From positions 1-61,497 of IMG/VR virus record IMGVR_UViG_3300008258_000001: DNA of 61,497 bases; one strand, given 5' to 3'. Positions 1 through 61,497 of this stretch are shown here, piece by piece; the first letter of the stretch is position 1; each line of letters opens with the position of its first letter. A model generated the notes under the pieces. That model saw only the letters and a list, made by a program, of their open reading frames with translations, was not told the origin of the DNA and did no database searches. The stretch is from a virus. The translations under genes and the position numbers were made by a program.

Positions 1-961
1 CGGCACCAGCGGCAGCTTCTCCGGCAGCGGCGGTCGAGGCCAAACCTTCAGCACCGAACGCACCGGTCTGTTCAGCGAGCATCGCGGCCTGCGAACCCGG
101 AGCGGAAGAACTCAAGCCCGGAACAGCCGAGGAGTAGCCCAGTGAGCTACTCGACGCCTTATCAACCGCAGCCTTGGCTAGTTTGGTTGCCGTCATCGGG
201 TCCATCGCGCTTTGCTGCTGCGGTGCGGGGCCGCGAGCAACTTGCGAACGTGCTTGACCCACTTGGTTAAAGGCCGTGTCGTACACGTTGCCGCCATTGG
301 CATACCCGGGCAGGCCCATGACTTCGCCGCCTTCAGCGTAGGATGGAACCATGCCTCCATCTGCGGCGAACCAACCAGCAACAGTTTTGGCCCCTTTTTC
401 GATCTCGCCGGCGTTCTTCAGGCCGTACATACCGGCCTGACCAAGCTGCCCCCAACCCTGAGCCGTAGAAGCATCCGCCATGGCGTTAGTACGCTGGGCG
501 TTGCCGATCGTGCTGCCCATACTGCTCAAAGCGCCCGTGGGATCGAACCCGCCCAGACCGGCCAAGCCTGCGCCTTCCAGTTGCAGAGATTCAGCGCGAG
601 CGCCGCGACGAGCTTGGTTGGCACCCGATGCCGCCTGCGCAGCCATTCCTACGCCGCCGGTATCACGTCCTCGGGAGAAGCGGGCATCGGCCGGGTTGAC
701 ACCCATACTGGCTAGTCGAGCATCCTGCATTCTGTTGGCGTTGCCGTAGGCCGCGTATGCGTCCTCCATGACTCGCCCGGCTTCCCTGTCTTGGTTAGCC
801 GCAGAACCCATCTCGCGGCCACGCCGCATGAAGTCACGATACCCGGCCATAGCCTGATCTCGGCCAGCAATTCCTTGCTCTGCCACCCGGGTCTGCATGC
901 GCAATAGGGCTCGTTCTTCTTCCTCAAGCCCGCGCTGTCCGCCACCGCCGCCACCGCACAT
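1..961 (-). CDS. Gly/Ala-rich virion protein, N-terminal part (gene crosses the window ends)
   Basis: Reads from an ATG at 961 leftward and stays open through base 1, giving 320 residues without a stop. It continues in frame from base 61497 to a stop at 61091, for a joined product of about 455 residues. The start is MCGGGGGGGQ. An Arg/Glu/Gln-rich helical region follows, then a stretch with DGGMVPSYAEGG and YANGGN. These resemble short Gly-Gly-Tyr segments common in podovirus internal or tail-associated virion proteins. It lies between two late structural genes on the same strand, so a virion role is likely; no enzyme motif is visible. The exact function is unknown. Confidence 0.8.
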   Translation of the reverse strand, partial: MCGGGGGGQRGLEEEERALLRMQTRVAEQGIAGRDQAMAGYRDFMRRGREMGSAANQDREAGRVMEDAYAAYGNANRMQDARLASMGVNPADARFSRGRDTGGVGMAAQAASGANQARRGARAESLQLEGAGLAGLGGFDPTGALSSMGSTIGNAQRTNAMADASTAQGWGQLGQAGMYGLKNAGEIEKGAKTVAGWFAADGGMVPSYAEGGEVMGLPGYANGGNVYDTAFNQVGQARSQVARGPAPQQQSAMDPMTATKLAKAAVDKASSSSLGYSSAVPGLSSSAPGSQAAMLAEQTGAFGAEGLASTAAAGEAAAGA

Positions 962-963
962 GG

Positions 964-1434
964 TTATTCTCCTTCCTGCTCAGGAGCAGGTTTCTTCAGG
1001 CTGTCAAGGTACGCCTGCCAGCCTTCTTGATGAACAAAACGTCGAATTGCTGGCCCGGCTTCCCGAACCCACGCCGCGCCGCCAATGAGGAAAGCAACCT
1101 GCGTGACCAGATCAACGTACCCACTACGGGAAATGTACGCGATCTTCAGATCTTCCTCATTGTCCGACTTCTCAAGCTCGTTGGCTACGTGCCAGTTGTT
1201 CATCCCGGAAATGACTAGCGGGTTGAGCAGGTCGAAGTGCTTGGCGTAGAACGGGTTACGGGGAAGCGCGACGAGCAGGTTAAAGAACGTGCGGTCGACA
1301 ACATCGTCCGCCACGTCGACGTCTTTGTCGATTAGGTCGTCCCAGACGTGGGCGATGTCAAAAATTAGGGACAGGAAGTCAGCCGCGCTCTGGTCGCCAC
1401 GGCTTACGGTTAGAAAGAAGTTGTCTGACGTCAT
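964..1434 (-). CDS. Helical late protein of unknown function
   Basis: 156 residues, directly upstream of the Gly/Ala-rich virion gene in the leftward operon. The protein looks mainly alpha-helical and soluble. It carries an Asp-rich WDDLIDKD segment near residue 30 and a hydrophobic LVTQVAFLIGGAAWV stretch near residue 110. The Asp-rich segment recalls the first motif of isoprenoid synthases, but the protein is about half their length and no second metal motif is convincing. I treat it as a virion or assembly protein of unknown role. Confidence 0.75.
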   Translation of the reverse strand: MTSDNFFLTVSRGDQSAADFLSLIFDIAHVWDDLIDKDVDVADDVVDRTFFNLLVALPRNPFYAKHFDLLNPLVISGMNNWHVANELEKSDNEEDLKIAYISRSGYVDLVTQVAFLIGGAAWVREAGPAIRRFVHQEGWQAYLDSLKKPAPEQEGE

Positions 1435-1467
1435 ACGCTGATTGTACCTACTGTTAGCCTGTCTGCG

Positions 1468-2094
1468 CTATATATCTACACCGCGCTTCTTTGCGTGCCT
1501 CATCCAGTACACGTCCCAGTCGGATAGTGGCCCTTGTTCATCGTAACAGTACGTTTTCATCCTGAGCATCGTGTTGCCATTCTCAGTATCGAACGTCGCC
1601 GCGTAGAACGTCGAGTATTTTCCGCTAGGTAGAGGCCGTTCCGCCCACGCTTCGACGGCGGAATGATCTTGGTGCATGAAGTACAAGCACTTAAAGTGCT
1701 CAAAGTCATCGTCGCCCGGCTGCCCGTACACGCTTACTAGACGGCCAAGACCCAACGCAACCCCACCCGTAGGAATGGGCAGCATGTTCGCAGAAGGTGA
1801 GGTAAACGTGTAAACCTTGTCGTACACCCAGCCGCGCCGGGTAAAGAACTTCCGGCTGAACGCCGCAGGGTCCAAGTGGTCTACATACGGCGGTGCGACC
1901 TTGAATACCACAGACACAATGTCGTCGTTATACACCGTGCTGTACTGCGGCGACGTAATTGAGTGCCAGTTAGTCGTATCCAGTGAGCCGAACTGCTGAC
2001 GAAGCGCTTCAACCGCAGGGCCAAACTCTGGAGCGTCGGTATTGAACGTAAGCCGCTCATCACCGTCGGTGAGCATGCGTTCGACGTAACTCAT
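1468..2094 (-). CDS. Late structural-region protein, unknown
   Basis: 208 residues in the leftward tail block, overlapping the preceding gene by 4 nt. It is rich in aromatic residues (for example FTRRGWVYDKVYTF, DWDVYWMRH), as is usual for beta-rich tail proteins. No catalytic or membrane motif is visible. Probably a tail or tail-tip component, inferred only from position. Confidence 0.75.
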   Translation of the reverse strand: MSYVERMLTDGDERLTFNTDAPEFGPAVEALRQQFGSLDTTNWHSITSPQYSTVYNDDIVSVVFKVAPPYVDHLDPAAFSRKFFTRRGWVYDKVYTFTSPSANMLPIPTGGVALGLGRLVSVYGQPGDDDFEHFKCLYFMHQDHSAVEAWAERPLPSGKYSTFYAATFDTENGNTMLRMKTYCYDEQGPLSDWDVYWMRHAKKRGVDI

Positions 2095-2288
2095 TCTACA
2101 AGTCCCATGTGTTTGAGCCTTGAGTAGACCCCGGCATCTACATTCTCACCGTGCGGGATCAGCAGATAACCTTCCATGACTACCGTCTTAGAAACACTGG
2201 GCTCCTGCACTCGCTTGGCTACGCGATACACAACACCTAAACCATCTGGCTCCGCCCGCGTGTTGATGATGTCGAACGGCTTAATCAT
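2091..2288 (-). CDS. Small late protein, unknown
   Basis: 65 residues, starting MIKPFDIINTRAEPDGLG. It overlaps its upstream neighbour by 8 nt and its downstream neighbour by 4 nt, so it is translationally linked in the tail cluster. Compact alternating hydrophobic pattern suggests a small beta fold. Function not recognised. Confidence 0.7.
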   Translation of the reverse strand: MIKPFDIINTRAEPDGLGVVYRVAKRVQEPSVSKTVVMEGYLLIPHGENVDAGVYSRLKHMGLVE

Positions 2289-2724
2289 AACGAGTTCCGT
2301 CCGCCGAGATAACCGCAGTAGCCCGTAAGTTCAACGTCTCATTGCTATACGGCCATGTACCGCCTTGGCCCGAGTCACCACCAATCCCGATTCCGAGGAA
2401 CGCCTTGTCTTTTTGGTAGTCCCAGTTACAACCATACTGAACAGTTATCCACCCGCACTGCAACGAGTCCCCTACCCGTTTTACCCCAGATCGGTAGAAC
2501 GCCCAGTAGCTGCTTCGCCATCGGTACTCGCGCTGAATGCCTATGCACCCACCATAAGGATCACTGAGGCCGTCGCATTCTTCTTCGTATTCATAGAACG
2601 TGTACTCCCGCTGGGACTGCGCCAGTGACGGATAAAAATAAATTGGCTTGGTGCCCGCAAATGGGAACGGAAACGGCTGCTCCGAATCGGGGGCAAACTT
2701 GGCTTGGAGTTCAGTCATGATCAC
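2281..2724 (-). CDS. Late structural-region protein, unknown
   Basis: 147 residues if the GTG at 2724 is used, which overlaps the upstream stop as GTGA; an ATG two codons in (2718) is the alternative. The protein is rich in Tyr, Trp and Gly and contains four Cys (EECDGL, GGCIG, LQCGW, YGCNW). This composition fits an extracellular tail-surface domain. No family recognised. Confidence 0.72.
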   Translation of the reverse strand: MIMTELQAKFAPDSEQPFPFPFAGTKPIYFYPSLAQSQREYTFYEYEEECDGLSDPYGGCIGIQREYRWRSSYWAFYRSGVKRVGDSLQCGWITVQYGCNWDYQKDKAFLGIGIGGDSGQGGTWPYSNETLNLRATAVISADGTRYD

Positions 2725-3296
2725 GCCCCTGCGTTGTCAGTGCTGCTCGTTGGTAGATCTATAACTTCAGTTGGAGGTGCTGGCGGTGCTGGCGTGACGT
2801 GTGTGCCCTCGCAATACTTGGCCGTGACAAACGTCACCGGGTTGGTAAGCGGATTAGCCGGTGGGGCGACGTTCGTACCGCCAGTAATCACAAGAGGCTT
2901 GAACCTGCTATCAAATGATGGCGTACCGTCGTCACGCAACACAAGCATCCCATAATTAGTATCGGGGGATCGAGCAATGCCGCGAGGATCTGCAAAAACG
3001 TACACCTCGGGAACAGAGTTGCCAGTGCCGCTACGAATAACCTCGATCTCCCATACTTCTGGCCCCGTGGTACGCACCGCCGCTACTGCGTAATAGTCCT
3101 CGGTAGGCATAGTGAAAAAAGGAACGGGTGTGACGTTGCATGTGATACGAAAAGCCCAGTGGCGCAAACCGCCATACCCATCAAACTGATTGATGGTCCG
3201 GTCATACGTAGCCTTGCCGACGAAGTGCAGATTACGAGTCTCGCTGGAGACAAGAACTTGTCCGGTAGCGTTAGTGGCAAGGAATCCCCAACTCAT
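2721..3296 (-). CDS. Tail-region structural protein
   Basis: 191 residues, starting MSWGFLATNATGQVLVSSET, an opening seen in phage tail-tip or fibre-associated proteins with beta-sandwich folds. The body is beta-rich (VWEIEVIRSGTGNSVPEVYVF). The C-terminal 40 residues are a Pro-rich linker ending in a Ser/Thr tail. It lies next to the gpJ-like fibre gene, so a tail-tip accessory is the best guess. Confidence 0.75.
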   Translation of the reverse strand: MSWGFLATNATGQVLVSSETRNLHFVGKATYDRTINQFDGYGGLRHWAFRITCNVTPVPFFTMPTEDYYAVAAVRTTGPEVWEIEVIRSGTGNSVPEVYVFADPRGIARSPDTNYGMLVLRDDGTPSFDSRFKPLVITGGTNVAPPANPLTNPVTFVTAKYCEGTHVTPAPPAPPTEVIDLPTSSTDNAGA

Positions 3297-3574
3297 CGCA
3301 TCAGCACCAAGATGTAGGCGTTCTCGGACCCGCCTGATGCAGTAACCAGTGTGGAGGCTACGTCGATGCTGTGCGCGATCGCGCGGCGGTCAAGTGGAGG
3401 AGCGTCGATCATGATCTGTACCACCAGTACCTCACGGCCGCTGAGAACAGGGTAGTTGTTCTGTATGTACCCGCCGCCGGGCACAAAGAAAAAATCAACT
3501 TGGTTCCACGTCACGTCGTCCGACGAATAACTCGTTACACCTTGGTCGGTGTACACGCCGAGGCCGTAGCTCAT
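3293..3574 (-). CDS. Small tail-region protein
   Basis: 93 residues, starting MSYGLGVYTDQGVTSYSS, similar in style to the start of the next gene (MSWGFLATNATGQVLVSS). The two may be related small beta-structured tail proteins. It overlaps the next start by 4 nt (ATGA type) and begins immediately after the DUF1983-like fibre gene. Confidence 0.72.
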   Translation of the reverse strand: MSYGLGVYTDQGVTSYSSDDVTWNQVDFFFVPGGGYIQNNYPVLSGREVLVVQIMIDAPPLDRRAIAHSIDVASTLVTASGGSENAYILVLMR

Positions 3575-4974
3575 CAGGACAGGTTTCCAAGTATTACCCG
3601 CGCACGGCCGCCTTCGTCGTAAACCACTAAACGATTGTTAGTCATGACCACAGTGGACTCATTGCCACTGGGGTTGACGATGGAAAACGTGTCTGCCCGT
3701 ACGATGAAATCGGACGTGGGCGAAGCGTTGCTGGCTGTGCTGGCGAGACCGAAGCCGGAGACGTATCCGTTCAGGTCGATCTTGACTGTGTATTGGCCTT
3801 CCAGTGTTCCAACCTTGTCCGCAGTTACCGTGGCTTCTTCGCGGATAGCAGCGGAGCTAATCGGCAACCCTGTGTCCGGGTCGGTGATCGCAGTCTGAAC
3901 TTGATCCCAACGTGTTGCAACAGCGCCGACGTTGTTGACGATGCCTTCCGCTCCGCTCTGTACAAGCGCGCTGTTATCTCCGACGGTGGACCACAACGTG
4001 TTAACCGCTGAAGCAAGTGCGTTGTCCGAGTTGGTCCTGACGTTTCGTTCTTCAGTAATCAGCGCCTGCGTATCGTTGATGCGAGCATCAGCCGCGTCAA
4101 CCCATTGCGATCCGTCCCACATGGAAGGGCGGTTTTTATTCCCTGAGTTGAACCAAATGTCGTTAACTCTGAGCGCGTACTGCGCGGTGCTAGTCGGTGC
4201 GTCCTCTTGGAAAAAGACCTTGTTCTTCTGCCCCGTTGTGGCGTTCACGGAAAACAGGAACCGCGCATTCGCCGAATTTGAGTCGGCCGAAACGTCGTTG
4301 AGTTCTACGATGCTGGCATGCGCCGCTTCAAGCCCCGTGTCTGGATCTGTGATCGTCGCTTGAACGCCGGCCAGTGCCCGTGCATTCGCCGAATTTGACT
4401 CGGCACGAACATCGTTGATCGCCGTGATGTTGGCATTAGCCAGTGGCAAACCTGTATTGGGGTCGTTGACCTGAGCCACTACAGAAGCTACCTGCCGAGC
4501 GATCGCAGATGTACTGGTAGTGCTAACCCTATTGATCTCGCCTATTGCAGCTTGCGCCGAAGCAAGGCCGCTGTTCGGGTCGTAGACTGTATCTTTCAGC
4601 CCACGAATCGTCGTAGTGCCGGCGTCAGTCACGATCGCTATGTCAGTGACGCCGTTTTCTATATCAAGAATCTGCTGACTCGCTACGTCAAGTTCTTCTT
4701 GCAGACCGAGAATCTCGACGCTATACCTATCATCAACCAACTTTATCCGCGTGCTCAGGACCTCAAAAAGATCACTGCTACGAACCTGCTCAAGCAAACG
4801 CTGCATGCGCTCAAGCAAGTCGTCTGTCGCGGTGATTTTTTTGATCAGGTTGTAGCCTTCGGCCCCATGCGCGAAGTAGCCCGCGTTGCTCGCGTCAATC
4901 AGCGACTGCAACTCACCCTTGGTGATAAATCGCTCGTCAGACTCTGGCTTTAGATCACCGTCGGCGCTCGGCAA
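3574..4974 (-). CDS. Tail fibre/host-specificity protein with gpJ-type (DUF1983-like) C-terminus
   Basis: 466 residues. The N-terminal 130 residues are helical with a coiled-coil flavour. The middle has four repeats of the type TDPDTGL-x-x-A-x-A-x-I at roughly 40-residue steps, with repeated SNSANAR segments between them. A segment with NDIWFNSGNKNRPSMWDGSQWV resembles a module common in tail fibres. The C-terminal part (VKIDLNGYVSGFGLAST, then IVRADTFSIVNP) matches the conserved core of the DUF1983/phage lambda gpJ C-terminal family. Role: central tail fibre or tip protein. The start overlaps the end of the nozzle-like gene by 20 nt. Confidence 0.85.
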   Translation of the reverse strand: MPSADGDLKPESDERFITKGELQSLIDASNAGYFAHGAEGYNLIKKITATDDLLERMQRLLEQVRSSDLFEVLSTRIKLVDDRYSVEILGLQEELDVASQQILDIENGVTDIAIVTDAGTTTIRGLKDTVYDPNSGLASAQAAIGEINRVSTTSTSAIARQVASVVAQVNDPNTGLPLANANITAINDVRAESNSANARALAGVQATITDPDTGLEAAHASIVELNDVSADSNSANARFLFSVNATTGQKNKVFFQEDAPTSTAQYALRVNDIWFNSGNKNRPSMWDGSQWVDAADARINDTQALITEERNVRTNSDNALASAVNTLWSTVGDNSALVQSGAEGIVNNVGAVATRWDQVQTAITDPDTGLPISSAAIREEATVTADKVGTLEGQYTVKIDLNGYVSGFGLASTASNASPTSDFIVRADTFSIVNPSGNESTVVMTNNRLVVYDEGGRARVILGNLS

Positions 4975-7144
4975 ACGAAATTTCTTTGACTCTGCCCGTC
5001 CCGTTCAGTTTGTACGACCAACGAAGCGCTTTCGAGCCAGAGGGTATTCTGAAATACGTGCGACCGATGTACGCGCCTTGAAAGCGTTGAACGCCGTCCG
5101 CGTAGAGAGTGACGGTAACCGGTCCTGAACAGTCAATGTACCCGACTGTGAACGACGACGGCTTAGGGAGAATGTAGTCCTTACTCCACCACTCGTACAA
5201 CGGCGTAGTTCCAGCGCCCTTGTACTGCATCAAATTGCGCCCTTGGACCAGATACAACTGGTCAGACGCAGGTAAAACGTACAGCGCGTCGGACGTAAAA
5301 GTATTCCCGAGTTGAGTCAGGTTCCCGCCGCCTTCCGGGTCGAGCCGGATCTCCCACATCTTGCCGGCGGTCGATGTTCCACAGACTAGAGAACCATCGT
5401 GGTAAGCCAACTCAAGACTGGACAGAAGCGAACCGTACCGGTCACGCCATGCCTCACGGGTCCAAAGCTGCTGGCTCGTATTGAGGTCTACGTTAAACCC
5501 ATTGATGATCGCCAGCCCGTCATTTGAGATGTACGCGACCGTGTTCCCTACGACGCACATGCCGTGATCAGAAACACCGGCTTGCGACTCGGACAGTTTG
5601 GATTGGGTCATCGCGTCCGGGTGGACGCCACTGACAAGATACGGGTACGACACCGTAGTCACGACCAGTGAGTTCTCAAGCGACCGCATACCAACGAGGT
5701 TCACGGGGAACGTCATGCTGTACGGCCACGCCCACGGGCGATACGGCTCGCTGAAGTACATCGTGTCGCCAAAGAAACCGGCGAAAAACCCATTGGGCAT
5801 CAACGTCAGCCCCTGCAAGTTCACAGGAGGAAGATCCCAGCCGATAGTCTCAAGCACGGCATCCGTGCTCTTGACGTTGATGGACGTGTCGTTGTACGCC
5901 CACGTTGTAGTAGAGAACGTCTGCGGAGTATCCGTCACCGACAGATACGAGCCTCCGGGTGTGGATCGGTAGAGACGGAACTTATTGCCGGGGGCGTAGT
6001 CAATAAACGAAGGCGCAGTAAACTGCACAGATACCGACTGCATATACGTTGGCTGAACTACAACAGGAGGAGACGGCTTGGACTCCTCACCCCACTGGTT
6101 CACCATCGTGACGACGTACGCCCGTGCCTCCATGACGCCATACTTGAGCGTCAACTTCCAAGTGCCTGAACCAGTGCCAGCCTTAGACATCGTGGCTTCA
6201 ACACCTCCGGGTACGGCGTCCGATCTGGATGACTCCGCTCCACTAGCCGCTGACAGGGAAAAGACTGTCGTACCCGTCGTCGCGTCGATCAGATCCACCC
6301 TTGCAGCGGGAGTAGCAGTTATCGGTGTCGATCCGCCGATCTGCGCTGCGCGGTAATTCAGGTACGCCCCGGGCGTAGTCTCCGGGCCGTCGGTCGGGGT
6401 AATAGTCACTACACCGGTAAACGTCGTCGACCCTACAACAACGGTAGAAGAATCTTGGATCACCGCGATCTGACCATCCAGCGGCGTGGCTTTGGATACT
6501 TGGTATGAGTATTCACCGTTGTCAACTGTCTGGTTAACAGACAGAGACGCCAGACGAACCGACCTAAGCGCCTCGCTCAACTCGCCGGTTGCCAGTGTTG
6601 TGGGGTCCGCGATAGTGAACGTGAACTCGGTGAACGGACGAACAGTTGTGTACGTGGTTTCGCTTTCCTCGTACTTTTTACCGTCCTTCTCGAAGTATGT
6701 GAACAGCTTGATGATCGCGTTTGGGTAATCAGGCAGCGAGGTTCTATCCAGCAGCGTGTAGGACGGAGCGGCTTCTACGGAAGGAACACCCGCCTTGTAG
6801 CTCACCGGCGGTTCACCGCCCTCGCTAACCATCGAAACGGTACTAGCCACCCTCATACCGCCATTCTGGGCGGTGTAGTACATGCGGTTGTACGCATCCC
6901 CAATGACGGGCCCTTTCCATGCTTTCGTCCGATACGGCCACGAGTAGAACGTCAGACCGTTCAGACTGAATACGGACTTAGCAAGGTTGGAGAGGGTAGT
7001 CAGCAGGAACGGAGCCGCCATTGGGCGAAGCTCTCCGTACGCAAAGTTGCAGTTGATCGCGGACTGAGCCTTGCCGTCAGGCAATTTATCCGCCGGTGTC
7101 CGGGGGACCTCGCCGTTAAACACTTTGGTGGAGAGGATCGTCAT
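4955..7144 (-). CDS. Large tail hub/nozzle-like protein
   Basis: 729 residues. The N-terminus (NGEVPRTPADKLPDGKAQ, then a sentence-like NCNFAYGELRP) resembles the start of podovirus tail nozzle/tubular protein B (T7 gp12-like) proteins. The body is almost wholly beta: one or more Ig-like segments in the middle, followed by blade-like repeats. This would fit a beta-propeller or stacked beta domains. No enzyme motif. It is followed by the gpJ-like fibre gene, which supports a distal tail location. The assignment rests on pattern and position, not on a firm motif. Confidence 0.7.
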   Translation of the reverse strand: MTILSTKVFNGEVPRTPADKLPDGKAQSAINCNFAYGELRPMAAPFLLTTLSNLAKSVFSLNGLTFYSWPYRTKAWKGPVIGDAYNRMYYTAQNGGMRVASTVSMVSEGGEPPVSYKAGVPSVEAAPSYTLLDRTSLPDYPNAIIKLFTYFEKDGKKYEESETTYTTVRPFTEFTFTIADPTTLATGELSEALRSVRLASLSVNQTVDNGEYSYQVSKATPLDGQIAVIQDSSTVVVGSTTFTGVVTITPTDGPETTPGAYLNYRAAQIGGSTPITATPAARVDLIDATTGTTVFSLSAASGAESSRSDAVPGGVEATMSKAGTGSGTWKLTLKYGVMEARAYVVTMVNQWGEESKPSPPVVVQPTYMQSVSVQFTAPSFIDYAPGNKFRLYRSTPGGSYLSVTDTPQTFSTTTWAYNDTSINVKSTDAVLETIGWDLPPVNLQGLTLMPNGFFAGFFGDTMYFSEPYRPWAWPYSMTFPVNLVGMRSLENSLVVTTVSYPYLVSGVHPDAMTQSKLSESQAGVSDHGMCVVGNTVAYISNDGLAIINGFNVDLNTSQQLWTREAWRDRYGSLLSSLELAYHDGSLVCGTSTAGKMWEIRLDPEGGGNLTQLGNTFTSDALYVLPASDQLYLVQGRNLMQYKGAGTTPLYEWWSKDYILPKPSSFTVGYIDCSGPVTVTLYADGVQRFQGAYIGRTYFRIPSGSKALRWSYKLNGTGRVKEISFAERRR

Positions 7145-7153
7145 GGCAGTGAG

Positions 7154-7225
7154 TTACCGTTTTAGCGCCGCAGCGACAGCAGGGACAATCTTTTCATCGT
7201 CATCAAAGTTTATTACTTCATCCAC
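7154..7225 (-). CDS. Possible 23-residue peptide
   Basis: GTG start at 7225, stop at 7154. The product is acidic then helical (VINFDDDEKIVPAVAAALKR). It overlaps the end of the preceding membrane protein by 13 nt in another frame and fills the only gap between it and the nozzle-like gene. TTGGAT six bases before the GTG is a weak ribosome site. It reads like protein but could be a gene remnant or chance. Confidence 0.3.
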   Translation of the reverse strand: MDEVINFDDDEKIVPAVAAALKR

Positions 7226-7494
7226 TTCGATCCAAACTGCACAAGCGCAAACACGATGCCGACCGCGACCCAGACGCCCACGCCGCGATTGATCCACATG
7301 TGCAGCATCTTGTCGGTCTTGTTGTGCGCGGTTTGCAGGCTGGCGACATGGGTTTCAATCTTACCGATTCGCTCGCCTTGCGTCGATTGGCGTTCTTCGA
7401 TCAGCACCAACCGCATCACTGCATCCGTCAGTTTGTCAACTTTGGATTCCAGCCGCTTGAAATCTTCGTCTGAGGTCATGTTTTGAAGTGGCAT
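7213..7494 (-). CDS. Small coiled-coil protein with C-terminal membrane segment (lysis accessory/XhlA-like)
   Basis: 93 residues from ATG 7494, three bases after the endolysin stop; an in-frame Met at 7512 would overlap the endolysin. Residues about 5-60 are charged heptad-like helix (DEDFKRLESKVDKLTDAVMRL). The last 30 hold one membrane segment (GVGVWVAVGIVFALVQFG) and a short basic tail. This soluble-coil-plus-tail-anchor layout resembles XhlA-type holin accessories, though an inner-membrane spanin-like role is also possible. Its place beside endolysin and holin-like genes supports a lysis function. Confidence 0.75.
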   Translation of the reverse strand: MPLQNMTSDEDFKRLESKVDKLTDAVMRLVLIEERQSTQGERIGKIETHVASLQTAHNKTDKMLHMWINRGVGVWVAVGIVFALVQFGSKWMK

Positions 7495-7496
7495 AG

Positions 7497-8108
7497 TTAC
7501 TCGGGGAAACAAGCAAGTGCTTTTTCGTACCGATTTTTACGGTCAGCAAGTCCAATCAGACCGCCGTTGATGCGTTTGGTCAACAACTCAAATTCCCGTG
7601 CGTCGGCCATCGGAGAGCAGTTGTTGGACTTCCAGAACCATCCGGCAGACAACGCAGCAAACTCAGGCGTAAGCAGCAAGTCAGGTTCAGCAACAAGATC
7701 TTTGCCCAGCCCCTTGCTACATGCTGTGTAGTTTGACTTGCCAGTGAGTTGTTTCAGCCCCCGGCCCCGGTACTTCCAGCCTTCACCGCTTGCCTCAGAG
7801 CCGTTACCCATCCGGTTGCCATAGACGTTGTTGGCGATCTTCTCCGGCTGGCGGTGGTATCGCATCGCTACTTCCATCGACGGAAACCGACTAGGCCACA
7901 CGCGCATGAGCGCTTCGGCGCTGTAGTTCAGGTTTTCAAGAAGCCGATTAAAGCCTCCTGACTCGTGAGCGCACTGCGCGAGAAACGCCGCAATTCGATT
8001 CGGGTTGTTGATCTCAAACCGATCACAAGCAGCCTGCACAGCAGGGAGCCACGTAGCAGCAGTCTCGGGCTTTACGCCAACGGCAACAAGGTGAGCAATC
8101 TCGATCAT
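7497..8108 (-). CDS. Endolysin, glycoside hydrolase family 19 (chitinase-like muramidase)
   Basis: 203 residues. The family signature HESGGF sits at residues 48-53 with the expected catalytic Glu at 49. The second conserved block, YRGRGLKQLTGKSNY, is near residue 115, and the C-terminal RINGGLIG loop is present. GH19 endolysins cleave the glycan backbone of peptidoglycan. There is no signal peptide, so release should depend on the holin-like neighbour. It overlaps the upstream holin-like gene by 4 nt (ATGA). Confidence 0.93.
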   Translation of the reverse strand: MIEIAHLVAVGVKPETAATWLPAVQAACDRFEINNPNRIAAFLAQCAHESGGFNRLLENLNYSAEALMRVWPSRFPSMEVAMRYHRQPEKIANNVYGNRMGNGSEASGEGWKYRGRGLKQLTGKSNYTACSKGLGKDLVAEPDLLLTPEFAALSAGWFWKSNNCSPMADAREFELLTKRINGGLIGLADRKNRYEKALACFPE

Positions 8109-8584
8109 TTCTTCTCATCCTTGACACGGGAGCCAAAGGAGGAACCCAGCAAGAACGAGAACATCGAGGCCATCACAGTGCCCAGCATAAAGCCGAGGAT
8201 GGTATCAGCGAACCGCACGTTTTCAGCCGGGATGGGGCCAAAGGTGATGTATGGAATGTACACCATAGCAAAGATTGACCACCCGCTGATGAAGAAGTAG
8301 GTGAACCGCCGCACGAACCAGTCTGAGGAGGACATGGCGTGTTTAGCCATATCTCGGGCGTTAGCCTTATCCTTAACTTCCTGCTCCACCATGAACTCAG
8401 CGTGCTGCATCGCCCGTTCGCGCAAGGAAGCAACATGCTCCTGCGTCATTTCTTCTTCAGGCTTGAGTTCTACCCCGAGTTTTTTCTCGACGTAATCAAC
8501 GCCCTTTTCCAGCACGGCGTCGGCAATCTTAGGCAAGCCGTTAGAGATCAGGCCAGAGACGATAGAGGCGACGATTGGCAGCAT
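8105..8584 (-). CDS. Holin-like membrane protein
   Basis: 159 residues. The N-terminal 35 residues are mildly hydrophobic, and a charged helix follows (residues 40-90). Two clear membrane segments are present in the C-terminal half (FTYFFISGWSIFAMVYIPYI and TILGFMLGTVMASMFSFLLG), ending in a charged tail. This matches the shape of phage holins of the 3TM type and it directly precedes the endolysin. No biochemical motif exists for holins, so the call is by topology and context. Confidence 0.8.
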   Translation of the reverse strand: MLPIVASIVSGLISNGLPKIADAVLEKGVDYVEKKLGVELKPEEEMTQEHVASLRERAMQHAEFMVEQEVKDKANARDMAKHAMSSSDWFVRRFTYFFISGWSIFAMVYIPYITFGPIPAENVRFADTILGFMLGTVMASMFSFLLGSSFGSRVKDEKK

Positions 8585-8586
8585 GC

Positions 8587-9048
8587 TTATCCTTTCAGAT
8601 TAAACGTCAGGTTCTTGTGCCGAGGGTAAGTCACTGTCCGCTCACCCTCTGGGCACTTGTACTTGATGGTCGCCAGCAGGGTGGCCTTTCCGGGATTTAC
8701 GGGCTCTTTGTCCGAAATCTTCAGCATGTACGTGAAGGTGTCAATCTCAGGGCCAGCGGGGCCGGTGAACTTCGACATGCTGGGGGTGGCTTCGTGAATC
8801 AGACCAGCAGCATCTCGCACCGTCGGGGTGAAGCCTTCAACCGAGCAGTCGTCGCGCTTCTTGATCCGAGCTACCGTTACCTGCACAGGCTCACCAACCT
8901 TGGCGTCCTTGATGCTGAAGTGCTCCGGTGCCCACTCAATGATGCTGCGGTCAAACCATCCAAACTTATCCCCAGCGGTATACCCGCCAACTGACAAGGC
9001 AAACGAGGCAGTCAGAAACTGCACCACCGGGGTAAGTTTGGGGAACAT
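8587..9048 (-). CDS. Exported or membrane-anchored protein in the lysis cluster, unknown
   Basis: 153 residues. An N-terminal hydrophobic stretch (VVQFLTASFALSVGGYTAG) looks like a signal anchor. The rest is a beta-rich domain with two Cys (DDCS, YKCPEG) about 90 residues apart, possibly a periplasmic disulfide. It sits between the desaturase and the holin-like gene. It is not recognisably an Rz/Rz1 spanin, but a role in late envelope events is plausible. Confidence 0.72.
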   Translation of the reverse strand: MFPKLTPVVQFLTASFALSVGGYTAGDKFGWFDRSIIEWAPEHFSIKDAKVGEPVQVTVARIKKRDDCSVEGFTPTVRDAAGLIHEATPSMSKFTGPAGPEIDTFTYMLKISDKEPVNPGKATLLATIKYKCPEGERTVTYPRHKNLTFNLKG

Positions 9049-9061
9049 GGCACTTAAAAAT

Positions 9062-9778
9062 TTATGTTCGGGTTATGAATCTTATAAAGAGCCACCCGTA
9101 ATCGAGGCCGCCGAGGCGCGGGTTTCGAGGGTTCTCGTGGTGGTGGCCGTGCATCCACTCCCCCGCAGCAGGTAGAAGCCATTCAAGCCACGGTAGGTCT
9201 CGGGCGACCCCACCCCGGTGCGTTGTCACTTGGTGAACGGCCCCCACAAGATGTGTGGTGCCCAATGGTGCTAAATATCCGTACACCAGAAGCTCGACCC
9301 CTCCAAGCGTAAACAACAGCGCAGCCCACCCCAAGATTAACAACAATCCGTACCTATGAGTCACAGCTACCGCCGGGTCTTTAACCAGATGCCGCACTCT
9401 CCAGCCTACCATGGGCACATCCCTGTACCGCTTGTAGATCAGATAGGACAGATCGACACGGTGAGGATCGCCGTCGGTGTCCGCGTGGACATGATGGGTG
9501 GTATGGGCAGCAGCCCACCCTAAAGCGCTGCCCTGCACAGTCAACGTAGAATAAAAAGCAAGCACCCAATGCCAGAACTGTGAGGTTTCAAAAGACCCGT
9601 GTGTAAAGTACCTGTGCAGGCCCACAGAAACTGCCAAGCTGCCGCACACATGCCCCGCAATCCACACCGCGACCCACCAAGGCGCAATTCCCTGAATAAG
9701 CCACGCAAACCCGATAGCGCAAGAAATCACTCCTGCAATATGGGCTACGGGGATCATCCACATTTGCTGCTTAAACAT
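9062..9778 (-). CDS. Fatty-acid (acyl-CoA/acyl-lipid type) desaturase
   Basis: 238 residues with all three histidine clusters of membrane di-iron desaturases: HRYFTH (55-60), HTTHH (92-96) and HGHHH (210-214). Four or more hydrophobic membrane segments surround them (for example residues 8-30, 36-50, 145-165). The family uses O2 and an electron donor to introduce a double bond into an acyl chain in the cytoplasmic membrane. The protein is short for a cellular delta-9 desaturase but keeps every ligand cluster. It lies in the late arm between tail and lysis genes, so it is probably an auxiliary metabolic gene that alters host membrane lipids. Regiospecificity cannot be read. Confidence 0.92.
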   Translation of the reverse strand: MFKQQMWMIPVAHIAGVISCAIGFAWLIQGIAPWWVAVWIAGHVCGSLAVSVGLHRYFTHGSFETSQFWHWVLAFYSTLTVQGSALGWAAAHTTHHVHADTDGDPHRVDLSYLIYKRYRDVPMVGWRVRHLVKDPAVAVTHRYGLLLILGWAALLFTLGGVELLVYGYLAPLGTTHLVGAVHQVTTHRGGVARDLPWLEWLLPAAGEWMHGHHHENPRNPRLGGLDYGWLFIRFITRT

Positions 9779-10226
9779 TATTAAATACCAATCCGTAGGT
9801 TTGTTCAGTGGCTTGAAAACCCGACTGTACGTTCACTGCTTTTATGTACGGATAACAGATCAATACTTTAGTGCCGCCTGTAAAACTATCCCCCGGATTA
9901 AGTCTAAGTGCAGATACATCTGGCAACTTGTTTTTATTAGTACCGGCAGTAATGCAAGCCCAAGTAGTATCCTCAGTAGCAGTCAGGGTGTAGTCCCCGG
10001 CGGAAATGTTTGGTTGTTCCTGTGAAAACCAACCCGGCACACGCGTTGACGTTACCACTCCGTCGCTATCTCTTGTTGCTACAACACGCCCAGATAACCA
10101 AATGCTTATATTGGGATTTTGAGATCTCGGAGTATCTTGAGGAACTTGCCAGCGCCACGTCTGACCCGCTTGCATCCGGCCGAAATACACTACCCAACCA
10201 AAAGCTGATTTAGGCACGAAATTCAT
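9771..10226 (-). CDS. Late structural-region protein, unknown
   Basis: 151 residues, mainly beta (GWVVYFGRMQAGQTWRWQVP, SAGDYTLTATEDTTWACI). The DTTWACITAG...LNPGDSFTGG pattern has a cupin-like feel, without a clear metal site. It overlaps the desaturase start by 8 nt and the upstream gene by 4 nt. It stands among fibre accessory genes, so a virion surface role is plausible. Confidence 0.7.
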   Translation of the reverse strand: MNFVPKSAFGWVVYFGRMQAGQTWRWQVPQDTPRSQNPNISIWLSGRVVATRDSDGVVTSTRVPGWFSQEQPNISAGDYTLTATEDTTWACITAGTNKNKLPDVSALRLNPGDSFTGGTKVLICYPYIKAVNVQSGFQATEQTYGLVFNNV

Positions 10227-10591
10227 GGGAGATTCACCGGCTCAAGTACGGCAACTGTTGATTGCGTTGCAGCCTGCGCATTAGGTACCAAAAAGCTGTA
10301 GTTGACAGGAGTGGCAGTTCGCTTCAACTTTAATAGGTTTATGTTTTTGGCATGGATTTGAGTTAAACCATCCACAAACGCCTGCCCACCATGATGCTCT
10401 ACTAATTTCGCAACAAGATCTTCTTTAGTATTGCCCAAGGCGGCCGGCAAGGTACTGCTACTATCAAGAATCGCAGACCCCGCACCAATTGATGTTTCAA
10501 CACCTTCAGTGGCAGTGAAAATCCAGTCAATAATTACTACATTACCATTCTGGTCAGCTTTAACAGCAGTTATATCAAATTGGGTGTGCAT
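10223..10591 (-). CDS. Late structural-region protein, unknown
   Basis: 122 residues. The first half is a compact beta region (FDITAVKADQNGNVVIIDWI), the second a mixed helix (EDLVAKLVEHHGGQAFVDGL). This layout resembles small proteins found beside tail-fibre genes in phages. No firm family call. Confidence 0.7.
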   Translation of the reverse strand: MHTQFDITAVKADQNGNVVIIDWIFTATEGVETSIGAGSAILDSSSTLPAALGNTKEDLVAKLVEHHGGQAFVDGLTQIHAKNINLLKLKRTATPVNYSFLVPNAQAATQSTVAVLEPVNLP

Positions 10592-10605
10592 GTTAATAGT
10601 CCTAT

Positions 10606-11061
10606 TTATGGCTTTTCTGCGCCATACAAGTTGCTGATGCTGATTTGGCCGGAAGTTGGGACACTGCCGTTGATGTTTACGGTCGTAGAACTGGATCTGG
10701 AGACTTCCCCTTGGTATTCTTCTCTTTCAGGGTTTTTTAAATAAAGTGTAACCCGAATAGTACCTCGGGTGTACGTGTAGTCTCCTATGGTTACCGTTAC
10801 CGTTGAGGCCCCTAAGTAGCCGAGATATACTCGTACGTCGGCCCACCAAATAAAAACATAATCATTTAAATTATTCCAAGACCAATAATAATCCGCTCCA
10901 GATATAGCGTAAGACGGCCCTTCGGTTGTAGTAACCGTTTTTGTACTCGGCACCAGCCCGCCGCCACGGTAATACTCGCTCAGGCTGTGCGGTGCTGTAC
11001 CACCCATTACACCGGCAATGTCGTTGATGCTCAGGGCACCTGATGACGGGAGAACTGCCAT
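10606..11061 (-). CDS. Fibre-associated structural protein
   Basis: 151 residues. The N-terminus LPSSGALSINDIAG...LSEYYRGGGLVP and C-terminus VPTSGQISISNLYGA are the short Ser-Gly-Ile repeats typical of phage tail-fibre and tail-tip decoration proteins. Between them lies a Trp/Tyr-rich beta domain. It begins one base after the S74-type fibre gene ends, so the two products are likely to act together at the fibre. Confidence 0.8.
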   Translation of the reverse strand: MAVLPSSGALSINDIAGVMGGTAPHSLSEYYRGGGLVPSTKTVTTTEGPSYAISGADYYWSWNNLNDYVFIWWADVRVYLGYLGASTVTVTIGDYTYTRGTIRVTLYLKNPEREEYQGEVSRSSSTTVNINGSVPTSGQISISNLYGAEKP

Positions 11062-14000
11062 TTAGCGGGCCTCCAGTTCTTTCACGCGAGCCGAGAGTTC
11101 TTTAATAGCGGCAAACGCTAGTGCGCAGAGTTTTTCGTAATCCACGGCCAAGGTGCCATCTTCGCGTTCACGGACTGCCAACGGGAAGGCTGCTTGGACA
11201 TCCTGCGCCACCACACCAAAGTCAGACTTCTGTACAAAGTAGCCGTCCGCACCGCCCTTAGACTCGATGTATTTGTCCGTCCAGTCAAACAGCTTCCCGC
11301 CAATCGCTTCTACAGCATCAACTGCACGGGGGATATCACGAATGTTTTCTTTGAGCCTACGGTCTGAAGAGTAATAGGCAGTGACGTTGTTGGTTGCGCG
11401 GATCTCTCCAGCAGTCCCAGATGCCGCTGTATCTACGCCTAATGAGTTGACTTGGTAGTTGTTCCCAGTTGCGAGCCCATTGGCGGTAGTCGCCGTTGTC
11501 GCAGTGGCTGCATTACCGCTGATACTCCCCGAACCGGTGATGTATGTGCTCGTGTCCAACGACCACGTGTCTGCGGCGGTCTTTTTAAGAAAACCGGAGG
11601 TTCCGGTCAGACCGGCGATTGCGGTTAGGTCAGCATCAAGCGCTTGTGCATCAGTGATTCCATACCCGGACAGCGTTGTCGGGTTCGTCCCGCCGGTTAC
11701 GCGACCCTTGGCGTCAACCGTCACGCTTTTGTACGTGCCGGCCGTAGCGCCGCTGTTGGCCAGCGTGAGGCTAATTGCCGTAGAGCCTGAGCCGGTGGCG
11801 TCGCCAGAGACCGTGATGCTTTGGTTGCCGGTCAAGTAGCTGTTGGTGTCGAGCGACCAAGTATTTGCTGCGGTCTTCTTCAAGAAACCAGTGGTGCCCG
11901 CCAATCCCGCAATTGCGGTCAGATCGGCGTCGAGCGCTTGTGCATCAGTGATTCCATACCCGGCCAATGTAGTCGGGTTGGTTCCGCCGGTCACGCGCCC
12001 CTTGGCATCGACCGTCACGCTCTTGTACGTGCCGGCCGTAGCGCCACTGTTAGCTAGGGTCAGCGAGATCGAGGTAGCACCCGTGCCGCTCGCGTCGCCG
12101 GTGACCGAGATGCTTTGGTTGCCGGTTATGTACCCACTGGGATTGGCGTTGCTATACGGCGTAAACCCAAGCGCGGTTGTGACTTGGGTCGATGTGAGAG
12201 ACCCGGTGTACGTCGGAAGATCGCCAGACGCGAGGGACGCACCAGAAGTAACTCGGCCTTTAGCGTCGACTGTAACCTTCGGGTAAGTGCCAGCCGTGAC
12301 ACCAGAAGCTGCAAGCGCAACAGAAATGCTTGTGGTTCCAGATCCGGTTGCGTCGCCAGACAGGCTAATGCTTTGGTTGCCTGTGAGGTACGTGCCTGTG
12401 TCCAGCGACCATGTGTCCGCAGCGGTCTTTTTTAGGAAACCGGACGTGCCTGCGAGCGTCGCGATCGCAGTCAAGTCAGCGTCGAGTGGTTGGTATGCAG
12501 TGCTGGCCGTATACGCGGCCGTACCAAGAGTTCCGCCACTACCGATATTCAGCGTAGAGCCGTCAATGCCAGAGAACGTCAGGTTGTTGTTGACCTGAAG
12601 CGTTTTTGCGGTTGTGCCGCCGCCGACGGAGAAACCGGTGGCGTTGGCCGTCAGAGTCAGACCGTTGTAGGTCTTGCCAGTCAGCGAAGTCGGGATATCC
12701 CCGTTGGCGAGTGTGCCCCATGCGGGGGCCGTGGTATTCGTTCCGTCTCCAGTGGACGAAAGGAACTGCTTCGCCGTGGTCGTGTTACCAGCAAGGCGAG
12801 CGTTGGTGTTTGCACCGCTACCGTAGATCAAGTCGCCAAGAGTAGTAACTGGAGATAGCGCATTGAAACCGGCGGCCTTACTGGTAGCACCAGTCCCGCC
12901 GTAAGAAATACCGATCGCACTACCCTGCCATGTGCCGGCGGAGATAGTCCCAACCGTAGCGATCGTAGTGGACCCGACAGAAGGAGCGTACGCAGAAGAA
13001 GCAGTGTAGGCGGCAGACCCGAGGGTGCCGCCCGAGCCGATGTTCAGCGTCGAAGAGTCCGTACCGGACAGCGCCAGCGTGTTGTTGATCGTCAGCGTTT
13101 TGCTGGTTGTGCCGCCGGCAATAGTGAACCCTGTGGCGGCAGCGACCAAAGTCAAACTGTTGTACGTTTTCCCCGTGAGCGCCGTTGGGATGTCGCCGTT
13201 GGCAACGCTGCCCCACGCGGGCGCGGTGGCGTTAGTTCCGTCCCCAGTGGACAAAAGGAACTGCTTCGTCGTGGTCGTATTGCCGGCGAGGCGAGCGTTA
13301 GTGTTGACACCGCTGCCGTAGATCAAATCGCCTGTTGTGGTAACCGGAGACAGTGCGTTAAACGCGGCGGAGGCTGTGACCTGCCCGGTACCGCCTTTTG
13401 CGATCCCGATGGTCGTGGCATTCCACGTGCCGGTGGCAACTGTACCTAGTGTGGTAAGGCTCGTAGATCCAGCCCATGTAGACACGGCCGTGTTCTCGAC
13501 GCTACCGAGCCCGACATCCGACTTGGATACCGCTGACCACGAAGGGGCGGCCCCGTTAGTGCCGTTTCCCGTTTGCGAAAAAAACTGTTTGGTCGTCGTG
13601 GTGTTCGGGGCGAGCAACGTAGTGGTACTGGCACCCGACTGATACGGTACGGACCCAAGAAGGGTAGTGCCGTTGCCGCCAGAAAGGTTCGTAGCGGTCG
13701 TAGCGCTAGTAGCACTAGTTGCAGACCCGGCCGAGCCGTCGATATTTACCCCGTTAAGGGTCAACGACGCTGAACTGCGATTCAAAGCTACAGACGTAGT
13801 TCCAAGGAACATAGTCTGATTGTTAAGCGCCAACGTCCCGGTAGTGGACGGGAAGGTGATTGTGGTCCCGTCGGTACCTGCAAACGTGAGGCTGTTGTTG
13901 AGCGTCAGAGTCTTGGACGTAGTTCCACCGGCTACGGAGAACCCCGTGGCGTTGGACGTAAGCGTCAGACCGTTGTAGCTCTTACCCGTCAGCGCGCCCG

Positions 14001-14877
14001 GGATGTCCGCGTCCACAAGCGTCGATGCAGACCACGTGTCCGCAGCCGTACGGCGAACAAAACCGGTGCCTGTCAGCCCCTCAACACCCGCGAGGTCGTT
14101 GGCAAGACCGATAGTAGGATTGCCAGATACCCCATCACCGTTGGTGACAGTGATACCAGCCACTGGGGCAGTGAGCGATCTGACCGCAGCCGTGCCAGTG
14201 CCAGTACGCGCAACCAAGCCGTTGGCAGAGAGCCCGGCCACTGCCGTAAGATCAGAATCTAGCGGCTGATACCCGGACGACAAGTCAGAAGTAAGAGCGA
14301 TCGTCCCACTAGCATTTGGCGCTGTAAGCGTTCTGGTGTTGCCGGTGGCGATGCCAGACACCTCGAACTTCAACTGCTTCGTTGTATCCGCGTTGTCCTG
14401 AATCGTAGTACCTGAGTCCAGAGACGTCAGGGTAACGCCCGAGATGGTTCCACCGGTAATGTTTACGCTACTGGCGGCCTGCGTAGCCATCGTACCAAGG
14501 CCAAGATTTGTACGAGCAGTAGACGCGTTGGACAAGTCCGAAAGATTGTTGTCCTTCTGCAAAGGCTGCTCGGCGGATGCAGCAGTAAAGCGATTTTCGG
14601 CGTAGCACGTAGTGGTGCCGTTGCGCGCCTTGGCCGTCGTACCATCTTGCGCTCGCTCAATCGTCCAAGCCGTACCAGAAACGGCTGTGACTTTTATAAT
14701 CTCGATGTTTACTTCGACCGCCGGATTCCCGGAAAGCTCGTACAACGTAGCGTAAAAATAGTCGCCGGCAGAAGGTACGGGAAACCCGGTAGAGCTTGCG
14801 ACATTGATGCTAGTTTGCGTGGTGTTGACCGCGCCGGAAACCGTCGTGCTCGCGTTGTTCTTGAACAGCAATGTCAT
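11062..14877 (-). CDS. Long tail fibre with C-terminal S74 chaperone/peptidase domain
   Basis: 1271 residues. About 1,100 residues are Gly/Ser/Thr-rich fibre repeats, including two near-identical 98-residue repeats and two 165-residue repeats. The C-terminus is a classical intramolecular chaperone: SDRRLKENI with the expected Ser 1171 and Lys 1176 dyad, then FGVVAQDVQAAFPLAV and a terminal coiled coil (IKELSARVKELEA). In this family the domain trimerises the fibre, then cuts itself off just before the Ser. The N-terminal 60 residues (ASTTVSGAVNTTQTSINV) look like the virion-binding adaptor. Probable host-receptor fibre. Confidence 0.93.
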   Translation of the reverse strand: MTLLFKNNASTTVSGAVNTTQTSINVASSTGFPVPSAGDYFYATLYELSGNPAVEVNIEIIKVTAVSGTAWTIERAQDGTTAKARNGTTTCYAENRFTAASAEQPLQKDNNLSDLSNASTARTNLGLGTMATQAASSVNITGGTISGVTLTSLDSGTTIQDNADTTKQLKFEVSGIATGNTRTLTAPNASGTIALTSDLSSGYQPLDSDLTAVAGLSANGLVARTGTGTAAVRSLTAPVAGITVTNGDGVSGNPTIGLANDLAGVEGLTGTGFVRRTAADTWSASTLVDADIPGALTGKSYNGLTLTSNATGFSVAGGTTSKTLTLNNSLTFAGTDGTTITFPSTTGTLALNNQTMFLGTTSVALNRSSASLTLNGVNIDGSAGSATSATSATTATNLSGGNGTTLLGSVPYQSGASTTTLLAPNTTTTKQFFSQTGNGTNGAAPSWSAVSKSDVGLGSVENTAVSTWAGSTSLTTLGTVATGTWNATTIGIAKGGTGQVTASAAFNALSPVTTTGDLIYGSGVNTNARLAGNTTTTKQFLLSTGDGTNATAPAWGSVANGDIPTALTGKTYNSLTLVAAATGFTIAGGTTSKTLTINNTLALSGTDSSTLNIGSGGTLGSAAYTASSAYAPSVGSTTIATVGTISAGTWQGSAIGISYGGTGATSKAAGFNALSPVTTLGDLIYGSGANTNARLAGNTTTAKQFLSSTGDGTNTTAPAWGTLANGDIPTSLTGKTYNGLTLTANATGFSVGGGTTAKTLQVNNNLTFSGIDGSTLNIGSGGTLGTAAYTASTAYQPLDADLTAIATLAGTSGFLKKTAADTWSLDTGTYLTGNQSISLSGDATGSGTTSISVALAASGVTAGTYPKVTVDAKGRVTSGASLASGDLPTYTGSLTSTQVTTALGFTPYSNANPSGYITGNQSISVTGDASGTGATSISLTLANSGATAGTYKSVTVDAKGRVTGGTNPTTLAGYGITDAQALDADLTAIAGLAGTTGFLKKTAANTWSLDTNSYLTGNQSITVSGDATGSGSTAISLTLANSGATAGTYKSVTVDAKGRVTGGTNPTTLSGYGITDAQALDADLTAIAGLTGTSGFLKKTAADTWSLDTSTYITGSGSISGNAATATTATTANGLATGNNYQVNSLGVDTAASGTAGEIRATNNVTAYYSSDRRLKENIRDIPRAVDAVEAIGGKLFDWTDKYIESKGGADGYFVQKSDFGVVAQDVQAAFPLAVREREDGTLAVDYEKLCALAFAAIKELSARVKELEAR
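11550..12137. repeat. Two tandem 294-bp coding repeats in the fibre gene
   Basis: The sequence around 11641 recurs at 11935, a 294-bp step equal to 98 codons. The copies differ mostly at third positions. Each encodes a segment with VTVDAKGRVTGGTNP and ALDADLTAIAG. Exact outer limits are approximate. Confidence 0.75.
12500..13490. repeat. Two tandem 495-bp coding repeats in the fibre gene
   Basis: GATCAAGTCGCC at 12826 and GATCAAATCGCC at 13321 mark equivalent points 495 bp (165 codons) apart. Each copy encodes GDLIYGSG, NTNARLAGN and a later STLNIGSGGTLG segment. Limits are approximate. Confidence 0.7.
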
Positions 14878-14878
14878 G

Positions 14879-15190
14879 TCAGTAATCCTTCACACGAACA
14901 ACGAACTCAACTTGTTTAATACGCCCGGCGTTGGAAGTCGCCGTAAGAGTAATCTTGTACTTTAACCCGTCGGTACCGCCGGACAGCCACTGCTTGATCG
15001 TGGTGCCGCTGTCAATCACGAAGGTTGGGCCTAGTGTAAGCCCTGTCGGAGTAACGGCAACACTCAAAGGAGATGGTACTGGCGGGTTGCCAGAAGATAC
15101 CAAAGTGTCGCCGTCGGTGAGGAACTCTGAGAAGTCGACATCATAGTCGAGTGACTCCGCAGGTTGCTTGTAGAAAGTGCCGAGAATCAC
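14879..15190 (-). CDS. Small structural protein upstream of the fibre
   Basis: 103 residues starting MILGTFYKQPAESLDYDVDF and ending in VEFVVRVKDY. It resembles a family of about 100-residue beta-sandwich phage proteins with the pattern DFSEFL...W-L-S-G-G-T-D-G. Such genes are common in the head-tail or fibre regions of podoviruses and siphoviruses. It overlaps the upstream gene by 4 nt. Confidence 0.8.
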   Translation of the reverse strand: MILGTFYKQPAESLDYDVDFSEFLTDGDTLVSSGNPPVPSPLSVAVTPTGLTLGPTFVIDSGTTIKQWLSGGTDGLKYKITLTATSNAGRIKQVEFVVRVKDY

Positions 15191-16149
15191 AGAGTTACCT
15201 CCATGCGCCGGTCAGACGCAGGAACAATCATGAGTCGTTCAACCGGTGCGGGAGCCGCAACCGCGTAGTCAGCCGCCGCCGAGAACGCAACAGCTTCGGC
15301 TACTGTCGTAGCCGACATTCTAAATTTGCTTGCAGCCGACGCCGCGTTTTCTGCGAAAGCCAAGCCGAAAGCCACTAACGGCATCCGCCTACGCAAAGCA
15401 ATCTCGGAACAAAACGCGGTGGCGACCTCTGGGTTTGGGTACGCCAGTCTGAGGCGAACAAGAGTCGGAGTTGACGTGACCGCAGCGGCTGTAGTAAGGG
15501 CCGACCGCCGTAGATTAACCCTCGTCGATACGGACGATACGGCAGTAGCTACGGTCTCTGCATGTGGACTAATGCGCGAAGCGACCGACGCCTGCGAAAC
15601 AACCTGAGCAACGGTCGACGCAGATCGCTGCGGCTTGCGACCGGCGAATGCGCTAGTTGTAGCGGAACACACGACACTGGCAGACCGACGCAACCTCGTG
15701 TCTGCCGATACAAACGGCACGGCGGCCCCGGAGGTAACTGCGGTCTTGAACGTCTTAGCGAACGCAACAGCACTGACGACGGCAGAAGCCTGCTGCTGCG
15801 CAGAAAAACGGTACCGAAGCCCAACGCTCACTTCAGGCCATGCCAGAACTTCTTGAGGCACGGCGGTGACACGAATTTTTGATAGCGCAGTTGCCTGCGT
15901 TACTGCGGAACATGCTGTGGTAGCGCCAAGCTGCATCCGCGCTTTGGCAACTATGTTTGGAGTCGACGCTACAGCATTAGTTGCCGCAGAAGCAGTTCTT
16001 AAAATGTACAGCGAACCACCGATGGTGCCGGATATCTCAACTGTGCCGAGCAGTTGAATTACGCTGAGGCCGGTCTCAGTCGCAGGGAACGATAAGTGAT
16101 TTATCGCACCTGAGTTAATAGGCCCATGGTGGGCGCCGTATTGGCTCAT
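15187..16149 (-). CDS. Repeat-built structural protein
   Basis: 320 residues. After an N-terminal beta domain of about 50 residues, it consists of roughly nine degenerate repeats of 22-27 residues. Each is an Ala/Val/Ser-rich strand pair ending in a basic turn (for example RLRRSASVV, RVNLRRSALTT, RMPLVAFGL). A compositionally related repeat protein lies at 53793-54710. Likely an extended virion fibre or decoration; no enzyme motif. Confidence 0.75.
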   Translation of the reverse strand: MSQYGAHHGPINSGAINHLSFPATETGLSVIQLLGTVEISGTIGGSLYILRTASAATNAVASTPNIVAKARMQLGATTACSAVTQATALSKIRVTAVPQEVLAWPEVSVGLRYRFSAQQQASAVVSAVAFAKTFKTAVTSGAAVPFVSADTRLRRSASVVCSATTSAFAGRKPQRSASTVAQVVSQASVASRISPHAETVATAVSSVSTRVNLRRSALTTAAAVTSTPTLVRLRLAYPNPEVATAFCSEIALRRRMPLVAFGLAFAENAASAASKFRMSATTVAEAVAFSAAADYAVAAPAPVERLMIVPASDRRMEVTL

Positions 16150-16577
16150 TTGATCGTGATAACCAAGCTGCCTTCGGGAACAACAACGCTGTCACCGGTT
16201 CCAATCAAACGAGCGCTGGACAACACCCCGGAGTACAAGATGTTGCCATCCCCCCTTACGGCGCTGTCCCAAATAGCCCAGTTCGTGATCAACTGTGCGG
16301 CAGCACCTGTCGAGGCTGGAAACGTAACGGCGGACCCGTTCGTCACAACAATGTCGACGTTGCCGTCAACCGTCTCGGCGGAAACGTCGGCTGTCAAACT
16401 GTTTAGCGCCCGCCTAGCGTACCCAGCATAATCGGCTTCTGTGCCGTATGTTGCGTCGCTGGGTGCGCCAGAATGAAGGGCCAAGTACAGAGTCGTAGGA
16501 GCAACAAGAGACTCCCGCACGGGGTTCAACGTGCTGTTAAACAGCCCAAGAGCTAGGTACTTGGATAGTCCGGCCAT
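16146..16577 (-). CDS. Tail-fibre-like structural protein (paralogue 1)
   Basis: 143 residues with the pattern FNSTL...LYLALHSGAPSDATYGTEADY, then FPASTGAA, WAIWDSA, ILYSGVLSSAR and a closing GSLVITIK. This is a recognisable phage structural family. It is clearly paralogous to the product of the next gene upstream (16579-17007), with all blocks in the same order. Confidence 0.85.
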   Translation of the reverse strand: MAGLSKYLALGLFNSTLNPVRESLVAPTTLYLALHSGAPSDATYGTEADYAGYARRALNSLTADVSAETVDGNVDIVVTNGSAVTFPASTGAAAQLITNWAIWDSAVRGDGNILYSGVLSSARLIGTGDSVVVPEGSLVITIK

Positions 16578-16578
16578 T

Positions 16579-17007
16579 TTAGGTCAGCGAGATGGACAGT
16601 TGACTAGCGGGAATAACCACAACGTCACCTGATTGAACCGAGCGACTTGAGGACAGCGACCCCGAGTACATCAAATATGCGCCGGTTCCAAGACTCTGGT
16701 CAGACCAGATAGCCCAGTGAGTAACAGTTTGGGTCGTGCCCGTGGACGCAGGAAAGTTGATATCCGCAGTATTGGTCGCCGTGATGGTCTGCTCAGGGGC
16801 AGTACCGGTCGTGGAGGACGTCATCACGGAGGCAATGTTGACCCTAGCATAGCCAGAGTACGTGGCCTCGTTACCGGCCGAATTATCGTCCGGTGCTGCG
16901 GTGTGCAGCGACATCCAAACGCCGGGCTTGGCGGTCAGACTAGTGCGTGAGGACGCCAACGTGGCGTCGAAAATTTGCTGCGCGAGGGCTTTGGAAAAAC
17001 CGGGCAT
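16579..17007 (-). CDS. Tail-fibre-like structural protein (paralogue 2)
   Basis: 142 residues. Same block order as its neighbour: VWMSLHTAAPDDNSAGNEAT, YSGYARV, FPASTGTT, HWAIWSDQ, LMYSGSLSSSRSVQSGD and SQLSISLT. The two genes are separated by 1 nt and probably arose by tandem duplication, perhaps to form a hetero-oligomer or different sites on the virion. Confidence 0.85.
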   Translation of the reverse strand: MPGFSKALAQQIFDATLASSRTSLTAKPGVWMSLHTAAPDDNSAGNEATYSGYARVNIASVMTSSTTGTAPEQTITATNTADINFPASTGTTQTVTHWAIWSDQSLGTGAYLMYSGSLSSSRSVQSGDVVVIPASQLSISLT

Positions 17008-17015
17008 GATGGCTC

Positions 17016-17657
17016 CTATGGGTGCCGAGGTTGAACTCGCAACGAGGCGACCGTTAGTGCCTTGTTAGCGTCGATTTTAGCCTTCGTTGCCTCGACGCGG
17101 TACATTTTTTCGCGCGCCATAGAAGCATCGGGGCTAGTGAAAGGCTGATTTGGGATTGCGTACACGCGGGAAAGCGCTCCGCTCACCAAACCATCGAAAT
17201 ACCGCTCCATCATCTCTCTGTCTGCACTGTTGGCAGTGCGTTTAGGAGCGATGGCGACGGTAAGAACTAGAGAGGCCGCATCAGTGTCTTTCGGCACTGG
17301 GCTCAGAACTACTTCAGCAGCGTTGTCATGGCTAAACGCCTGCGGCGTCCCGGACATGCTGCTAAGGTTCTTGAACTGAAAACGGTTCTTGGTCGAAAAA
17401 CCCATCGGCCATAGCGGAGAATCGTTATACCACGCCGCCACAACCGAAATCGGCTCGGTGCCGTTAGGCACTTCGACTTGGTACGAAGCCTCGCCCGCTG
17501 CGACATCCATCGGGTCGCTGGTGTACTTCCACCAGTGCGTACGGCGGCAAAAGTCGATACACGTCAGCTTCACCGCGTGCTGCGCCACGTGCTCGGGGCA
17601 GTGCGGCGCGTACATGATGACGTCCCGCACGAGACTGCTGTAGTCCTGCATCGTCAT
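17016..17657 (-). CDS. Head-tail adaptor/connector protein 2
   Basis: 213 residues. Starts with a helical segment (YSSLVRDVIMYAPHCPEHVAQ) and has a Trp-rich turn (RRTHWWKYTSDPM), a beta core, then a C-terminal helical half (ERYFDGLVSGALSRVYAI). This helix-beta-helix arrangement fits adaptor proteins that sit below the portal ring. It overlaps the first adaptor gene by 4 nt, which supports a joint role. Confidence 0.75.
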   Translation of the reverse strand: MTMQDYSSLVRDVIMYAPHCPEHVAQHAVKLTCIDFCRRTHWWKYTSDPMDVAAGEASYQVEVPNGTEPISVVAAWYNDSPLWPMGFSTKNRFQFKNLSSMSGTPQAFSHDNAAEVVLSPVPKDTDAASLVLTVAIAPKRTANSADREMMERYFDGLVSGALSRVYAIPNQPFTSPDASMAREKMYRVEATKAKIDANKALTVASLRVQPRHP

Positions 17658-18325
17658 TTGAGCGTACCTTGCACAGCAGGGTTAGCGGGGGAAAGCCCTT
17701 GCGCCGGATTGAGCGCGGCATCTCCAGCGGCTTTGCCAGCCAACGCATCTTTGAACGCCCCGTAGTACGAAGCGGCTTTGCTGCCATCAGCAGACACATA
17801 GTCAGTGTCTTTGCTGTACGCACGGTACATCATGTAGTTGAGAACGGCAGCTTGGTACGCGTCCTCAATCTCAAGAGTCTGGCTTTCGTTGGTGAGAACA
17901 GAAGGGAGCTTGGCGTACACAACAACAACGCTACCAGCCCCGGTATTGGGCGGAAACACGCTGAAACGACGGCTGTCCTCAATGTCGTACACGCAATTTT
18001 TAACCTGCGCAGTGCTGGGTGCGGTGTACCAATCGTAGGGGCCCGCATCCAGAAGCTCACGAGACACCATACGGATCGCAGGACCGTTGGCGTTTCTAGG
18101 TACGTCAATGAGTAGGGATGCCGCCGCAGGAAGTTCTTGCGACGTGCCGGAAACCAAACTGATGGTCTCACGCGTGACGTTGGCCGCAGGGGAAAACGAA
18201 ACGACCTGAGACTGCGCCTCGTTGAGCCAGCCAAGAAGCTCGACCCGAGCCCACGTGACGTTGCTCGTGTCCTCCAGCAAGTACGCGGCGCGGTCGATTA
18301 GTGTCGCGGCGGTGATGGTACCCAT
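17654..18325 (-). CDS. Head-tail adaptor protein 1 (DUF6682-like)
   Basis: 223 residues. The N-terminus (LIDRAAYLLEDTSNVTWARVELLGWLNEAQ) and the VYDIEDSRRFSVFPP...VVVVYAKLP core match the phage adaptor pattern seen in podovirus tail tubular protein A/DUF6682 proteins. A long helix with ALNYMMYRAYSKDTDY follows. It would bind the portal and seat the nozzle. It lies directly after the capsid genes. Confidence 0.82.
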   Translation of the reverse strand: MGTITAATLIDRAAYLLEDTSNVTWARVELLGWLNEAQSQVVSFSPAANVTRETISLVSGTSQELPAAASLLIDVPRNANGPAIRMVSRELLDAGPYDWYTAPSTAQVKNCVYDIEDSRRFSVFPPNTGAGSVVVVYAKLPSVLTNESQTLEIEDAYQAAVLNYMMYRAYSKDTDYVSADGSKAASYYGAFKDALAGKAAGDAALNPAQGLSPANPAVQGTLK

Positions 18326-18341
18326 ATCACTCCCATGAAAG

Positions 18342-18360
18342 CGCCCGGGAGTTACCCGGG
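18342..18360 (-). promoter_or_regulatory. Intergenic hairpin between capsid and adaptor genes
   Basis: Seven-bp perfect stem GCCCGGG/CCCGGGC with loop AGTTA, in the 42-nt gap upstream of the adaptor start. No T-run follows on the minus strand, so it is more likely an mRNA stabiliser or attenuator than a full terminator. Confidence 0.5.
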
Positions 18361-18367
18361 CACCTCA

Positions 18368-18748
18368 TTACGCGCTAACTAAAGCAACCCAGTTCGTCGG
18401 CGAAACCGCGACAAACATAGCACGCTGACCCGTCGTCATGGCGAGCGCAGCATTGGGGGACAGTGCATTGATGACGCCGCCAGTAGCGGGGTAAACCGCC
18501 GTCGAGTTGGCACCAGCGTTATACACGATCACGGAATCACCGGCGTACACGCCGGCCGGCAGACGAACACCGGTAGAAGCAGTGGCGCTGCTGGTGCCGA
18601 TGACGTTGATTTCGCCGGTAAGCGCGACAGCCAAAGCCTGACTATTGTTGCCAGCGGCTACGGTGATACCCGTAACTACGTTGGCAACAATAGTACCAGC
18701 CCATTCGCCTCGCTGTGAGACATTAACTGAACTAAGCCCGAAAGACAT
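18368..18748 (-). CDS. Probable capsid decoration/accessory protein
   Basis: 126 residues, Ala/Val/Gly/Ser-rich and almost entirely beta, with no charge clusters (GVRLPAGVYAGDSVIVYNAG, TTGQRAMFVAV). It lies immediately downstream of the coat gene, the usual place for head decoration or head-fibre proteins. The SD CTAGGAGAACGCT precedes the ATG. Function inferred by position and composition. Confidence 0.75.
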   Translation of the reverse strand: MSFGLSSVNVSQRGEWAGTIVANVVTGITVAAGNNSQALAVALTGEINVIGTSSATASTGVRLPAGVYAGDSVIVYNAGANSTAVYPATGGVINALSPNAALAMTTGQRAMFVAVSPTNWVALVSA

Positions 18749-18773
18749 AGCGTTCTCCTAGAGTTGCGAGAGC

Positions 18774-18797
18774 GGGGAGGGTTTTACCCCTCCCCCA
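18774..18797 (-). promoter_or_regulatory. Strong hairpin downstream of the coat gene
   Basis: Inverted repeat GGGGAGGG / CCCTCCCC with loop TTTTAC, between the coat stop and the decoration-gene start. It lacks a U-tract on the transcribed side. It may protect coat mRNA 3' ends or dampen transcription of downstream genes. Confidence 0.5.
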
Positions 18798-18801
18798 CCC
18801 A

Positions 18802-19800
18802 TCAGCCGGCGATGTAGCCGGTGGTGAACGCCTCAGCCTTGACAGCCTTACGACCATACACCATCAGGCCGCGCACAAAGTCGCCGAAGTCGTTCGGGTT
18901 GCGAACGGTCTCGACCTTGTTGATCTGCGACGCGAAGGTGAACGCGGTCTTGTGACCAGCAAGGATGGTGTGCCGCTTGACCTTACCGGCATCAGCACCG
19001 CCAGTGTAGTTCTGGTTGGCCGCTGCACGGGGCAGCAGGTTGCTCAGGTACACGTTGAAGCGGTCGATACGCCCGATACGGCCGTTGCGAAGCACCGACT
19101 CGCTGTCACCCATGAACTGAGCTTGCGCGAGGTTGGAGTTCATCAGAAGCTGACGCTCGTAGGGGGTGATGATGAGCCAACGATCGGTCTCGGGGATGTT
19201 CTGCTCGTCGAGGATGGTAGCCATCCCGGTGATGAACGACAGGATGTTGCCGCCGTTCAGGGTGACCGGAGAAGCGTCCGTACCCATGTTGTAACCAGCA
19301 GAGATGACACCGGCGGTGGCACCCACGTTGGCGGCAGCGGCCTGATTGAACACGGCCAGCCAGCAATCGGTGTCGACCGAGATCTTCAGTTGGTTGCCGG
19401 CGTCGGTGGAGAACATCTCCATCAGGTTCGGCTTGGCCTGATACTCAAGGACATCGTTCACTTGGAACGCGAAATACTTGCCCTTGTCGATCGTCAGTTC
19501 GATGGTGTCAGGAGTCGGCACCTGATACGTAAGCGCGGTACCAGCAACGTAATCCGAGACGTTCAGCGTCGGGATGTTGTTGATGATGACCTTATCGCCC
19601 ATGTTCTGAACGTCGCCTTGCCAGTTGGTGTTGGCGATGTCACCGAAGGTGGTGGCGGCATAGAACTTTGCATTCATCTTGGCCGACCAGATGGTCGGGA
19701 TGAACGTGCCCGAATAGGTCGGGCTGGTGGTGAAGTTGGCGTTCGGGAACGTCCCGCTAGAGGACGTCGAGAAGGTAGTTGCTGGGGTAATCGTTGCCAT
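18802..19800 (-). CDS. Major capsid protein
   Basis: 332 residues. The opening ATTFSTSSSGTFPNANF, the WSAKMNAKFYAATTFGDIAN block, TLNVSDYVAGTALTY and the C-terminal TILAGHKTAFTFASQINKVET pattern are typical of coat proteins in podoviruses with a P22-like or HK97-derived fold. The helical spine (NILSFITGMATILDEQNIPE) is also present. It follows a scaffold gene, as expected. The ATG is preceded by a good SD that lies inside a hairpin (see 19805-19822). Confidence 0.92.
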   Translation of the reverse strand: MATITPATTFSTSSSGTFPNANFTTSPTYSGTFIPTIWSAKMNAKFYAATTFGDIANTNWQGDVQNMGDKVIINNIPTLNVSDYVAGTALTYQVPTPDTIELTIDKGKYFAFQVNDVLEYQAKPNLMEMFSTDAGNQLKISVDTDCWLAVFNQAAAANVGATAGVISAGYNMGTDASPVTLNGGNILSFITGMATILDEQNIPETDRWLIITPYERQLLMNSNLAQAQFMGDSESVLRNGRIGRIDRFNVYLSNLLPRAAANQNYTGGADAGKVKRHTILAGHKTAFTFASQINKVETVRNPNDFGDFVRGLMVYGRKAVKAEAFTTGYIAG

Positions 19801-19804
19801 GATT

Positions 19805-19822
19805 GGCTCCTAAGTCGGAGCC
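19805..19822 (-). promoter_or_regulatory. Hairpin sequestering the coat-gene ribosome binding site
   Basis: On the minus strand GGCTCC, loop GACTTA, then GGAGCC, four bases before the coat ATG. The second arm is the SD itself (AGGAG, six bases from the start codon). The stem is 6 bp and perfect, so it could hold back coat translation until opened by a ribosome on the scaffold gene or by a protein. Confidence 0.55.
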
Positions 19823-19827
19823 GCGCA

Positions 19828-20817
19828 TTACGGGGTTACTCGCCCTTCAGCAAGCGCGGCATTGAGTTCATTCTCAAGCGCCGCCGAATCATCGTACTGC
19901 CGTGCTTTACCCATCCGTACAACCCGATCCATCTCTGCCGCAAACTCCGCTGCCGAGTAGACCCGCTTGCCTTGAGGCGTCGCAGTAGCAGCCGCCGATT
20001 TCGACGGTGCAACCTGACGCTGTAGTTCGGCCTTCTTTGACGGTTCTGGCGCGGGTTTCTTTCGCGGGTCCATCTGCGGGTGGGCAGAGAGGAATGTCTC
20101 GAACACTTCCAGTGCACGAGCCGCATCCACCTCCTCAGCGGCAGTCAACAGAGCATCATTCCACGTCGCCCGGGTTCCCGGGACACGGGTCTGAAGCCAC
20201 TGCTGGCATTCAGGAGTGGCTTGGATGGCTTCCCATGTGGACAGTTGCCCGTCCAGCGCCGCGTAGAACCGCTCCTGAGCGGTCTGTGCTTGGGTTTGAG
20301 CCACAGTTCCAAGTCGTTGGTCCTGAGCCGTGAGTCGTTGCGTCAGATCCTCGATCTTGCCCATCAGGAGCTTTTCGCGCTCGCCAAACTGTTCCTTGGC
20401 GATCCTCCGGGCCAGATCAATCAAATCGGTGCCAAATGCTTCAGCGTCTTTGTCAGTAACCAACTGCGACGTGGCCGGCTCGCTGGGTTTTGCCGAGGAA
20501 CTTCCGTCGAGACGCTCGATTGCGGCTTGCAGTTTTTCGACCAACTCAGCGTTCTGAGATTCGGCCTTCTGCAACCGGGCATTGGCGCTTTGCCACATGC
20601 CTTGCAGCGACTTGTATCGCTGCTCCAACTGAGCAAACTCATCTTCCTTCGGCGCAACCGCGTGCTCTGGCTGCGGTGCTTCGGATACCGACTGGGCTTC
20701 AGTCGTTTCAGGCTGTTCTGCAACTTCCGTAGCGTCCTCAGCCGGGGGCTGGAACATCTGCTTGTGGAGTTGGTCGGCAGCGTCTAGCTGCGCCTGAATT
20801 TGTGCTGGGAGACCCAT
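19828..20817 (-). CDS. Scaffolding protein
   Basis: 329 residues directly upstream of the coat gene. Acidic, Gln/Glu/Ala-rich N-terminus, long coiled coil (QLEQRYKSLQGMWQSANARL through VEKLQAAIERL), a second helical region (ERFYAALDGQLSTW), and a basic C-terminus (KPAPEPSKKAELQRQ ... helical end). This composition and position are typical for podovirus scaffolds, in which the basic C-terminal helix binds coat subunits. No protease motif. Confidence 0.87.
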   Translation of the reverse strand: MGLPAQIQAQLDAADQLHKQMFQPPAEDATEVAEQPETTEAQSVSEAPQPEHAVAPKEDEFAQLEQRYKSLQGMWQSANARLQKAESQNAELVEKLQAAIERLDGSSSAKPSEPATSQLVTDKDAEAFGTDLIDLARRIAKEQFGEREKLLMGKIEDLTQRLTAQDQRLGTVAQTQAQTAQERFYAALDGQLSTWEAIQATPECQQWLQTRVPGTRATWNDALLTAAEEVDAARALEVFETFLSAHPQMDPRKKPAPEPSKKAELQRQVAPSKSAAATATPQGKRVYSAAEFAAEMDRVVRMGKARQYDDSAALENELNAALAEGRVTP

Positions 20818-20820
20818 AAT

Positions 20821-21078
20821 TTACCCTTGCCGGCTGCGTGCTCGGCTCTCAAGTTTAACCACGAGGTCGGGAGCTTCCTCCAACGCCTCAATCAAATTCT
20901 GGAGTGCATCTGCGCGTCCCTGAAACCGGCGGATCGTGGATTCAGCATCAGCCGATACCAAGCGATCCTTCACGTCCATCAGCGCTCGCGCCGCGTACTC
21001 CATAAAAACCTTGCCGTCGTCCGACCGAGCGAGTCTAGCTAGGGCCAGAACTTCTTTGTCGGTCGGTTTTGTCAGCAT
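20821..21078 (-). CDS. Small helical protein of the head cluster
   Basis: 85 residues, two or three helices (DKEVLALARLARSDDGKVF, DALQNLIEALEEAPDL). It ends 3 nt before the scaffold start. Its position between portal and scaffold suggests a portal- or scaffold-linked assembly factor. Not recognised. Confidence 0.72.
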   Translation of the reverse strand: MLTKPTDKEVLALARLARSDDGKVFMEYAARALMDVKDRLVSADAESTIRRFQGRADALQNLIEALEEAPDLVVKLESRARSRQG

Positions 21079-21111
21079 GTACTTATTGTACAGGCTAACG
21101 GGTCGGGTTTG

Positions 21112-21327
21112 TCAACGCCCTTTTGCAAGGCATTTGCCAGCGGCTTTGCACTTCGCCGGCGACTTGCAGCCTGCACACGTTTTGACAGCGCCGCCGTTCA
21201 TGTACCGGCCGCCTTTTTCTGCCATTTCACCGCGTTTGTAGGCCGCCGGGGGCATGCGCTTCTCCGCACGCTCCTCGGCCTTGCTTTCCTTGTTCTTAAA
21301 GGGGTTTGGCTTGGACATTTTGTTCAC
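21112..21327 (-). CDS. Small basic Cys-containing protein
   Basis: 71 residues from GTG 21327, chosen because GGAG lies six bases upstream; the internal ATG at 21318 has poor spacing. Highly charged helix (PNPFKNKESKAEERAEKRM), then a Gly-rich turn (GGRYMNGG) and a Cys-rich tail (CAGC, later two more Cys separated by CKAAGKC). The four Cys could bind zinc. It lies between portal and the head cluster; function unknown. Confidence 0.65.
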   Translation of the reverse strand: MNKMSKPNPFKNKESKAEERAEKRMPPAAYKRGEMAEKGGRYMNGGAVKTCAGCKSPAKCKAAGKCLAKGR

Positions 21328-21337
21328 GAAACGCTCC

Positions 21338-23473
21338 TTACTGGGGCTGGGGGGTGAAATTATCGGTTGTCGGAGCGCCATTTGCGAGCGATTGACCCGA
21401 TCCCGACGGTCCTGTGGCTGGTGTAGGGGTGTTTGGGCCCCCCTGTTGCCCGTTTTGGGCCTGAACAGCCGCCAGATTCTGCTGGAGCATGGTCATGAGC
21501 TTAACTTTGTCCAGATTCGGGACAATTTTGTCCACATTGGGCATATCTAGGGTCTTAGCAGCCTCCCGGAGCAGGGTTGCGATGCCTTCCATACCCACAA
21601 TTTGGCTCAAAACCGGGTTACTAGACACGATTTGGAGGAACTCATTGCGCCGAACCTGCGCCGATTCCTTCAGCATGATGCTGGTAGCCCCGCGAGCAAC
21701 CACGCGGACATCGCCCTTGAGTTCCTCATCGTCCGAGAACTGCATATTGTGGTCGTACAGACGCTCAATGATGGGCTTGATGATGTCCATATCGACGTTT
21801 GCGACCACCTGTTTGATGGTCTTGGACGCGTTCCCAAGCAACATGGACAGGCCAGAAGCTGTTCTGCCAGCGCCGCCCGAGGGTGACTCGCCCGTCATGT
21901 AGCGGGGAATACCTGAATCCTCATCCGCGCGCACGGAGAAGTGCTGGAAAATGGTCATCAACTCCTGCGCGTTGCTCTGCGGCTGGAAGAATTTGACCGG
22001 ATCAGCACCGCCACCCATGGGATCGGAGGTAACCTGCCAGATCTTCCACGGGTACATCTCAGTCACGTCCTCGCCCGAGGGCAGTCGATCGACGTTGACG
22101 TACGCCTGCGGGCCCGAAGAAATGCCCATGTTGTTGGCGAGCGCCCGGGCTGCGGCATTGCACATGCGCTGCGAGTCGGCGCAGAGGTCGACTACGCTGT
22201 TGCCCCAGAACACGCCGGGAACTCGCTCGTACGAAGAACCGTACATCGGCTTACGACCCAAGGGATCGTAGTTCAGCGTGGCCTTGATCACCCAGTGGCC
22301 GATCAACCAGATCTCTGCGTGGTACTCCTTGGCAACGTCGGGGATCTGAGCCTCGTCCATCCCCCAGTCGCGCAGCATCTGACCGCTCACCGGGCCGTAC
22401 ATCTGCAAGGCGTCGATGGTGGCTTCCGCGTTCATCATCGCGTAGACGGTATTGCGCCCCTCGACCTGCGCCCGAGACGTATCCACCATCAGCCACTCAC
22501 GCAGACCGCCACGGCCGTACTCATCGAGCACAGCACGGATCGCTTTGTCGTCGTAACCCTCAACGCCGATCAGTTCGGTCAACTGGCTGCGCGCAAGACG
22601 GTGCCTGCGAATCAGCGGCAACGGGTCGTTGACGTTAGTCATGGCGGGGTGGGGGTAGACGTCGAACGGACTAACCCGCTCCCACTCCTCAACTAGTGCC
22701 TCGTCAAACACCGGCCCCCAGCGCCCGGTCGCGGGGTCAGTCTCCCACCGCAACTGAGGTTTGCGACGAATGACGGGCCCGGCAAGGAACGCCGTGGGGA
22801 ACGTGGTGACGTCATCCACGAACTCATTGAGCGCCTGAAGGAACCCGCCCTCTACAAGCTGGTCCTCCATTTTCTGCTCCATGCGCTCGGCCTTTTTCAC
22901 GGCCTCCTCACGCAACTGCACGACAAACTCGTCGCGCATCTGGGTCATGATCTGGCGCAGTGTTCCTTCATCGGGCATGTTGCCGGTGGTCATCAGGTAC
23001 TGAGCCAGCATCTGCGTGGCTTTCCCTTTGACCTCCTCGATGAGCGTCGGCGACATGGTGGGCATCGGCGTGGGCATGATCGTCCACGGCTTTTCTTCCC
23101 GCACCGCAACAACGACGTCTCGCAGCCACGAAGCTGCTGCCCGACACTTGGTCGAGCCGATCATCATATAGATCTCGCTGCCGCCCTGTTTACGGATACG
23201 CTCCAACTCGTCAGGGTCGTACTCTCCCCGGCGGACGCGCATGTTAGCCAGCATCCGTGGCTCGACAGTCTGTTCTTTCGCCGTGCGGCAGATCTGCCAG
23301 ACGGAACGGACATGGCCTGCCAGTCCTTGAATCGGGGCGCTCTGCTGGCCCATGTCGGCTTGCCGTCGCTCCTCCGCCGCCAACTGGGCGGCACTAGCTA
23401 CGGGCAGGAATCCGCCGATAGACATATTTGGCGAACTGCCGCCGGTCTGCTCAGGGGACGGGAGACCAAGCAT
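21338..23473 (-). CDS. Portal protein
   Basis: 711 residues, the size of P22-type portals. The order is: disordered start, helical wing, beta elements around VSPFDVYPHPAMTNVND (the usual portal DVYPHP-type turn), the KPMYGSSYERVPGVFWGNSV block, crown helices, and a Gln/Pro-rich disordered tail. It follows the large terminase gene, as expected for the packaging vertex. It forms the dodecameric DNA channel at one capsid corner. Confidence 0.93.
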   Translation of the reverse strand: MLGLPSPEQTGGSSPNMSIGGFLPVASAAQLAAEERRQADMGQQSAPIQGLAGHVRSVWQICRTAKEQTVEPRMLANMRVRRGEYDPDELERIRKQGGSEIYMMIGSTKCRAAASWLRDVVVAVREEKPWTIMPTPMPTMSPTLIEEVKGKATQMLAQYLMTTGNMPDEGTLRQIMTQMRDEFVVQLREEAVKKAERMEQKMEDQLVEGGFLQALNEFVDDVTTFPTAFLAGPVIRRKPQLRWETDPATGRWGPVFDEALVEEWERVSPFDVYPHPAMTNVNDPLPLIRRHRLARSQLTELIGVEGYDDKAIRAVLDEYGRGGLREWLMVDTSRAQVEGRNTVYAMMNAEATIDALQMYGPVSGQMLRDWGMDEAQIPDVAKEYHAEIWLIGHWVIKATLNYDPLGRKPMYGSSYERVPGVFWGNSVVDLCADSQRMCNAAARALANNMGISSGPQAYVNVDRLPSGEDVTEMYPWKIWQVTSDPMGGGADPVKFFQPQSNAQELMTIFQHFSVRADEDSGIPRYMTGESPSGGAGRTASGLSMLLGNASKTIKQVVANVDMDIIKPIIERLYDHNMQFSDDEELKGDVRVVARGATSIMLKESAQVRRNEFLQIVSSNPVLSQIVGMEGIATLLREAAKTLDMPNVDKIVPNLDKVKLMTMLQQNLAAVQAQNGQQGGPNTPTPATGPSGSGQSLANGAPTTDNFTPQPQ

Positions 23474-23496
23474 AATATACCTTACGTACTAGAACG

Positions 23497-24897
23497 TCAT
23501 GAGTAATGGTAACTCACTTTTTTGACGTCGCGTCGAGTTTGTTGAGTTGCCCAGCCCAGTGTGCTGCCGTTGTCGGCGTGCAGGCAGAGATATTGGCAGG
23601 CATCTGCCACGTCACTCCACGGGTGGTTTTTCTCAGGACTCTCGTCGACGTCACCTTTAGTGCTGACTTTGTACCGGTACCGCCCGCGAAGGGCTGAGAT
23701 CAGCGACTGGCAAGACTCTTTGTTCACCAAGAACGCCGGTTTCCCGTCGACCGTACGGGTCAGGAACTGGTCAACCGCAGCGATGCGAGCCGGAATTGCG
23801 TTAGTCCGCGCGGCCTTGATAGCGAACCCTTCGGCTTTGAACATATCCATCACAGTGCGCTCGTCCGTCTGGGCCCGCTGCTGCGCCGCCGGGTCGATCA
23901 CGACGGTTACTTTATACCCAGCGTACTTGTTTGCCAATAGCGGTTTGAGTTTCTCCCGAATGAACCGGAGTGCGCCCATACTCTCGCTGATCAGAGCGTC
24001 GTGGACGATAACTCGTCCTTGGTAGTCGACCTGTCCGATCACGGCCGCCGGGCTCAAGCCAGCGTCCACTCCGATGATCACTCCCGCGCCAGACAGAAGC
24101 TGTAGTGGGGTCTTGGAGACGTGCGTGTCGGCTGTGAACGCTTTGAACACGGGCTTGCCCGCTAGTGACGCTCCGAACTGACCATCCACGTAGACGCTGA
24201 TCCAGTCCTCGTCTTTACCTTCGCACAGGTTCTCGTAGTACCCATCGGGGAGGTGCTGCACCCAGTCAGCCTCCGGGCTTCTGCCACTGGGCTGGAACGT
24301 GACGTGCATGTTGTTCGGCGGCTCGGTCAGCAGGTTCTCCCAGAACGTATCCGCGTCAGGTGGGTTAGTCGCCCCCCAGACTTTGTGGATCTGCTTACCA
24401 GAGTCGTCGCACGCCCCCACGCCGTTCATCGTCTTGTCGGGGTATCGTCCCAGACGGCCGGTCAGTGCGTTGTAGATATCCGGGTGGATCTCTCGGAACT
24501 CGTCGAGCATGCCGAATGTCAACTGAAGCGACAACAGCCGACGCACGTCGTTGGCGTCATCCAGCCCCCGGAACAGCACTTCGCACTGCACGTCGCCAAA
24601 TTTGAGCAGGAACTTGGAGTTGGTTTTCTCCAAGATGCCCGCCTGCCCGTCCGGGTACCACTTCAAAAAGTCAGGGATCGTCGTGTCCCACAGCATCTGG
24701 CGGGTGTTTCGCACCACCGCGATCCGGCTTCTACGGATACCGTCACGCCCTGCTTTGACTCGCTGCGCCTCGTAGGCGATCTTCATCAGGCTGGCTGTGG
24801 TCTTGGTCGACCCAACGGGTCCCACGATGAAGTTTGAGAACTTGTCGGCTTGGATGAACGGTTCGGTGCTTGGTACGGGGATGTACAGCAGACTCAT
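23497..24897 (-). CDS. terL: Terminase large subunit
   Basis: 466 residues. ATPase part: Walker A GPVGSTKTT (26-34), Walker B LTFGMLDE (126-133) and a coupling-type GATNPP near 175. Nuclease part: RNase H-like first strand GVDAGL with Asp 278, a second acidic strand VVIDPAA near 343, and DVADACQY near the C-terminus. It would pump DNA into the prohead and cut concatemers. It overlaps the small-subunit gene by 4 nt. Confidence 0.95.
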   Translation of the reverse strand: MSLLYIPVPSTEPFIQADKFSNFIVGPVGSTKTTASLMKIAYEAQRVKAGRDGIRRSRIAVVRNTRQMLWDTTIPDFLKWYPDGQAGILEKTNSKFLLKFGDVQCEVLFRGLDDANDVRRLLSLQLTFGMLDEFREIHPDIYNALTGRLGRYPDKTMNGVGACDDSGKQIHKVWGATNPPDADTFWENLLTEPPNNMHVTFQPSGRSPEADWVQHLPDGYYENLCEGKDEDWISVYVDGQFGASLAGKPVFKAFTADTHVSKTPLQLLSGAGVIIGVDAGLSPAAVIGQVDYQGRVIVHDALISESMGALRFIREKLKPLLANKYAGYKVTVVIDPAAQQRAQTDERTVMDMFKAEGFAIKAARTNAIPARIAAVDQFLTRTVDGKPAFLVNKESCQSLISALRGRYRYKVSTKGDVDESPEKNHPWSDVADACQYLCLHADNGSTLGWATQQTRRDVKKVSYHYS

Positions 24898-25409
24898 GGT
24901 TCGTCGTACGCCAAGTCAGAAAGATTCATCGTCGTTTCTTTCTGTAGAAAGGCAGGCGGAGCCGGCAGCACTTCTTGGGCTTCCACGTCAATGACGGACG
25001 ACGGCGCGTACCCGGGAGCCGCGTTGCTGAACTGGATCGTGATGGAGAACTTCTCTTGGACGGCGGTGTTCACGTCCAGCTTGTCAAGCCCACCAACAGT
25101 CCGAAGGAACTTGGCCGCCTCCAGCACACCACTAAGTGTGGCGTTCTCGCTCTTGGCCCGACGGTAGATATCCGGCAGCAAGTCCTCGACCATCAACCGC
25201 GCCTTAGCCACCACAGCGTAGTTGACGTCTTTCAGTTCCTTGCGCTTTTGGAGGATCGCCTGCTTGACGTGCGGCATCTCCAGCATCTCGGCCAAGAACT
25301 GTGGGTCGAGTCCGTAGTTTGCGGCCACCACATGGGGTGGGTCGACCTGCGCTGCCAAGTCGAATACGAGCTTGGGATCGAGGCTGAGTAGTTGGGATGC
25401 TTGTGTCAT
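24894..25409 (-). CDS. Probable terminase small subunit
   Basis: 171 residues, first gene of the leftward arm and immediately before terL. An N-terminal helical region (VVAANYGLDPQFLAEMLEMP) looks like a DNA-binding helix-turn-helix. Next is a long helix region (LKDVNYAVVAKARLMVEDLL) suited to ring assembly, and an acidic/hydrophobic tail that would contact TerL. No strict family motif is seen, so the call rests on size, order and fold pattern. The packaging (pac) site could be in this gene or in the G-rich leader before it. Confidence 0.78.
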   Translation of the reverse strand: MTQASQLLSLDPKLVFDLAAQVDPPHVVAANYGLDPQFLAEMLEMPHVKQAILQKRKELKDVNYAVVAKARLMVEDLLPDIYRRAKSENATLSGVLEAAKFLRTVGGLDKLDVNTAVQEKFSITIQFSNAAPGYAPSSVIDVEAQEVLPAPPAFLQKETTMNLSDLAYDEP

Positions 25410-25581
25410 GGTTCGATGGTAACGAGGGGCGGGGCGATTAGCAAGTGTTAACTAGGTTTACATGTAGGTTTTGGAGACCTTGTTATGTACGGCATACCTA
25501 AGCCGGGGGTGGGGCGGGGGTGGGCCTTGGACCCATGGCAGGGGGGTGGGTCGGGTTGGTCGTGGCAGCATGGGCTAGGTC
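25410..25581. other. Divergent control region with G-quadruplex motif
   Basis: Non-coding stretch between the two arms. The G-rich strand is the plus strand: runs at 25505-25509, 25511-25514, 25516-25520 and 25522-25524 are separated by single bases. This is a four-run G-quadruplex motif with 1-nt loops. A weaker G-run group follows at 25541-25555. A TTTACA box lies at 25457. No convincing sigma-70 promoter was found pointing left toward the terminase genes. Confidence 0.7.
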
Positions 25582-25611
25582 GCACAACCTGACGCGCGTG
25601 TCGGAATGTAC
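25582..25611. promoter_or_regulatory. 12-6-12 inverted repeat, copy H1
   Basis: Left arm GCACAACCTGAC, 6-nt spacer, right arm GTCGGAATGTAC; imperfect at the centre of each arm. It lies just upstream of the -35 box of the first rightward promoter, a position suited to an operator. Confidence 0.65.
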
Positions 25612-25613
25612 GC

Positions 25614-25642
25614 TTGCATTGTCGCCTTGATTGTGGTCTAAT
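25614..25642 (+). promoter_or_regulatory. Sigma-70-type promoter P1
   Basis: TTGCAT, 17-nt spacer, TCTAAT, followed by ATATG. It drives the first rightward gene. The sequence after the -10 box (TGTGGTCG) is shared with promoter P2. Confidence 0.75.
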
Positions 25643-25691
25643 ATGCATGTGGTCGTTTTGGCCACGCATTCAATCATTCAAAGGCAAAAAG

Positions 25692-26381
25692 ATGGAAACC
25701 AAAGCAATCGAAAGCACGCCCGTTCGCGCGTTTGGCATCGAATTGAAAACCGCTAGCGATGCCGGCTCAGTGTATGCATTGGCCGATGGTGCGACCGATA
25801 CGGTCTTGAAATTCTATGACGGGCTCATGGGAGCAAAACCGACGTTTACCGTATGGGAGGCTGCGCGCCTTTCATGGCGCGCTGGTTTTGCCTCGCAGCG
25901 TGAAGGCGTGAAAGCCAATACGATAGATAAGGCTTGGTCACGGTTCGCAACCGGTCTCACTGCCGAAAAGCCGAAAGCCGATAACGCGAACGCGGCACGC
26001 GTTTCGTCTGCGCGGGTCGACCCTTTCAAGGGAAAGCCGGTAGAGGAAATAAAAGCCGCGCGCGAAGCGGCCGGAGCAAAAATCGCGGCCGGCGACGTCA
26101 GCAAGGAAACCGCGAAAGAGTACAGGCAAGCCGTCGATGCCGAAATCAATGCGCGCAAAGAAGAAGAAAAGGCGGCCGAAAAGAAGAAAACCGAAGCACT
26201 AAAGCCGCGCAGGGACGCTATCCGCGAACTAGCATCGAAAGCCGATGACGATACCCTGTCGCTGATCGAGGCGGCCGTTGAAATTCGATCGGCCGATGCG
26301 GCCACCCGTGCTCGCGCATGGGCTCGCCTCACTGAGGCGGCCGGCGAGATTGCCAAGCCGACGAAAGGCAAGACCAAGTAA
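25692..26381 (+). CDS. Ala/Lys-rich first early protein, unknown
   Basis: 229 residues from ATG 25692; an in-frame upstream ATG at 25614 overlaps the promoter and is rejected. The first 90 residues look globular (ARLSWRAGFASQREGVKANT). The rest is strongly helical and charged (Lys/Glu/Ala), with a coiled-coil stretch around NARKEEEKAAEKKKTEALK and a basic C-terminus. It is a single-gene unit between promoter P1 and a strong terminator. That makes it a likely immediate-early product, perhaps DNA- or host-protein-binding. No known family. Confidence 0.82.
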   Translation: METKAIESTPVRAFGIELKTASDAGSVYALADGATDTVLKFYDGLMGAKPTFTVWEAARLSWRAGFASQREGVKANTIDKAWSRFATGLTAEKPKADNANAARVSSARVDPFKGKPVEEIKAAREAAGAKIAAGDVSKETAKEYRQAVDAEINARKEEEKAAEKKKTEALKPRRDAIRELASKADDDTLSLIEAAVEIRSADAATRARAWARLTEAAGEIAKPTKGKTK

Positions 26382-26400
26382 ACTGACATTGCAACACCGG

Positions 26401-26424
26401 CCCCGCTTCGGCGGGGCTTTTTTT
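26401..26424 (+). terminator. Rho-independent terminator after the first early gene
   Basis: CCCCGC, tetraloop TTCG, GCGGGG, then C and eight T. A textbook intrinsic terminator 19 nt after the stop codon. Confidence 0.92.
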
Positions 26425-26429
26425 CGCCC

Positions 26430-26459
26430 GTACATTCTGACCGATCGGTCAGGCTGTGC
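26430..26459. promoter_or_regulatory. 12-6-12 inverted repeat, copy H2
   Basis: Left arm GTACATTCTGAC, spacer CGATCG, right arm GTCAGGCTGTGC. The central 16 bases CTGACCGATCGGTCAG form a perfect palindrome. It lies directly after the terminator. Confidence 0.6.
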
Positions 26460-26460
26460 A

Positions 26461-26880
26461 AACCTAGTTTGCTCATGTAAACCCTGTAAACTTTACACTG
26501 TAACCCTGCTTTGCAGGGATTGATGATAGGTCGGCCACACGCCACAGGCACCCGGCAACGGGCGTTTACGCCACAAATAAAGCTATGAACTGGTGTACGC
26601 CAACGGTTAACCAACTTGCATTATTCATAATTTACAAGATTATTTTCTAATGTACCGGGTAATGGAAAAGACAGACTTGTAAACCCGAGAGCGCGTTGGA
26701 CGCGCAATCCATCTCGTGGTTTTTTGTGTAGCCTGTAAATAGTTGCGTATGGCTTTGTCATCGTAAACTTACATTTCCCCACTTTTCAGCGTTACTCCCC
26801 CCCTCTTTTTTCCGTGTTGTAATAATAGAATGTAAAATTAAACCGAGTTAACACCCACTCTTTTCCCTTTACAACCGCCC
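26461..26880. other. Non-coding region rich in TGTAAA boxes; candidate replication origin
   Basis: No credible gene. TGTAAA or its complement occurs at 26476, 26485, 26492, 26631, 26678, 26734, 26831 and 26868, with near matches (TGTAACC at 26499, CGTAAAC at 26762). The core at 26486-26496 is the palindrome GTAAACTTTAC. An AT-rich stretch (about 26617-26652) lies in the middle and a C/T-rich tract near 26800-26818. Iteron-like boxes plus an AT-rich element are what a phage origin or a multi-site operator looks like; which one it is cannot be settled by eye. Confidence 0.55.
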
Positions 26881-26991
26881 CGCTGGCGGCCCCGACCTAG
26901 ACGACTCTCACAGACCCACAAATAAAGTTCGCTCGTCGCACAGACACTACAAATACGGTACGAACAGCGCCACAAACACAAGCAAACACAC

Positions 26992-27020
26992 TTGACACGA
27001 CACTTGACATCTGCGATAAT
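26992..27020 (+). promoter_or_regulatory. Sigma-70-type promoter P2
   Basis: TTGACA, 17-nt spacer, GATAAT, then ATG and TTGTGGTCG, matching the post-promoter sequence of P1. ACACTTGACA is repeated directly at 26988 and 27000 with a 2-bp gap. This doubles the -35 element and may be an operator. About 100 nt of leader follow before the first gene. Confidence 0.85.
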
Positions 27021-27063
27021 ATGTTGTGGTCGTTCGTCTGTTGAACGGCCCGCAGCAAGACCC

Positions 27064-27093
27064 GCACAACCTGACAACACCGTCAGAATGTTC
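27064..27093. promoter_or_regulatory. 12-6-12 inverted repeat, copy H3
   Basis: Left arm GCACAACCTGAC, 6-nt spacer, right arm GTCAGAATGTTC. It sits in the leader of the P2 transcript, 29 nt before the first start codon. It has the same two-base internal mismatch as H1. Confidence 0.65.
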
Positions 27094-27121
27094 TGTTAAC
27101 TCACTTACTGGAGAACATGCA

Positions 27122-27337
27122 ATGCCGCTTTGCAGTCCCTGTCAACTTCGTGGCGACGAGACGCCCGTCGACCCCGCCCGATGGGAACTCGGTTATCACA
27201 CATGCCTGCCATGTGGCGACTCGCAGGCCAAGCAACGGGCCAAGACCCGCTGTGTTGTGCCACTTAACAAATCCAACTACATCCACGTGACTGACTACAC
27301 CCTGCTGGCCCAACTCAACCCCAAGAGGACAACCTGA
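27122..27337 (+). CDS. Small zinc-ribbon-like protein
   Basis: 71 residues from ATG 27122; GGAG nine bases upstream fixes the start. Cys 4/7 (CSPC) and Cys 28/31 (CLPC) form a two-knuckle zinc-ribbon pattern, followed by a basic KQRAKTR segment. First gene of the P2 transcript. Probably a small DNA- or RNA-binding early regulator, or a host-protein modifier. Confidence 0.72.
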   Translation: MPLCSPCQLRGDETPVDPARWELGYHTCLPCGDSQAKQRAKTRCVVPLNKSNYIHVTDYTLLAQLNPKRTT

Positions 27338-27338
27338 C

Positions 27339-27563
27339 ATGAACACATACCGAGTAGACCGAGCGATGTCCCTTGTTACCCCGTGCGGCATGAACTCGAT
27401 TTTGTACATTGGCGACAGCGCATACGAGGCCGCCAAAGTCTACAACTACGCCGATCCGGGCAAGGACGCGTGGAACCAACCGAACGCCGCGTATGGCGTC
27501 ATCTTGTCGGTGTGGAACCCCGACGCCAACGATTACCGCATTAAGCGCAGCAAGGGACTGTGA
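27339..27563 (+). CDS. Small early protein, unknown
   Basis: 74 residues (MNTYRVDRAMSLVTPCG...RIKRSKGL), starting 1 nt after the upstream stop. It looks like a small soluble alpha/beta protein with several Tyr. No family recognised. Confidence 0.65.
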   Translation: MNTYRVDRAMSLVTPCGMNSILYIGDSAYEAAKVYNYADPGKDAWNQPNAAYGVILSVWNPDANDYRIKRSKGL

Positions 27564-27565
27564 CC

Positions 27566-27814
27566 ATGAGCCAACGACGCAAGGAAGTCGTCGCTTTAGC
27601 GTGGAATGGACTCGTCCACAACCTGCGGCGCATGGAGCGCACGACGCTCGAACTGATGCGCCATCCTGAAGCAACGGACAAAGACGTCATGGCTGCGGCC
27701 AACAGTTACCGCGACGCGTACCGACGTATGCGAGAGACCGAGCACAAGGTGCAGACCTTCACGGGTTCGCACTTCCTGCTTGCCAAACTGACCCCGAACA
27801 AGGACTCGAAGTGA
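27566..27814 (+). CDS. Small helical early protein, unknown
   Basis: 82 residues from ATG 27566 (MSQRRKEVVALAWNGLV). Mostly amphipathic helix with many Arg, His and Glu; probably a helical bundle. It lies in the P2 operon and its stop overlaps the next start by 4 nt. Confidence 0.68.
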   Translation: MSQRRKEVVALAWNGLVHNLRRMERTTLELMRHPEATDKDVMAAANSYRDAYRRMRETEHKVQTFTGSHFLLAKLTPNKDSK

Positions 27815-27885
27815 TCGACCGAATCATTCTCTGGCTCTGCATCGCCCTCTGGCCACTGGCTCTGTGGCTGGCGATCAACACCTGA
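27811..27885 (+). CDS. 24-residue single-span membrane peptide
   Basis: GTG start overlapping the upstream TGA (GTGA), the junction type used throughout this arm. The product is one hydrophobic helix with four Trp (IILWLCIALWPLALWLAI) flanked by Asp-Arg and Asn-Thr. Likely inserts into the inner membrane; such early peptides can modify host membrane proteins. It is too short for a family assignment, and translation is unproven. Confidence 0.5.
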   Translation: MIDRIILWLCIALWPLALWLAINT

Positions 27886-27891
27886 AACCCC

Positions 27892-27921
27892 GCACAACCT
27901 GACATCCGCGTCAGGTTGTGC
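27892..27921. promoter_or_regulatory. 12-6-12 inverted repeat, copy H4 (perfect)
   Basis: Left arm GCACAACCTGAC and its exact reverse complement, spacer ATCCGC, ending 19 nt before the next start codon. There is no T-run, so it is not a classical terminator. Confidence 0.75.
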
Positions 27922-27940
27922 ACAACAAAGGAAACAAACC

Positions 27941-28777
27941 ATGTTCGCAATCAGCACCCGAGACCTGCCCACGCTTGGCAGTTATGAATCCGCCCGCATC
28001 CAGTGGGATCGCGGCCACCAGTGGCGCAAGGGAGACCCCAACGTCCGGGCCATCAACGATGGCGGACGGCCGAACCGCAACAAGACCATCGTCAAGTACG
28101 ACGACGGGCGCATCGCTGCCCGCCTGCACAGCACGGACCTTGTGACCTACTACCCCGACGGTCGGGTGGTACTCACCCGGTACGACAGCCAATCCTCCAG
28201 CGAGTTCATCACGGCAGTGTGCCCCTATGGCATGTACGCATCCATGCGCCGGGGCTCGTTGTGGTTCCACTGTCATGAAGGGTGGGTTCAGGCCAATAGC
28301 TATGACCGTGGGCTCACGTTCGTACGCAGCACAGCGGAAGGAGCACCACCTAAGTTTGTCCTCGCACCCGGCGAACTGGTGAACGTGGCAAAACACACCG
28401 TCCTGCACGTAGACCGACGAGCGGCCAAGGCAGCGCGAGAGAAGTTCGTTCCGTTCACACAGTGGGTGACCGCAGTGCACGCACTCAGCGGTAACGACAT
28501 GACCGCCTTACTCGGCGACACCCCGCACGCCGTGACCCGCCACGCAGTGAGCGATGTACACGACGACCCGACCAACGTCGAGATGTTCCCTCGCCTGCTG
28601 CGCCTGCTGTGTGCACAGCGGTACAAGTACGCCAACGACAACGTGGTGGCTGTCCGCATGCTGGACTGGAGATGGCAGGCAAAGCTACAACGCCTTGTCT
28701 ACAAGGAGTTCCACTGCTTCACTGAAAAGGAGATCCCGCTCGGGGAGTTGCCCCCCGTTGATCGCTGGAGGAAGTAA
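27941..28777 (+). CDS. Early protein, unknown
   Basis: 278 residues. The N-terminal half is beta-rich (TIVKYDDGRIAARLHSTDLV, YYPDGRVVLTRYDSQ) and looks like stacked WG-type hairpins, a beta-sheet repeat style. The C-terminal half is helical with several His and Arg. It lies downstream of H4 and ends just before promoter P3. Not recognised; homologues would probably be other phage proteins. Confidence 0.78.
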   Translation: MFAISTRDLPTLGSYESARIQWDRGHQWRKGDPNVRAINDGGRPNRNKTIVKYDDGRIAARLHSTDLVTYYPDGRVVLTRYDSQSSSEFITAVCPYGMYASMRRGSLWFHCHEGWVQANSYDRGLTFVRSTAEGAPPKFVLAPGELVNVAKHTVLHVDRRAAKAAREKFVPFTQWVTAVHALSGNDMTALLGDTPHAVTRHAVSDVHDDPTNVEMFPRLLRLLCAQRYKYANDNVVAVRMLDWRWQAKLQRLVYKEFHCFTEKEIPLGELPPVDRWRK

Positions 28778-28779
28778 AC

Positions 28780-28812
28780 ACACTTGACAAGTGTATTGAT
28801 TTGTATCATAAT
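28780..28812 (+). promoter_or_regulatory. Sigma-70-type promoter P3 with an operator-like palindrome
   Basis: TTGACA at 28784, 17-nt spacer, CATAAT at 28807. The -35 box is embedded in the perfect 7-1-7 palindrome ACACTTG-A-CAAGTGT (28780-28794). The same half-site ACACTTG occurs twice in P2, which suggests a shared regulator. It drives the AAA+/VWA operon. Confidence 0.85.
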
Positions 28813-28870
28813 GTAGTCTGTTGTCGCAGTTCGCTGACAACGCCTTAGTAATTCACTCGGAGTAATTCAA

Positions 28871-29914
28871 ATGGCAAACTATGCCAGCATCATCTCGCTC
28901 GCTTCGCACGTCCTGAAGAACAACCCCACTCAGGCCATCATGGTCTGGGGCGCGCCGGGTTGCGGCAAGTCTCACCTCGCAACCGAGGGTCTGCCCAAGG
29001 CTCTGGGCATGCTGCCGATGGAACATCCTGACAGCCCGGTCAGAATGTTCCGACCCTCGAACCACGACCCGGTGGATCTGACTGGCCTGCCCATGGTCAC
29101 CGAGACCAGCACCAAGTGGATCACCCCGGCATTCCTGCTGGGGATCAACGAACTGGCCGAGCGGCATGGCAAGGCAATGCTCGTGATCGACGAGTTGAAC
29201 CAAGCAGTGCCGATGATGTTCAACACCCTCAACGGTCTGATCCTCGACCGTCGCATTGCCGAGTTCAAGCTGCACCCCGGTGTGCATATCGTTGCCACTG
29301 GTAACCGACAGACGGACAAGGCAGCGTCCAACCGCATGCCTAGCCACACAGCGAATCGCCTTGCTCACTTCGACATGGAGTCCGACCTCAAAGGCTGGCA
29401 ATCGTGGGCGATCAAGGCGGGCCTGCCCCTGTGGATCGTGTCGTTCCTCGGGTTCCGCCCAAACCTGCTCAACGCGTTCGATGCGGACAAGCGCGAGAAC
29501 CCCACCGAGCGTTCGTGGGAGATGTTCGCCCGTGCTGCTGGTGGCGACCTGCCCTTGGATCTGACCATGACGCTGGCCCAAGGGTTCGTTGGCGAGGGTG
29601 CGGCGGCCGAGGTCGCTGCGTTCCGTCGGGTCGAGGCAGAGATGCCAAACCCTGACGCCTGCCTGCTGTCCCCGAGTACCTCTCCCCTTCCCGATTCCCT
29701 TGCAGCCAAGTACGCCATGGCCGGTGCAATGGCTAACCGCGCAACCAAGCAGAACATCGGTGCTGTGCTTGAGTACATGGGTCGACTAGAAAAGCAGTAC
29801 GAGGTGCTCACCATGCGTAGTGCGTACGTTCGTAAACCCGAGATCACCGCCACCGCTGCGTTCCTCACGTGGGCCGCGCACCCCGACAACGCCCAAGTAT
29901 TCATCGGAGTCTGA
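28871..29914 (+). CDS. MoxR/CobS-like AAA+ ATPase
   Basis: 347 residues. Walker A GAPGCGKS (27-34), Walker B LVIDEL (104-109), sensor-1 TGNR (143-146) and a probable arginine finger in the SHTANRLAHF segment (159-168). This matches MoxR/CobS-type chelatase-like AAA+ proteins, which remodel partner complexes together with a VWA protein. The partner follows one base after the stop. SD GGAG lies eight bases before the ATG. The reading frame contains a copy of the 12-6-12 repeat (29021-29050). Confidence 0.88.
   Translation: MANYASIISLASHVLKNNPTQAIMVWGAPGCGKSHLATEGLPKALGMLPMEHPDSPVRMFRPSNHDPVDLTGLPMVTETSTKWITPAFLLGINELAERHGKAMLVIDELNQAVPMMFNTLNGLILDRRIAEFKLHPGVHIVATGNRQTDKAASNRMPSHTANRLAHFDMESDLKGWQSWAIKAGLPLWIVSFLGFRPNLLNAFDADKRENPTERSWEMFARAAGGDLPLDLTMTLAQGFVGEGAAAEVAAFRRVEAEMPNPDACLLSPSTSPLPDSLAAKYAMAGAMANRATKQNIGAVLEYMGRLEKQYEVLTMRSAYVRKPEITATAAFLTWAAHPDNAQVFIGV
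29021..29050. promoter_or_regulatory. 12-6-12 inverted repeat, copy H5 (inside the AAA+ gene)
   Basis: Left arm GAACATCCTGAC, spacer AGCCCG, right arm GTCAGAATGTTC; one mismatch per arm pair, and the stem can extend by one G-C pair outward. It lies within codons 51-60 of the AAA+ gene, so it cannot be explained as an intergenic terminator. Confidence 0.65.
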
Positions 29915-29915
29915 C

Positions 29916-31094
29916 ATGAACCACGAAACCAAGGTCAAACTGGCAATGAGCCAGATGGTGCTCAAGGCACCCTTCTTCGCCTACCTCACGTTGCAGCGCC
30001 CGGTCACGTTCACCGAGACCATGACCAAGACGGCAGGGGCCGACGCGCGAGGTCGCATCTACATCAACCCGACGTTCATCAAGGATCGCAGCGTGGACGA
30101 GGTGGTGTTCCTGCTGGCGCATGAGGCAATGCACGTTGCGTTCCTACACTGTCACCCGAGTACGGCGCAGGGTCGAGACCAGCGGGCGTGCAACATCGCC
30201 ATGGACAAGGTGATCAACGAGACCCTCATCGCCGAGCGACTCGGCGAGTTCATCGAGGGTGGGCAGCGGCACGCCGGTGCTGAGAAGATGACGTGGGAGC
30301 AGTTGTACGTCGACCCGCCCGAGGACGATGGAGGTGGCGGCGGTGGGTCCGGTGGTGACTCTGGCTCATCGGAGATGATAGGTCGCTCTGGCGACGTAGG
30401 CGGCATCGGCGACGATTTGTTGCCCTGTCCGGACGGTGAGCCCATCGGTGTTGAGGCCGAGACGCTGCGCGATCAGATGCGTGGTGAACTGGTCAGCGCA
30501 GCCAACGCAGCCAAGATGGTCGGTGCACTGTCGGCAAACATGCAGCGCGTGTTGAAGGACATCATCTTCCCGCCGACACCGTGGCATGCCATCCTCGAAC
30601 GGTTCATGCAGTCGTTCGTGTCCAGCGACTACTCGTGGAAGCGGCCCAACCGTCGTTTCGTGGGGCAAGGCATCTATCTGCCATCGCTCGACAAGCAGCC
30701 GCGCATGGGCAAGATCGGACTCATCGCCGACACCTCGGGCTCTATCGGTCAGCGCGAGGCCGACGCGTTCAACGGACACTTCAACCGCATCATCGAGACC
30801 TGCATGCCCGAGGAAGTCATCGTGCTGTCTGTCGACAGCGAGGTGTGCGGTGTGCAGCGTTTCGAGCCCGACGACTTCCCCGTCAAGTGGGACCCCAAGG
30901 GTGGCGGAGGTACGGACATGCGAGAGGGTTGGGCGTGGTTCGACAAGAACGAGACCGACCTCGACTGCATCGTGTGCCTGACCGACGGTCTCACCCCATG
31001 GCCCGACAGCGTGAACACCCCGAGCATCGTTCTGTCCACCACCGACAAAGTTGCGCCTGCTGCCGTGGGCGAGACCGTCCACTTCAAAGTTTAA
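29916..31094 (+). CDS. VWA-domain protein with N-terminal metallopeptidase-like domain (DUF2201-like)
   Basis: 392 residues from ATG 29916. N-terminal domain: zinc-binding HEAMH at 69-73 followed by the family's NIAMDKVIN block (93-101). An acidic Gly-rich linker (about residues 130-165) follows. The C-terminal VWA-like domain has MIDAS loop DTSGS at 272-276 and a later TDGLTPWP. Such proteins pair with MoxR/CobS-type ATPases, as here. Whether the HExxH site is catalytic is unknown. Role: probably the substrate- or metal-binding half of an AAA+ remodelling machine. Confidence 0.88.
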   Translation: MNHETKVKLAMSQMVLKAPFFAYLTLQRPVTFTETMTKTAGADARGRIYINPTFIKDRSVDEVVFLLAHEAMHVAFLHCHPSTAQGRDQRACNIAMDKVINETLIAERLGEFIEGGQRHAGAEKMTWEQLYVDPPEDDGGGGGGSGGDSGSSEMIGRSGDVGGIGDDLLPCPDGEPIGVEAETLRDQMRGELVSAANAAKMVGALSANMQRVLKDIIFPPTPWHAILERFMQSFVSSDYSWKRPNRRFVGQGIYLPSLDKQPRMGKIGLIADTSGSIGQREADAFNGHFNRIIETCMPEEVIVLSVDSEVCGVQRFEPDDFPVKWDPKGGGGTDMREGWAWFDKNETDLDCIVCLTDGLTPWPDSVNTPSIVLSTTDKVAPAAVGETVHFKV

Positions 31095-31101
31095 TCACCC
31101 C

Positions 31102-31131
31102 GTACATCCTGACAACCACGTCAGGATGTAC
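31102..31131. promoter_or_regulatory. 12-6-12 inverted repeat, copy H6 (perfect)
   Basis: Left arm GTACATCCTGAC and exact reverse complement, spacer AACCAC. It begins 7 nt after the VWA gene stop and ends 22 nt before the next start. Base pairs differ from H4 and H7 in a compensated way (A-T swapped to T-A), so the symmetry itself is conserved. Confidence 0.75.
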
Positions 31132-31153
31132 ACACCAACCGGAGTTACTTACC

Positions 31154-32020
31154 ATGAATCTCAATGACATCAAGATCCCTTCGCTCGCTGAACGTGCCAT
31201 CCTCGTGCGCTTGAAGCGCAGTATGTTCCAGCCCTATGCGTACGACTCGGTGCAGACCACCAAGATCGAGGCCGAGTCCGGCGTGCTCAAGGCAGGCCGG
31301 TTCAACAAGCGCCTGTTCCTCGACTGCTACGAGGTCAAGGACACCAACGCTGCGTTCAACGACGTGTACAAGTACGTTCAGCGCAGCACGACCCCGTGGC
31401 TGGATGATGGCGTGCGTATGCTGCCGAGCGCCATGTACTTCGACTTCACTGCCGGAGTGCGGGAACTCATCGCCGTTGCCAAGCGCAAGGTGGACAACCT
31501 CGCGCCCAAGTGGGACACGCTTGTTGCACAAGACCTCGCTCGTCTCAAGCACCTCGGCGACCCGAAGGACTACCCCACCGACATCCGTGCGCGGTACGAC
31601 ATCGGGCTCAAGTTCCTGCCTGTGCCTACGGTCAACGACTTCCGCGTGGAGATCAGCGACGACGACCGTGCATCACTCGACTCCGCTATCCGCGAGGCCG
31701 AGGAGGGCATCACTAAGTACCTCGTGTCCGAGTTGCTTCAGCCAATCAAAAAGGCGGCCGAGAAGCTGGCCGTGCCCATCGGTCACGATGGTTCGTTCTT
31801 CCACGACTCGTTGTTCAACAACATCACGGAGATGGTCGAGCGCGCCAAGAAACTCAACATCATGGACGACCCCACGGTGTCGGCACTGGTGACCGACATC
31901 GAGCGCAACGTGGGTAAGTACGCCCTCGCACCTGACTTGGTGCGCGAGGACATCGGTGCGCGCAATACGGCGCAGTCCGAACTCGAAGCGATCATGTCCA
32001 AGATGGCCGGTCTTTTCTGA
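31154..32020 (+). CDS. Third member of the AAA+/VWA operon (DUF3150-like)
   Basis: 288 residues from ATG 31154, with SD CGGAG. Mostly helical with two long helix regions (TAGVRELIAVAKRKVDNLAP; SELLQPIKKAAEKLAVPI) and a middle segment YDIGLKFLPVPTVNDFRVEI. Its size, helical shape and position beside CobS-like and VWA genes fit the DUF3150 family that accompanies such pairs in phages. I infer it is an adaptor or substrate subunit of the same complex. Confidence 0.78.
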   Translation: MNLNDIKIPSLAERAILVRLKRSMFQPYAYDSVQTTKIEAESGVLKAGRFNKRLFLDCYEVKDTNAAFNDVYKYVQRSTTPWLDDGVRMLPSAMYFDFTAGVRELIAVAKRKVDNLAPKWDTLVAQDLARLKHLGDPKDYPTDIRARYDIGLKFLPVPTVNDFRVEISDDDRASLDSAIREAEEGITKYLVSELLQPIKKAAEKLAVPIGHDGSFFHDSLFNNITEMVERAKKLNIMDDPTVSALVTDIERNVGKYALAPDLVREDIGARNTAQSELEAIMSKMAGLF

Positions 32021-32033
32021 TCAGGAGTAAACC

Positions 32034-32684
32034 ATGACAGTGTTATTTACTAAACAGTTCTGGTCGGACACCAGCAACTTGCTTACCGCATACGCCCGAG
32101 AGGAAACCGCCGAGCATAAGTTCGACAAATCAGATGTACACGTCGACGCTGCCCCGCTGGCCGAACGCATCATGTGGGGTGAGCACTACCACCTCAAGGA
32201 GGTCATGCCGTTGACGTGGCAAAAGCGTATCACTTTGTTCGACTATAAGTTTGTTTACGCTGACAACGCCGATCACGTCCGGTTGAGACTGAACAAGGGA
32301 GCCGCTGTTTATTTCCCGCCGTACGTTGTCTCCGGCTTGCCTGACGTAGGTGTAATGGTGAACGATCATCTGCCAGTCGAACAGGAGTACGCCAACGAGG
32401 TAGCCATCCTCAAGGCCCGGTATCAAGATTTCGCCAAGAGGGTAGAAATTAGCAAGAAGTGGGACTCTGTGTATCACCGTCTGCGCTTGGTGTTCGCGGG
32501 GTATCGTTCTCTCAGCGGCGCGTGTGCGGCGCACCCCGAACTGAAGGTGCTTATCCCCAACGAGTATCTTTCCAAGCTCACCATACCCAAGCGAGTGCCA
32601 AGCCGAGTGGGTTCACAGGAATATGTGAACGAGCTTGTTGCCGCTGCCGTTGAAGCCAAACTACGAAGGATGAACAAGTCATGA
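32034..32684 (+). CDS. Early protein, unknown
   Basis: 216 residues with a strong SD (AGGAG). N-terminal helix (MTVLFTKQFWSDTSNLLTAY), beta middle (FPPYVVSGLPDVGVMV), C-terminal helical region and LSGACAAHPELKVLIPNEYL. The C-terminal layout vaguely recalls nucleotide-modification-associated (Nmad5-type) phage proteins, but I would not assign it. Last large gene of the AAA+/VWA operon. Confidence 0.75.
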   Translation: MTVLFTKQFWSDTSNLLTAYAREETAEHKFDKSDVHVDAAPLAERIMWGEHYHLKEVMPLTWQKRITLFDYKFVYADNADHVRLRLNKGAAVYFPPYVVSGLPDVGVMVNDHLPVEQEYANEVAILKARYQDFAKRVEISKKWDSVYHRLRLVFAGYRSLSGACAAHPELKVLIPNEYLSKLTIPKRVPSRVGSQEYVNELVAAAVEAKLRRMNKS

Positions 32685-32821
32685 ACCCCGACAGCATCGA
32701 AGCCCGCCTGAAGCGTATCGAGACGACACTGTATCTGTTGTGCCGTCACCTCGGTCTCGACCCTCGCACCAACGAGCGGTTGGCTGACCATCCACCCGCG
32801 CCACCCAAGCACGAGCGCTAA
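32681..32821 (+). CDS. 46-residue small protein
   Basis: ATG overlaps the upstream TGA by 4 nt. One amphipathic helix with two Cys/His (IEARLKRIETTLYLLCRHLG), then a Pro-rich tail (HPPAPPKHER). Possibly a coiled-coil oligomerisation peptide. Coding supported by the overlap and by the absence of other genes here. Confidence 0.6.
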   Translation: MNPDSIEARLKRIETTLYLLCRHLGLDPRTNERLADHPPAPPKHER

Positions 32822-32828
32822 CATGAGA

Positions 32829-32858
32829 GCACAACCTGACAAGCGCGTCAGGTTGTGC
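32829..32858. promoter_or_regulatory. 12-6-12 inverted repeat, copy H7 (perfect)
   Basis: Left arm GCACAACCTGAC and exact reverse complement, spacer AAGCGC; arms identical to H4. It lies 43 nt upstream of the start of the long 4-nt-overlap gene chain. Confidence 0.75.
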
Positions 32859-32900
32859 GTTGACTCCGATCGTTCACCAACGTAAATTTAAGGGACTCAG

Positions 32901-33062
32901 ATGAAAACAGAAATGCTGCGCCGCGCCCGTAAGAACTGGTTCGTGGCTGGCGTACCAACGCAGACCAGCCGCTCCAACATGCGCAAGTGGGTCAAGGCGG
33001 TTCGTGTGCTTGGCGACAAGTGGATTTTGGTTTCTCCGGTGCGCCGAAAGGACTCGGTATGA
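32901..33062 (+). CDS. Small basic protein
   Basis: 53 residues (MKTEMLRRARKNWFVAGVPT), rich in Arg, Lys and Trp; pI clearly basic. Start preceded by AGGGA. First gene of the overlapping chain. It may bind nucleic acid; not recognised. Confidence 0.62.
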   Translation: MKTEMLRRARKNWFVAGVPTQTSRSNMRKWVKAVRVLGDKWILVSPVRRKDSV

Positions 33063-40048: not shown

Positions 40049-40366
40049 ATGCAAACCAAGCAACGCGGCCGTCCACCCAAGGCCCAACCCGAGCAACCCA
40101 GTGTTCTGCAAGAGGCGCACACAATTATTTACGGGGAGCGTGAGAAAACTTACGGCGCGCCCGGTAAGAACCTAGAGACGATCGCTGCATTCTGGACGAA
40201 CTTCCTCGGGGCTCGTGGACTGCTGTGTTCATCCTTGTCACCGGAGGACGTGGCGCACATGATGATTCTGCTGAAAGTTGCGCGGCTTGCCAACGACCCG
40301 TACCATCGGGATTCGCTTGTCGATGTCTGTGGCTACGCTGCGCTCTCCGAAAGGATCAACCTGTGA
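40049..40366 (+). CDS. DUF6378-like phage protein
   Basis: 105 residues. AHTIIYGEREKTYGAPGKNL, LSPEDVAHMMILLKVARLAN and DSLVDVCGYAALSERI are the conserved blocks of a family found beside phage replication genes. It is helical and may be a MazG/HD-like small bundle. Exact role unknown. RBS AGGAGAG. Confidence 0.85.
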   Translation: MQTKQRGRPPKAQPEQPSVLQEAHTIIYGEREKTYGAPGKNLETIAAFWTNFLGARGLLCSSLSPEDVAHMMILLKVARLANDPYHRDSLVDVCGYAALSERINL

Positions 40367-41034
40367 CAAACATGCCGGCTTGGAGTTACTCCAGCCTCAC
40401 CGCGTTTGAGACGTGCCCTCGGCGGTACTACCTGACCAAGATTGCAAGGACGGTCAAAGAGCCACCGACTGAGGCTACGACCCATGGCAACGAGGTCCAC
40501 ACGGCGTTCGAGAATGTGGTTGTAAAGAACCAGCCGCTCCCCGAGAAGTACGCGGAGTGGCAACCTCTCGCCATGCAGATCCAGAGTGCCAAGGGTAAAC
40601 GGGAAGCCGAGTTGAAGTTGTCTATCGACAAGTCTTTCCGTCCGGTGAAGTGGACCGACAAGTCGGCATGGTGTCGCGGTATCGTGGACCTGAACATCGA
40701 GAACGGAGACAAGTCATTGGCTCTGGACTACAAGACAGGCAAGCGAAAGCCAGCGAGCACACAGTTGATGCTGTTCGCGGCGCTGCTGTTTCACACGAAG
40801 CAGTATCTCCAATCAATCACAACAGGATTCCTGTGGTTGAAAGATCGCAAGATCGACAAGGAGAAGTTCGACCGCGATCAGATTGGCAGCATCTGGCAAG
40901 AGTTCATACCTCGCGTTCAACGCATGGAGAACGCGTACGACAAAGACAAGTGGATTCCTCAGCCGTCGGGCCTGTGCCGCGCGTGGTGTCCATGTACCGA
41001 GTGCGAGTTCAACGGAAAACGAGGGTCACGATGA
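40363..41034 (+). CDS. PD-(D/E)XK (RecB/Cas4-type) nuclease
   Basis: 223 residues from GTG 40363, which overlaps the upstream TGA and has AGGA at the right distance; ATG 40372 is poorly spaced. Catalytic pattern: His 46, Asp 109 (GIVDL), Asp 122 and Lys 124 (LDYKTGK). One Cys near the N-terminus (TCPRRYYL, Cys 18) and a C-terminal CRAWCPCTEC cluster (205-214) resemble the Fe-S staple of AddB/Cas4 proteins. Likely a recombination or end-processing exonuclease. Confidence 0.88.
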   Translation: MTNMPAWSYSSLTAFETCPRRYYLTKIARTVKEPPTEATTHGNEVHTAFENVVVKNQPLPEKYAEWQPLAMQIQSAKGKREAELKLSIDKSFRPVKWTDKSAWCRGIVDLNIENGDKSLALDYKTGKRKPASTQLMLFAALLFHTKQYLQSITTGFLWLKDRKIDKEKFDRDQIGSIWQEFIPRVQRMENAYDKDKWIPQPSGLCRAWCPCTECEFNGKRGSR

Positions 41035-41297
41035 GCGACAAGAAAAGCTACAGCGACTACGATCTGAAGTATCAAGCAAGACCGGAGCAGGTCAAGAACC
41101 GCGTGGCGCGTAACGCCGCACGACGAGAAGCAATCAAGCAAGGAACAGTACGTAAGGGTGACGGCAAAGATGTCGCACACACGCACGCGCTCATCAACGG
41201 AGGCGGCAACCACAAAGGCAACGTCAAAGTGCAAGACGCCAGCGACAATCGCGGCTGGCGAAAAGGCCGTAAAGGCTACAGCGTTCCCAACAAATGA
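41031..41297 (+). CDS. Small HNH-like protein
   Basis: 88 residues. Basic N-terminus (QVKNRVARNAARREAIKQG), then KGDGKDVAHTHALINGGGN and NVKVQDASDNRGW. This follows the order of small phage HNH-type proteins (D/A-H-x3-L-x3-GG-N ... N-R). The first metal motif DH is here AH, so activity is doubtful; it may be a DNA-binding relative. Confidence 0.7.
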   Translation: MSDKKSYSDYDLKYQARPEQVKNRVARNAARREAIKQGTVRKGDGKDVAHTHALINGGGNHKGNVKVQDASDNRGWRKGRKGYSVPNK

Positions 41298-41482
41298 CTA
41301 CCGATCCCCGCAGTCTGACAGACGAGGAACTTCTGCGTGATGTCTACCTCGACAACCAAGCGACCGTCCGTGAGCGTGAGTTGATGCGTCGGCTTGAAGC
41401 CGCGCACGATTACATCTCCGAGATCGAGGAAATCTTGGTCGAACACAACATCGCAGAAATCCACATGGTGCCTCTCCAGTGA
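41294..41482 (+). CDS. Small helical protein
   Basis: 62 residues (LTDEELLRDVYLDNQATVRE; RLEAAHDYISEIEEILVEHN). Acidic coiled coil. 4-nt overlaps both sides. Unknown. Confidence 0.68.
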   Translation: MTTDPRSLTDEELLRDVYLDNQATVRERELMRRLEAAHDYISEIEEILVEHNIAEIHMVPLQ

Positions 41483-41793
41483 ACCGAACCTCATTTAGTA
41501 TCGTTGAACACGACGTGTTGCAGTGGGCTCGTGCTCGACAGATCATCCCCAATGCCAAGCCCTACACTCAGTTGCTCAAAGCGTTCAGTGAGATGGGCGA
41601 GTTGGCTGACGCCGAGATCAAAGGTCTTGATCACGACGTTGAAGATGCAGTTGGCGACGTGCTCGTGTGCCTCATCATCTACTGCCAGCTTAAAGACATG
41701 AACATGGTTGAATGCCTCCAGCTTGCGTACAACACCATCAAGGATCGCAAGGGAACCCTCACGCCGGAAGGCGTTTTCGTAAAGGAACAGTAA
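41479..41793 (+). CDS. MazG-like nucleotide pyrophosphohydrolase
   Basis: 104 residues, GTG start. FSEMGELADAEIKG then DVEDAVGDVLVCLIIYCQ gives the E-x2-E ... E-x2-D metal-binding set of MazG-like all-alpha hydrolases, and the usual AYNTIKDRKGTL ends it. Substrate is probably (d)NTP or an alarmone-like nucleotide. Phage MazG proteins are thought to adjust host nucleotide pools. Confidence 0.85.
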   Translation: MNRTSFSIVEHDVLQWARARQIIPNAKPYTQLLKAFSEMGELADAEIKGLDHDVEDAVGDVLVCLIIYCQLKDMNMVECLQLAYNTIKDRKGTLTPEGVFVKEQ

Positions 41794-42047
41794 TGGCTAA
41801 GACCGCAGCGTGGCAACGCAAGGAAGGCAAAGATCCTGATGGCGGGCTCAACGCTAAAGGGCGTGCCTCATACAACAAGGCTAACCCCGGCAAGCCGGGA
41901 CTCAAGGCCCCGCAACCCGAGGGCGGACCCCGACGCGATTCGTTCTGTGCGCGCATGGAGGGCATGAAGAAGAAGCTCACCAGCGCCAAGACCGCCAACG
42001 ATCCGAACAGCCGCATCAACAAGTCGCTCAAGGCGTGGAACTGCTGA
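41793..42047 (+). CDS. DUF6321-like protein
   Basis: 84 residues, start overlapping the upstream TAA (TAATG). AWQRKEGKDPDGGLNAKG, SFCARMEGMKKKLTSAKTA and DPNSRINKSLKAWNC are the conserved blocks of this small basic phage family. Probably nucleic-acid binding; role unknown. Confidence 0.82.
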   Translation: MAKTAAWQRKEGKDPDGGLNAKGRASYNKANPGKPGLKAPQPEGGPRRDSFCARMEGMKKKLTSAKTANDPNSRINKSLKAWNC

Positions 42048-42048
42048 C

Positions 42049-42201
42049 ATGAAAAAACCAGTGTGGGATCGTCCTGACCCGAGCAAGAAGGACAAGCCGT
42101 TGAGCCCGTCTCAGAAGGCGTCCGCGAAGGCAGCAGCGCAGCGCGCCGGCCGGCCGTATCCGAACCTCGTTGACAACATGCGGGCAGCGAGGAAGAAGTG
42201 A
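42049..42201 (+). CDS. Small basic protein, 50 residues
   Basis: WDRPDPSKKDKPLSPSQKAS, then AAAQRAGRPYPNLVDNMRAA. Highly basic, Pro-rich. It is related in style to DUF6321 neighbours and common in phages. 4-nt overlap with the next gene. Confidence 0.72.
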   Translation: MKKPVWDRPDPSKKDKPLSPSQKASAKAAAQRAGRPYPNLVDNMRAARKK

Positions 42202-42524
42202 CGCCAGAGGGTCGGGTCAAGGAGGCCATCAAGAAGTACCTTGCTGCCAAGGGAGTGTGGTTCGCTGGTAAGGCGGCCCCTCCCGTGGTGACAGGGTGGA
42301 TGTACATGCCCGTGACTAACGGCATGGGAGTGACAGGCATCCCCGACTTCTGCGGTATGTATAAAGGCCGGCCTCTGTACATCGAGACCAAGGCTGACGC
42401 ATCGAAAAAACCGACTGATAACCAGTTGCAGAGACACAAAGAAATCCGCGCCGCCGGCGGTGTTGTAATCGTCACACACAGCGCAGAGCATTTGGCCGAC
42501 GAGTTACACGCCAACGGCTTTTGA
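42198..42524 (+). CDS. VRR-NUC nuclease
   Basis: 108 residues, GTG start. Catalytic set Asp 50 (GIPDF), Glu 63 and Lys 65 (YIETK), plus Gln 76 in DNQLQRH. Standard minimal VRR-NUC fold. In phages these act as structure-specific or Holliday-junction nucleases in replication and recombination. It precedes the helicase gene. Confidence 0.92.
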   Translation: MTPEGRVKEAIKKYLAAKGVWFAGKAAPPVVTGWMYMPVTNGMGVTGIPDFCGMYKGRPLYIETKADASKKPTDNQLQRHKEIRAAGGVVIVTHSAEHLADELHANGF

Positions 42525-42548
42525 TGTAGTATCGAGTTGAGTTTGGGG

Positions 42549-42579
42549 GTAGGCCGTTCGCCAACATAGTTTGGCCTAC
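42549..42579. promoter_or_regulatory. Inverted repeat upstream of the helicase gene
   Basis: GTAGGCC and GGCCTAC 17 nt apart in the 98-nt gap before the helicase gene, with CCAA/TTGG nested inside. A TGTAAAC box identical to those of the 26.5-kb region follows at 42604. No good promoter is seen. Possibly a regulator site. Confidence 0.4.
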
Positions 42580-42622
42580 GGCCGGCTGTCTACGTCAGTC
42601 GACTGTAAACGTACTTAACAAT

Positions 42623-44185
42623 ATGATCATAAGCAAGAAACACCAAAAGGTGGTGATAAACAGTCGCCACCCGGAACGCATTACCACGGTCATACCGACC
42701 GCTAAGACGATCGAGTACAAGGGTCGCCCGCTGGTGGCTGTGCCGCATCGTCTGGATGAGACCAAGGTTCTGCGAAACATCGGCTACTCGGTGCCGTCGC
42801 CCGTGGCGTATTACTACATGTGGTCGGGGCGGTACAAACCGTTCGAGCACCAGCGCACAACCGTGGAGTTCCTGACCCTAAACCCTCGCGCATTCGTACT
42901 CAACCAGATCGGTACAGGCAAATCGTTGTCCGTGCTGTGGGCGTACGACTATCTACGCAGCGTGGGGCAAGCCAACAAGATGATCATCGTGTCACCGCTA
43001 TCCACGCTGGACCGCGTTTGGGCCGACGAGTTGTTCCGGCACTTCCCGCATCTGACGTACGTCGTGCTCCACGGGTCGGCGGCCAAGCGTAGGAAACTAC
43101 TGGCGCAAGACGTTGACGTGTACATCATCAACCACGATGGGGTGAAGATCCTTCTGCCCGAACTGATCGAGCGCACGGACATCAACGCAGTAACGATTGA
43201 CGAGCTTGCGGAGGCTAGGAACCAGCGCACTGAGCGATGGAAGGCCCTCGACTTTCTGGTGTCAAGTCGTAAGTGGGTGTGGGGCCTGACTGGCTCGCCC
43301 ACACCGAAAGCCCCTACCGATGCGTGGGCGCAGGTTCGTCTGATCGCTCCCGACCGCGTGCCGCGCTACTTCACCAAGTTCCGTGACATGGTGATGCGAC
43401 AGATCAACACGTTCAAGTGGGTGCCCAGAACCGAGGCGGCGCATCTGGTGAAGGAGGCGATGCAGCCGGCCATCCTGTTCAAGCGTGACGAGTGTATCGA
43501 CCTGCCGCCATGCACATTCAGCACCCGCACCGTAGCGATGAGCCCTGAGCAGAATCGAGCGTACCAAGACATGCTCAACCGTCTGCGCATGGAGTACGAA
43601 GGCGGCGAGGTGACAGCGGTCAACGAAGCGGTCAAGGTCATGAAGCTGATTCAGATCGCGTGCGGCGTGGCGTACACCACAGGTGGAACCAACGTGATCC
43701 TGCCTTCCCCAGAGCGCGTGGATGCCGTCAAGGACATCGTGCTGGAGGCAGACGGCAAAGTCATTGTCTATGTGCCGCTCACCGGCGGCCTGCACCGCAT
43801 CGCGGACGAGCTACGCAGGGAAGGCTACGAGGTCGGGGTGGTTCATGGCGAGACGCCAAAGAGCGAGCGAGATGCTGTGTTCTCAGCGTTTCAAAGCGGC
43901 CCGGATATGAAGGTTCTGGTGGCTCATCCGAAGTGCATGGCCCACGGACTGACGCTCACGGCGGCCAACGTCATCGTCTGGTACATCCCGACCAACGACT
44001 TCTCTGTGTACGAACAGGCGTGCGGCCGTATCGTGCGGCCCGGACAGAAGCGTCATCAACACATTATTCATTTAGAGGGCAGTAATGTGGAACGCCGGAT
44101 GTACAACAGGCTAGAGAACAAAGGTAGTGCGCAGGGAGTTTTGCTGGATTTGATCAAGAAGGATATGGAGGGGGTTGACAACTGA
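42623..44185 (+). CDS. SNF2-type superfamily 2 helicase
   Basis: 520 residues. Motif I QIGTGKS (95-101), motif II as IDELAE (Asp 193/Glu 194), motif III GLTGSPTP, motif V HGLTLTAANVIVWY, motif VI QACGRIVRPGQK. The EHQRTTVEFL Q-motif region is also typical. Family members translocate on dsDNA and help replication, repair or recombination. The ATG has no obvious SD, so translation may be weak or coupled. Confidence 0.93.
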   Translation: MIISKKHQKVVINSRHPERITTVIPTAKTIEYKGRPLVAVPHRLDETKVLRNIGYSVPSPVAYYYMWSGRYKPFEHQRTTVEFLTLNPRAFVLNQIGTGKSLSVLWAYDYLRSVGQANKMIIVSPLSTLDRVWADELFRHFPHLTYVVLHGSAAKRRKLLAQDVDVYIINHDGVKILLPELIERTDINAVTIDELAEARNQRTERWKALDFLVSSRKWVWGLTGSPTPKAPTDAWAQVRLIAPDRVPRYFTKFRDMVMRQINTFKWVPRTEAAHLVKEAMQPAILFKRDECIDLPPCTFSTRTVAMSPEQNRAYQDMLNRLRMEYEGGEVTAVNEAVKVMKLIQIACGVAYTTGGTNVILPSPERVDAVKDIVLEADGKVIVYVPLTGGLHRIADELRREGYEVGVVHGETPKSERDAVFSAFQSGPDMKVLVAHPKCMAHGLTLTAANVIVWYIPTNDFSVYEQACGRIVRPGQKRHQHIIHLEGSNVERRMYNRLENKGSAQGVLLDLIKKDMEGVDN

Positions 44186-44203
44186 CTTTATATGTTCTAC
44201 ACT
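44175..44203 (+). promoter_or_regulatory. Sigma-70-type promoter P4
   Basis: TTGACA, 17-nt spacer, TACACT, overlapping the helicase stop codon. It would drive the ssDNA-binding/primase block starting at 44235. Confidence 0.75.
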
Positions 44204-44234
44204 GTAGGTTCCTTAACAAAACAGGGGCAGCGTT

Positions 44235-44615
44235 GTGAAAGTGAGTGAGATTGTAGACCGCTATATCGCACTACGCGATAGGAAGGCGGAAATCAAAAAA
44301 GAGTACGACGAAAAAGTTTCCAAGATCGAAAAAGTTCTGGAAAAGATCGAGGCAGTGTTGCTGAAGCACTTCGAGGAAACCGGCGCTGAGTCCGTCAAGA
44401 CGGACGCTGGTACTGCATACAAGTCCCGGCGCACCAGTGCCACCGTGGCTGATTGGGATGCGTTCCTCGCTCATGTGCAGAAGAACGAGGCTTGGGAAAT
44501 GCTTGAACACCGCGCCGCCAAGAAGGCAGTCGAGGAGTACAAGAGCGCCAACGACGAGGTGCCTCCGGGCATCAACTGGTCGAGCGAAATCGTAGTCAAC
44601 ATCCGTAGGGGCTGA
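44235..44615 (+). CDS. Replication-region protein, unknown
   Basis: 126 residues, GTG start. N-terminal coiled coil (IVDRYIALRDRKAEIKKEYD), then a small domain with VADWDAFLAHVQKNEAWEML and VPPGINWSSEIVVNIRR. This family often lies beside phage ssDNA-binding genes. Possibly a replication accessory. Confidence 0.8.
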   Translation: MKVSEIVDRYIALRDRKAEIKKEYDEKVSKIEKVLEKIEAVLLKHFEETGAESVKTDAGTAYKSRRTSATVADWDAFLAHVQKNEAWEMLEHRAAKKAVEEYKSANDEVPPGINWSSEIVVNIRRG

Positions 44616-44616
44616 C

Positions 44617-44871
44617 ATGAATGTAGAGATTGACAGAGACAAGGTACAAGGCGTCCAGATCGAGGTCGGCCGTGTACTGAGTGGTAGGGGGTTCGCCATC
44701 CCTGAAGTGTTGTTTGGGTTGGCGGAGTTAATGGGCCGGACACTGGCTAACCAGACCGGCGGGACGATCATCGAGAAGATGGATGTTCTGAAAACCCTGA
44801 CTGACCATGCGGAGCGCACCGTCCGTATGGGTTGGATTGCAAACGGTGGTAACCAAGGAGGCTCGTTGTGA
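44617..44871 (+). CDS. Small protein, unknown
   Basis: 84 residues (MNVEIDRDKVQGVQIEVGRV). Helical centre IPEVLFGLAELMGRTLANQT. Overlaps the next start by 4 nt. Unknown. Confidence 0.7.
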   Translation: MNVEIDRDKVQGVQIEVGRVLSGRGFAIPEVLFGLAELMGRTLANQTGGTIIEKMDVLKTLTDHAERTVRMGWIANGGNQGGSL

Positions 44872-45782
44872 GCAACATCATTCCATTTGAAGGCAGCAAA
44901 CTCCCGGCGTTTCTGAAGAACGCCCAACCCACGGCGAACGAACTCGCGGCCAATGTTGGCGGCGGCGGTTTCCCAGTCATGTCCATCAAGGGCAAGCAGT
45001 TCGCACTGACCCGTGGCGGTGAGCGCAAGACCCTGATGAACCCCAACGACCCGGACGAGGTGGCAACCTCGATCAACGTCGTCATCCTAAAAGCCAACCC
45101 GAATCTGTCGAAGATCTGGTACGCCAAGGGGTACACCGAGGGCAGCGACTCGAAGCCCGACTGCTTCAGCAACGACGGCATTGCGCCCGATCCCTCCGTG
45201 GAGAAGCCGCAGTCCAAGAAGTGCTCGACCTGTTCAAAGAATGAGTGGGGCTCCAAGGTGAGCGAGGATGGCAAGAAGATGAAGGCTTGCCAAGATAGTC
45301 GCCGACTGGCTGTGGCTGCGCCTGACCGGATCAACGATCCGATCCTGCTTCGCGTGCCTGCTGCTACGCTCAAGCCGTTGGCCGAGTACGGTAACGATCT
45401 CGCCAAGCGGTCGGTTCCGTATAGCGCGGTGGTGACCAAGGTCGGTTTTGACCGTGATGCGGCTGCTCCCAAGTTGACGTTCAAGCCGGTCGGTTTCCTG
45501 TCCGAAGAACAGTACGGCGAGGTGCAGGACATCCTGAAGGATGAGGTCCTTGCGTCGATCCTCGGCAAGCCGGGTGAGGCCCCGGTGATGGCGGAAGAAA
45601 CCACGGCCGAGCCGCCGGCTCCCGCTGAGGAAGCCAAGCCCGCCAAGGTTGAGAAGCCCGTCAAGGAGGAGCCCGTGGCTGAGAAGCCCAAGGCTGCCAA
45701 GAAGCCGGAGCCCAAGGTAGTCGAGGAGGAGTCCTCGCTTGAGGCCGAACTCGAAGGGCTGCTTGACGAGTTGGACGACTAA
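44868..45782 (+). CDS. Single-stranded DNA-binding protein (phage type)
   Basis: 304 residues, GTG start. N-terminal beta domain (GFPVMSIKGKQFALTRGGER), a middle zinc-type motif (DCFSNDG ... CSTCSKNEWGS ... ACQDSRR), a second beta region, and a long Pro/Glu/Lys linker ending in an acidic tip (LEAELEGLLDELDD). Zinc insertion within an OB-like core plus acidic tail is a recurring pattern of phage ssDNA-binding proteins (T4 gp32-like logic). The acidic tail would bind polymerase and helicase. Confidence 0.87.
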   Translation: MSNIIPFEGSKLPAFLKNAQPTANELAANVGGGGFPVMSIKGKQFALTRGGERKTLMNPNDPDEVATSINVVILKANPNLSKIWYAKGYTEGSDSKPDCFSNDGIAPDPSVEKPQSKKCSTCSKNEWGSKVSEDGKKMKACQDSRRLAVAAPDRINDPILLRVPAATLKPLAEYGNDLAKRSVPYSAVVTKVGFDRDAAAPKLTFKPVGFLSEEQYGEVQDILKDEVLASILGKPGEAPVMAEETTAEPPAPAEEAKPAKVEKPVKEEPVAEKPKAAKKPEPKVVEEESSLEAELEGLLDELDD

Positions 45783-45788
45783 CACGCA

Positions 45789-45810
45789 GGGGCGGGCAAC
45801 CCCCGCCCCG
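45789..45810 (+). promoter_or_regulatory. Hairpin after the ssDNA-binding gene
   Basis: GGGGCGGG / CCCCGCCCC separated by a 4-5 nt loop, no T-run. Possibly a partial terminator or mRNA 3'-end stabiliser for the abundant ssDNA-binding protein message. Confidence 0.5.
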
Positions 45811-45825
45811 CTATCGGAGCAAGAC

Positions 45826-46062
45826 ATGTTTCAGGTTATCGACGAAAGCGACATTCCCATTCCTCCGGTGCTCAGTGCTGGTGGTCGGGCCCCCAAGTAT
45901 CCGTTTCGCGAAATGGAAATCGGCGACATCAAACGATTCATTGCTGACATCGAAGAAGTCAAGCGCATCCAGCGAGCAGCGGCAGCGTACTCGCGGCGCA
46001 ACAAGATCAAGCTGGTGACTCGCCGTCTCCCCGATGGCGTTCGTGTTTGGAGGCCGGAATGA
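45826..46062 (+). CDS. Small phage protein (DUF7303-like)
   Basis: 78 residues from ATG 45826. YPFREMEIGDIKRFIADIEE and RRLPDGVRVWRPE are the conserved parts of a small basic phage family. Function unknown, perhaps DNA-binding. Confidence 0.75.
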   Translation: MFQVIDESDIPIPPVLSAGGRAPKYPFREMEIGDIKRFIADIEEVKRIQRAAAAYSRRNKIKLVTRRLPDGVRVWRPE

Positions 46063-46325
46063 TTGACTTCGCGCCTCTGGCATCCAGCAAGATCACGCAG
46101 GGTGAGTTTGCGGCTCTGGTCAAGGTCAGCCGAGTGACCGTAAGCCAGTGGATCAAGGGTACTATGGGGGTTCACGAAATGCGTAAGCCCCGGGTTGCTC
46201 GGTTACTGAGCGTGTTGGACAAAGCTACCAAGGATGCGAAGCTCCCTCTACGCGATGTACCCAGAGAAAAACGACTTGACGCGATCAAGGCGATTCTGGT
46301 CACGTATCTACGTGCGCCTGAATAA
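46059..46325 (+). CDS. Cro/CI-type helix-turn-helix protein
   Basis: 88 residues. ITQGEFAALVKVSRVTVSQWIKG is a clear HTH with recognition helix RVTVSQWI. C-terminal helical region for dimerisation. No integrase or repressor-type peptidase is present, so it is more likely a transcription switch factor than a lysogeny repressor. The 12-6-12 repeats and the ACACTTG palindrome are candidate targets. Confidence 0.85.
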   Translation: MIDFAPLASSKITQGEFAALVKVSRVTVSQWIKGTMGVHEMRKPRVARLLSVLDKATKDAKLPLRDVPREKRLDAIKAILVTYLRAPE

Positions 46326-46347
46326 CCTACACCAACAAATACACAAA

Positions 46348-46367
46348 CCCGCTCCTCGTTGAGCGGG
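46348..46367 (+). promoter_or_regulatory. Hairpin before the primase gene
   Basis: CCCGCTC / GAGCGGG with a 6-nt loop in the 86-nt gap. No T-run. Possibly a partial terminator or attenuator. Confidence 0.5.
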
Positions 46368-46411
46368 CCGCGTCAATCAGTTAGCCTGTAGGGCACACGT
46401 GGGGGGCCCCC

Positions 46412-49285
46412 TTGGACACAGAAGCATTCCTTTCTCATATCCTGCCATCGCAGGGTTACTTGTTCGTGTTGCACTCGGACACCGGAAAACCGCCGTTTTC
46501 CCACGAAGTAGCCGAGGACGCGCAAGAAGCTGCACAACTCGTGCACAGGTTCGTCAAAAAGAACTCCGTGTTTCACGCCTGCGCCTCGTTCAAGGAGGCG
46601 TTTGTATGGTCCACCACCGAGAAGTATTCCAACGGCAAGCCGAAGAAGAAGTGGCGCGAGCACACCAACGCTTACCTTGTGAAGTCGTTGTGGGCTGATC
46701 TGGACTGTGGCCCCACCAAGGGCTACCCGGATCAGAAAACGGCGATCACCGACGTGATGCGTTTCTGCAAAGAAACGAACGTACCGCGCCCGTTGTTCAT
46801 CAACAGCGGCACTGGCGTGCATTGTTACTGGGTGTTTGATCAGGCAGTCACGGCTGCTCAGTGGAAACGTATCGCCAACATGTGGCGCTGCGTTCTCGAT
46901 CACTTCGAGATTAAGCACGACTCTAGCTGCACCGCCGACATCTCTCGCGTTCTGCGTCCGGTAGGATCGTTCAACCGAAAGAACGACTCGCGCGAAGTCA
47001 AAGTAATCGGCTCCGTGCCGCCCGTTATTCCTGCGAAGGATATGGTCGGCCTGCTGGTTGGTCTGATCAAGGCGAACAGCATCAAGGTCACTGATTCACC
47101 GACGGCGAAAGCACGCCCGAAGGCAGACAACAGCGATCTCGGTGGTGGCATGGACTACCCGCCTTCGTCAGCGCATCAGATCGCGCAGCACTGCGCGCAG
47201 GTCAAGGAGTTCCGCGACACCCTTGGCAACGTCGACGAGCCAGTGTGGTACGCCATGCTTGGACTGCTGAAGCACACGGTTGAGAACGACGCCATCTGCC
47301 ACGAGTGGAGCGCCGGCCATTCGAGTTACGACTTCAACGACACACAGAACAAGATCAACCAATGGGTGCATGGCCCCACCACGTGCAGCAAGTTCTCCGC
47401 GTTGAACTCCAAGGGGTGCGATGGGTGCCCGCACAGTAAGAAGGTCTCCAGCCCGATCCAGCTTGGCACCGTTGTGCCGGAGAGCAAAGAGATCGTGGAG
47501 GAGGACGACTCGACCGGAGAGGTCGAAGAACTCCCGAAGATCCCTCGCCACATGGCGGAGAAGTTCGTTTGGACTGGGAACAACCTGTGCATTTTCACCC
47601 GCACTGAAGATGGCGTCATTGAGCACGTTCCGTTCAGCGCGATGTATCTGTACCCGAAGCAATACTCACGCAACGTCGCCAACAAGATGGACATGACTTG
47701 GGTGCTTAGAGAGCGTCCGGGACGGTACAGGGAGTTCGAGTTGCCGGGTGAGGTGATCGGGGTCGGCGGCCGAGACCTGTCGGCCAAGTTAGGGCAGCAA
47801 GGTGTGGTGTGCTCGCCCGGAGGAAAGAAAGCGATGGAGCAGTACATCACAGAGTGGTTTAACGTGATGCGTGGGACCGTCGATGAAGTCGCGGCGTACA
47901 CCACTTTTGGCTGGCACAAGGAAGGGTTTCTTCTCGGCGATACGCTGTTTAAGGCAGACGGCTCGCACATGCGCGTCCGAGTTCAAGGTGACGCCGAGCG
48001 GTACGCAGAGGCGTTCCAGCCGAAGGGTTCACTTCAGGAGTGGATCGACAAAGTTGACGCGCTGTACAACCGGCCGAGCCATGAGCAGTTCCAGTGGATG
48101 ATGGCAACCGGGTTTGGCGCGCCGCTGGTCAAGCTGCTCGGTGGTATCGCTGGCTGCATCATCAACGGCTACAGCAGTGAGTCCGGCCTTGGTAAATCCA
48201 CCGCTGGTATGGTGGGCCTTGGCATGTACGGAGACCCGCACAAGCTGATGCTGGCTAAGAACCAAGCAACCACGAAGGGGCTGTTCGCCTACGTGGGGAT
48301 GATGAACTCCCTGCCAGTTTTGCTCGACGAAGTTACCAACACCAAAGGGTACGAGTTCTCTGATCTGGCGTACACGTTCTCCAACGCTACGGGTCGAGTC
48401 GGCGCTCAGTCTGACGGGTCGTTGCGCGCCAACGTATACGGGTGGAACACGCTTCTTCAGTGCACGTCCAACCGAGCCATCCAGCCGACGATCGCCGCAT
48501 CCAAGGTGGATGCGACTCCAGAGATCGCCCGTGTCTTTGAGTACAAGTTTGTGCGCCCCACGGGGACGATGACCAAGCTGGACGCGGACGATCTGATCCC
48601 GTCGCTGATGGCTAACTGCGGCCATGCGGGGCGGGTGTTCATTCAGTACGTGGTGCAAAACCAAGAGGACGTTCGTACGCTCCTGTCCAAGACTCGGCGG
48701 ATCATCTCCAAGAAAGGCAACGTCGGGCAACAGGAACGATTCTGGCTGGCCGGCATGACCGTCATAGTTACTGGCGTTCTGATTGCCAAGAAACTGGGGT
48801 TGGTCAAGTTCGACGTGGCGGCCCTGCTTGATTGGGCACTTCGTCAGGTCCGGTCAATGCGTGATCTGGTTGGCGAGACAGAGACCAACGTGCTCGATCA
48901 GTTTGGCGTGATGCTCAACGAGTTGTCCAACGGCTTCCTTGTGACGGACAAAGAAGGGGACGCGCGAGCCAACGAGGCTCGGGCTCTGGTTCTCCACTCC
49001 CCCCGTGGCGAACTGGTCGGGCGAGTTGTCGCCTCCAGCAATACGCTGTACCTGCCTGTCAGCGTGGTGAGGAAGTGGTGCAGTGAGAACCAAGCGGACT
49101 ACCGGGAGATGACCAACGCGCTCGTAGCGATGCAGTGGGCGTCGATGGAACCCAAGTCCATCTCTCTTGGCAAGGGCACCCACGACTACGCGACTGCCCC
49201 GAGCCGTTGCTACAAGATTGATCTCGCACAAGCGGGCGGCCAGTTGAGCGCCGCCGCACAAGTCGTTCAGCTTCGTACGGCATAG
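46412..49285 (+). CDS. Primase-helicase (AEP-type primase with DUF927/AAA-type helicase domain)
   Basis: 957 residues from TTG 46412: the upstream frame has a stop at 46382 and no ATG or GTG, and homologous proteins begin with similar MDTEAF. N-terminal primase: WADLD with Asp 96 and 98, then INSGTGVHCYWVFD and TADISRVLRPVGSFN. Middle: Cys cluster GPTTCSKFSALNSKGCDGCP. C-terminal ATPase: SGLGKST with Walker A at 592-597, then VLLDEVT. Its role is to unwind the fork and prime. The start is preceded by the self-complementary GGGGGGCCCCC instead of a normal SD. Confidence 0.9.
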   Translation: MDTEAFLSHILPSQGYLFVLHSDTGKPPFSHEVAEDAQEAAQLVHRFVKKNSVFHACASFKEAFVWSTTEKYSNGKPKKKWREHTNAYLVKSLWADLDCGPTKGYPDQKTAITDVMRFCKETNVPRPLFINSGTGVHCYWVFDQAVTAAQWKRIANMWRCVLDHFEIKHDSSCTADISRVLRPVGSFNRKNDSREVKVIGSVPPVIPAKDMVGLLVGLIKANSIKVTDSPTAKARPKADNSDLGGGMDYPPSSAHQIAQHCAQVKEFRDTLGNVDEPVWYAMLGLLKHTVENDAICHEWSAGHSSYDFNDTQNKINQWVHGPTTCSKFSALNSKGCDGCPHSKKVSSPIQLGTVVPESKEIVEEDDSTGEVEELPKIPRHMAEKFVWTGNNLCIFTRTEDGVIEHVPFSAMYLYPKQYSRNVANKMDMTWVLRERPGRYREFELPGEVIGVGGRDLSAKLGQQGVVCSPGGKKAMEQYITEWFNVMRGTVDEVAAYTTFGWHKEGFLLGDTLFKADGSHMRVRVQGDAERYAEAFQPKGSLQEWIDKVDALYNRPSHEQFQWMMATGFGAPLVKLLGGIAGCIINGYSSESGLGKSTAGMVGLGMYGDPHKLMLAKNQATTKGLFAYVGMMNSLPVLLDEVTNTKGYEFSDLAYTFSNATGRVGAQSDGSLRANVYGWNTLLQCTSNRAIQPTIAASKVDATPEIARVFEYKFVRPTGTMTKLDADDLIPSLMANCGHAGRVFIQYVVQNQEDVRTLLSKTRRIISKKGNVGQQERFWLAGMTVIVTGVLIAKKLGLVKFDVAALLDWALRQVRSMRDLVGETETNVLDQFGVMLNELSNGFLVTDKEGDARANEARALVLHSPRGELVGRVVASSNTLYLPVSVVRKWCSENQADYREMTNALVAMQWASMEPKSISLGKGTHDYATAPSRCYKIDLAQAGGQLSAAAQVVQLRTA

Positions 49286-49347
49286 TTGCACCGGAGCCGC
49301 AGCACTGTACAATGCCCCTGTCTCCTCAGCGCCCCCCTGCGCTGTCA

Positions 49348-49375
49348 CCCCCGGGTAACCCCCGGGGGTTTTTTT
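49348..49375 (+). terminator. Terminator between the converging arms
   Basis: CCCCCGGG, loop of five, CCCGGGGG, then seven T. It ends the rightward transcript just before the stop of the leftward 1402-residue gene. Confidence 0.88.
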
Positions 49376-52300
49376 ATTGCAGTGCGAACCGACCGACCTC
49401 GCCCATCTTCTGGTTGGTGTTGCCGCCAACCGTGGCGTACTTCTTCTCAGTCTTGGCTCGCTCGCGCTCGAAGCGGAACAACTCGGATTTGGTGATCGGC
49501 TCAAGACCGTTGCGCGCCCGTACCGGGTTGGTCTTGGTTTTGATCTCCTGCCAGATTTCCTCGGCACGGGCGTTGTCCCCGTCACGGCGAGCTTCCAGCC
49601 AATCCTTCTTGTACTCAGATGCGGTGGCTGCCATCTTGGACTTCTTGCCCTCAATGGCGGCGCGGGCCTCGTAGCTCTCAGTGATCCGTGCGGCGGGTAC
49701 GCCTGCTGCCTGAAGCGCCACGTCCCAAGCAGAGATGGCTTCCCGATCCAGTGCCACCGTGCCTTGCTTAGTGGTAACGCCTTCTTCAGCAAACCGGCCA
49801 GCGCGAATCGGATCAGAGATCCACTTGGGAAGAAGTTGTTCCGTTCCCTTGATGAAGTCACCCTTGGCGAAGAAGCTGGCCGCCTCTCCGAACTGGGGCA
49901 GGATTCCACCAGCAAATGGGCCGGCGGCGGCAGCGAGCAACTCCAGCACGAAGTCCCGCCCCTTCTTGTCGTCGCGCAGCGTGGGGACTGGGTTGAGCAG
50001 ATCGCCCAGACCGACCTTCTTGGACATGTCGGCGTTCACGAGCGTAGGCAAACCTTTGGACAACGCTGCACCGGCTTCTTTGCCAAACGTATCAGCCAGA
50101 TAGTTGCGCAGCGCGACCTCAGAGTCCCAAGGCTCGTCGTCATCGCCGAAGGCCTTAGACACGATGTTGGCTAGGGTCAGCGCCAGACCAAACCCCGGCA
50201 TGCCGAGAACACCGCCGACAGCGAGGTGGGTCATCATCACGCCGAAGATCTGGGCCTTGGCTTCTTTCTTGGCGATCTTGTCACCACTTGCCATGGCAGC
50301 GGCGGCTTTGACGAACAGGGAGATCATGCCCAGTTGGTACTTCTTGAACTGGAACAGAATCTTGTTCATCGGCACCGTGCCCGGCTTCATCCAGTACGGA
50401 GCGTTCTCCACCGAGTAATCGAAGTGCGTGTCCGCCAGAACTCGTTTCGCGTAGGCAGTGGCTCCATCAACACCAGACTTGGATTTCTCCAGACGGTAGG
50501 CGGCGAGCGCCGTACTGATCCGGTTCAGCACCTCGACGAAGTGCGAGGGCTTCGCCATGAGCGAGGCAAACTTCGAGGTCGGCATTCCGTCTGCGGTGCG
50601 GGCGAGGTCCGCGACCATGGTGACATTGAGCAAGCGATTACGAAGCATATCGTTCAGCATCGCTACTTCATCAGCGGGCAGTCCGGCGTTCTCGAAGTTG
50701 ATCTCGCCACGGCCAAGACTGGCTTTCAAACTGGCGGCGACCATCTTGCTGGTCTGCGACCATGCCTTCGCGAAGGCCGCGTTCGACTTCGCGCCGTGTC
50801 GCGCCCACATCATCGGCAGAGACACCGTAAACGGCTGCGTCATGTTGGCGAACAGATAGCCGGGCGAGATACCGAGCTTGTAGATGTATGTGAACCCGGC
50901 AAGCGCGTCTTGGATTGGCGTGTCTACATAACGCAGCGAAGCCGCCAGCCTACGAGCCAACTCGTTGTGCACGCGTTTTAGTTCAACGTCCTTTCTGTCA
51001 TCCGCGTCCCGGTAGGCGACGTTGAGCGCCTCGCTAATTTTATCGCCGAACTCCATGCGTGATAGGTAGAACGAGTCGCGCAGCATCGTGGTGATGATGG
51101 CCCGCTCCATGTCGCGGTCGAAACCGGCGACGTTCTTACGCTTGGCTTGGCGAAGGATCGCACTGCGTTCCGGCAGAGTTTGCAAGAACACCTCGTACAT
51201 CGCCTTCTTGGCTTCCCGCAGGGCAGATGTATCACCACGAGCCCGCAGGCCAGCGGCCAACGACTCCTCAAGCCTAGTCAACATCGTGCGGCTGATCGGG
51301 TTCAACTCGCGCAGGTTCTCGCGCTTCAAATCAACGGTGCCCTTGATCTCTTTGGCGTGCCGGCGGGCTTCGCTTTCTGACTCGAACTGCGCCACGTAGT
51401 AGTCGGTCTCGCTGGACTTCATTCCGTCCAGCTTAGATTGCAGATCGTTGTAGATCTTGCGGGCAGACTTGATCTGCGCAGCTTCTTCCTCGGTGTACTC
51501 GCCAATGACTTCTTGACCCGCAGCTTTGAGCTTCTTGTTGGCCTCGCGGATCGCCTTGAGTTGCTCGGCTGTATGTTTGTCGTACTTGGCGTAAAGCGCT
51601 TCCAACGCTTTGTCCGCGGTGACAACTTCGTCTTGGAGCTTGGTGAACTTGTCGGACTTGCGCACCACAACCCACTCGCCGAATCGCAGCATGGGGAAGT
51701 AGTCGCCGGAGATCTGACCCAAGCGTTTATTGGTGTCGTCCAAGAACGCTCGCCGCTGGCGCTCAAGCTGGCGTACCTGCGAATCGTTACCGGCCTCACG
51801 GGCGGCTTTGATAAGCGGGTTGTAGACCTCATCGGCCGTGCGAGCCAAAAGATCACCACGTCGCTTCCAGTTGTCAGCCAGCCCGTCACGAGCAACACGG
51901 TAGGCCGCTTTCTGTTTGGCGGACATCTTGGCAAACCGGTCTTGCAACTCTTTGACCTTGGGGCTCACCACCTTCTTACCGTCGACGGTGGTACTCAGGT
52001 GATCGTTGTTGCGGTTCTCATTGGGCTCGATCACAACGTCGGCGGCAGTTACGTCCGCCATGAACTCCATGAGTTGCTTGCGCTCTTGCGCTGGCAGGCC
52101 GGTGAACGCCTCTTGCACTTTGGTCGCGGCTTCCTGAAGGTCCGCCGCGCGGGCGCTCATATCGAACGTGGTCTTGACGAACTCGTTCACGCCTTTGAGT
52201 TTCTCGCCGAAGCGCGACCCGAGATCACGCAGGAACGACGAGGCCAGCACAAACTCCTTGGCTTTGCCCAGACCGTCGACCGAGAGCTTGTCCGCCATGT

Positions 52301-53582
52301 CGTTGACTGCCTCACGGGCAGTGCGGTACTGGGTTCCGTACGTGGCGGTATATGACCCGACAGACGCTTTCACCGTGTCCATCACGAACTGGCGCAGCGG
52401 GTCGATCGGTGCGGAACGCAAATACTGCGCGAGCTTGGTAAGCCCCAACCGGTCAGCGATGTCGGCAAAGATGTTGCCCAGCTTGCGAACCAGTGACGGC
52501 GTGAAGTCGTTGGCCGTAAAGGTCTCGGCCATCTCCGCAAGAGCTTCTTCGACTGCCAGCGCGCGAGCGTCCTGCTGGCTCATCTTGGCGGTGTCTTTTT
52601 TGCCGTAATCAGTTTTGAGATACGCGTCAGCCAGAGCGCGTACTTCCGCGCTCTGGTCATACATGCGGTTCATGAAGGCCGTGTACTCAGCCTTGGGCAG
52701 AAGGTTTCTCAAACCCTTGTGGAACAACTCGTGAAACACAGTCTTGAGCCCCTCGACACCATCTGGGATGCCGTCGCGGAACAGGTACGCTACACCTTTC
52801 AAAGTACCCCCGGCACGAGTACCGGGCTTTTGCGTGGAGTCGATGTCTGTGACTGACTCAAGGATCGTGATGCCGCTGTCGCCGCCCAATGCCTTGTTGA
52901 CTTGCTCAACAATGCGGTTGAGTTCTTGGATCGAGATCGACTTGCGCGGCGGCTGCGCGCCGGTCTCGGTGCGGAATTTGATGCGCTCTTTCCAGTCTTT
53001 AATCTCCGCATCGGCTCCGTCGAGGTCGCCACTGTCCAATAGCTTCTCAATCGCAGCCGCATCACTGACAAACATGTCCTTGCTGATACGGGCGAGCGAG
53101 CGGCGCAAACGGGCTTCCCGCTCCTTGGGGGCCTCCGGGGTGTTATCGGTCAGATCACTGTTCTTGGTCTCGGTCGCAAGTTCCTCCGCCAGTGCCATGG
53201 TTGGCTTGCCTTGCTCCACTGCGTCTGCCCACTTGGCTTTTGCTGCGTCGGGGAGCGAACCCCACAACACGCCTTTTGGTGCGTACTGAGACCATTGGTT
53301 CTGGCCGAGACGCAAGCGCCCCATCTCTAGCGCCTTCTTGACGCCCTCGCTTTGCTCGGATTCCGGTGCCTTGGTTTCAACCTTGGCTTCTGGCTCAACG
53401 CCCTGCTCAAGACTCTGGATGTCCTGCTCCAAGGTCTTGATGATGTCCTGTGCGGCACGGATGTAGTGCGAGTCCGCCAGCTTCTTGTCACCCGCGAGTT
53501 CTTTTGCGCGAGAATCCAGCGCGTCGAAGTCCTCGACTGAGAAGTCTTTAGTGACGGCCAAACATTGCTTGAGGGTGCCCAT
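49374..53582 (-). CDS. Giant virion (ejection-type) protein with zinc-peptidase motif
   Basis: 1402 residues from ATG 53582, which has AAGGA seven bases upstream; an in-frame TTG at 53603 is less likely. HELFH at 284-288 is a classic HExxH zinc-binding motif in a segment KTVFHELFHKGL. The rest is very long helical and coiled-coil regions with several amphipathic stretches and a C-terminal part with hydrophobic helices (LAVGGVLGMPGFGLALTLAN). This profile fits an internal virion protein injected with the DNA, perhaps making a channel. It is the last gene of the leftward arm and ends at the terminator. Confidence 0.83.
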   Translation of the reverse strand: MGTLKQCLAVTKDFSVEDFDALDSRAKELAGDKKLADSHYIRAAQDIIKTLEQDIQSLEQGVEPEAKVETKAPESEQSEGVKKALEMGRLRLGQNQWSQYAPKGVLWGSLPDAAKAKWADAVEQGKPTMALAEELATETKNSDLTDNTPEAPKEREARLRRSLARISKDMFVSDAAAIEKLLDSGDLDGADAEIKDWKERIKFRTETGAQPPRKSISIQELNRIVEQVNKALGGDSGITILESVTDIDSTQKPGTRAGGTLKGVAYLFRDGIPDGVEGLKTVFHELFHKGLRNLLPKAEYTAFMNRMYDQSAEVRALADAYLKTDYGKKDTAKMSQQDARALAVEEALAEMAETFTANDFTPSLVRKLGNIFADIADRLGLTKLAQYLRSAPIDPLRQFVMDTVKASVGSYTATYGTQYRTAREAVNDMADKLSVDGLGKAKEFVLASSFLRDLGSRFGEKLKGVNEFVKTTFDMSARAADLQEAATKVQEAFTGLPAQERKQLMEFMADVTAADVVIEPNENRNNDHLSTTVDGKKVVSPKVKELQDRFAKMSAKQKAAYRVARDGLADNWKRRGDLLARTADEVYNPLIKAAREAGNDSQVRQLERQRRAFLDDTNKRLGQISGDYFPMLRFGEWVVVRKSDKFTKLQDEVVTADKALEALYAKYDKHTAEQLKAIREANKKLKAAGQEVIGEYTEEEAAQIKSARKIYNDLQSKLDGMKSSETDYYVAQFESESEARRHAKEIKGTVDLKRENLRELNPISRTMLTRLEESLAAGLRARGDTSALREAKKAMYEVFLQTLPERSAILRQAKRKNVAGFDRDMERAIITTMLRDSFYLSRMEFGDKISEALNVAYRDADDRKDVELKRVHNELARRLAASLRYVDTPIQDALAGFTYIYKLGISPGYLFANMTQPFTVSLPMMWARHGAKSNAAFAKAWSQTSKMVAASLKASLGRGEINFENAGLPADEVAMLNDMLRNRLLNVTMVADLARTADGMPTSKFASLMAKPSHFVEVLNRISTALAAYRLEKSKSGVDGATAYAKRVLADTHFDYSVENAPYWMKPGTVPMNKILFQFKKYQLGMISLFVKAAAAMASGDKIAKKEAKAQIFGVMMTHLAVGGVLGMPGFGLALTLANIVSKAFGDDDEPWDSEVALRNYLADTFGKEAGAALSKGLPTLVNADMSKKVGLGDLLNPVPTLRDDKKGRDFVLELLAAAAGPFAGGILPQFGEAASFFAKGDFIKGTEQLLPKWISDPIRAGRFAEEGVTTKQGTVALDREAISAWDVALQAAGVPAARITESYEARAAIEGKKSKMAATASEYKKDWLEARRDGDNARAEEIWQEIKTKTNPVRARNGLEPITKSELFRFERERAKTEKKYATVGGNTNQKMGEVGRFALQ

Positions 53583-53796
53583 CGAAGAATCCTTGTGTGA
53601 CAAGTGTGACGATCAGGTCGGTTACCAATTCGTCGTCACGTAGCAAATGATTGTACGCAGTTCGATTGAATGCGCCAGCCTTACCTTGCGTGGTATCCCA
53701 AACGTAGTCTTGGACGGGCGCAAAGCCCTGAACAGCGACTAGAGTCGCGGCAAACCCAATGCCTTGAAGCGCTACGGCACGGGGGTTCAGCATCAC
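53548..53796 (-). CDS. Small late protein
   Basis: 82 residues. Hydrophobic N-terminus (AVALQGIGFAATLVAVQGF) and a charged tail. It overlaps the upstream gene by 4 nt and runs 35 nt into the giant gene. Possibly a membrane-active or virion accessory. Confidence 0.65.
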   Translation of the reverse strand: MMLNPRAVALQGIGFAATLVAVQGFAPVQDYVWDTTQGKAGAFNRTAYNHLLRDDELVTDLIVTLVTQGFFDGHPQAMFGRH

Positions 53797-54710
53797 TGCC
53801 TCGTGACGGTAGTAACCGAGCCGCTAGTAACCATGGATTGGGCGATAACGCCGGCTGTCCTAGTTGTGGGAGTGACAGACAATGTAACCGTCAGGCCGTG
53901 CAGGGCCGCCAGTTCCTCAATCATAGCCCCGGGGTCGACGTCTGTGTACGTTGCATGAGCTGTGGTGGAGATACTCACCACGCCCCCGGCTTCTGAGACC
54001 GACTGCTGCACCACGCCAGACGATCGGGCGTCCGCTCCAACGACGAGCGGTGAAGGACCAAGACCGTGCAACAGGTAAATCTCGAACAATTGCCGCGCCT
54101 GCTCGGCGGTGATGACGTACCGGTCAGGAGAGACGCGCGGGGAGTAGAACGTGCTCTGGTTGGTGTACAGCCCCGGGAAAACCGGTGCAATCGGTCGAGT
54201 GACCGTGGGAGCGTAGAACGTGTTGGTGTTGTCGTACCTAGCCGGAGCCAGTGTGTATGTACTGACGACCGTCGGCGCAAAGAACTGACTGGTGTTGTCG
54301 TACCGGGCTGGGGCGGTAGTAACCGCGCCGGCGGTGACAGCGGGTGCAAAGAACTGGCTGGTATTGTCGTACCGCTGAGGCGCGACCGTCGCAGGCCCGA
54401 TTGTGACCGTGACCGCGTAGAACTGACTGGTGTTGTCGTACCGGGCGGGCTGAAGAACCGTACCGCCCTGAGTGACCGAGGGCGAGTAGAACTCGCTTGT
54501 ATTGTCGTACCGTGAAGCAGTGAGCGTTACTCCGCCGGCGGTGACCGTAGCGGTGTAGACAGTGCTGGTATTCGCATACAGCCCGGGCGTGAGCGTGACC
54601 GCTCCGGGCGTGACTGTAGCTGCAAAGAAGGTGCTGCTATTGTCGTACCGAGCGGGGGCGAGGTTCTGTGTGGCAGAACCACCGCCCTTAAATAACAGCA
54701 GCAATGACAT
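53793..54710 (-). CDS. NTS/T-repeat structural protein
   Basis: 305 residues. After a short N-terminus (LLLLFKGGGS) come eight imperfect repeats of about 20-22 residues, consensus A-R-Y-D-N-T-S-x-F-F-A-P-T-V-T. A 110-residue C-terminal domain (ITAEQARQLFEIYLLHGLGP ... GSVTTVTRQ) ends it. The repeat is a stackable beta hairpin seen in tail-surface proteins. Likely a virion spike or fibre component. Confidence 0.8.
   Translation of the reverse strand: MSLLLLFKGGGSATQNLAPARYDNSSTFFAATVTPGAVTLTPGLYANTSTVYTATVTAGGVTLTASRYDNTSEFYSPSVTQGGTVLQPARYDNTSQFYAVTVTIGPATVAPQRYDNTSQFFAPAVTAGAVTTAPARYDNTSQFFAPTVVSTYTLAPARYDNTNTFYAPTVTRPIAPVFPGLYTNQSTFYSPRVSPDRYVITAEQARQLFEIYLLHGLGPSPLVVGADARSSGVVQQSVSEAGGVVSISTTAHATYTDVDPGAMIEELAALHGLTVTLSVTPTTRTAGVIAQSMVTSGSVTTVTRQ
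54140..54670. repeat. Eight imperfect 60-66-bp coding repeats
   Basis: Core GTTGTCGTACC and relatives recurs about every 60-66 bp, encoding the Y-D-N-T-S repeat. Not a CRISPR array: spacers are also repeated and the phase is codon-locked. Confidence 0.75.
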
Positions 54711-54716
54711 GGCGCT

Positions 54717-54872
54717 TTAGTTAGTGGTTGGTGGAAACCACTGAATACACCACGGATGATCTGGGTCTACGTCGTAAAAAACGACAGCTAACTCCTCTTG
54801 TGGCTCAGGACGCGAAGCCTTGGCGTCAAGTGCATCTTGCTCCGTAGCGTATGCCCCAAGGTACTTATTCAT
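54717..54872 (-). CDS. Small late protein, 51 residues
   Basis: ATG at 54872 with GAGG eight bases upstream, stop at 54717. Acidic, ending in CIQWFPPTTN. It fills the gap between two virion genes on the same strand. Confidence 0.65.
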   Translation of the reverse strand: MNKYLGAYATEQDALDAKASRPEPQEELAVVFYDVDPDHPWCIQWFPPTTN

Positions 54873-54880
54873 ATTTAGCC

Positions 54881-55492
54881 TCAGTTATAACCGTAGGTGC
54901 CGCCACCTTGGTACTGGTTGATCTCGATCACTTCGTCAGTGATGATGTCCGGCACAAAGCGGACAAACGTGTCGCCTGTAGCAGATCCAGCAAGGCCGTT
55001 ATACATGTTCAAGACTGTACCTGCGCCCATCGTTCCGACGTTGACGACTCTTAGAGTGAACTTGATGCGCTCACCAACGTTCAAAGTGGTAGCAGTGACT
55101 GAGTAACTTAGACTCCTTGCCCCCTCGGACGTTCCATACTCAGCACCGATAGCAGTGGTGGTCAAAATATTGCTGAGAACCGTGCCCGAGTTGTCGCATC
55201 GGTCAATCGTGATAGCTGCACCAGCGTTTACCGTGCCAACACTCTCAGAACCGCGAATGTTGGGTGTTACTTGGCTCGCAGTAGCCGGTATCGTCACCTG
55301 TTGCGTAATCGGTTCAGTGAACCATTGAAGTGGCTGACCGCCAGCAGTTGCCGTGACCTGAATATCGGTGCCGCCAGCAGTTGCTGTCGTAAAGGCAGTG
55401 ACCGCACCACGACCGCGCATCTGACTGGCAAGACGGTCACCTGCGCCACCCACAGATGATGTAAGCGATCGCAGGAAAAAGTTGGTCGCCAT
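54881..55492 (-). CDS. Beta-rich virion protein
   Basis: 203 residues, Gly/Thr-rich, N-terminus MATNFFLRSLTSSVGG. Looks like repeated beta sandwiches and carries VEINQYQGGG-type ending. Overlaps its upstream neighbour by one base. Virion surface or tail, by composition and position. Confidence 0.75.
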   Translation of the reverse strand: MATNFFLRSLTSSVGGAGDRLASQMRGRGAVTAFTTATAGGTDIQVTATAGGQPLQWFTEPITQQVTIPATASQVTPNIRGSESVGTVNAGAAITIDRCDNSGTVLSNILTTTAIGAEYGTSEGARSLSYSVTATTLNVGERIKFTLRVVNVGTMGAGTVLNMYNGLAGSATGDTFVRFVPDIITDEVIEINQYQGGGTYGYN

Positions 55493-56163
55493 CAGATCTC
55501 ATAGCCCCAGACAGTGATCGTTACCGTCTGTGCTCCAGTCGTCGTTATACGCAAATACTCACCAACAGGACCACGGATCGGGGTCGGGAAGGACATAATC
55601 ACGCCGGGCTTGTTTGTTGCGCTCGGAACGAACTCGCCGTCAAAGATTGCTGGATCAGTGCCCCGTGTGTAGGTGTTATCGGCAGAGTCCCCAAACCACA
55701 AAATGCAAGTGCCAGAGTTTGTGCCACCAGACTGGATTTGAACCGATGTAATTACGAGTGACTTATCGACAGTAGAAGGTTGCCAAAGCGAAAACCCTGT
55801 AAGGGCTGTAGTGGCCTGATGTGTTTTCCATGTCGATACACTGCTGCGGATACGATCCCATGTCGTGCCGTTGAATCCGTATAGCCTTGCCTGCGTGTGC
55901 AACTGACTGATCGCATTGGTCTCTGCGTCAGCACCTGACGTATCGACGCTGACGGCATTGGTGCCGTCGCCGATCTGCACCTGACCCTGAACCCGGCTGA
56001 CATCGACCAGCATGCCGTTACTGGCATCCGCAGGCACCAGCACCCTGCTGCCATCAGCACTGACCGCCAGTTTGAAAAGCTGAATGTGCTCGCCAGTCGT
56101 CGTGACTTCGTCGGTGGCAATGTCGGTGCCAGTTCCGGCTGTGATTGGTACGTTATCTGCCAC
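55492..56163 (-). CDS. Phage structural protein
   Basis: 223 residues. Pattern ADNVPITAGTGTDIATDEV then IQLFKLAVSADGS ... WGYEI matches a widespread phage virion family. Its C-terminal beta domain (GEYLRITTTGAQTVTITVWG) is typical. Part of a four-gene set of virion surface proteins (54.9-57.0 kb). Confidence 0.82.
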   Translation of the reverse strand: MADNVPITAGTGTDIATDEVTTTGEHIQLFKLAVSADGSRVLVPADASNGMLVDVSRVQGQVQIGDGTNAVSVDTSGADAETNAISQLHTQARLYGFNGTTWDRIRSSVSTWKTHQATTALTGFSLWQPSTVDKSLVITSVQIQSGGTNSGTCILWFGDSADNTYTRGTDPAIFDGEFVPSATNKPGVIMSFPTPIRGPVGEYLRITTTGAQTVTITVWGYEI

Positions 56164-56174
56164 GGTTCAGTCCC

Positions 56175-56579
56175 TTACAACTGGAAGATGCCGGACGCAT
56201 TCCACGTAATGCTGATGTCGCCACCGTTGGTAGTGACGGGGAGGCCCGTTACTGAAGTGTCGATGTACGCCACCAGCCGCGAGGTGCCGGCAGTGCCAGT
56301 ATCAATATAGATCACCAAAGCCTCGACCGAAGTGGTGCCGGGCACGGCGGTGAAAGTTACGTTGTCTCCATCGAACAAACCGTTCGCGACAGTTGTATTG
56401 CCGATGGTCTGGGCGGTACCGACCACGCCGGTCAGCGAAGTAAGAAATTCATGCGCCGCGCTGTAGGTGTATGTGCCGGTGTCAACCAGTGCGACTTTGA
56501 CCGTACCGTCATTAAGGTCGACGTTGGCGGAGGCGTCAAGCAGAGCTTGCTTGTACAGTGGGTAGATGGCGTTAGCCAT
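56175..56579 (-). CDS. Phage structural protein
   Basis: 134 residues. YPLYKQALLDASANVDLNDG, VKVALVDTGTYTYSAAHEF and VIYIDTGTAGTSRLVAYID are the blocks of a known family of small virion proteins. Beta-rich, no enzyme motif. Confidence 0.85.
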   Translation of the reverse strand: MANAIYPLYKQALLDASANVDLNDGTVKVALVDTGTYTYSAAHEFLTSLTGVVGTAQTIGNTTVANGLFDGDNVTFTAVPGTTSVEALVIYIDTGTAGTSRLVAYIDTSVTGLPVTTNGGDISITWNASGIFQL

Positions 56580-56588
56580 GGCGGTTCC

Positions 56589-56963
56589 TTACAGGGTTGG
56601 GGTAGCGGTGATCGAACGGATCGTACCGCTCTCGTTACGCTCGAACGTGAACTTCCAGCTCGTGGGCACAACCTTCGGAACTGGAGCAGGCTGCACGGTG
56701 ATTTGTGGAGCTTCTACCACGACCTGCGGCGGTGGCATCTCCGGGACTACGACGTTAGGAGCCTGCTGCTTAGCCAGTAGCTCGACGATCTTTTGCAGTA
56801 CCTCGTCCGTCGCAGGCGGACGGACGTCGACGACTTGGGCAGGGCGACGCGAGTCGCGGGTTCCTGATGCGTTAAAAGTCTCGCCGTTCGACAAGCGAAC
56901 AGAAGCACCCATGCGCAACGCAAGTGCTTTCAGAGCCTCGTCATTATCTGCCTTGGACGCCAT
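56589..56963 (-). CDS. Small late protein, unknown
   Basis: 124 residues. Helical N-terminus, a Pro/Val-rich middle (VVVPEMPPPQVVVEAPQI) and a C-terminal beta hairpin (WKFTFERNESGTIRSI). Reminiscent of short virion adaptor proteins. Confidence 0.72.
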   Translation of the reverse strand: MASKADNDEALKALALRMGASVRLSNGETFNASGTRDSRRPAQVVDVRPPATDEVLQKIVELLAKQQAPNVVVPEMPPPQVVVEAPQITVQPAPVPKVVPTSWKFTFERNESGTIRSITATPTL

Positions 56964-56972
56964 GGTGCTAGT

Positions 56973-59234
56973 TTACTTCCTACGAAGGCAGGCGACAAAA
57001 CTTTTGAACTTGTCGATGTCAGCGCGCATCGCTGTGATCTTCTCATCGACGTTATCCACCTCAAGCTCAACTTCCTGCTCGCCTACTTTGGCTTTTACCT
57101 TGGCTTTGCGGGGCTTTTTGGGCTTGGTTTCACCTTCTCCGGCAGTTTGCCCTTGACCGGGTACTTCTTCTCCCACCGGTTTGCCACCTCGGGCTCCTTT
57201 GCGTGGAGATACCGGCGCTGCGCTTGGCTCTTGAACGGCACGTTGAGGCTCCTTTTGTGCAGGTTCCGCTTTCTTGGCTTTCGGTTGCGTAACCGGCCTG
57301 CCCAATGAATCAAACAACTTGCGCTGGCCCGTCTGGTCAAGTTCGACCGCAGGCTCAGGCTGCGGGGCCGCATTGGGGATGACCCTGCCCATTTCTTGGT
57401 TGGTGAACAGGCGACGCTGACCGCCGGGGCTGAGTTTTTCCTGACGCTCTGGAATCTGACTTTCCATCGCGCGCAGGTCCGTCTCGTCCTGAATCATTGC
57501 CTCAATGGCGCGGGTTTCCTGCTCGTCGATAACTTGAGCTTGCGCGCGTGCGGCGTCGGCGGCAATACGTTCCTGTTCCGCCCGGGCTTGGTTACCTTCC
57601 CGCATTTGCTGTTCAGTCGCTCCCGACTGCGGGATCGCCCCAGTAACTGAACCCGGACGAGCTAGGTTTAGTCCGCGAGCCGCCATTGCGTTAGTCATGC
57701 GCGACTGGAAGTCCTGCGCCATCTGGCGAGAGACTACGCCGACCTCTTGAGTCAGACGAGACTTTCGTTTCTTGCCGTTCGCATCTTTGTAGCCTCCGCT
57801 GTATTTCTCTATCAACGCATCGACAGCATCAGGGCCTTGCTCTATCGCGCGAGAAAAGTCGGCGACGTACCGTAAGAACTCATCGTTCGCCTTGCCGCCG
57901 TTGGCATTGCGCAGCGCGGCGCGAATCTGCTGAAGTCCGTACTCAGTGCGAACTAACGCCGTCGGGTCTTGCTCGAACATATCGAGCGTCTGCGTGTCCG
58001 GCGTAGGAGCAAGAGGCGTTTCTGCCGTAGCTACTGGGCCCATGCCGTACGGCACATCAGGTCCGCCAAACAGATCCGGCTGCAACCCACTCAAGGCGCT
58101 CATGGGCCCAACGGTGCCGCCCGGCGTCACGTACATGACGTTCGGGTCGTAGTTCTGAGATCCAACAGGCGTCACCGGCGCAGGAAGCGAAGGTTGGAAC
58201 GGAGCCAGCGGATCAATACGAGTAGGCTCAATGTATGGCGGCACTGATCCCAGATTGGGAGGAGCGCCAGTGGCGAGCCCACGCTCACCCACAAGAGCCA
58301 ACGGATACTGTTGCGTCTCAACCCCCGGATTGGCACCGGGCAGCAGATTCACGGGCTGCGGGGGTCTACGCAAGCCGCCCAATGAACCAAACGTACCTTC
58401 GGCCAAGCCGCCGATCACGGCAGCGTTCAGGCGGCGGGAAGCAACTTCTTCCGGGGTCAGGTTGGGGTTGAACCCCATGACCAGTTCTTCTTGCGCCAGT
58501 TCACTCAGCGAGCCGGCTCCGGCGTTGACCGCCCCTGCCTTTGCCATCCGGGTGCCGAGGCCACCAGAAAAAGCACCTCGGGCTAGTGTGTTGCCCAGTA
58601 CCGCAGTGGGAAGGCCCTCAGCGAGCGCGTACAACGGAGAAGCAGCAAACGCTTTGTAAGGCGACGGATCACCGGCTTCCACCGACTCGCCGTACATATC
58701 GCCGACGCCCATGCCGGCACCGAGAACGGCACCTCCAGTTAGGTTCTGTGCGAAGCGTTCCCCCGCTTGGAGGGCCGCACGACGAGCCGCGAAGTCAGCC
58801 CCGGCGCGAAGGCCGCCGCCACCTACAACCGCCGGGAGCGAAGCAGCACCACGAGCCAAGCCCATGGGAACCATTCCAGCACCGCCGGTCAATGCACCAA
58901 TACCAAGTGCTGCACCGATCTGTGGAACCTGCTTGGCAATCTGGTACGCCGCAAACGGAAGCGCCGTGCTGAGATCTTGGTCCTCGACCATCTCAAGGTC
59001 AGGACGCCCACTGGCGTAGGCTTCGGCTTCGTTTCTCGCGGCTCTCTCAAGTAGCCAGTCGCGCCCTCTTTCCAGTTTAAGAGCATCTGCGCCGGCAGCC
59101 AACGCGTTGTACCCTAGACCTTGCAACTGGTCGATACCGGACGACAACCCGGCTACTACCGGATTGCGCTTGGGCTTTTGCGGGAATAAAGAATTGATGC
59201 CCGCGACGTCGATACCAGTTAGGTCAAGCGGCAT
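56973..59234 (-). CDS. Large ejection-type virion protein
   Basis: 753 residues. The N-terminal half has several Gly/Ala-rich hydrophobic segments (ALPFAAYQIAKQVPQIGAAL, GALTGGAGMVPMGLARGAAS) suited to membrane insertion. The C-terminal half is charged with coiled coils and a basic KKPRKAKVKAKVGEQ tail. Layout matches podovirus internal ejection proteins. Lies in the same block as the 527- and 1402-residue proteins. Confidence 0.8.
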   Translation of the reverse strand: MPLDLTGIDVAGINSLFPQKPKRNPVVAGLSSGIDQLQGLGYNALAAGADALKLERGRDWLLERAARNEAEAYASGRPDLEMVEDQDLSTALPFAAYQIAKQVPQIGAALGIGALTGGAGMVPMGLARGAASLPAVVGGGGLRAGADFAARRAALQAGERFAQNLTGGAVLGAGMGVGDMYGESVEAGDPSPYKAFAASPLYALAEGLPTAVLGNTLARGAFSGGLGTRMAKAGAVNAGAGSLSELAQEELVMGFNPNLTPEEVASRRLNAAVIGGLAEGTFGSLGGLRRPPQPVNLLPGANPGVETQQYPLALVGERGLATGAPPNLGSVPPYIEPTRIDPLAPFQPSLPAPVTPVGSQNYDPNVMYVTPGGTVGPMSALSGLQPDLFGGPDVPYGMGPVATAETPLAPTPDTQTLDMFEQDPTALVRTEYGLQQIRAALRNANGGKANDEFLRYVADFSRAIEQGPDAVDALIEKYSGGYKDANGKKRKSRLTQEVGVVSRQMAQDFQSRMTNAMAARGLNLARPGSVTGAIPQSGATEQQMREGNQARAEQERIAADAARAQAQVIDEQETRAIEAMIQDETDLRAMESQIPERQEKLSPGGQRRLFTNQEMGRVIPNAAPQPEPAVELDQTGQRKLFDSLGRPVTQPKAKKAEPAQKEPQRAVQEPSAAPVSPRKGARGGKPVGEEVPGQGQTAGEGETKPKKPRKAKVKAKVGEQEVELEVDNVDEKITAMRADIDKFKSFVACLRRK

Positions 59235-59244
59235 TCGTCACTCC

Positions 59245-60828
59245 TTACCGACCAAACAAACGCTCGGTGACCGATCTTGTGTCTGTACCAGTGGTTGATT
59301 CTCCACGTGCACGCTGGAGCCCTAAGCCAATCCTGTCTCCTACGGGCATGCCAGCTTCTTCAGCAGACAGGCTGCTTACTCTGGTATCACCTGTTTTCGG
59401 CGGTTTCGCGGTTGGATTGGTCGCCGTAGCTGCACCCGGCTGGGCGGCAGGTCTGTACTTGCGGGCCGCGCGCACTTCTTCCTGCGTGAACCCAAGTTGC
59501 TGTAGAACTTCTGGGGTAGCGCCTTGTTTGAGTAAGTTACTGGCCTCCGGCACTCGTTCCTCGGGGGTCAACCCAGAGATCTGCCGCTTGAGCATAACTA
59601 CGCTACGCTGTCTTTCGATATCTTTCAAAGCATCCTGCGTAGCTCCATAGTTATCGCCGGTCATCTTGGCGAGCAACTGCTGCGCTTGCGTGTCCAAAGC
59701 CGCTAACTGCGGATCTTGGTCAGCCGTGCCGGGGTATAGGCCCTTAACCTCGCCGGGTTTCATAACTTTGCCCAAGGAGGTCATTGCAATGGTGTACAGA
59801 TTAGAGAACTTCTGTTGGGCCGCCAGTCGTTCCTGTGGCGTTTTTGCGGCGTCCACTGCGGCAGCGGCAACGTTGAGTTCTTTGACCGCATCTGGAGATA
59901 GCTGACGACCGCCACTTCCGGGCAAGGGCCTTGGCCTGCCAAACGTGCCAAGTAAGTTGCCACTAGGTCCAAACTGAAGAATCGTACCGTCCCCGGACTG
60001 CTGGTACGTGGGTCGGCCTTGCATCCAATTGCGATAATCCTCATTTGCCTGAGCGTTACGCATCGCCGCTGCAGCGGTCGTCTGCTGCGCACCAAGCTGG
60101 CCCCGCTGAATGCCGCGAGTGGCGACTTGCGAATACATCTCCGGCGAGGCAGCAGAAAGTTCGGCGTCTGTGAGCGAATTGATGAACTCCAGTACGGACG
60201 CTTCGGTGTAGGGCATTTTGCCGGAGACATTCCCAGATGGATCGTGCATGTAGACCATCTGCCCTTTAGGCGTGCTGGCGAATGACACCGTATGGCCGGC
60301 GAATTTAGGACCCCCCCACAGATCTCCGTTGAACGACCTACCGTGCTTTTCCGCGTACCCGGCTAGTCCAAGCTCCTTTAGGTCTTTAAGGTGTTGGGCT
60401 CGATTTGAAAGAGCGGTGTCAACTCGCTCTATCTGTCCTCGTTCACGACCCTGCTTGAACAGAGAATACCCCCTGTCCTCCGCCCCTCCCGCCAAGTCCT
60501 CCCGACCGTACTGACGGTACAGACCGGCCAAAGCCTGCTGACGCATTTCTGGCGTGTACGAGTACGCCTCATCCATGAACTGGTTTTCATCACCAGTGTC
60601 CATGATGGCTTGAGGATCTTTGACTCGTCGTGTCTGCTGACTGCCGACTTGGGGTAGTGCCGCAATCCCTCGCCGAATAGCCTCGGCACGATTCCACTCG
60701 TCTCGGGTCTGGCCGCGCTGCTCTTTCAGAAAAGCCTGATCTTCCTCCCGGCGCTGCTCCTCAGTAGCAGTAAGATGGCCTCGCATGAGACCGCTGGCGA
60801 ACGAACCGATATTGGCAATGCCGGCCAT
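59245..60828 (-). CDS. Large ejection-type virion protein
   Basis: 527 residues, mostly helical and rich in Gln, Arg and Ala (EEQRREEDQAFLKEQRGQTR; RRGIAALPQ), with a middle beta region (VSFASTPKGQMVYMHDPSG). Typical of podovirus internal core proteins. Followed by the 753-residue protein. Confidence 0.78.
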   Translation of the reverse strand: MAGIANIGSFASGLMRGHLTATEEQRREEDQAFLKEQRGQTRDEWNRAEAIRRGIAALPQVGSQQTRRVKDPQAIMDTGDENQFMDEAYSYTPEMRQQALAGLYRQYGREDLAGGAEDRGYSLFKQGRERGQIERVDTALSNRAQHLKDLKELGLAGYAEKHGRSFNGDLWGGPKFAGHTVSFASTPKGQMVYMHDPSGNVSGKMPYTEASVLEFINSLTDAELSAASPEMYSQVATRGIQRGQLGAQQTTAAAAMRNAQANEDYRNWMQGRPTYQQSGDGTILQFGPSGNLLGTFGRPRPLPGSGGRQLSPDAVKELNVAAAAVDAAKTPQERLAAQQKFSNLYTIAMTSLGKVMKPGEVKGLYPGTADQDPQLAALDTQAQQLLAKMTGDNYGATQDALKDIERQRSVVMLKRQISGLTPEERVPEASNLLKQGATPEVLQQLGFTQEEVRAARKYRPAAQPGAATATNPTAKPPKTGDTRVSSLSAEEAGMPVGDRIGLGLQRARGESTTGTDTRSVTERLFGR

Positions 60829-60845
60829 GTCAGACCCCTAAACGA

Positions 60846-61079
60846 TTATTCCTCGACGCCGTTGAGCAGGTCGCTCAACTCGTCGTCTTTCTTGCTGCGG
60901 CGCTTCGGTTTGGCAGCGGCTTCTTCCATTGCTTGCATGAGCACTTGCCCGTGGTAGGTGAGCGTGTACCCATTATCCAAAAGGTCAGCGATGTACTCGC
61001 GCTTGCCATTGACGACGGCGATCAGCCGACCACCAACTTGTTCAGCGCCATGTTTGGTAATGAGATCTTGAGCGTTCAT
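60846..61079 (-). CDS. Small late protein
   Basis: 77 residues. NAQDLITKHGAEQVGGRLIA, DNGYTLTYHGQVLMQAMEEA; basic-acidic tail KRRSKKDDELSDLLNG. Lies between the wrap-around virion gene and the ejection genes. Unknown. Confidence 0.72.
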   Translation of the reverse strand: MNAQDLITKHGAEQVGGRLIAVVNGKREYIADLLDNGYTLTYHGQVLMQAMEEAAAKPKRRSKKDDELSDLLNGVEE

Positions 61080-61090
61080 CTAGTGAGTCC

Positions 61091-61497
61091 TTACGTGATG
61101 TTGCGTTGGCGTTCAAATGCAAGACCTTCTTGACGCATTTTTTCCAGTCGGTCAAGACCGTACTTCTTCACAGCGCCAACAGGCAGGACGTACTCGCCGG
61201 GGGAGAGGCGAGCCATTACCATGTCATCTTTGGGTCCGCCGGGGCCCGACACTTTACCGCCCTTAGAGTTCTGAGCCTTGCCCGCCACTTGCTTGCGGCC
61301 AATGCCGGGGCGAGACGCGGCGCGGGGGATCGGGCCACCGTCCTTACGCCCAAACAAGCCCGCAGCCAGCATGCCCAGACCAAGGATAGGAACAGCAGCG
61401 CCGAGCGCAGCAGAAGCGCCCGCAGCACCAGTGGCGAGACCAGCACCAGCGGCTTCAGCACCAGCGGCACCAAGAGCGGCTTCAGCACCAGCGGCAC
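61091..61497 (-). CDS. Gly/Ala-rich virion protein, C-terminal part (continues from base 1)
   Basis: 134 codons from base 61495 to a stop at 61091, in frame with the gene that leaves the window at base 1 (the junction codon is GGT). The first 60 residues are almost only Gly, Ala, Glu and Leu. The rest has RPGIGRKQVAGKAQNSKGGK, DDMVMARLSPGEYVLPVG and LDRLEKMRQEGL. The M-A-R-L-S-P-G-E-Y block is a motif seen in podovirus and cyanophage virion proteins. Confidence 0.8.
   Translation of the reverse strand, partial: AAGAEAALGAAGAEAAGAGLATGAAGASAALGAAVPILGLGMLAAGLFGRKDGGPIPRAASRPGIGRKQVAGKAQNSKGGKVSGPGGPKDDMVMARLSPGEYVLPVGAVKKYGLDRLEKMRQEGLAFERQRNIT
61451..61497. repeat. 27-bp direct repeat at the window end
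   Basis: Bases 61451-61470 recur exactly at 61478-61497. The sequence is cut at the window end inside the second copy. Base 1 continues with related GGCACCAGCGGC, so the assembly join lies in a repeat and could be missing units. Confidence 0.8.

What the first reader, a model, noticed from the sequence alone, without database searches (positions are those of the whole stretch)
49374..53582. 1402-residue virion protein with an HExxH zinc-peptidase motif
HELFH at residues 284-288 with typical hydrophobic neighbours sits in a protein otherwise like an ejected core protein. Internal virion proteins of podoviruses often carry a lytic enzyme to pass the cell wall; a zinc peptidase there would be an alternative to the usual transglycosylase. 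It could cleave peptidoglycan cross-links, host factors, or its own precursor.
Basis: partly seen in the sequence, partly recalled or inferred. Interest (0 to 1): 0.6.

Follow-up and report, generated by a model that had tools for sequence, protein, structure and literature searches.

The report
Zinc-peptidase domain in phage polyvalent protein
A podovirus-like phage carries a large late protein, probably packed in the particle and injected into the host, with a well-conserved zinc-peptidase domain of a kind already predicted in many phage 'polyvalent' proteins; that domain more likely cuts proteins, perhaps its own carrier, than the cell wall, and in this phage the gene for the carrier has been split in two.

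Summary
Minus-strand ORF 49374-53582 encodes 1402 aa with HELFH at residues 284-288. About 0.5% of shuffles of this protein contain any HExxH. Relatives in viral contigs, bacterial genomes and cultured podoviruses keep both histidines, the glutamate and a further glutamate (E346), 58 residues downstream on another helix. Predicted folds (pLDDT 86 and 93) show helix, three strands, HExxH helix and Glu helix, the layout published for the MPTase zincin of polyvalent proteins. No solved metallopeptidase was matched significantly. The C-terminal half is the known PLxRFG domain (NCBIfam E=7.6e-107).

A 4515-aa relative, Burkholderia phage JC1 gp69, carries the same HEAFH domain and was found in purified virions by mass spectrometry. 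So the protein is a polyvalent protein, probably packaged and ejected. The 'cell-wall cutter instead of transglycosylase' reading is weak: JC1 gp69 already has an SLT transglycosylase, and another relative a glucosaminidase. Self-processing or cleavage of companion or host proteins is more likely, but untested.

New detail: a syntenic relative encodes this protein and the window's 753-aa protein as one chain; here a six-ORF cassette separates them, in a low-complexity linker upstream of the zincin.

Verdict: real, new member of a known kind, moderate interest.

The parts
49374..53582 (-). 1402-aa polyvalent protein (zincin, LPD39-like region, PLxRFG/tail-700 domain)
   Evidence: translation; NCBIfam NF032893 E=7.6e-107; PHROG DarB-like antirestriction and related families
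52320..52952 (-). zincin (MPTase-like) domain, residues about 211-421
   Evidence: 39 viral and 5 bacterial-genome relatives; AlphaFold models pLDDT 86.1 and 92.8
52719..52733 (-). HELFH motif, residues 284-288: two zinc-ligand histidines and the catalytic glutamate
   Evidence: invariant H, E, H in alignment A2
52545..52547 (-). E346, probable third zinc ligand (VEEALA motif, on a separate helix)
   Evidence: invariant in A2, equivalent Glu invariant in the JC1 group
52524..52526 (-). E353, second invariant glutamate of the Glu helix (EExxAxxxE)
   Evidence: invariant in A2 and in the JC1 group
51675..52214 (-). LPD39-like region ending in the PMLRFG motif (residues 630-635)
   Evidence: aligns with L031, where Pfam LPD39 (E=1.7e-49) ends at PLARFG; the window sequence itself does not score against LPD39 in Pfam
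49434..51398 (-). PLxRFG (tail-700) domain, residues 729-1383
   Evidence: NF032893, 358 bits against a cut-off of 100
56973..59234 (-). 753-aa protein homologous to the N-terminal half of the fused 2060-aa relative in L013
   Evidence: BLAST E about 1e-8, bit score 49 against a maximum of 25 in 60 shuffles; colinear, next to the same upstream gene
53548..56963 (-). six-ORF cassette (124, 134, 223, 203, 305, 82 aa) separating the two halves
   Evidence: ORF table; the 134- and 203-aa proteins are absent from the L013 contig; identical in independent contig L062 as far as that contig reaches

Best explanation
The segment is the zincin-type metallopeptidase domain of a phage polyvalent (PLxRFG/DarB-like) protein, the last gene of the late module of a circular, about 61.5-kb podovirus-like genome. 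The protein is probably packaged in the virion and ejected with the DNA. In the zincin, H284 and H288 on one helix and E346 on a second helix hold a zinc ion, and E285 activates water. The likeliest substrate is a polypeptide: the carrier protein itself or a companion ejection protein (for example at linkers between domains), so that parts needed at different places can separate; a host protein is the second choice. Shown: sequence, conservation, predicted fold, domain architecture, virion presence of a homologue. Inferred: zinc binding, catalysis, substrate, timing, and virion presence in this phage.
For: HExxH plus downstream Glu invariant and purifying selection. The predicted fold order, alpha-beta-beta-beta-alpha(HExxH)...alpha(Glu), equals the published MPTase description (PMC5512222). 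The best structural neighbours are other phage polyvalent or DarB-like proteins. Relatives place the zincin beside LPD1/LPD5/LPD38/LPD39, ART-PolyVal, MuF_C, ddrB-ParB or DarB-type methylase-helicase. JC1 gp69 shares the domain (27 bits; profile-profile probability 97%, E=1.6e-11) and is a virion protein with 51 unique peptides. The JC1-group profile also aligns with the N4 virion RNA polymerase C1 domain over HExxH and the Glu helix (E=2.2e-5, probability 76%).
Against: No significant match to a solved metallopeptidase, no Pfam MPTase-PolyVal hit, and the window profile does not itself reach N4 C1. According to PMC5512222, the N4 polymerase is packaged unprocessed, so self-cleavage is not general. 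In this phage the gene is already split upstream of the zincin, so separating those two parts cannot be its only job.
Confidence: 0.62

Rival explanations
1. The zincin cleaves peptide cross-links of peptidoglycan during DNA entry, replacing the usual transglycosylase.
For: No wall hydrolase domain was recognised by Pfam in the window's 1402-, 753- or 527-aa proteins, so the virion's wall enzyme is unidentified.
Against: Homologues carry the zincin together with a dedicated wall enzyme in the same chain: SLT in JC1 gp69, Glucosaminidase in L030. No match to known peptidoglycan-endopeptidase families. The closest relatives are polyvalent-protein MPTases, also found beside ART and methylase-helicase modules that act in the cytoplasm.
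Confidence: 0.08
2. The zincin is an injected effector that cleaves a host protein, for example a restriction or other defence enzyme, after entry.
For: Relatives combine it with ART-PolyVal, ddrB-ParB and DarB-like antirestriction modules. It is retained here although the N-terminal half is already a separate protein. PMC5512222 lists host targeting as possible.
Against: The domain is almost always embedded in a giant chain, and no host target is known.
Confidence: 0.2
3. The zincin fold is kept for structure: packaging signal or domain regulation, with little or no proteolysis, as possible for the N4 polymerase C-terminal domain.
For: PMC5512222 says the N4 polymerase is packaged unprocessed and that the region spanning its MPTase is needed for encapsidation; a 2025 preprint reports that the N4 C-terminal domain autoinhibits the polymerase (PMC12633501).
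Against: Ligands and catalytic Glu remain invariant over very divergent sequences (23-50% identity), more than a scaffold role requires.
Confidence: 0.1

Closest known systems
MPTase (zincin-like metallopeptidase) domains of phage polyvalent proteins, Iyer et al. 2017 (PMC5512222)
   Same: HExxH, downstream Glu on a second helix, three strands preceded by a helix, embedded in giant late-gene proteins with LPD, ART, ParB and methylase-helicase partners
   Different: Not recognised by the Pfam MPTase-PolyVal model; which of the 12 published clades it falls in could not be checked
Burkholderia phage JC1 gp69 and Bcep22-like DarB-like proteins (PMC9144972)
   Same: Homologous HEAFH zincin with EExxAxxxE, polyvalent C-terminal half, last gene of the virion module in 61-63-kb podoviruses
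   Different: 4515 aa with SLT, methylase and helicase modules; the window protein has none of these and is split
Fused 2060-aa polyvalent protein in viral contig L013 (IMGVR_UViG_3300022744_000037)
   Same: 48% identical across zincin, LPD39-like and PLxRFG parts; same gene order
   Different: One polypeptide, where the window has two genes separated by six ORFs
Phage N4 virion RNA polymerase C1 domain
   Same: HExxH zincin-like domain inside a giant ejected protein; alignable with the JC1 group
   Different: Different partner domains; only a weak indirect sequence link to the window domain

Membership tests
Polyvalent-protein MPTase (zincin) | HExxH motif on a helix | tested here: met
Polyvalent-protein MPTase (zincin) | Conserved Glu (third ligand) on a following helix | tested here: met
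   E346 invariant, on the helix at model residues 140-158
Polyvalent-protein MPTase (zincin) | Three-stranded sheet with an N-terminal helix | tested here: met
   secondary structure of both models; order only, coordinates not inspected
Polyvalent-protein MPTase (zincin) | Match to the Pfam MPTase-PolyVal profile PF18818 | tested here: not met
   the original authors describe 12 divergent clades, so one profile need not cover all; this profile match is a convenience, not part of the published definition
Polyvalent-protein MPTase (zincin) | Homology to the founding N4 virion polymerase MPTase | tested here: inconclusive
   indirect: window profile to JC1 group E=1.6e-11, JC1 group to N4 E=2.2e-5; direct comparison fails
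Polyvalent-protein MPTase (zincin) | Zinc binding and peptidase activity | not testable with these tools
   needs purified protein
PLxRFG domain protein (NCBIfam NF032893) | Score above the curated cut-off | tested here: met
   358 bits against 100; motif reads PMLRFG
Phage polyvalent protein | Large multidomain protein encoded with late virion genes | tested here: met
   late module from terminase and portal to this gene, joined across the window ends
Phage polyvalent protein | Presence in the virion and ejection | not testable with these tools
   shown only for the homologue JC1 gp69, presence in virion
DarB antirestriction protein | Adenine methylase plus SF2 helicase modules | tested here: not met
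   no such domains in the 1402- or 753-aa proteins; the PHROG 'DarB-like' match covers only the C-terminal half
Virion peptidoglycan hydrolase | Recognisable peptidoglycan-endopeptidase or glycosidase domain | tested here: not met

The most novel reading that the evidence does not exclude
The gene fission marks a natural processing point: in relatives the zincin cuts the low-complexity linker upstream of itself during assembly or entry, and in this phage a gene cassette has replaced that cut by separate genes, leaving the zincin to act in trans on another target.
Probability: 0.15. Interest if true: 0.55.

Novelty: new member of a known kind. Interest (0 to 1): 0.33.

Why it matters
Zincins were described as the commonest domain of polyvalent proteins, yet I found no paper in the searched library that gives one an experimentally shown substrate. 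This family is in cultured phages with a proven virion homologue, and it includes a natural fused-versus-split pair (L013 against the window), which makes the self-processing hypothesis directly testable.

Tried and rejected
Chance motif: rejected (conservation). Lone coiled-coil helix: rejected. Direct link to solved metallopeptidases by fold or sequence: nothing significant; the best core hit, an anthrax lethal factor chain at E=0.3, is not evidence. Pfam MPTase-PolyVal in the window or in five bacterial genomes: none, and the control rang nowhere, so this is uninformative about the family itself. Pfam TerB match at residues 457-524 (E=0.0015, below cut-off) taken as a helical chance match. 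Whole-protein pattern search for relatives failed; the domain-only search worked. The zincin region itself finds nothing by tblastn in cultured phages; JC1 was reached through the literature and a profile. The ORF 46412-49285 on the plus strand is a primase/helicase, not part of the system.

Full report
Observation. The minus-strand ORF 49374-53582 encodes 1402 aa with a single HExxH, HELFH at 284-288. By shuffling, 0.55% of sequences with this composition would hold any HExxH. The ATG at 53582 has an AAGGA a few bases upstream.

What the protein is. NCBIfam assigns residues 729-1383 to the PLxRFG (tail-700) domain, E=7.6e-107; the motif itself reads PMLRFG at 630-635. PHROGs matching the C-terminal half include one named DarB-like antirestriction. 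Cultured phages with the C-terminal half are mostly 60-64-kb phages annotated PLxRFG, DarB-like, DNA methylase, structural or hypothetical.

The zincin domain. A domain search gave 7 and then 39 viral loci and 5 bacterial-genome loci, three of them Comamonas, one Burkholderiaceae MAG and one Chitiniphilus. In 29 sequences (23-50% identity to the window) both histidines, the catalytic glutamate, E346 and E353 are invariant. Three loci caught by the Glu-helix pattern have HEVAGH, HEIAGH or HEVMGH, that is HExxxH, a variant that PMC5512222 describes for polyvalent MPTases. AlphaFold models of 244 and 151 residues (mean pLDDT 86.1 and 92.8, pTM 0.77 and 0.83) give helix, three strands, HExxH helix, intervening helices and Glu helix. 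PMC5512222 gives the same order for the MPTase core. Foldseek finds other phage polyvalent or DarB-like proteins (best E=1.6e-5) but no solved metallopeptidase. dN/dS in close pairs is 0.06-0.19.

Architectures. The same domain sits beside LPD38 (L002, L021, L034), LPD39, LPD5 and LPD1 (L031), ART-PolyVal (L023, L042, L051), MuF_C (L051), ddrB-ParB (L034), an N-terminal glucosaminidase (L030) and a methylase-helicase (L008, L041). Some chains have a second HExxH domain of the HEWWH kind.

Link to a proven virion protein. Phage JC1 gp69 (4515 aa) was identified in CsCl-purified virions with 51 unique peptides (PMC9144972). It carries HEAFH at 3465 followed by EEFGAYTVE, and also SLT, LPD3, LPD38 and weak methylase and helicase matches. 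The window profile and the JC1-group profile match at probability 97%, E=1.6e-11. The JC1-group profile aligns with the C1 domain of the N4 virion RNA polymerase through HELVH and the Glu helix (E=2.2e-5, probability 76%); the window profile alone does not.

Genome context. The late module runs on the minus strand from the terminase (24897) through portal, capsid, tail and endolysin genes to position 1. The ends join: a single ORF spans them and the independent contig L062, 100% identical in its aligned parts, crosses the junction with a 6-base overlap. The module then continues from 61497 down to 49374, so the 1402-aa gene is its last gene, as gp69 is in the JC1 virion module.

Split gene. 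In the syntenic contig L013 (major capsid protein 78% identical) the 527-aa gene is followed directly by one 2060-aa ORF. Its N-terminal part matches the window's 753-aa protein (bit score 49 against a shuffle maximum of 25, colinear, shared DTQTL...LRNANGG and LLPGANP), and its remainder matches the window's 1402-aa protein at 48% identity. In the window six ORFs (124, 134, 223, 203, 305, 82 aa) lie between; two of them were searched for and are absent from the L013 contig. The complete relatives with the zincin, and JC1 gp69, carry hundreds to thousands of residues upstream of it in the same chain, so the split is most simply derived. It falls in a low-complexity linker upstream of the zincin. 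Because the zincin stays intact, its job cannot be only to separate those two halves. That last step is inference.

Mechanism. Most likely a zinc endopeptidase acting on polypeptides of the ejected protein set (self or companions), with host proteins second. PMC5512222 proposes the same and notes that P1 DdrB is processed but the N4 polymerase is packaged uncut. A role in wall entry is disfavoured because relatives carry a separate wall hydrolase in the same chain.

Limits. The HELFH-based search pattern favours intact motifs. Virion presence in this phage, zinc binding and catalysis are untested.

Noticed in passing
window 4961/4962 and L062 2663-2782: An independent, otherwise 100% identical assembly (L062) carries about 120 extra bases at this point, at the border of the 729- and 466-aa late genes.
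   Followed up: partly
window 1 and 61497: The two ends belong to one ORF and overlap by 6 bases; the genome is circular or circularly permuted, about 61.49 kb.
   Followed up: yes
window 9062-9778, minus strand: 238-aa protein with fatty-acid-desaturase His boxes (HRYFTH, HTTHHVH) inside the phage late operon; matches acyl-CoA desaturase at E=4e-5. A possible host-derived lipid gene.
   Followed up: partly
window 9771-11061, minus strand: Three small ORFs with third-position GC of 0.38-0.48 against about 0.6-0.75 for most other genes, next to the tail fibre gene; probably a recent acquisition.
   Followed up: no
window 28871-31094, plus strand: ORF with a nucleotide-binding GxxGxGKS motif followed by a DUF2201 metallopeptidase-like plus VWA protein, a second metallopeptidase-type candidate in this phage.
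   Followed up: no
window 53793-54710, minus strand: 305-aa protein built of repeated ARYDNTSxFYxxxVT-like units, in the cassette that splits the polyvalent gene; weak minor-tail-protein match.
   Followed up: no
L031, L034, L036, L044, L050: Relatives carry a second HExxH domain (HEWWH) about 225-260 residues before the HELFH domain, in L031 and L034 between LPD5 and LPD1.
   Followed up: no
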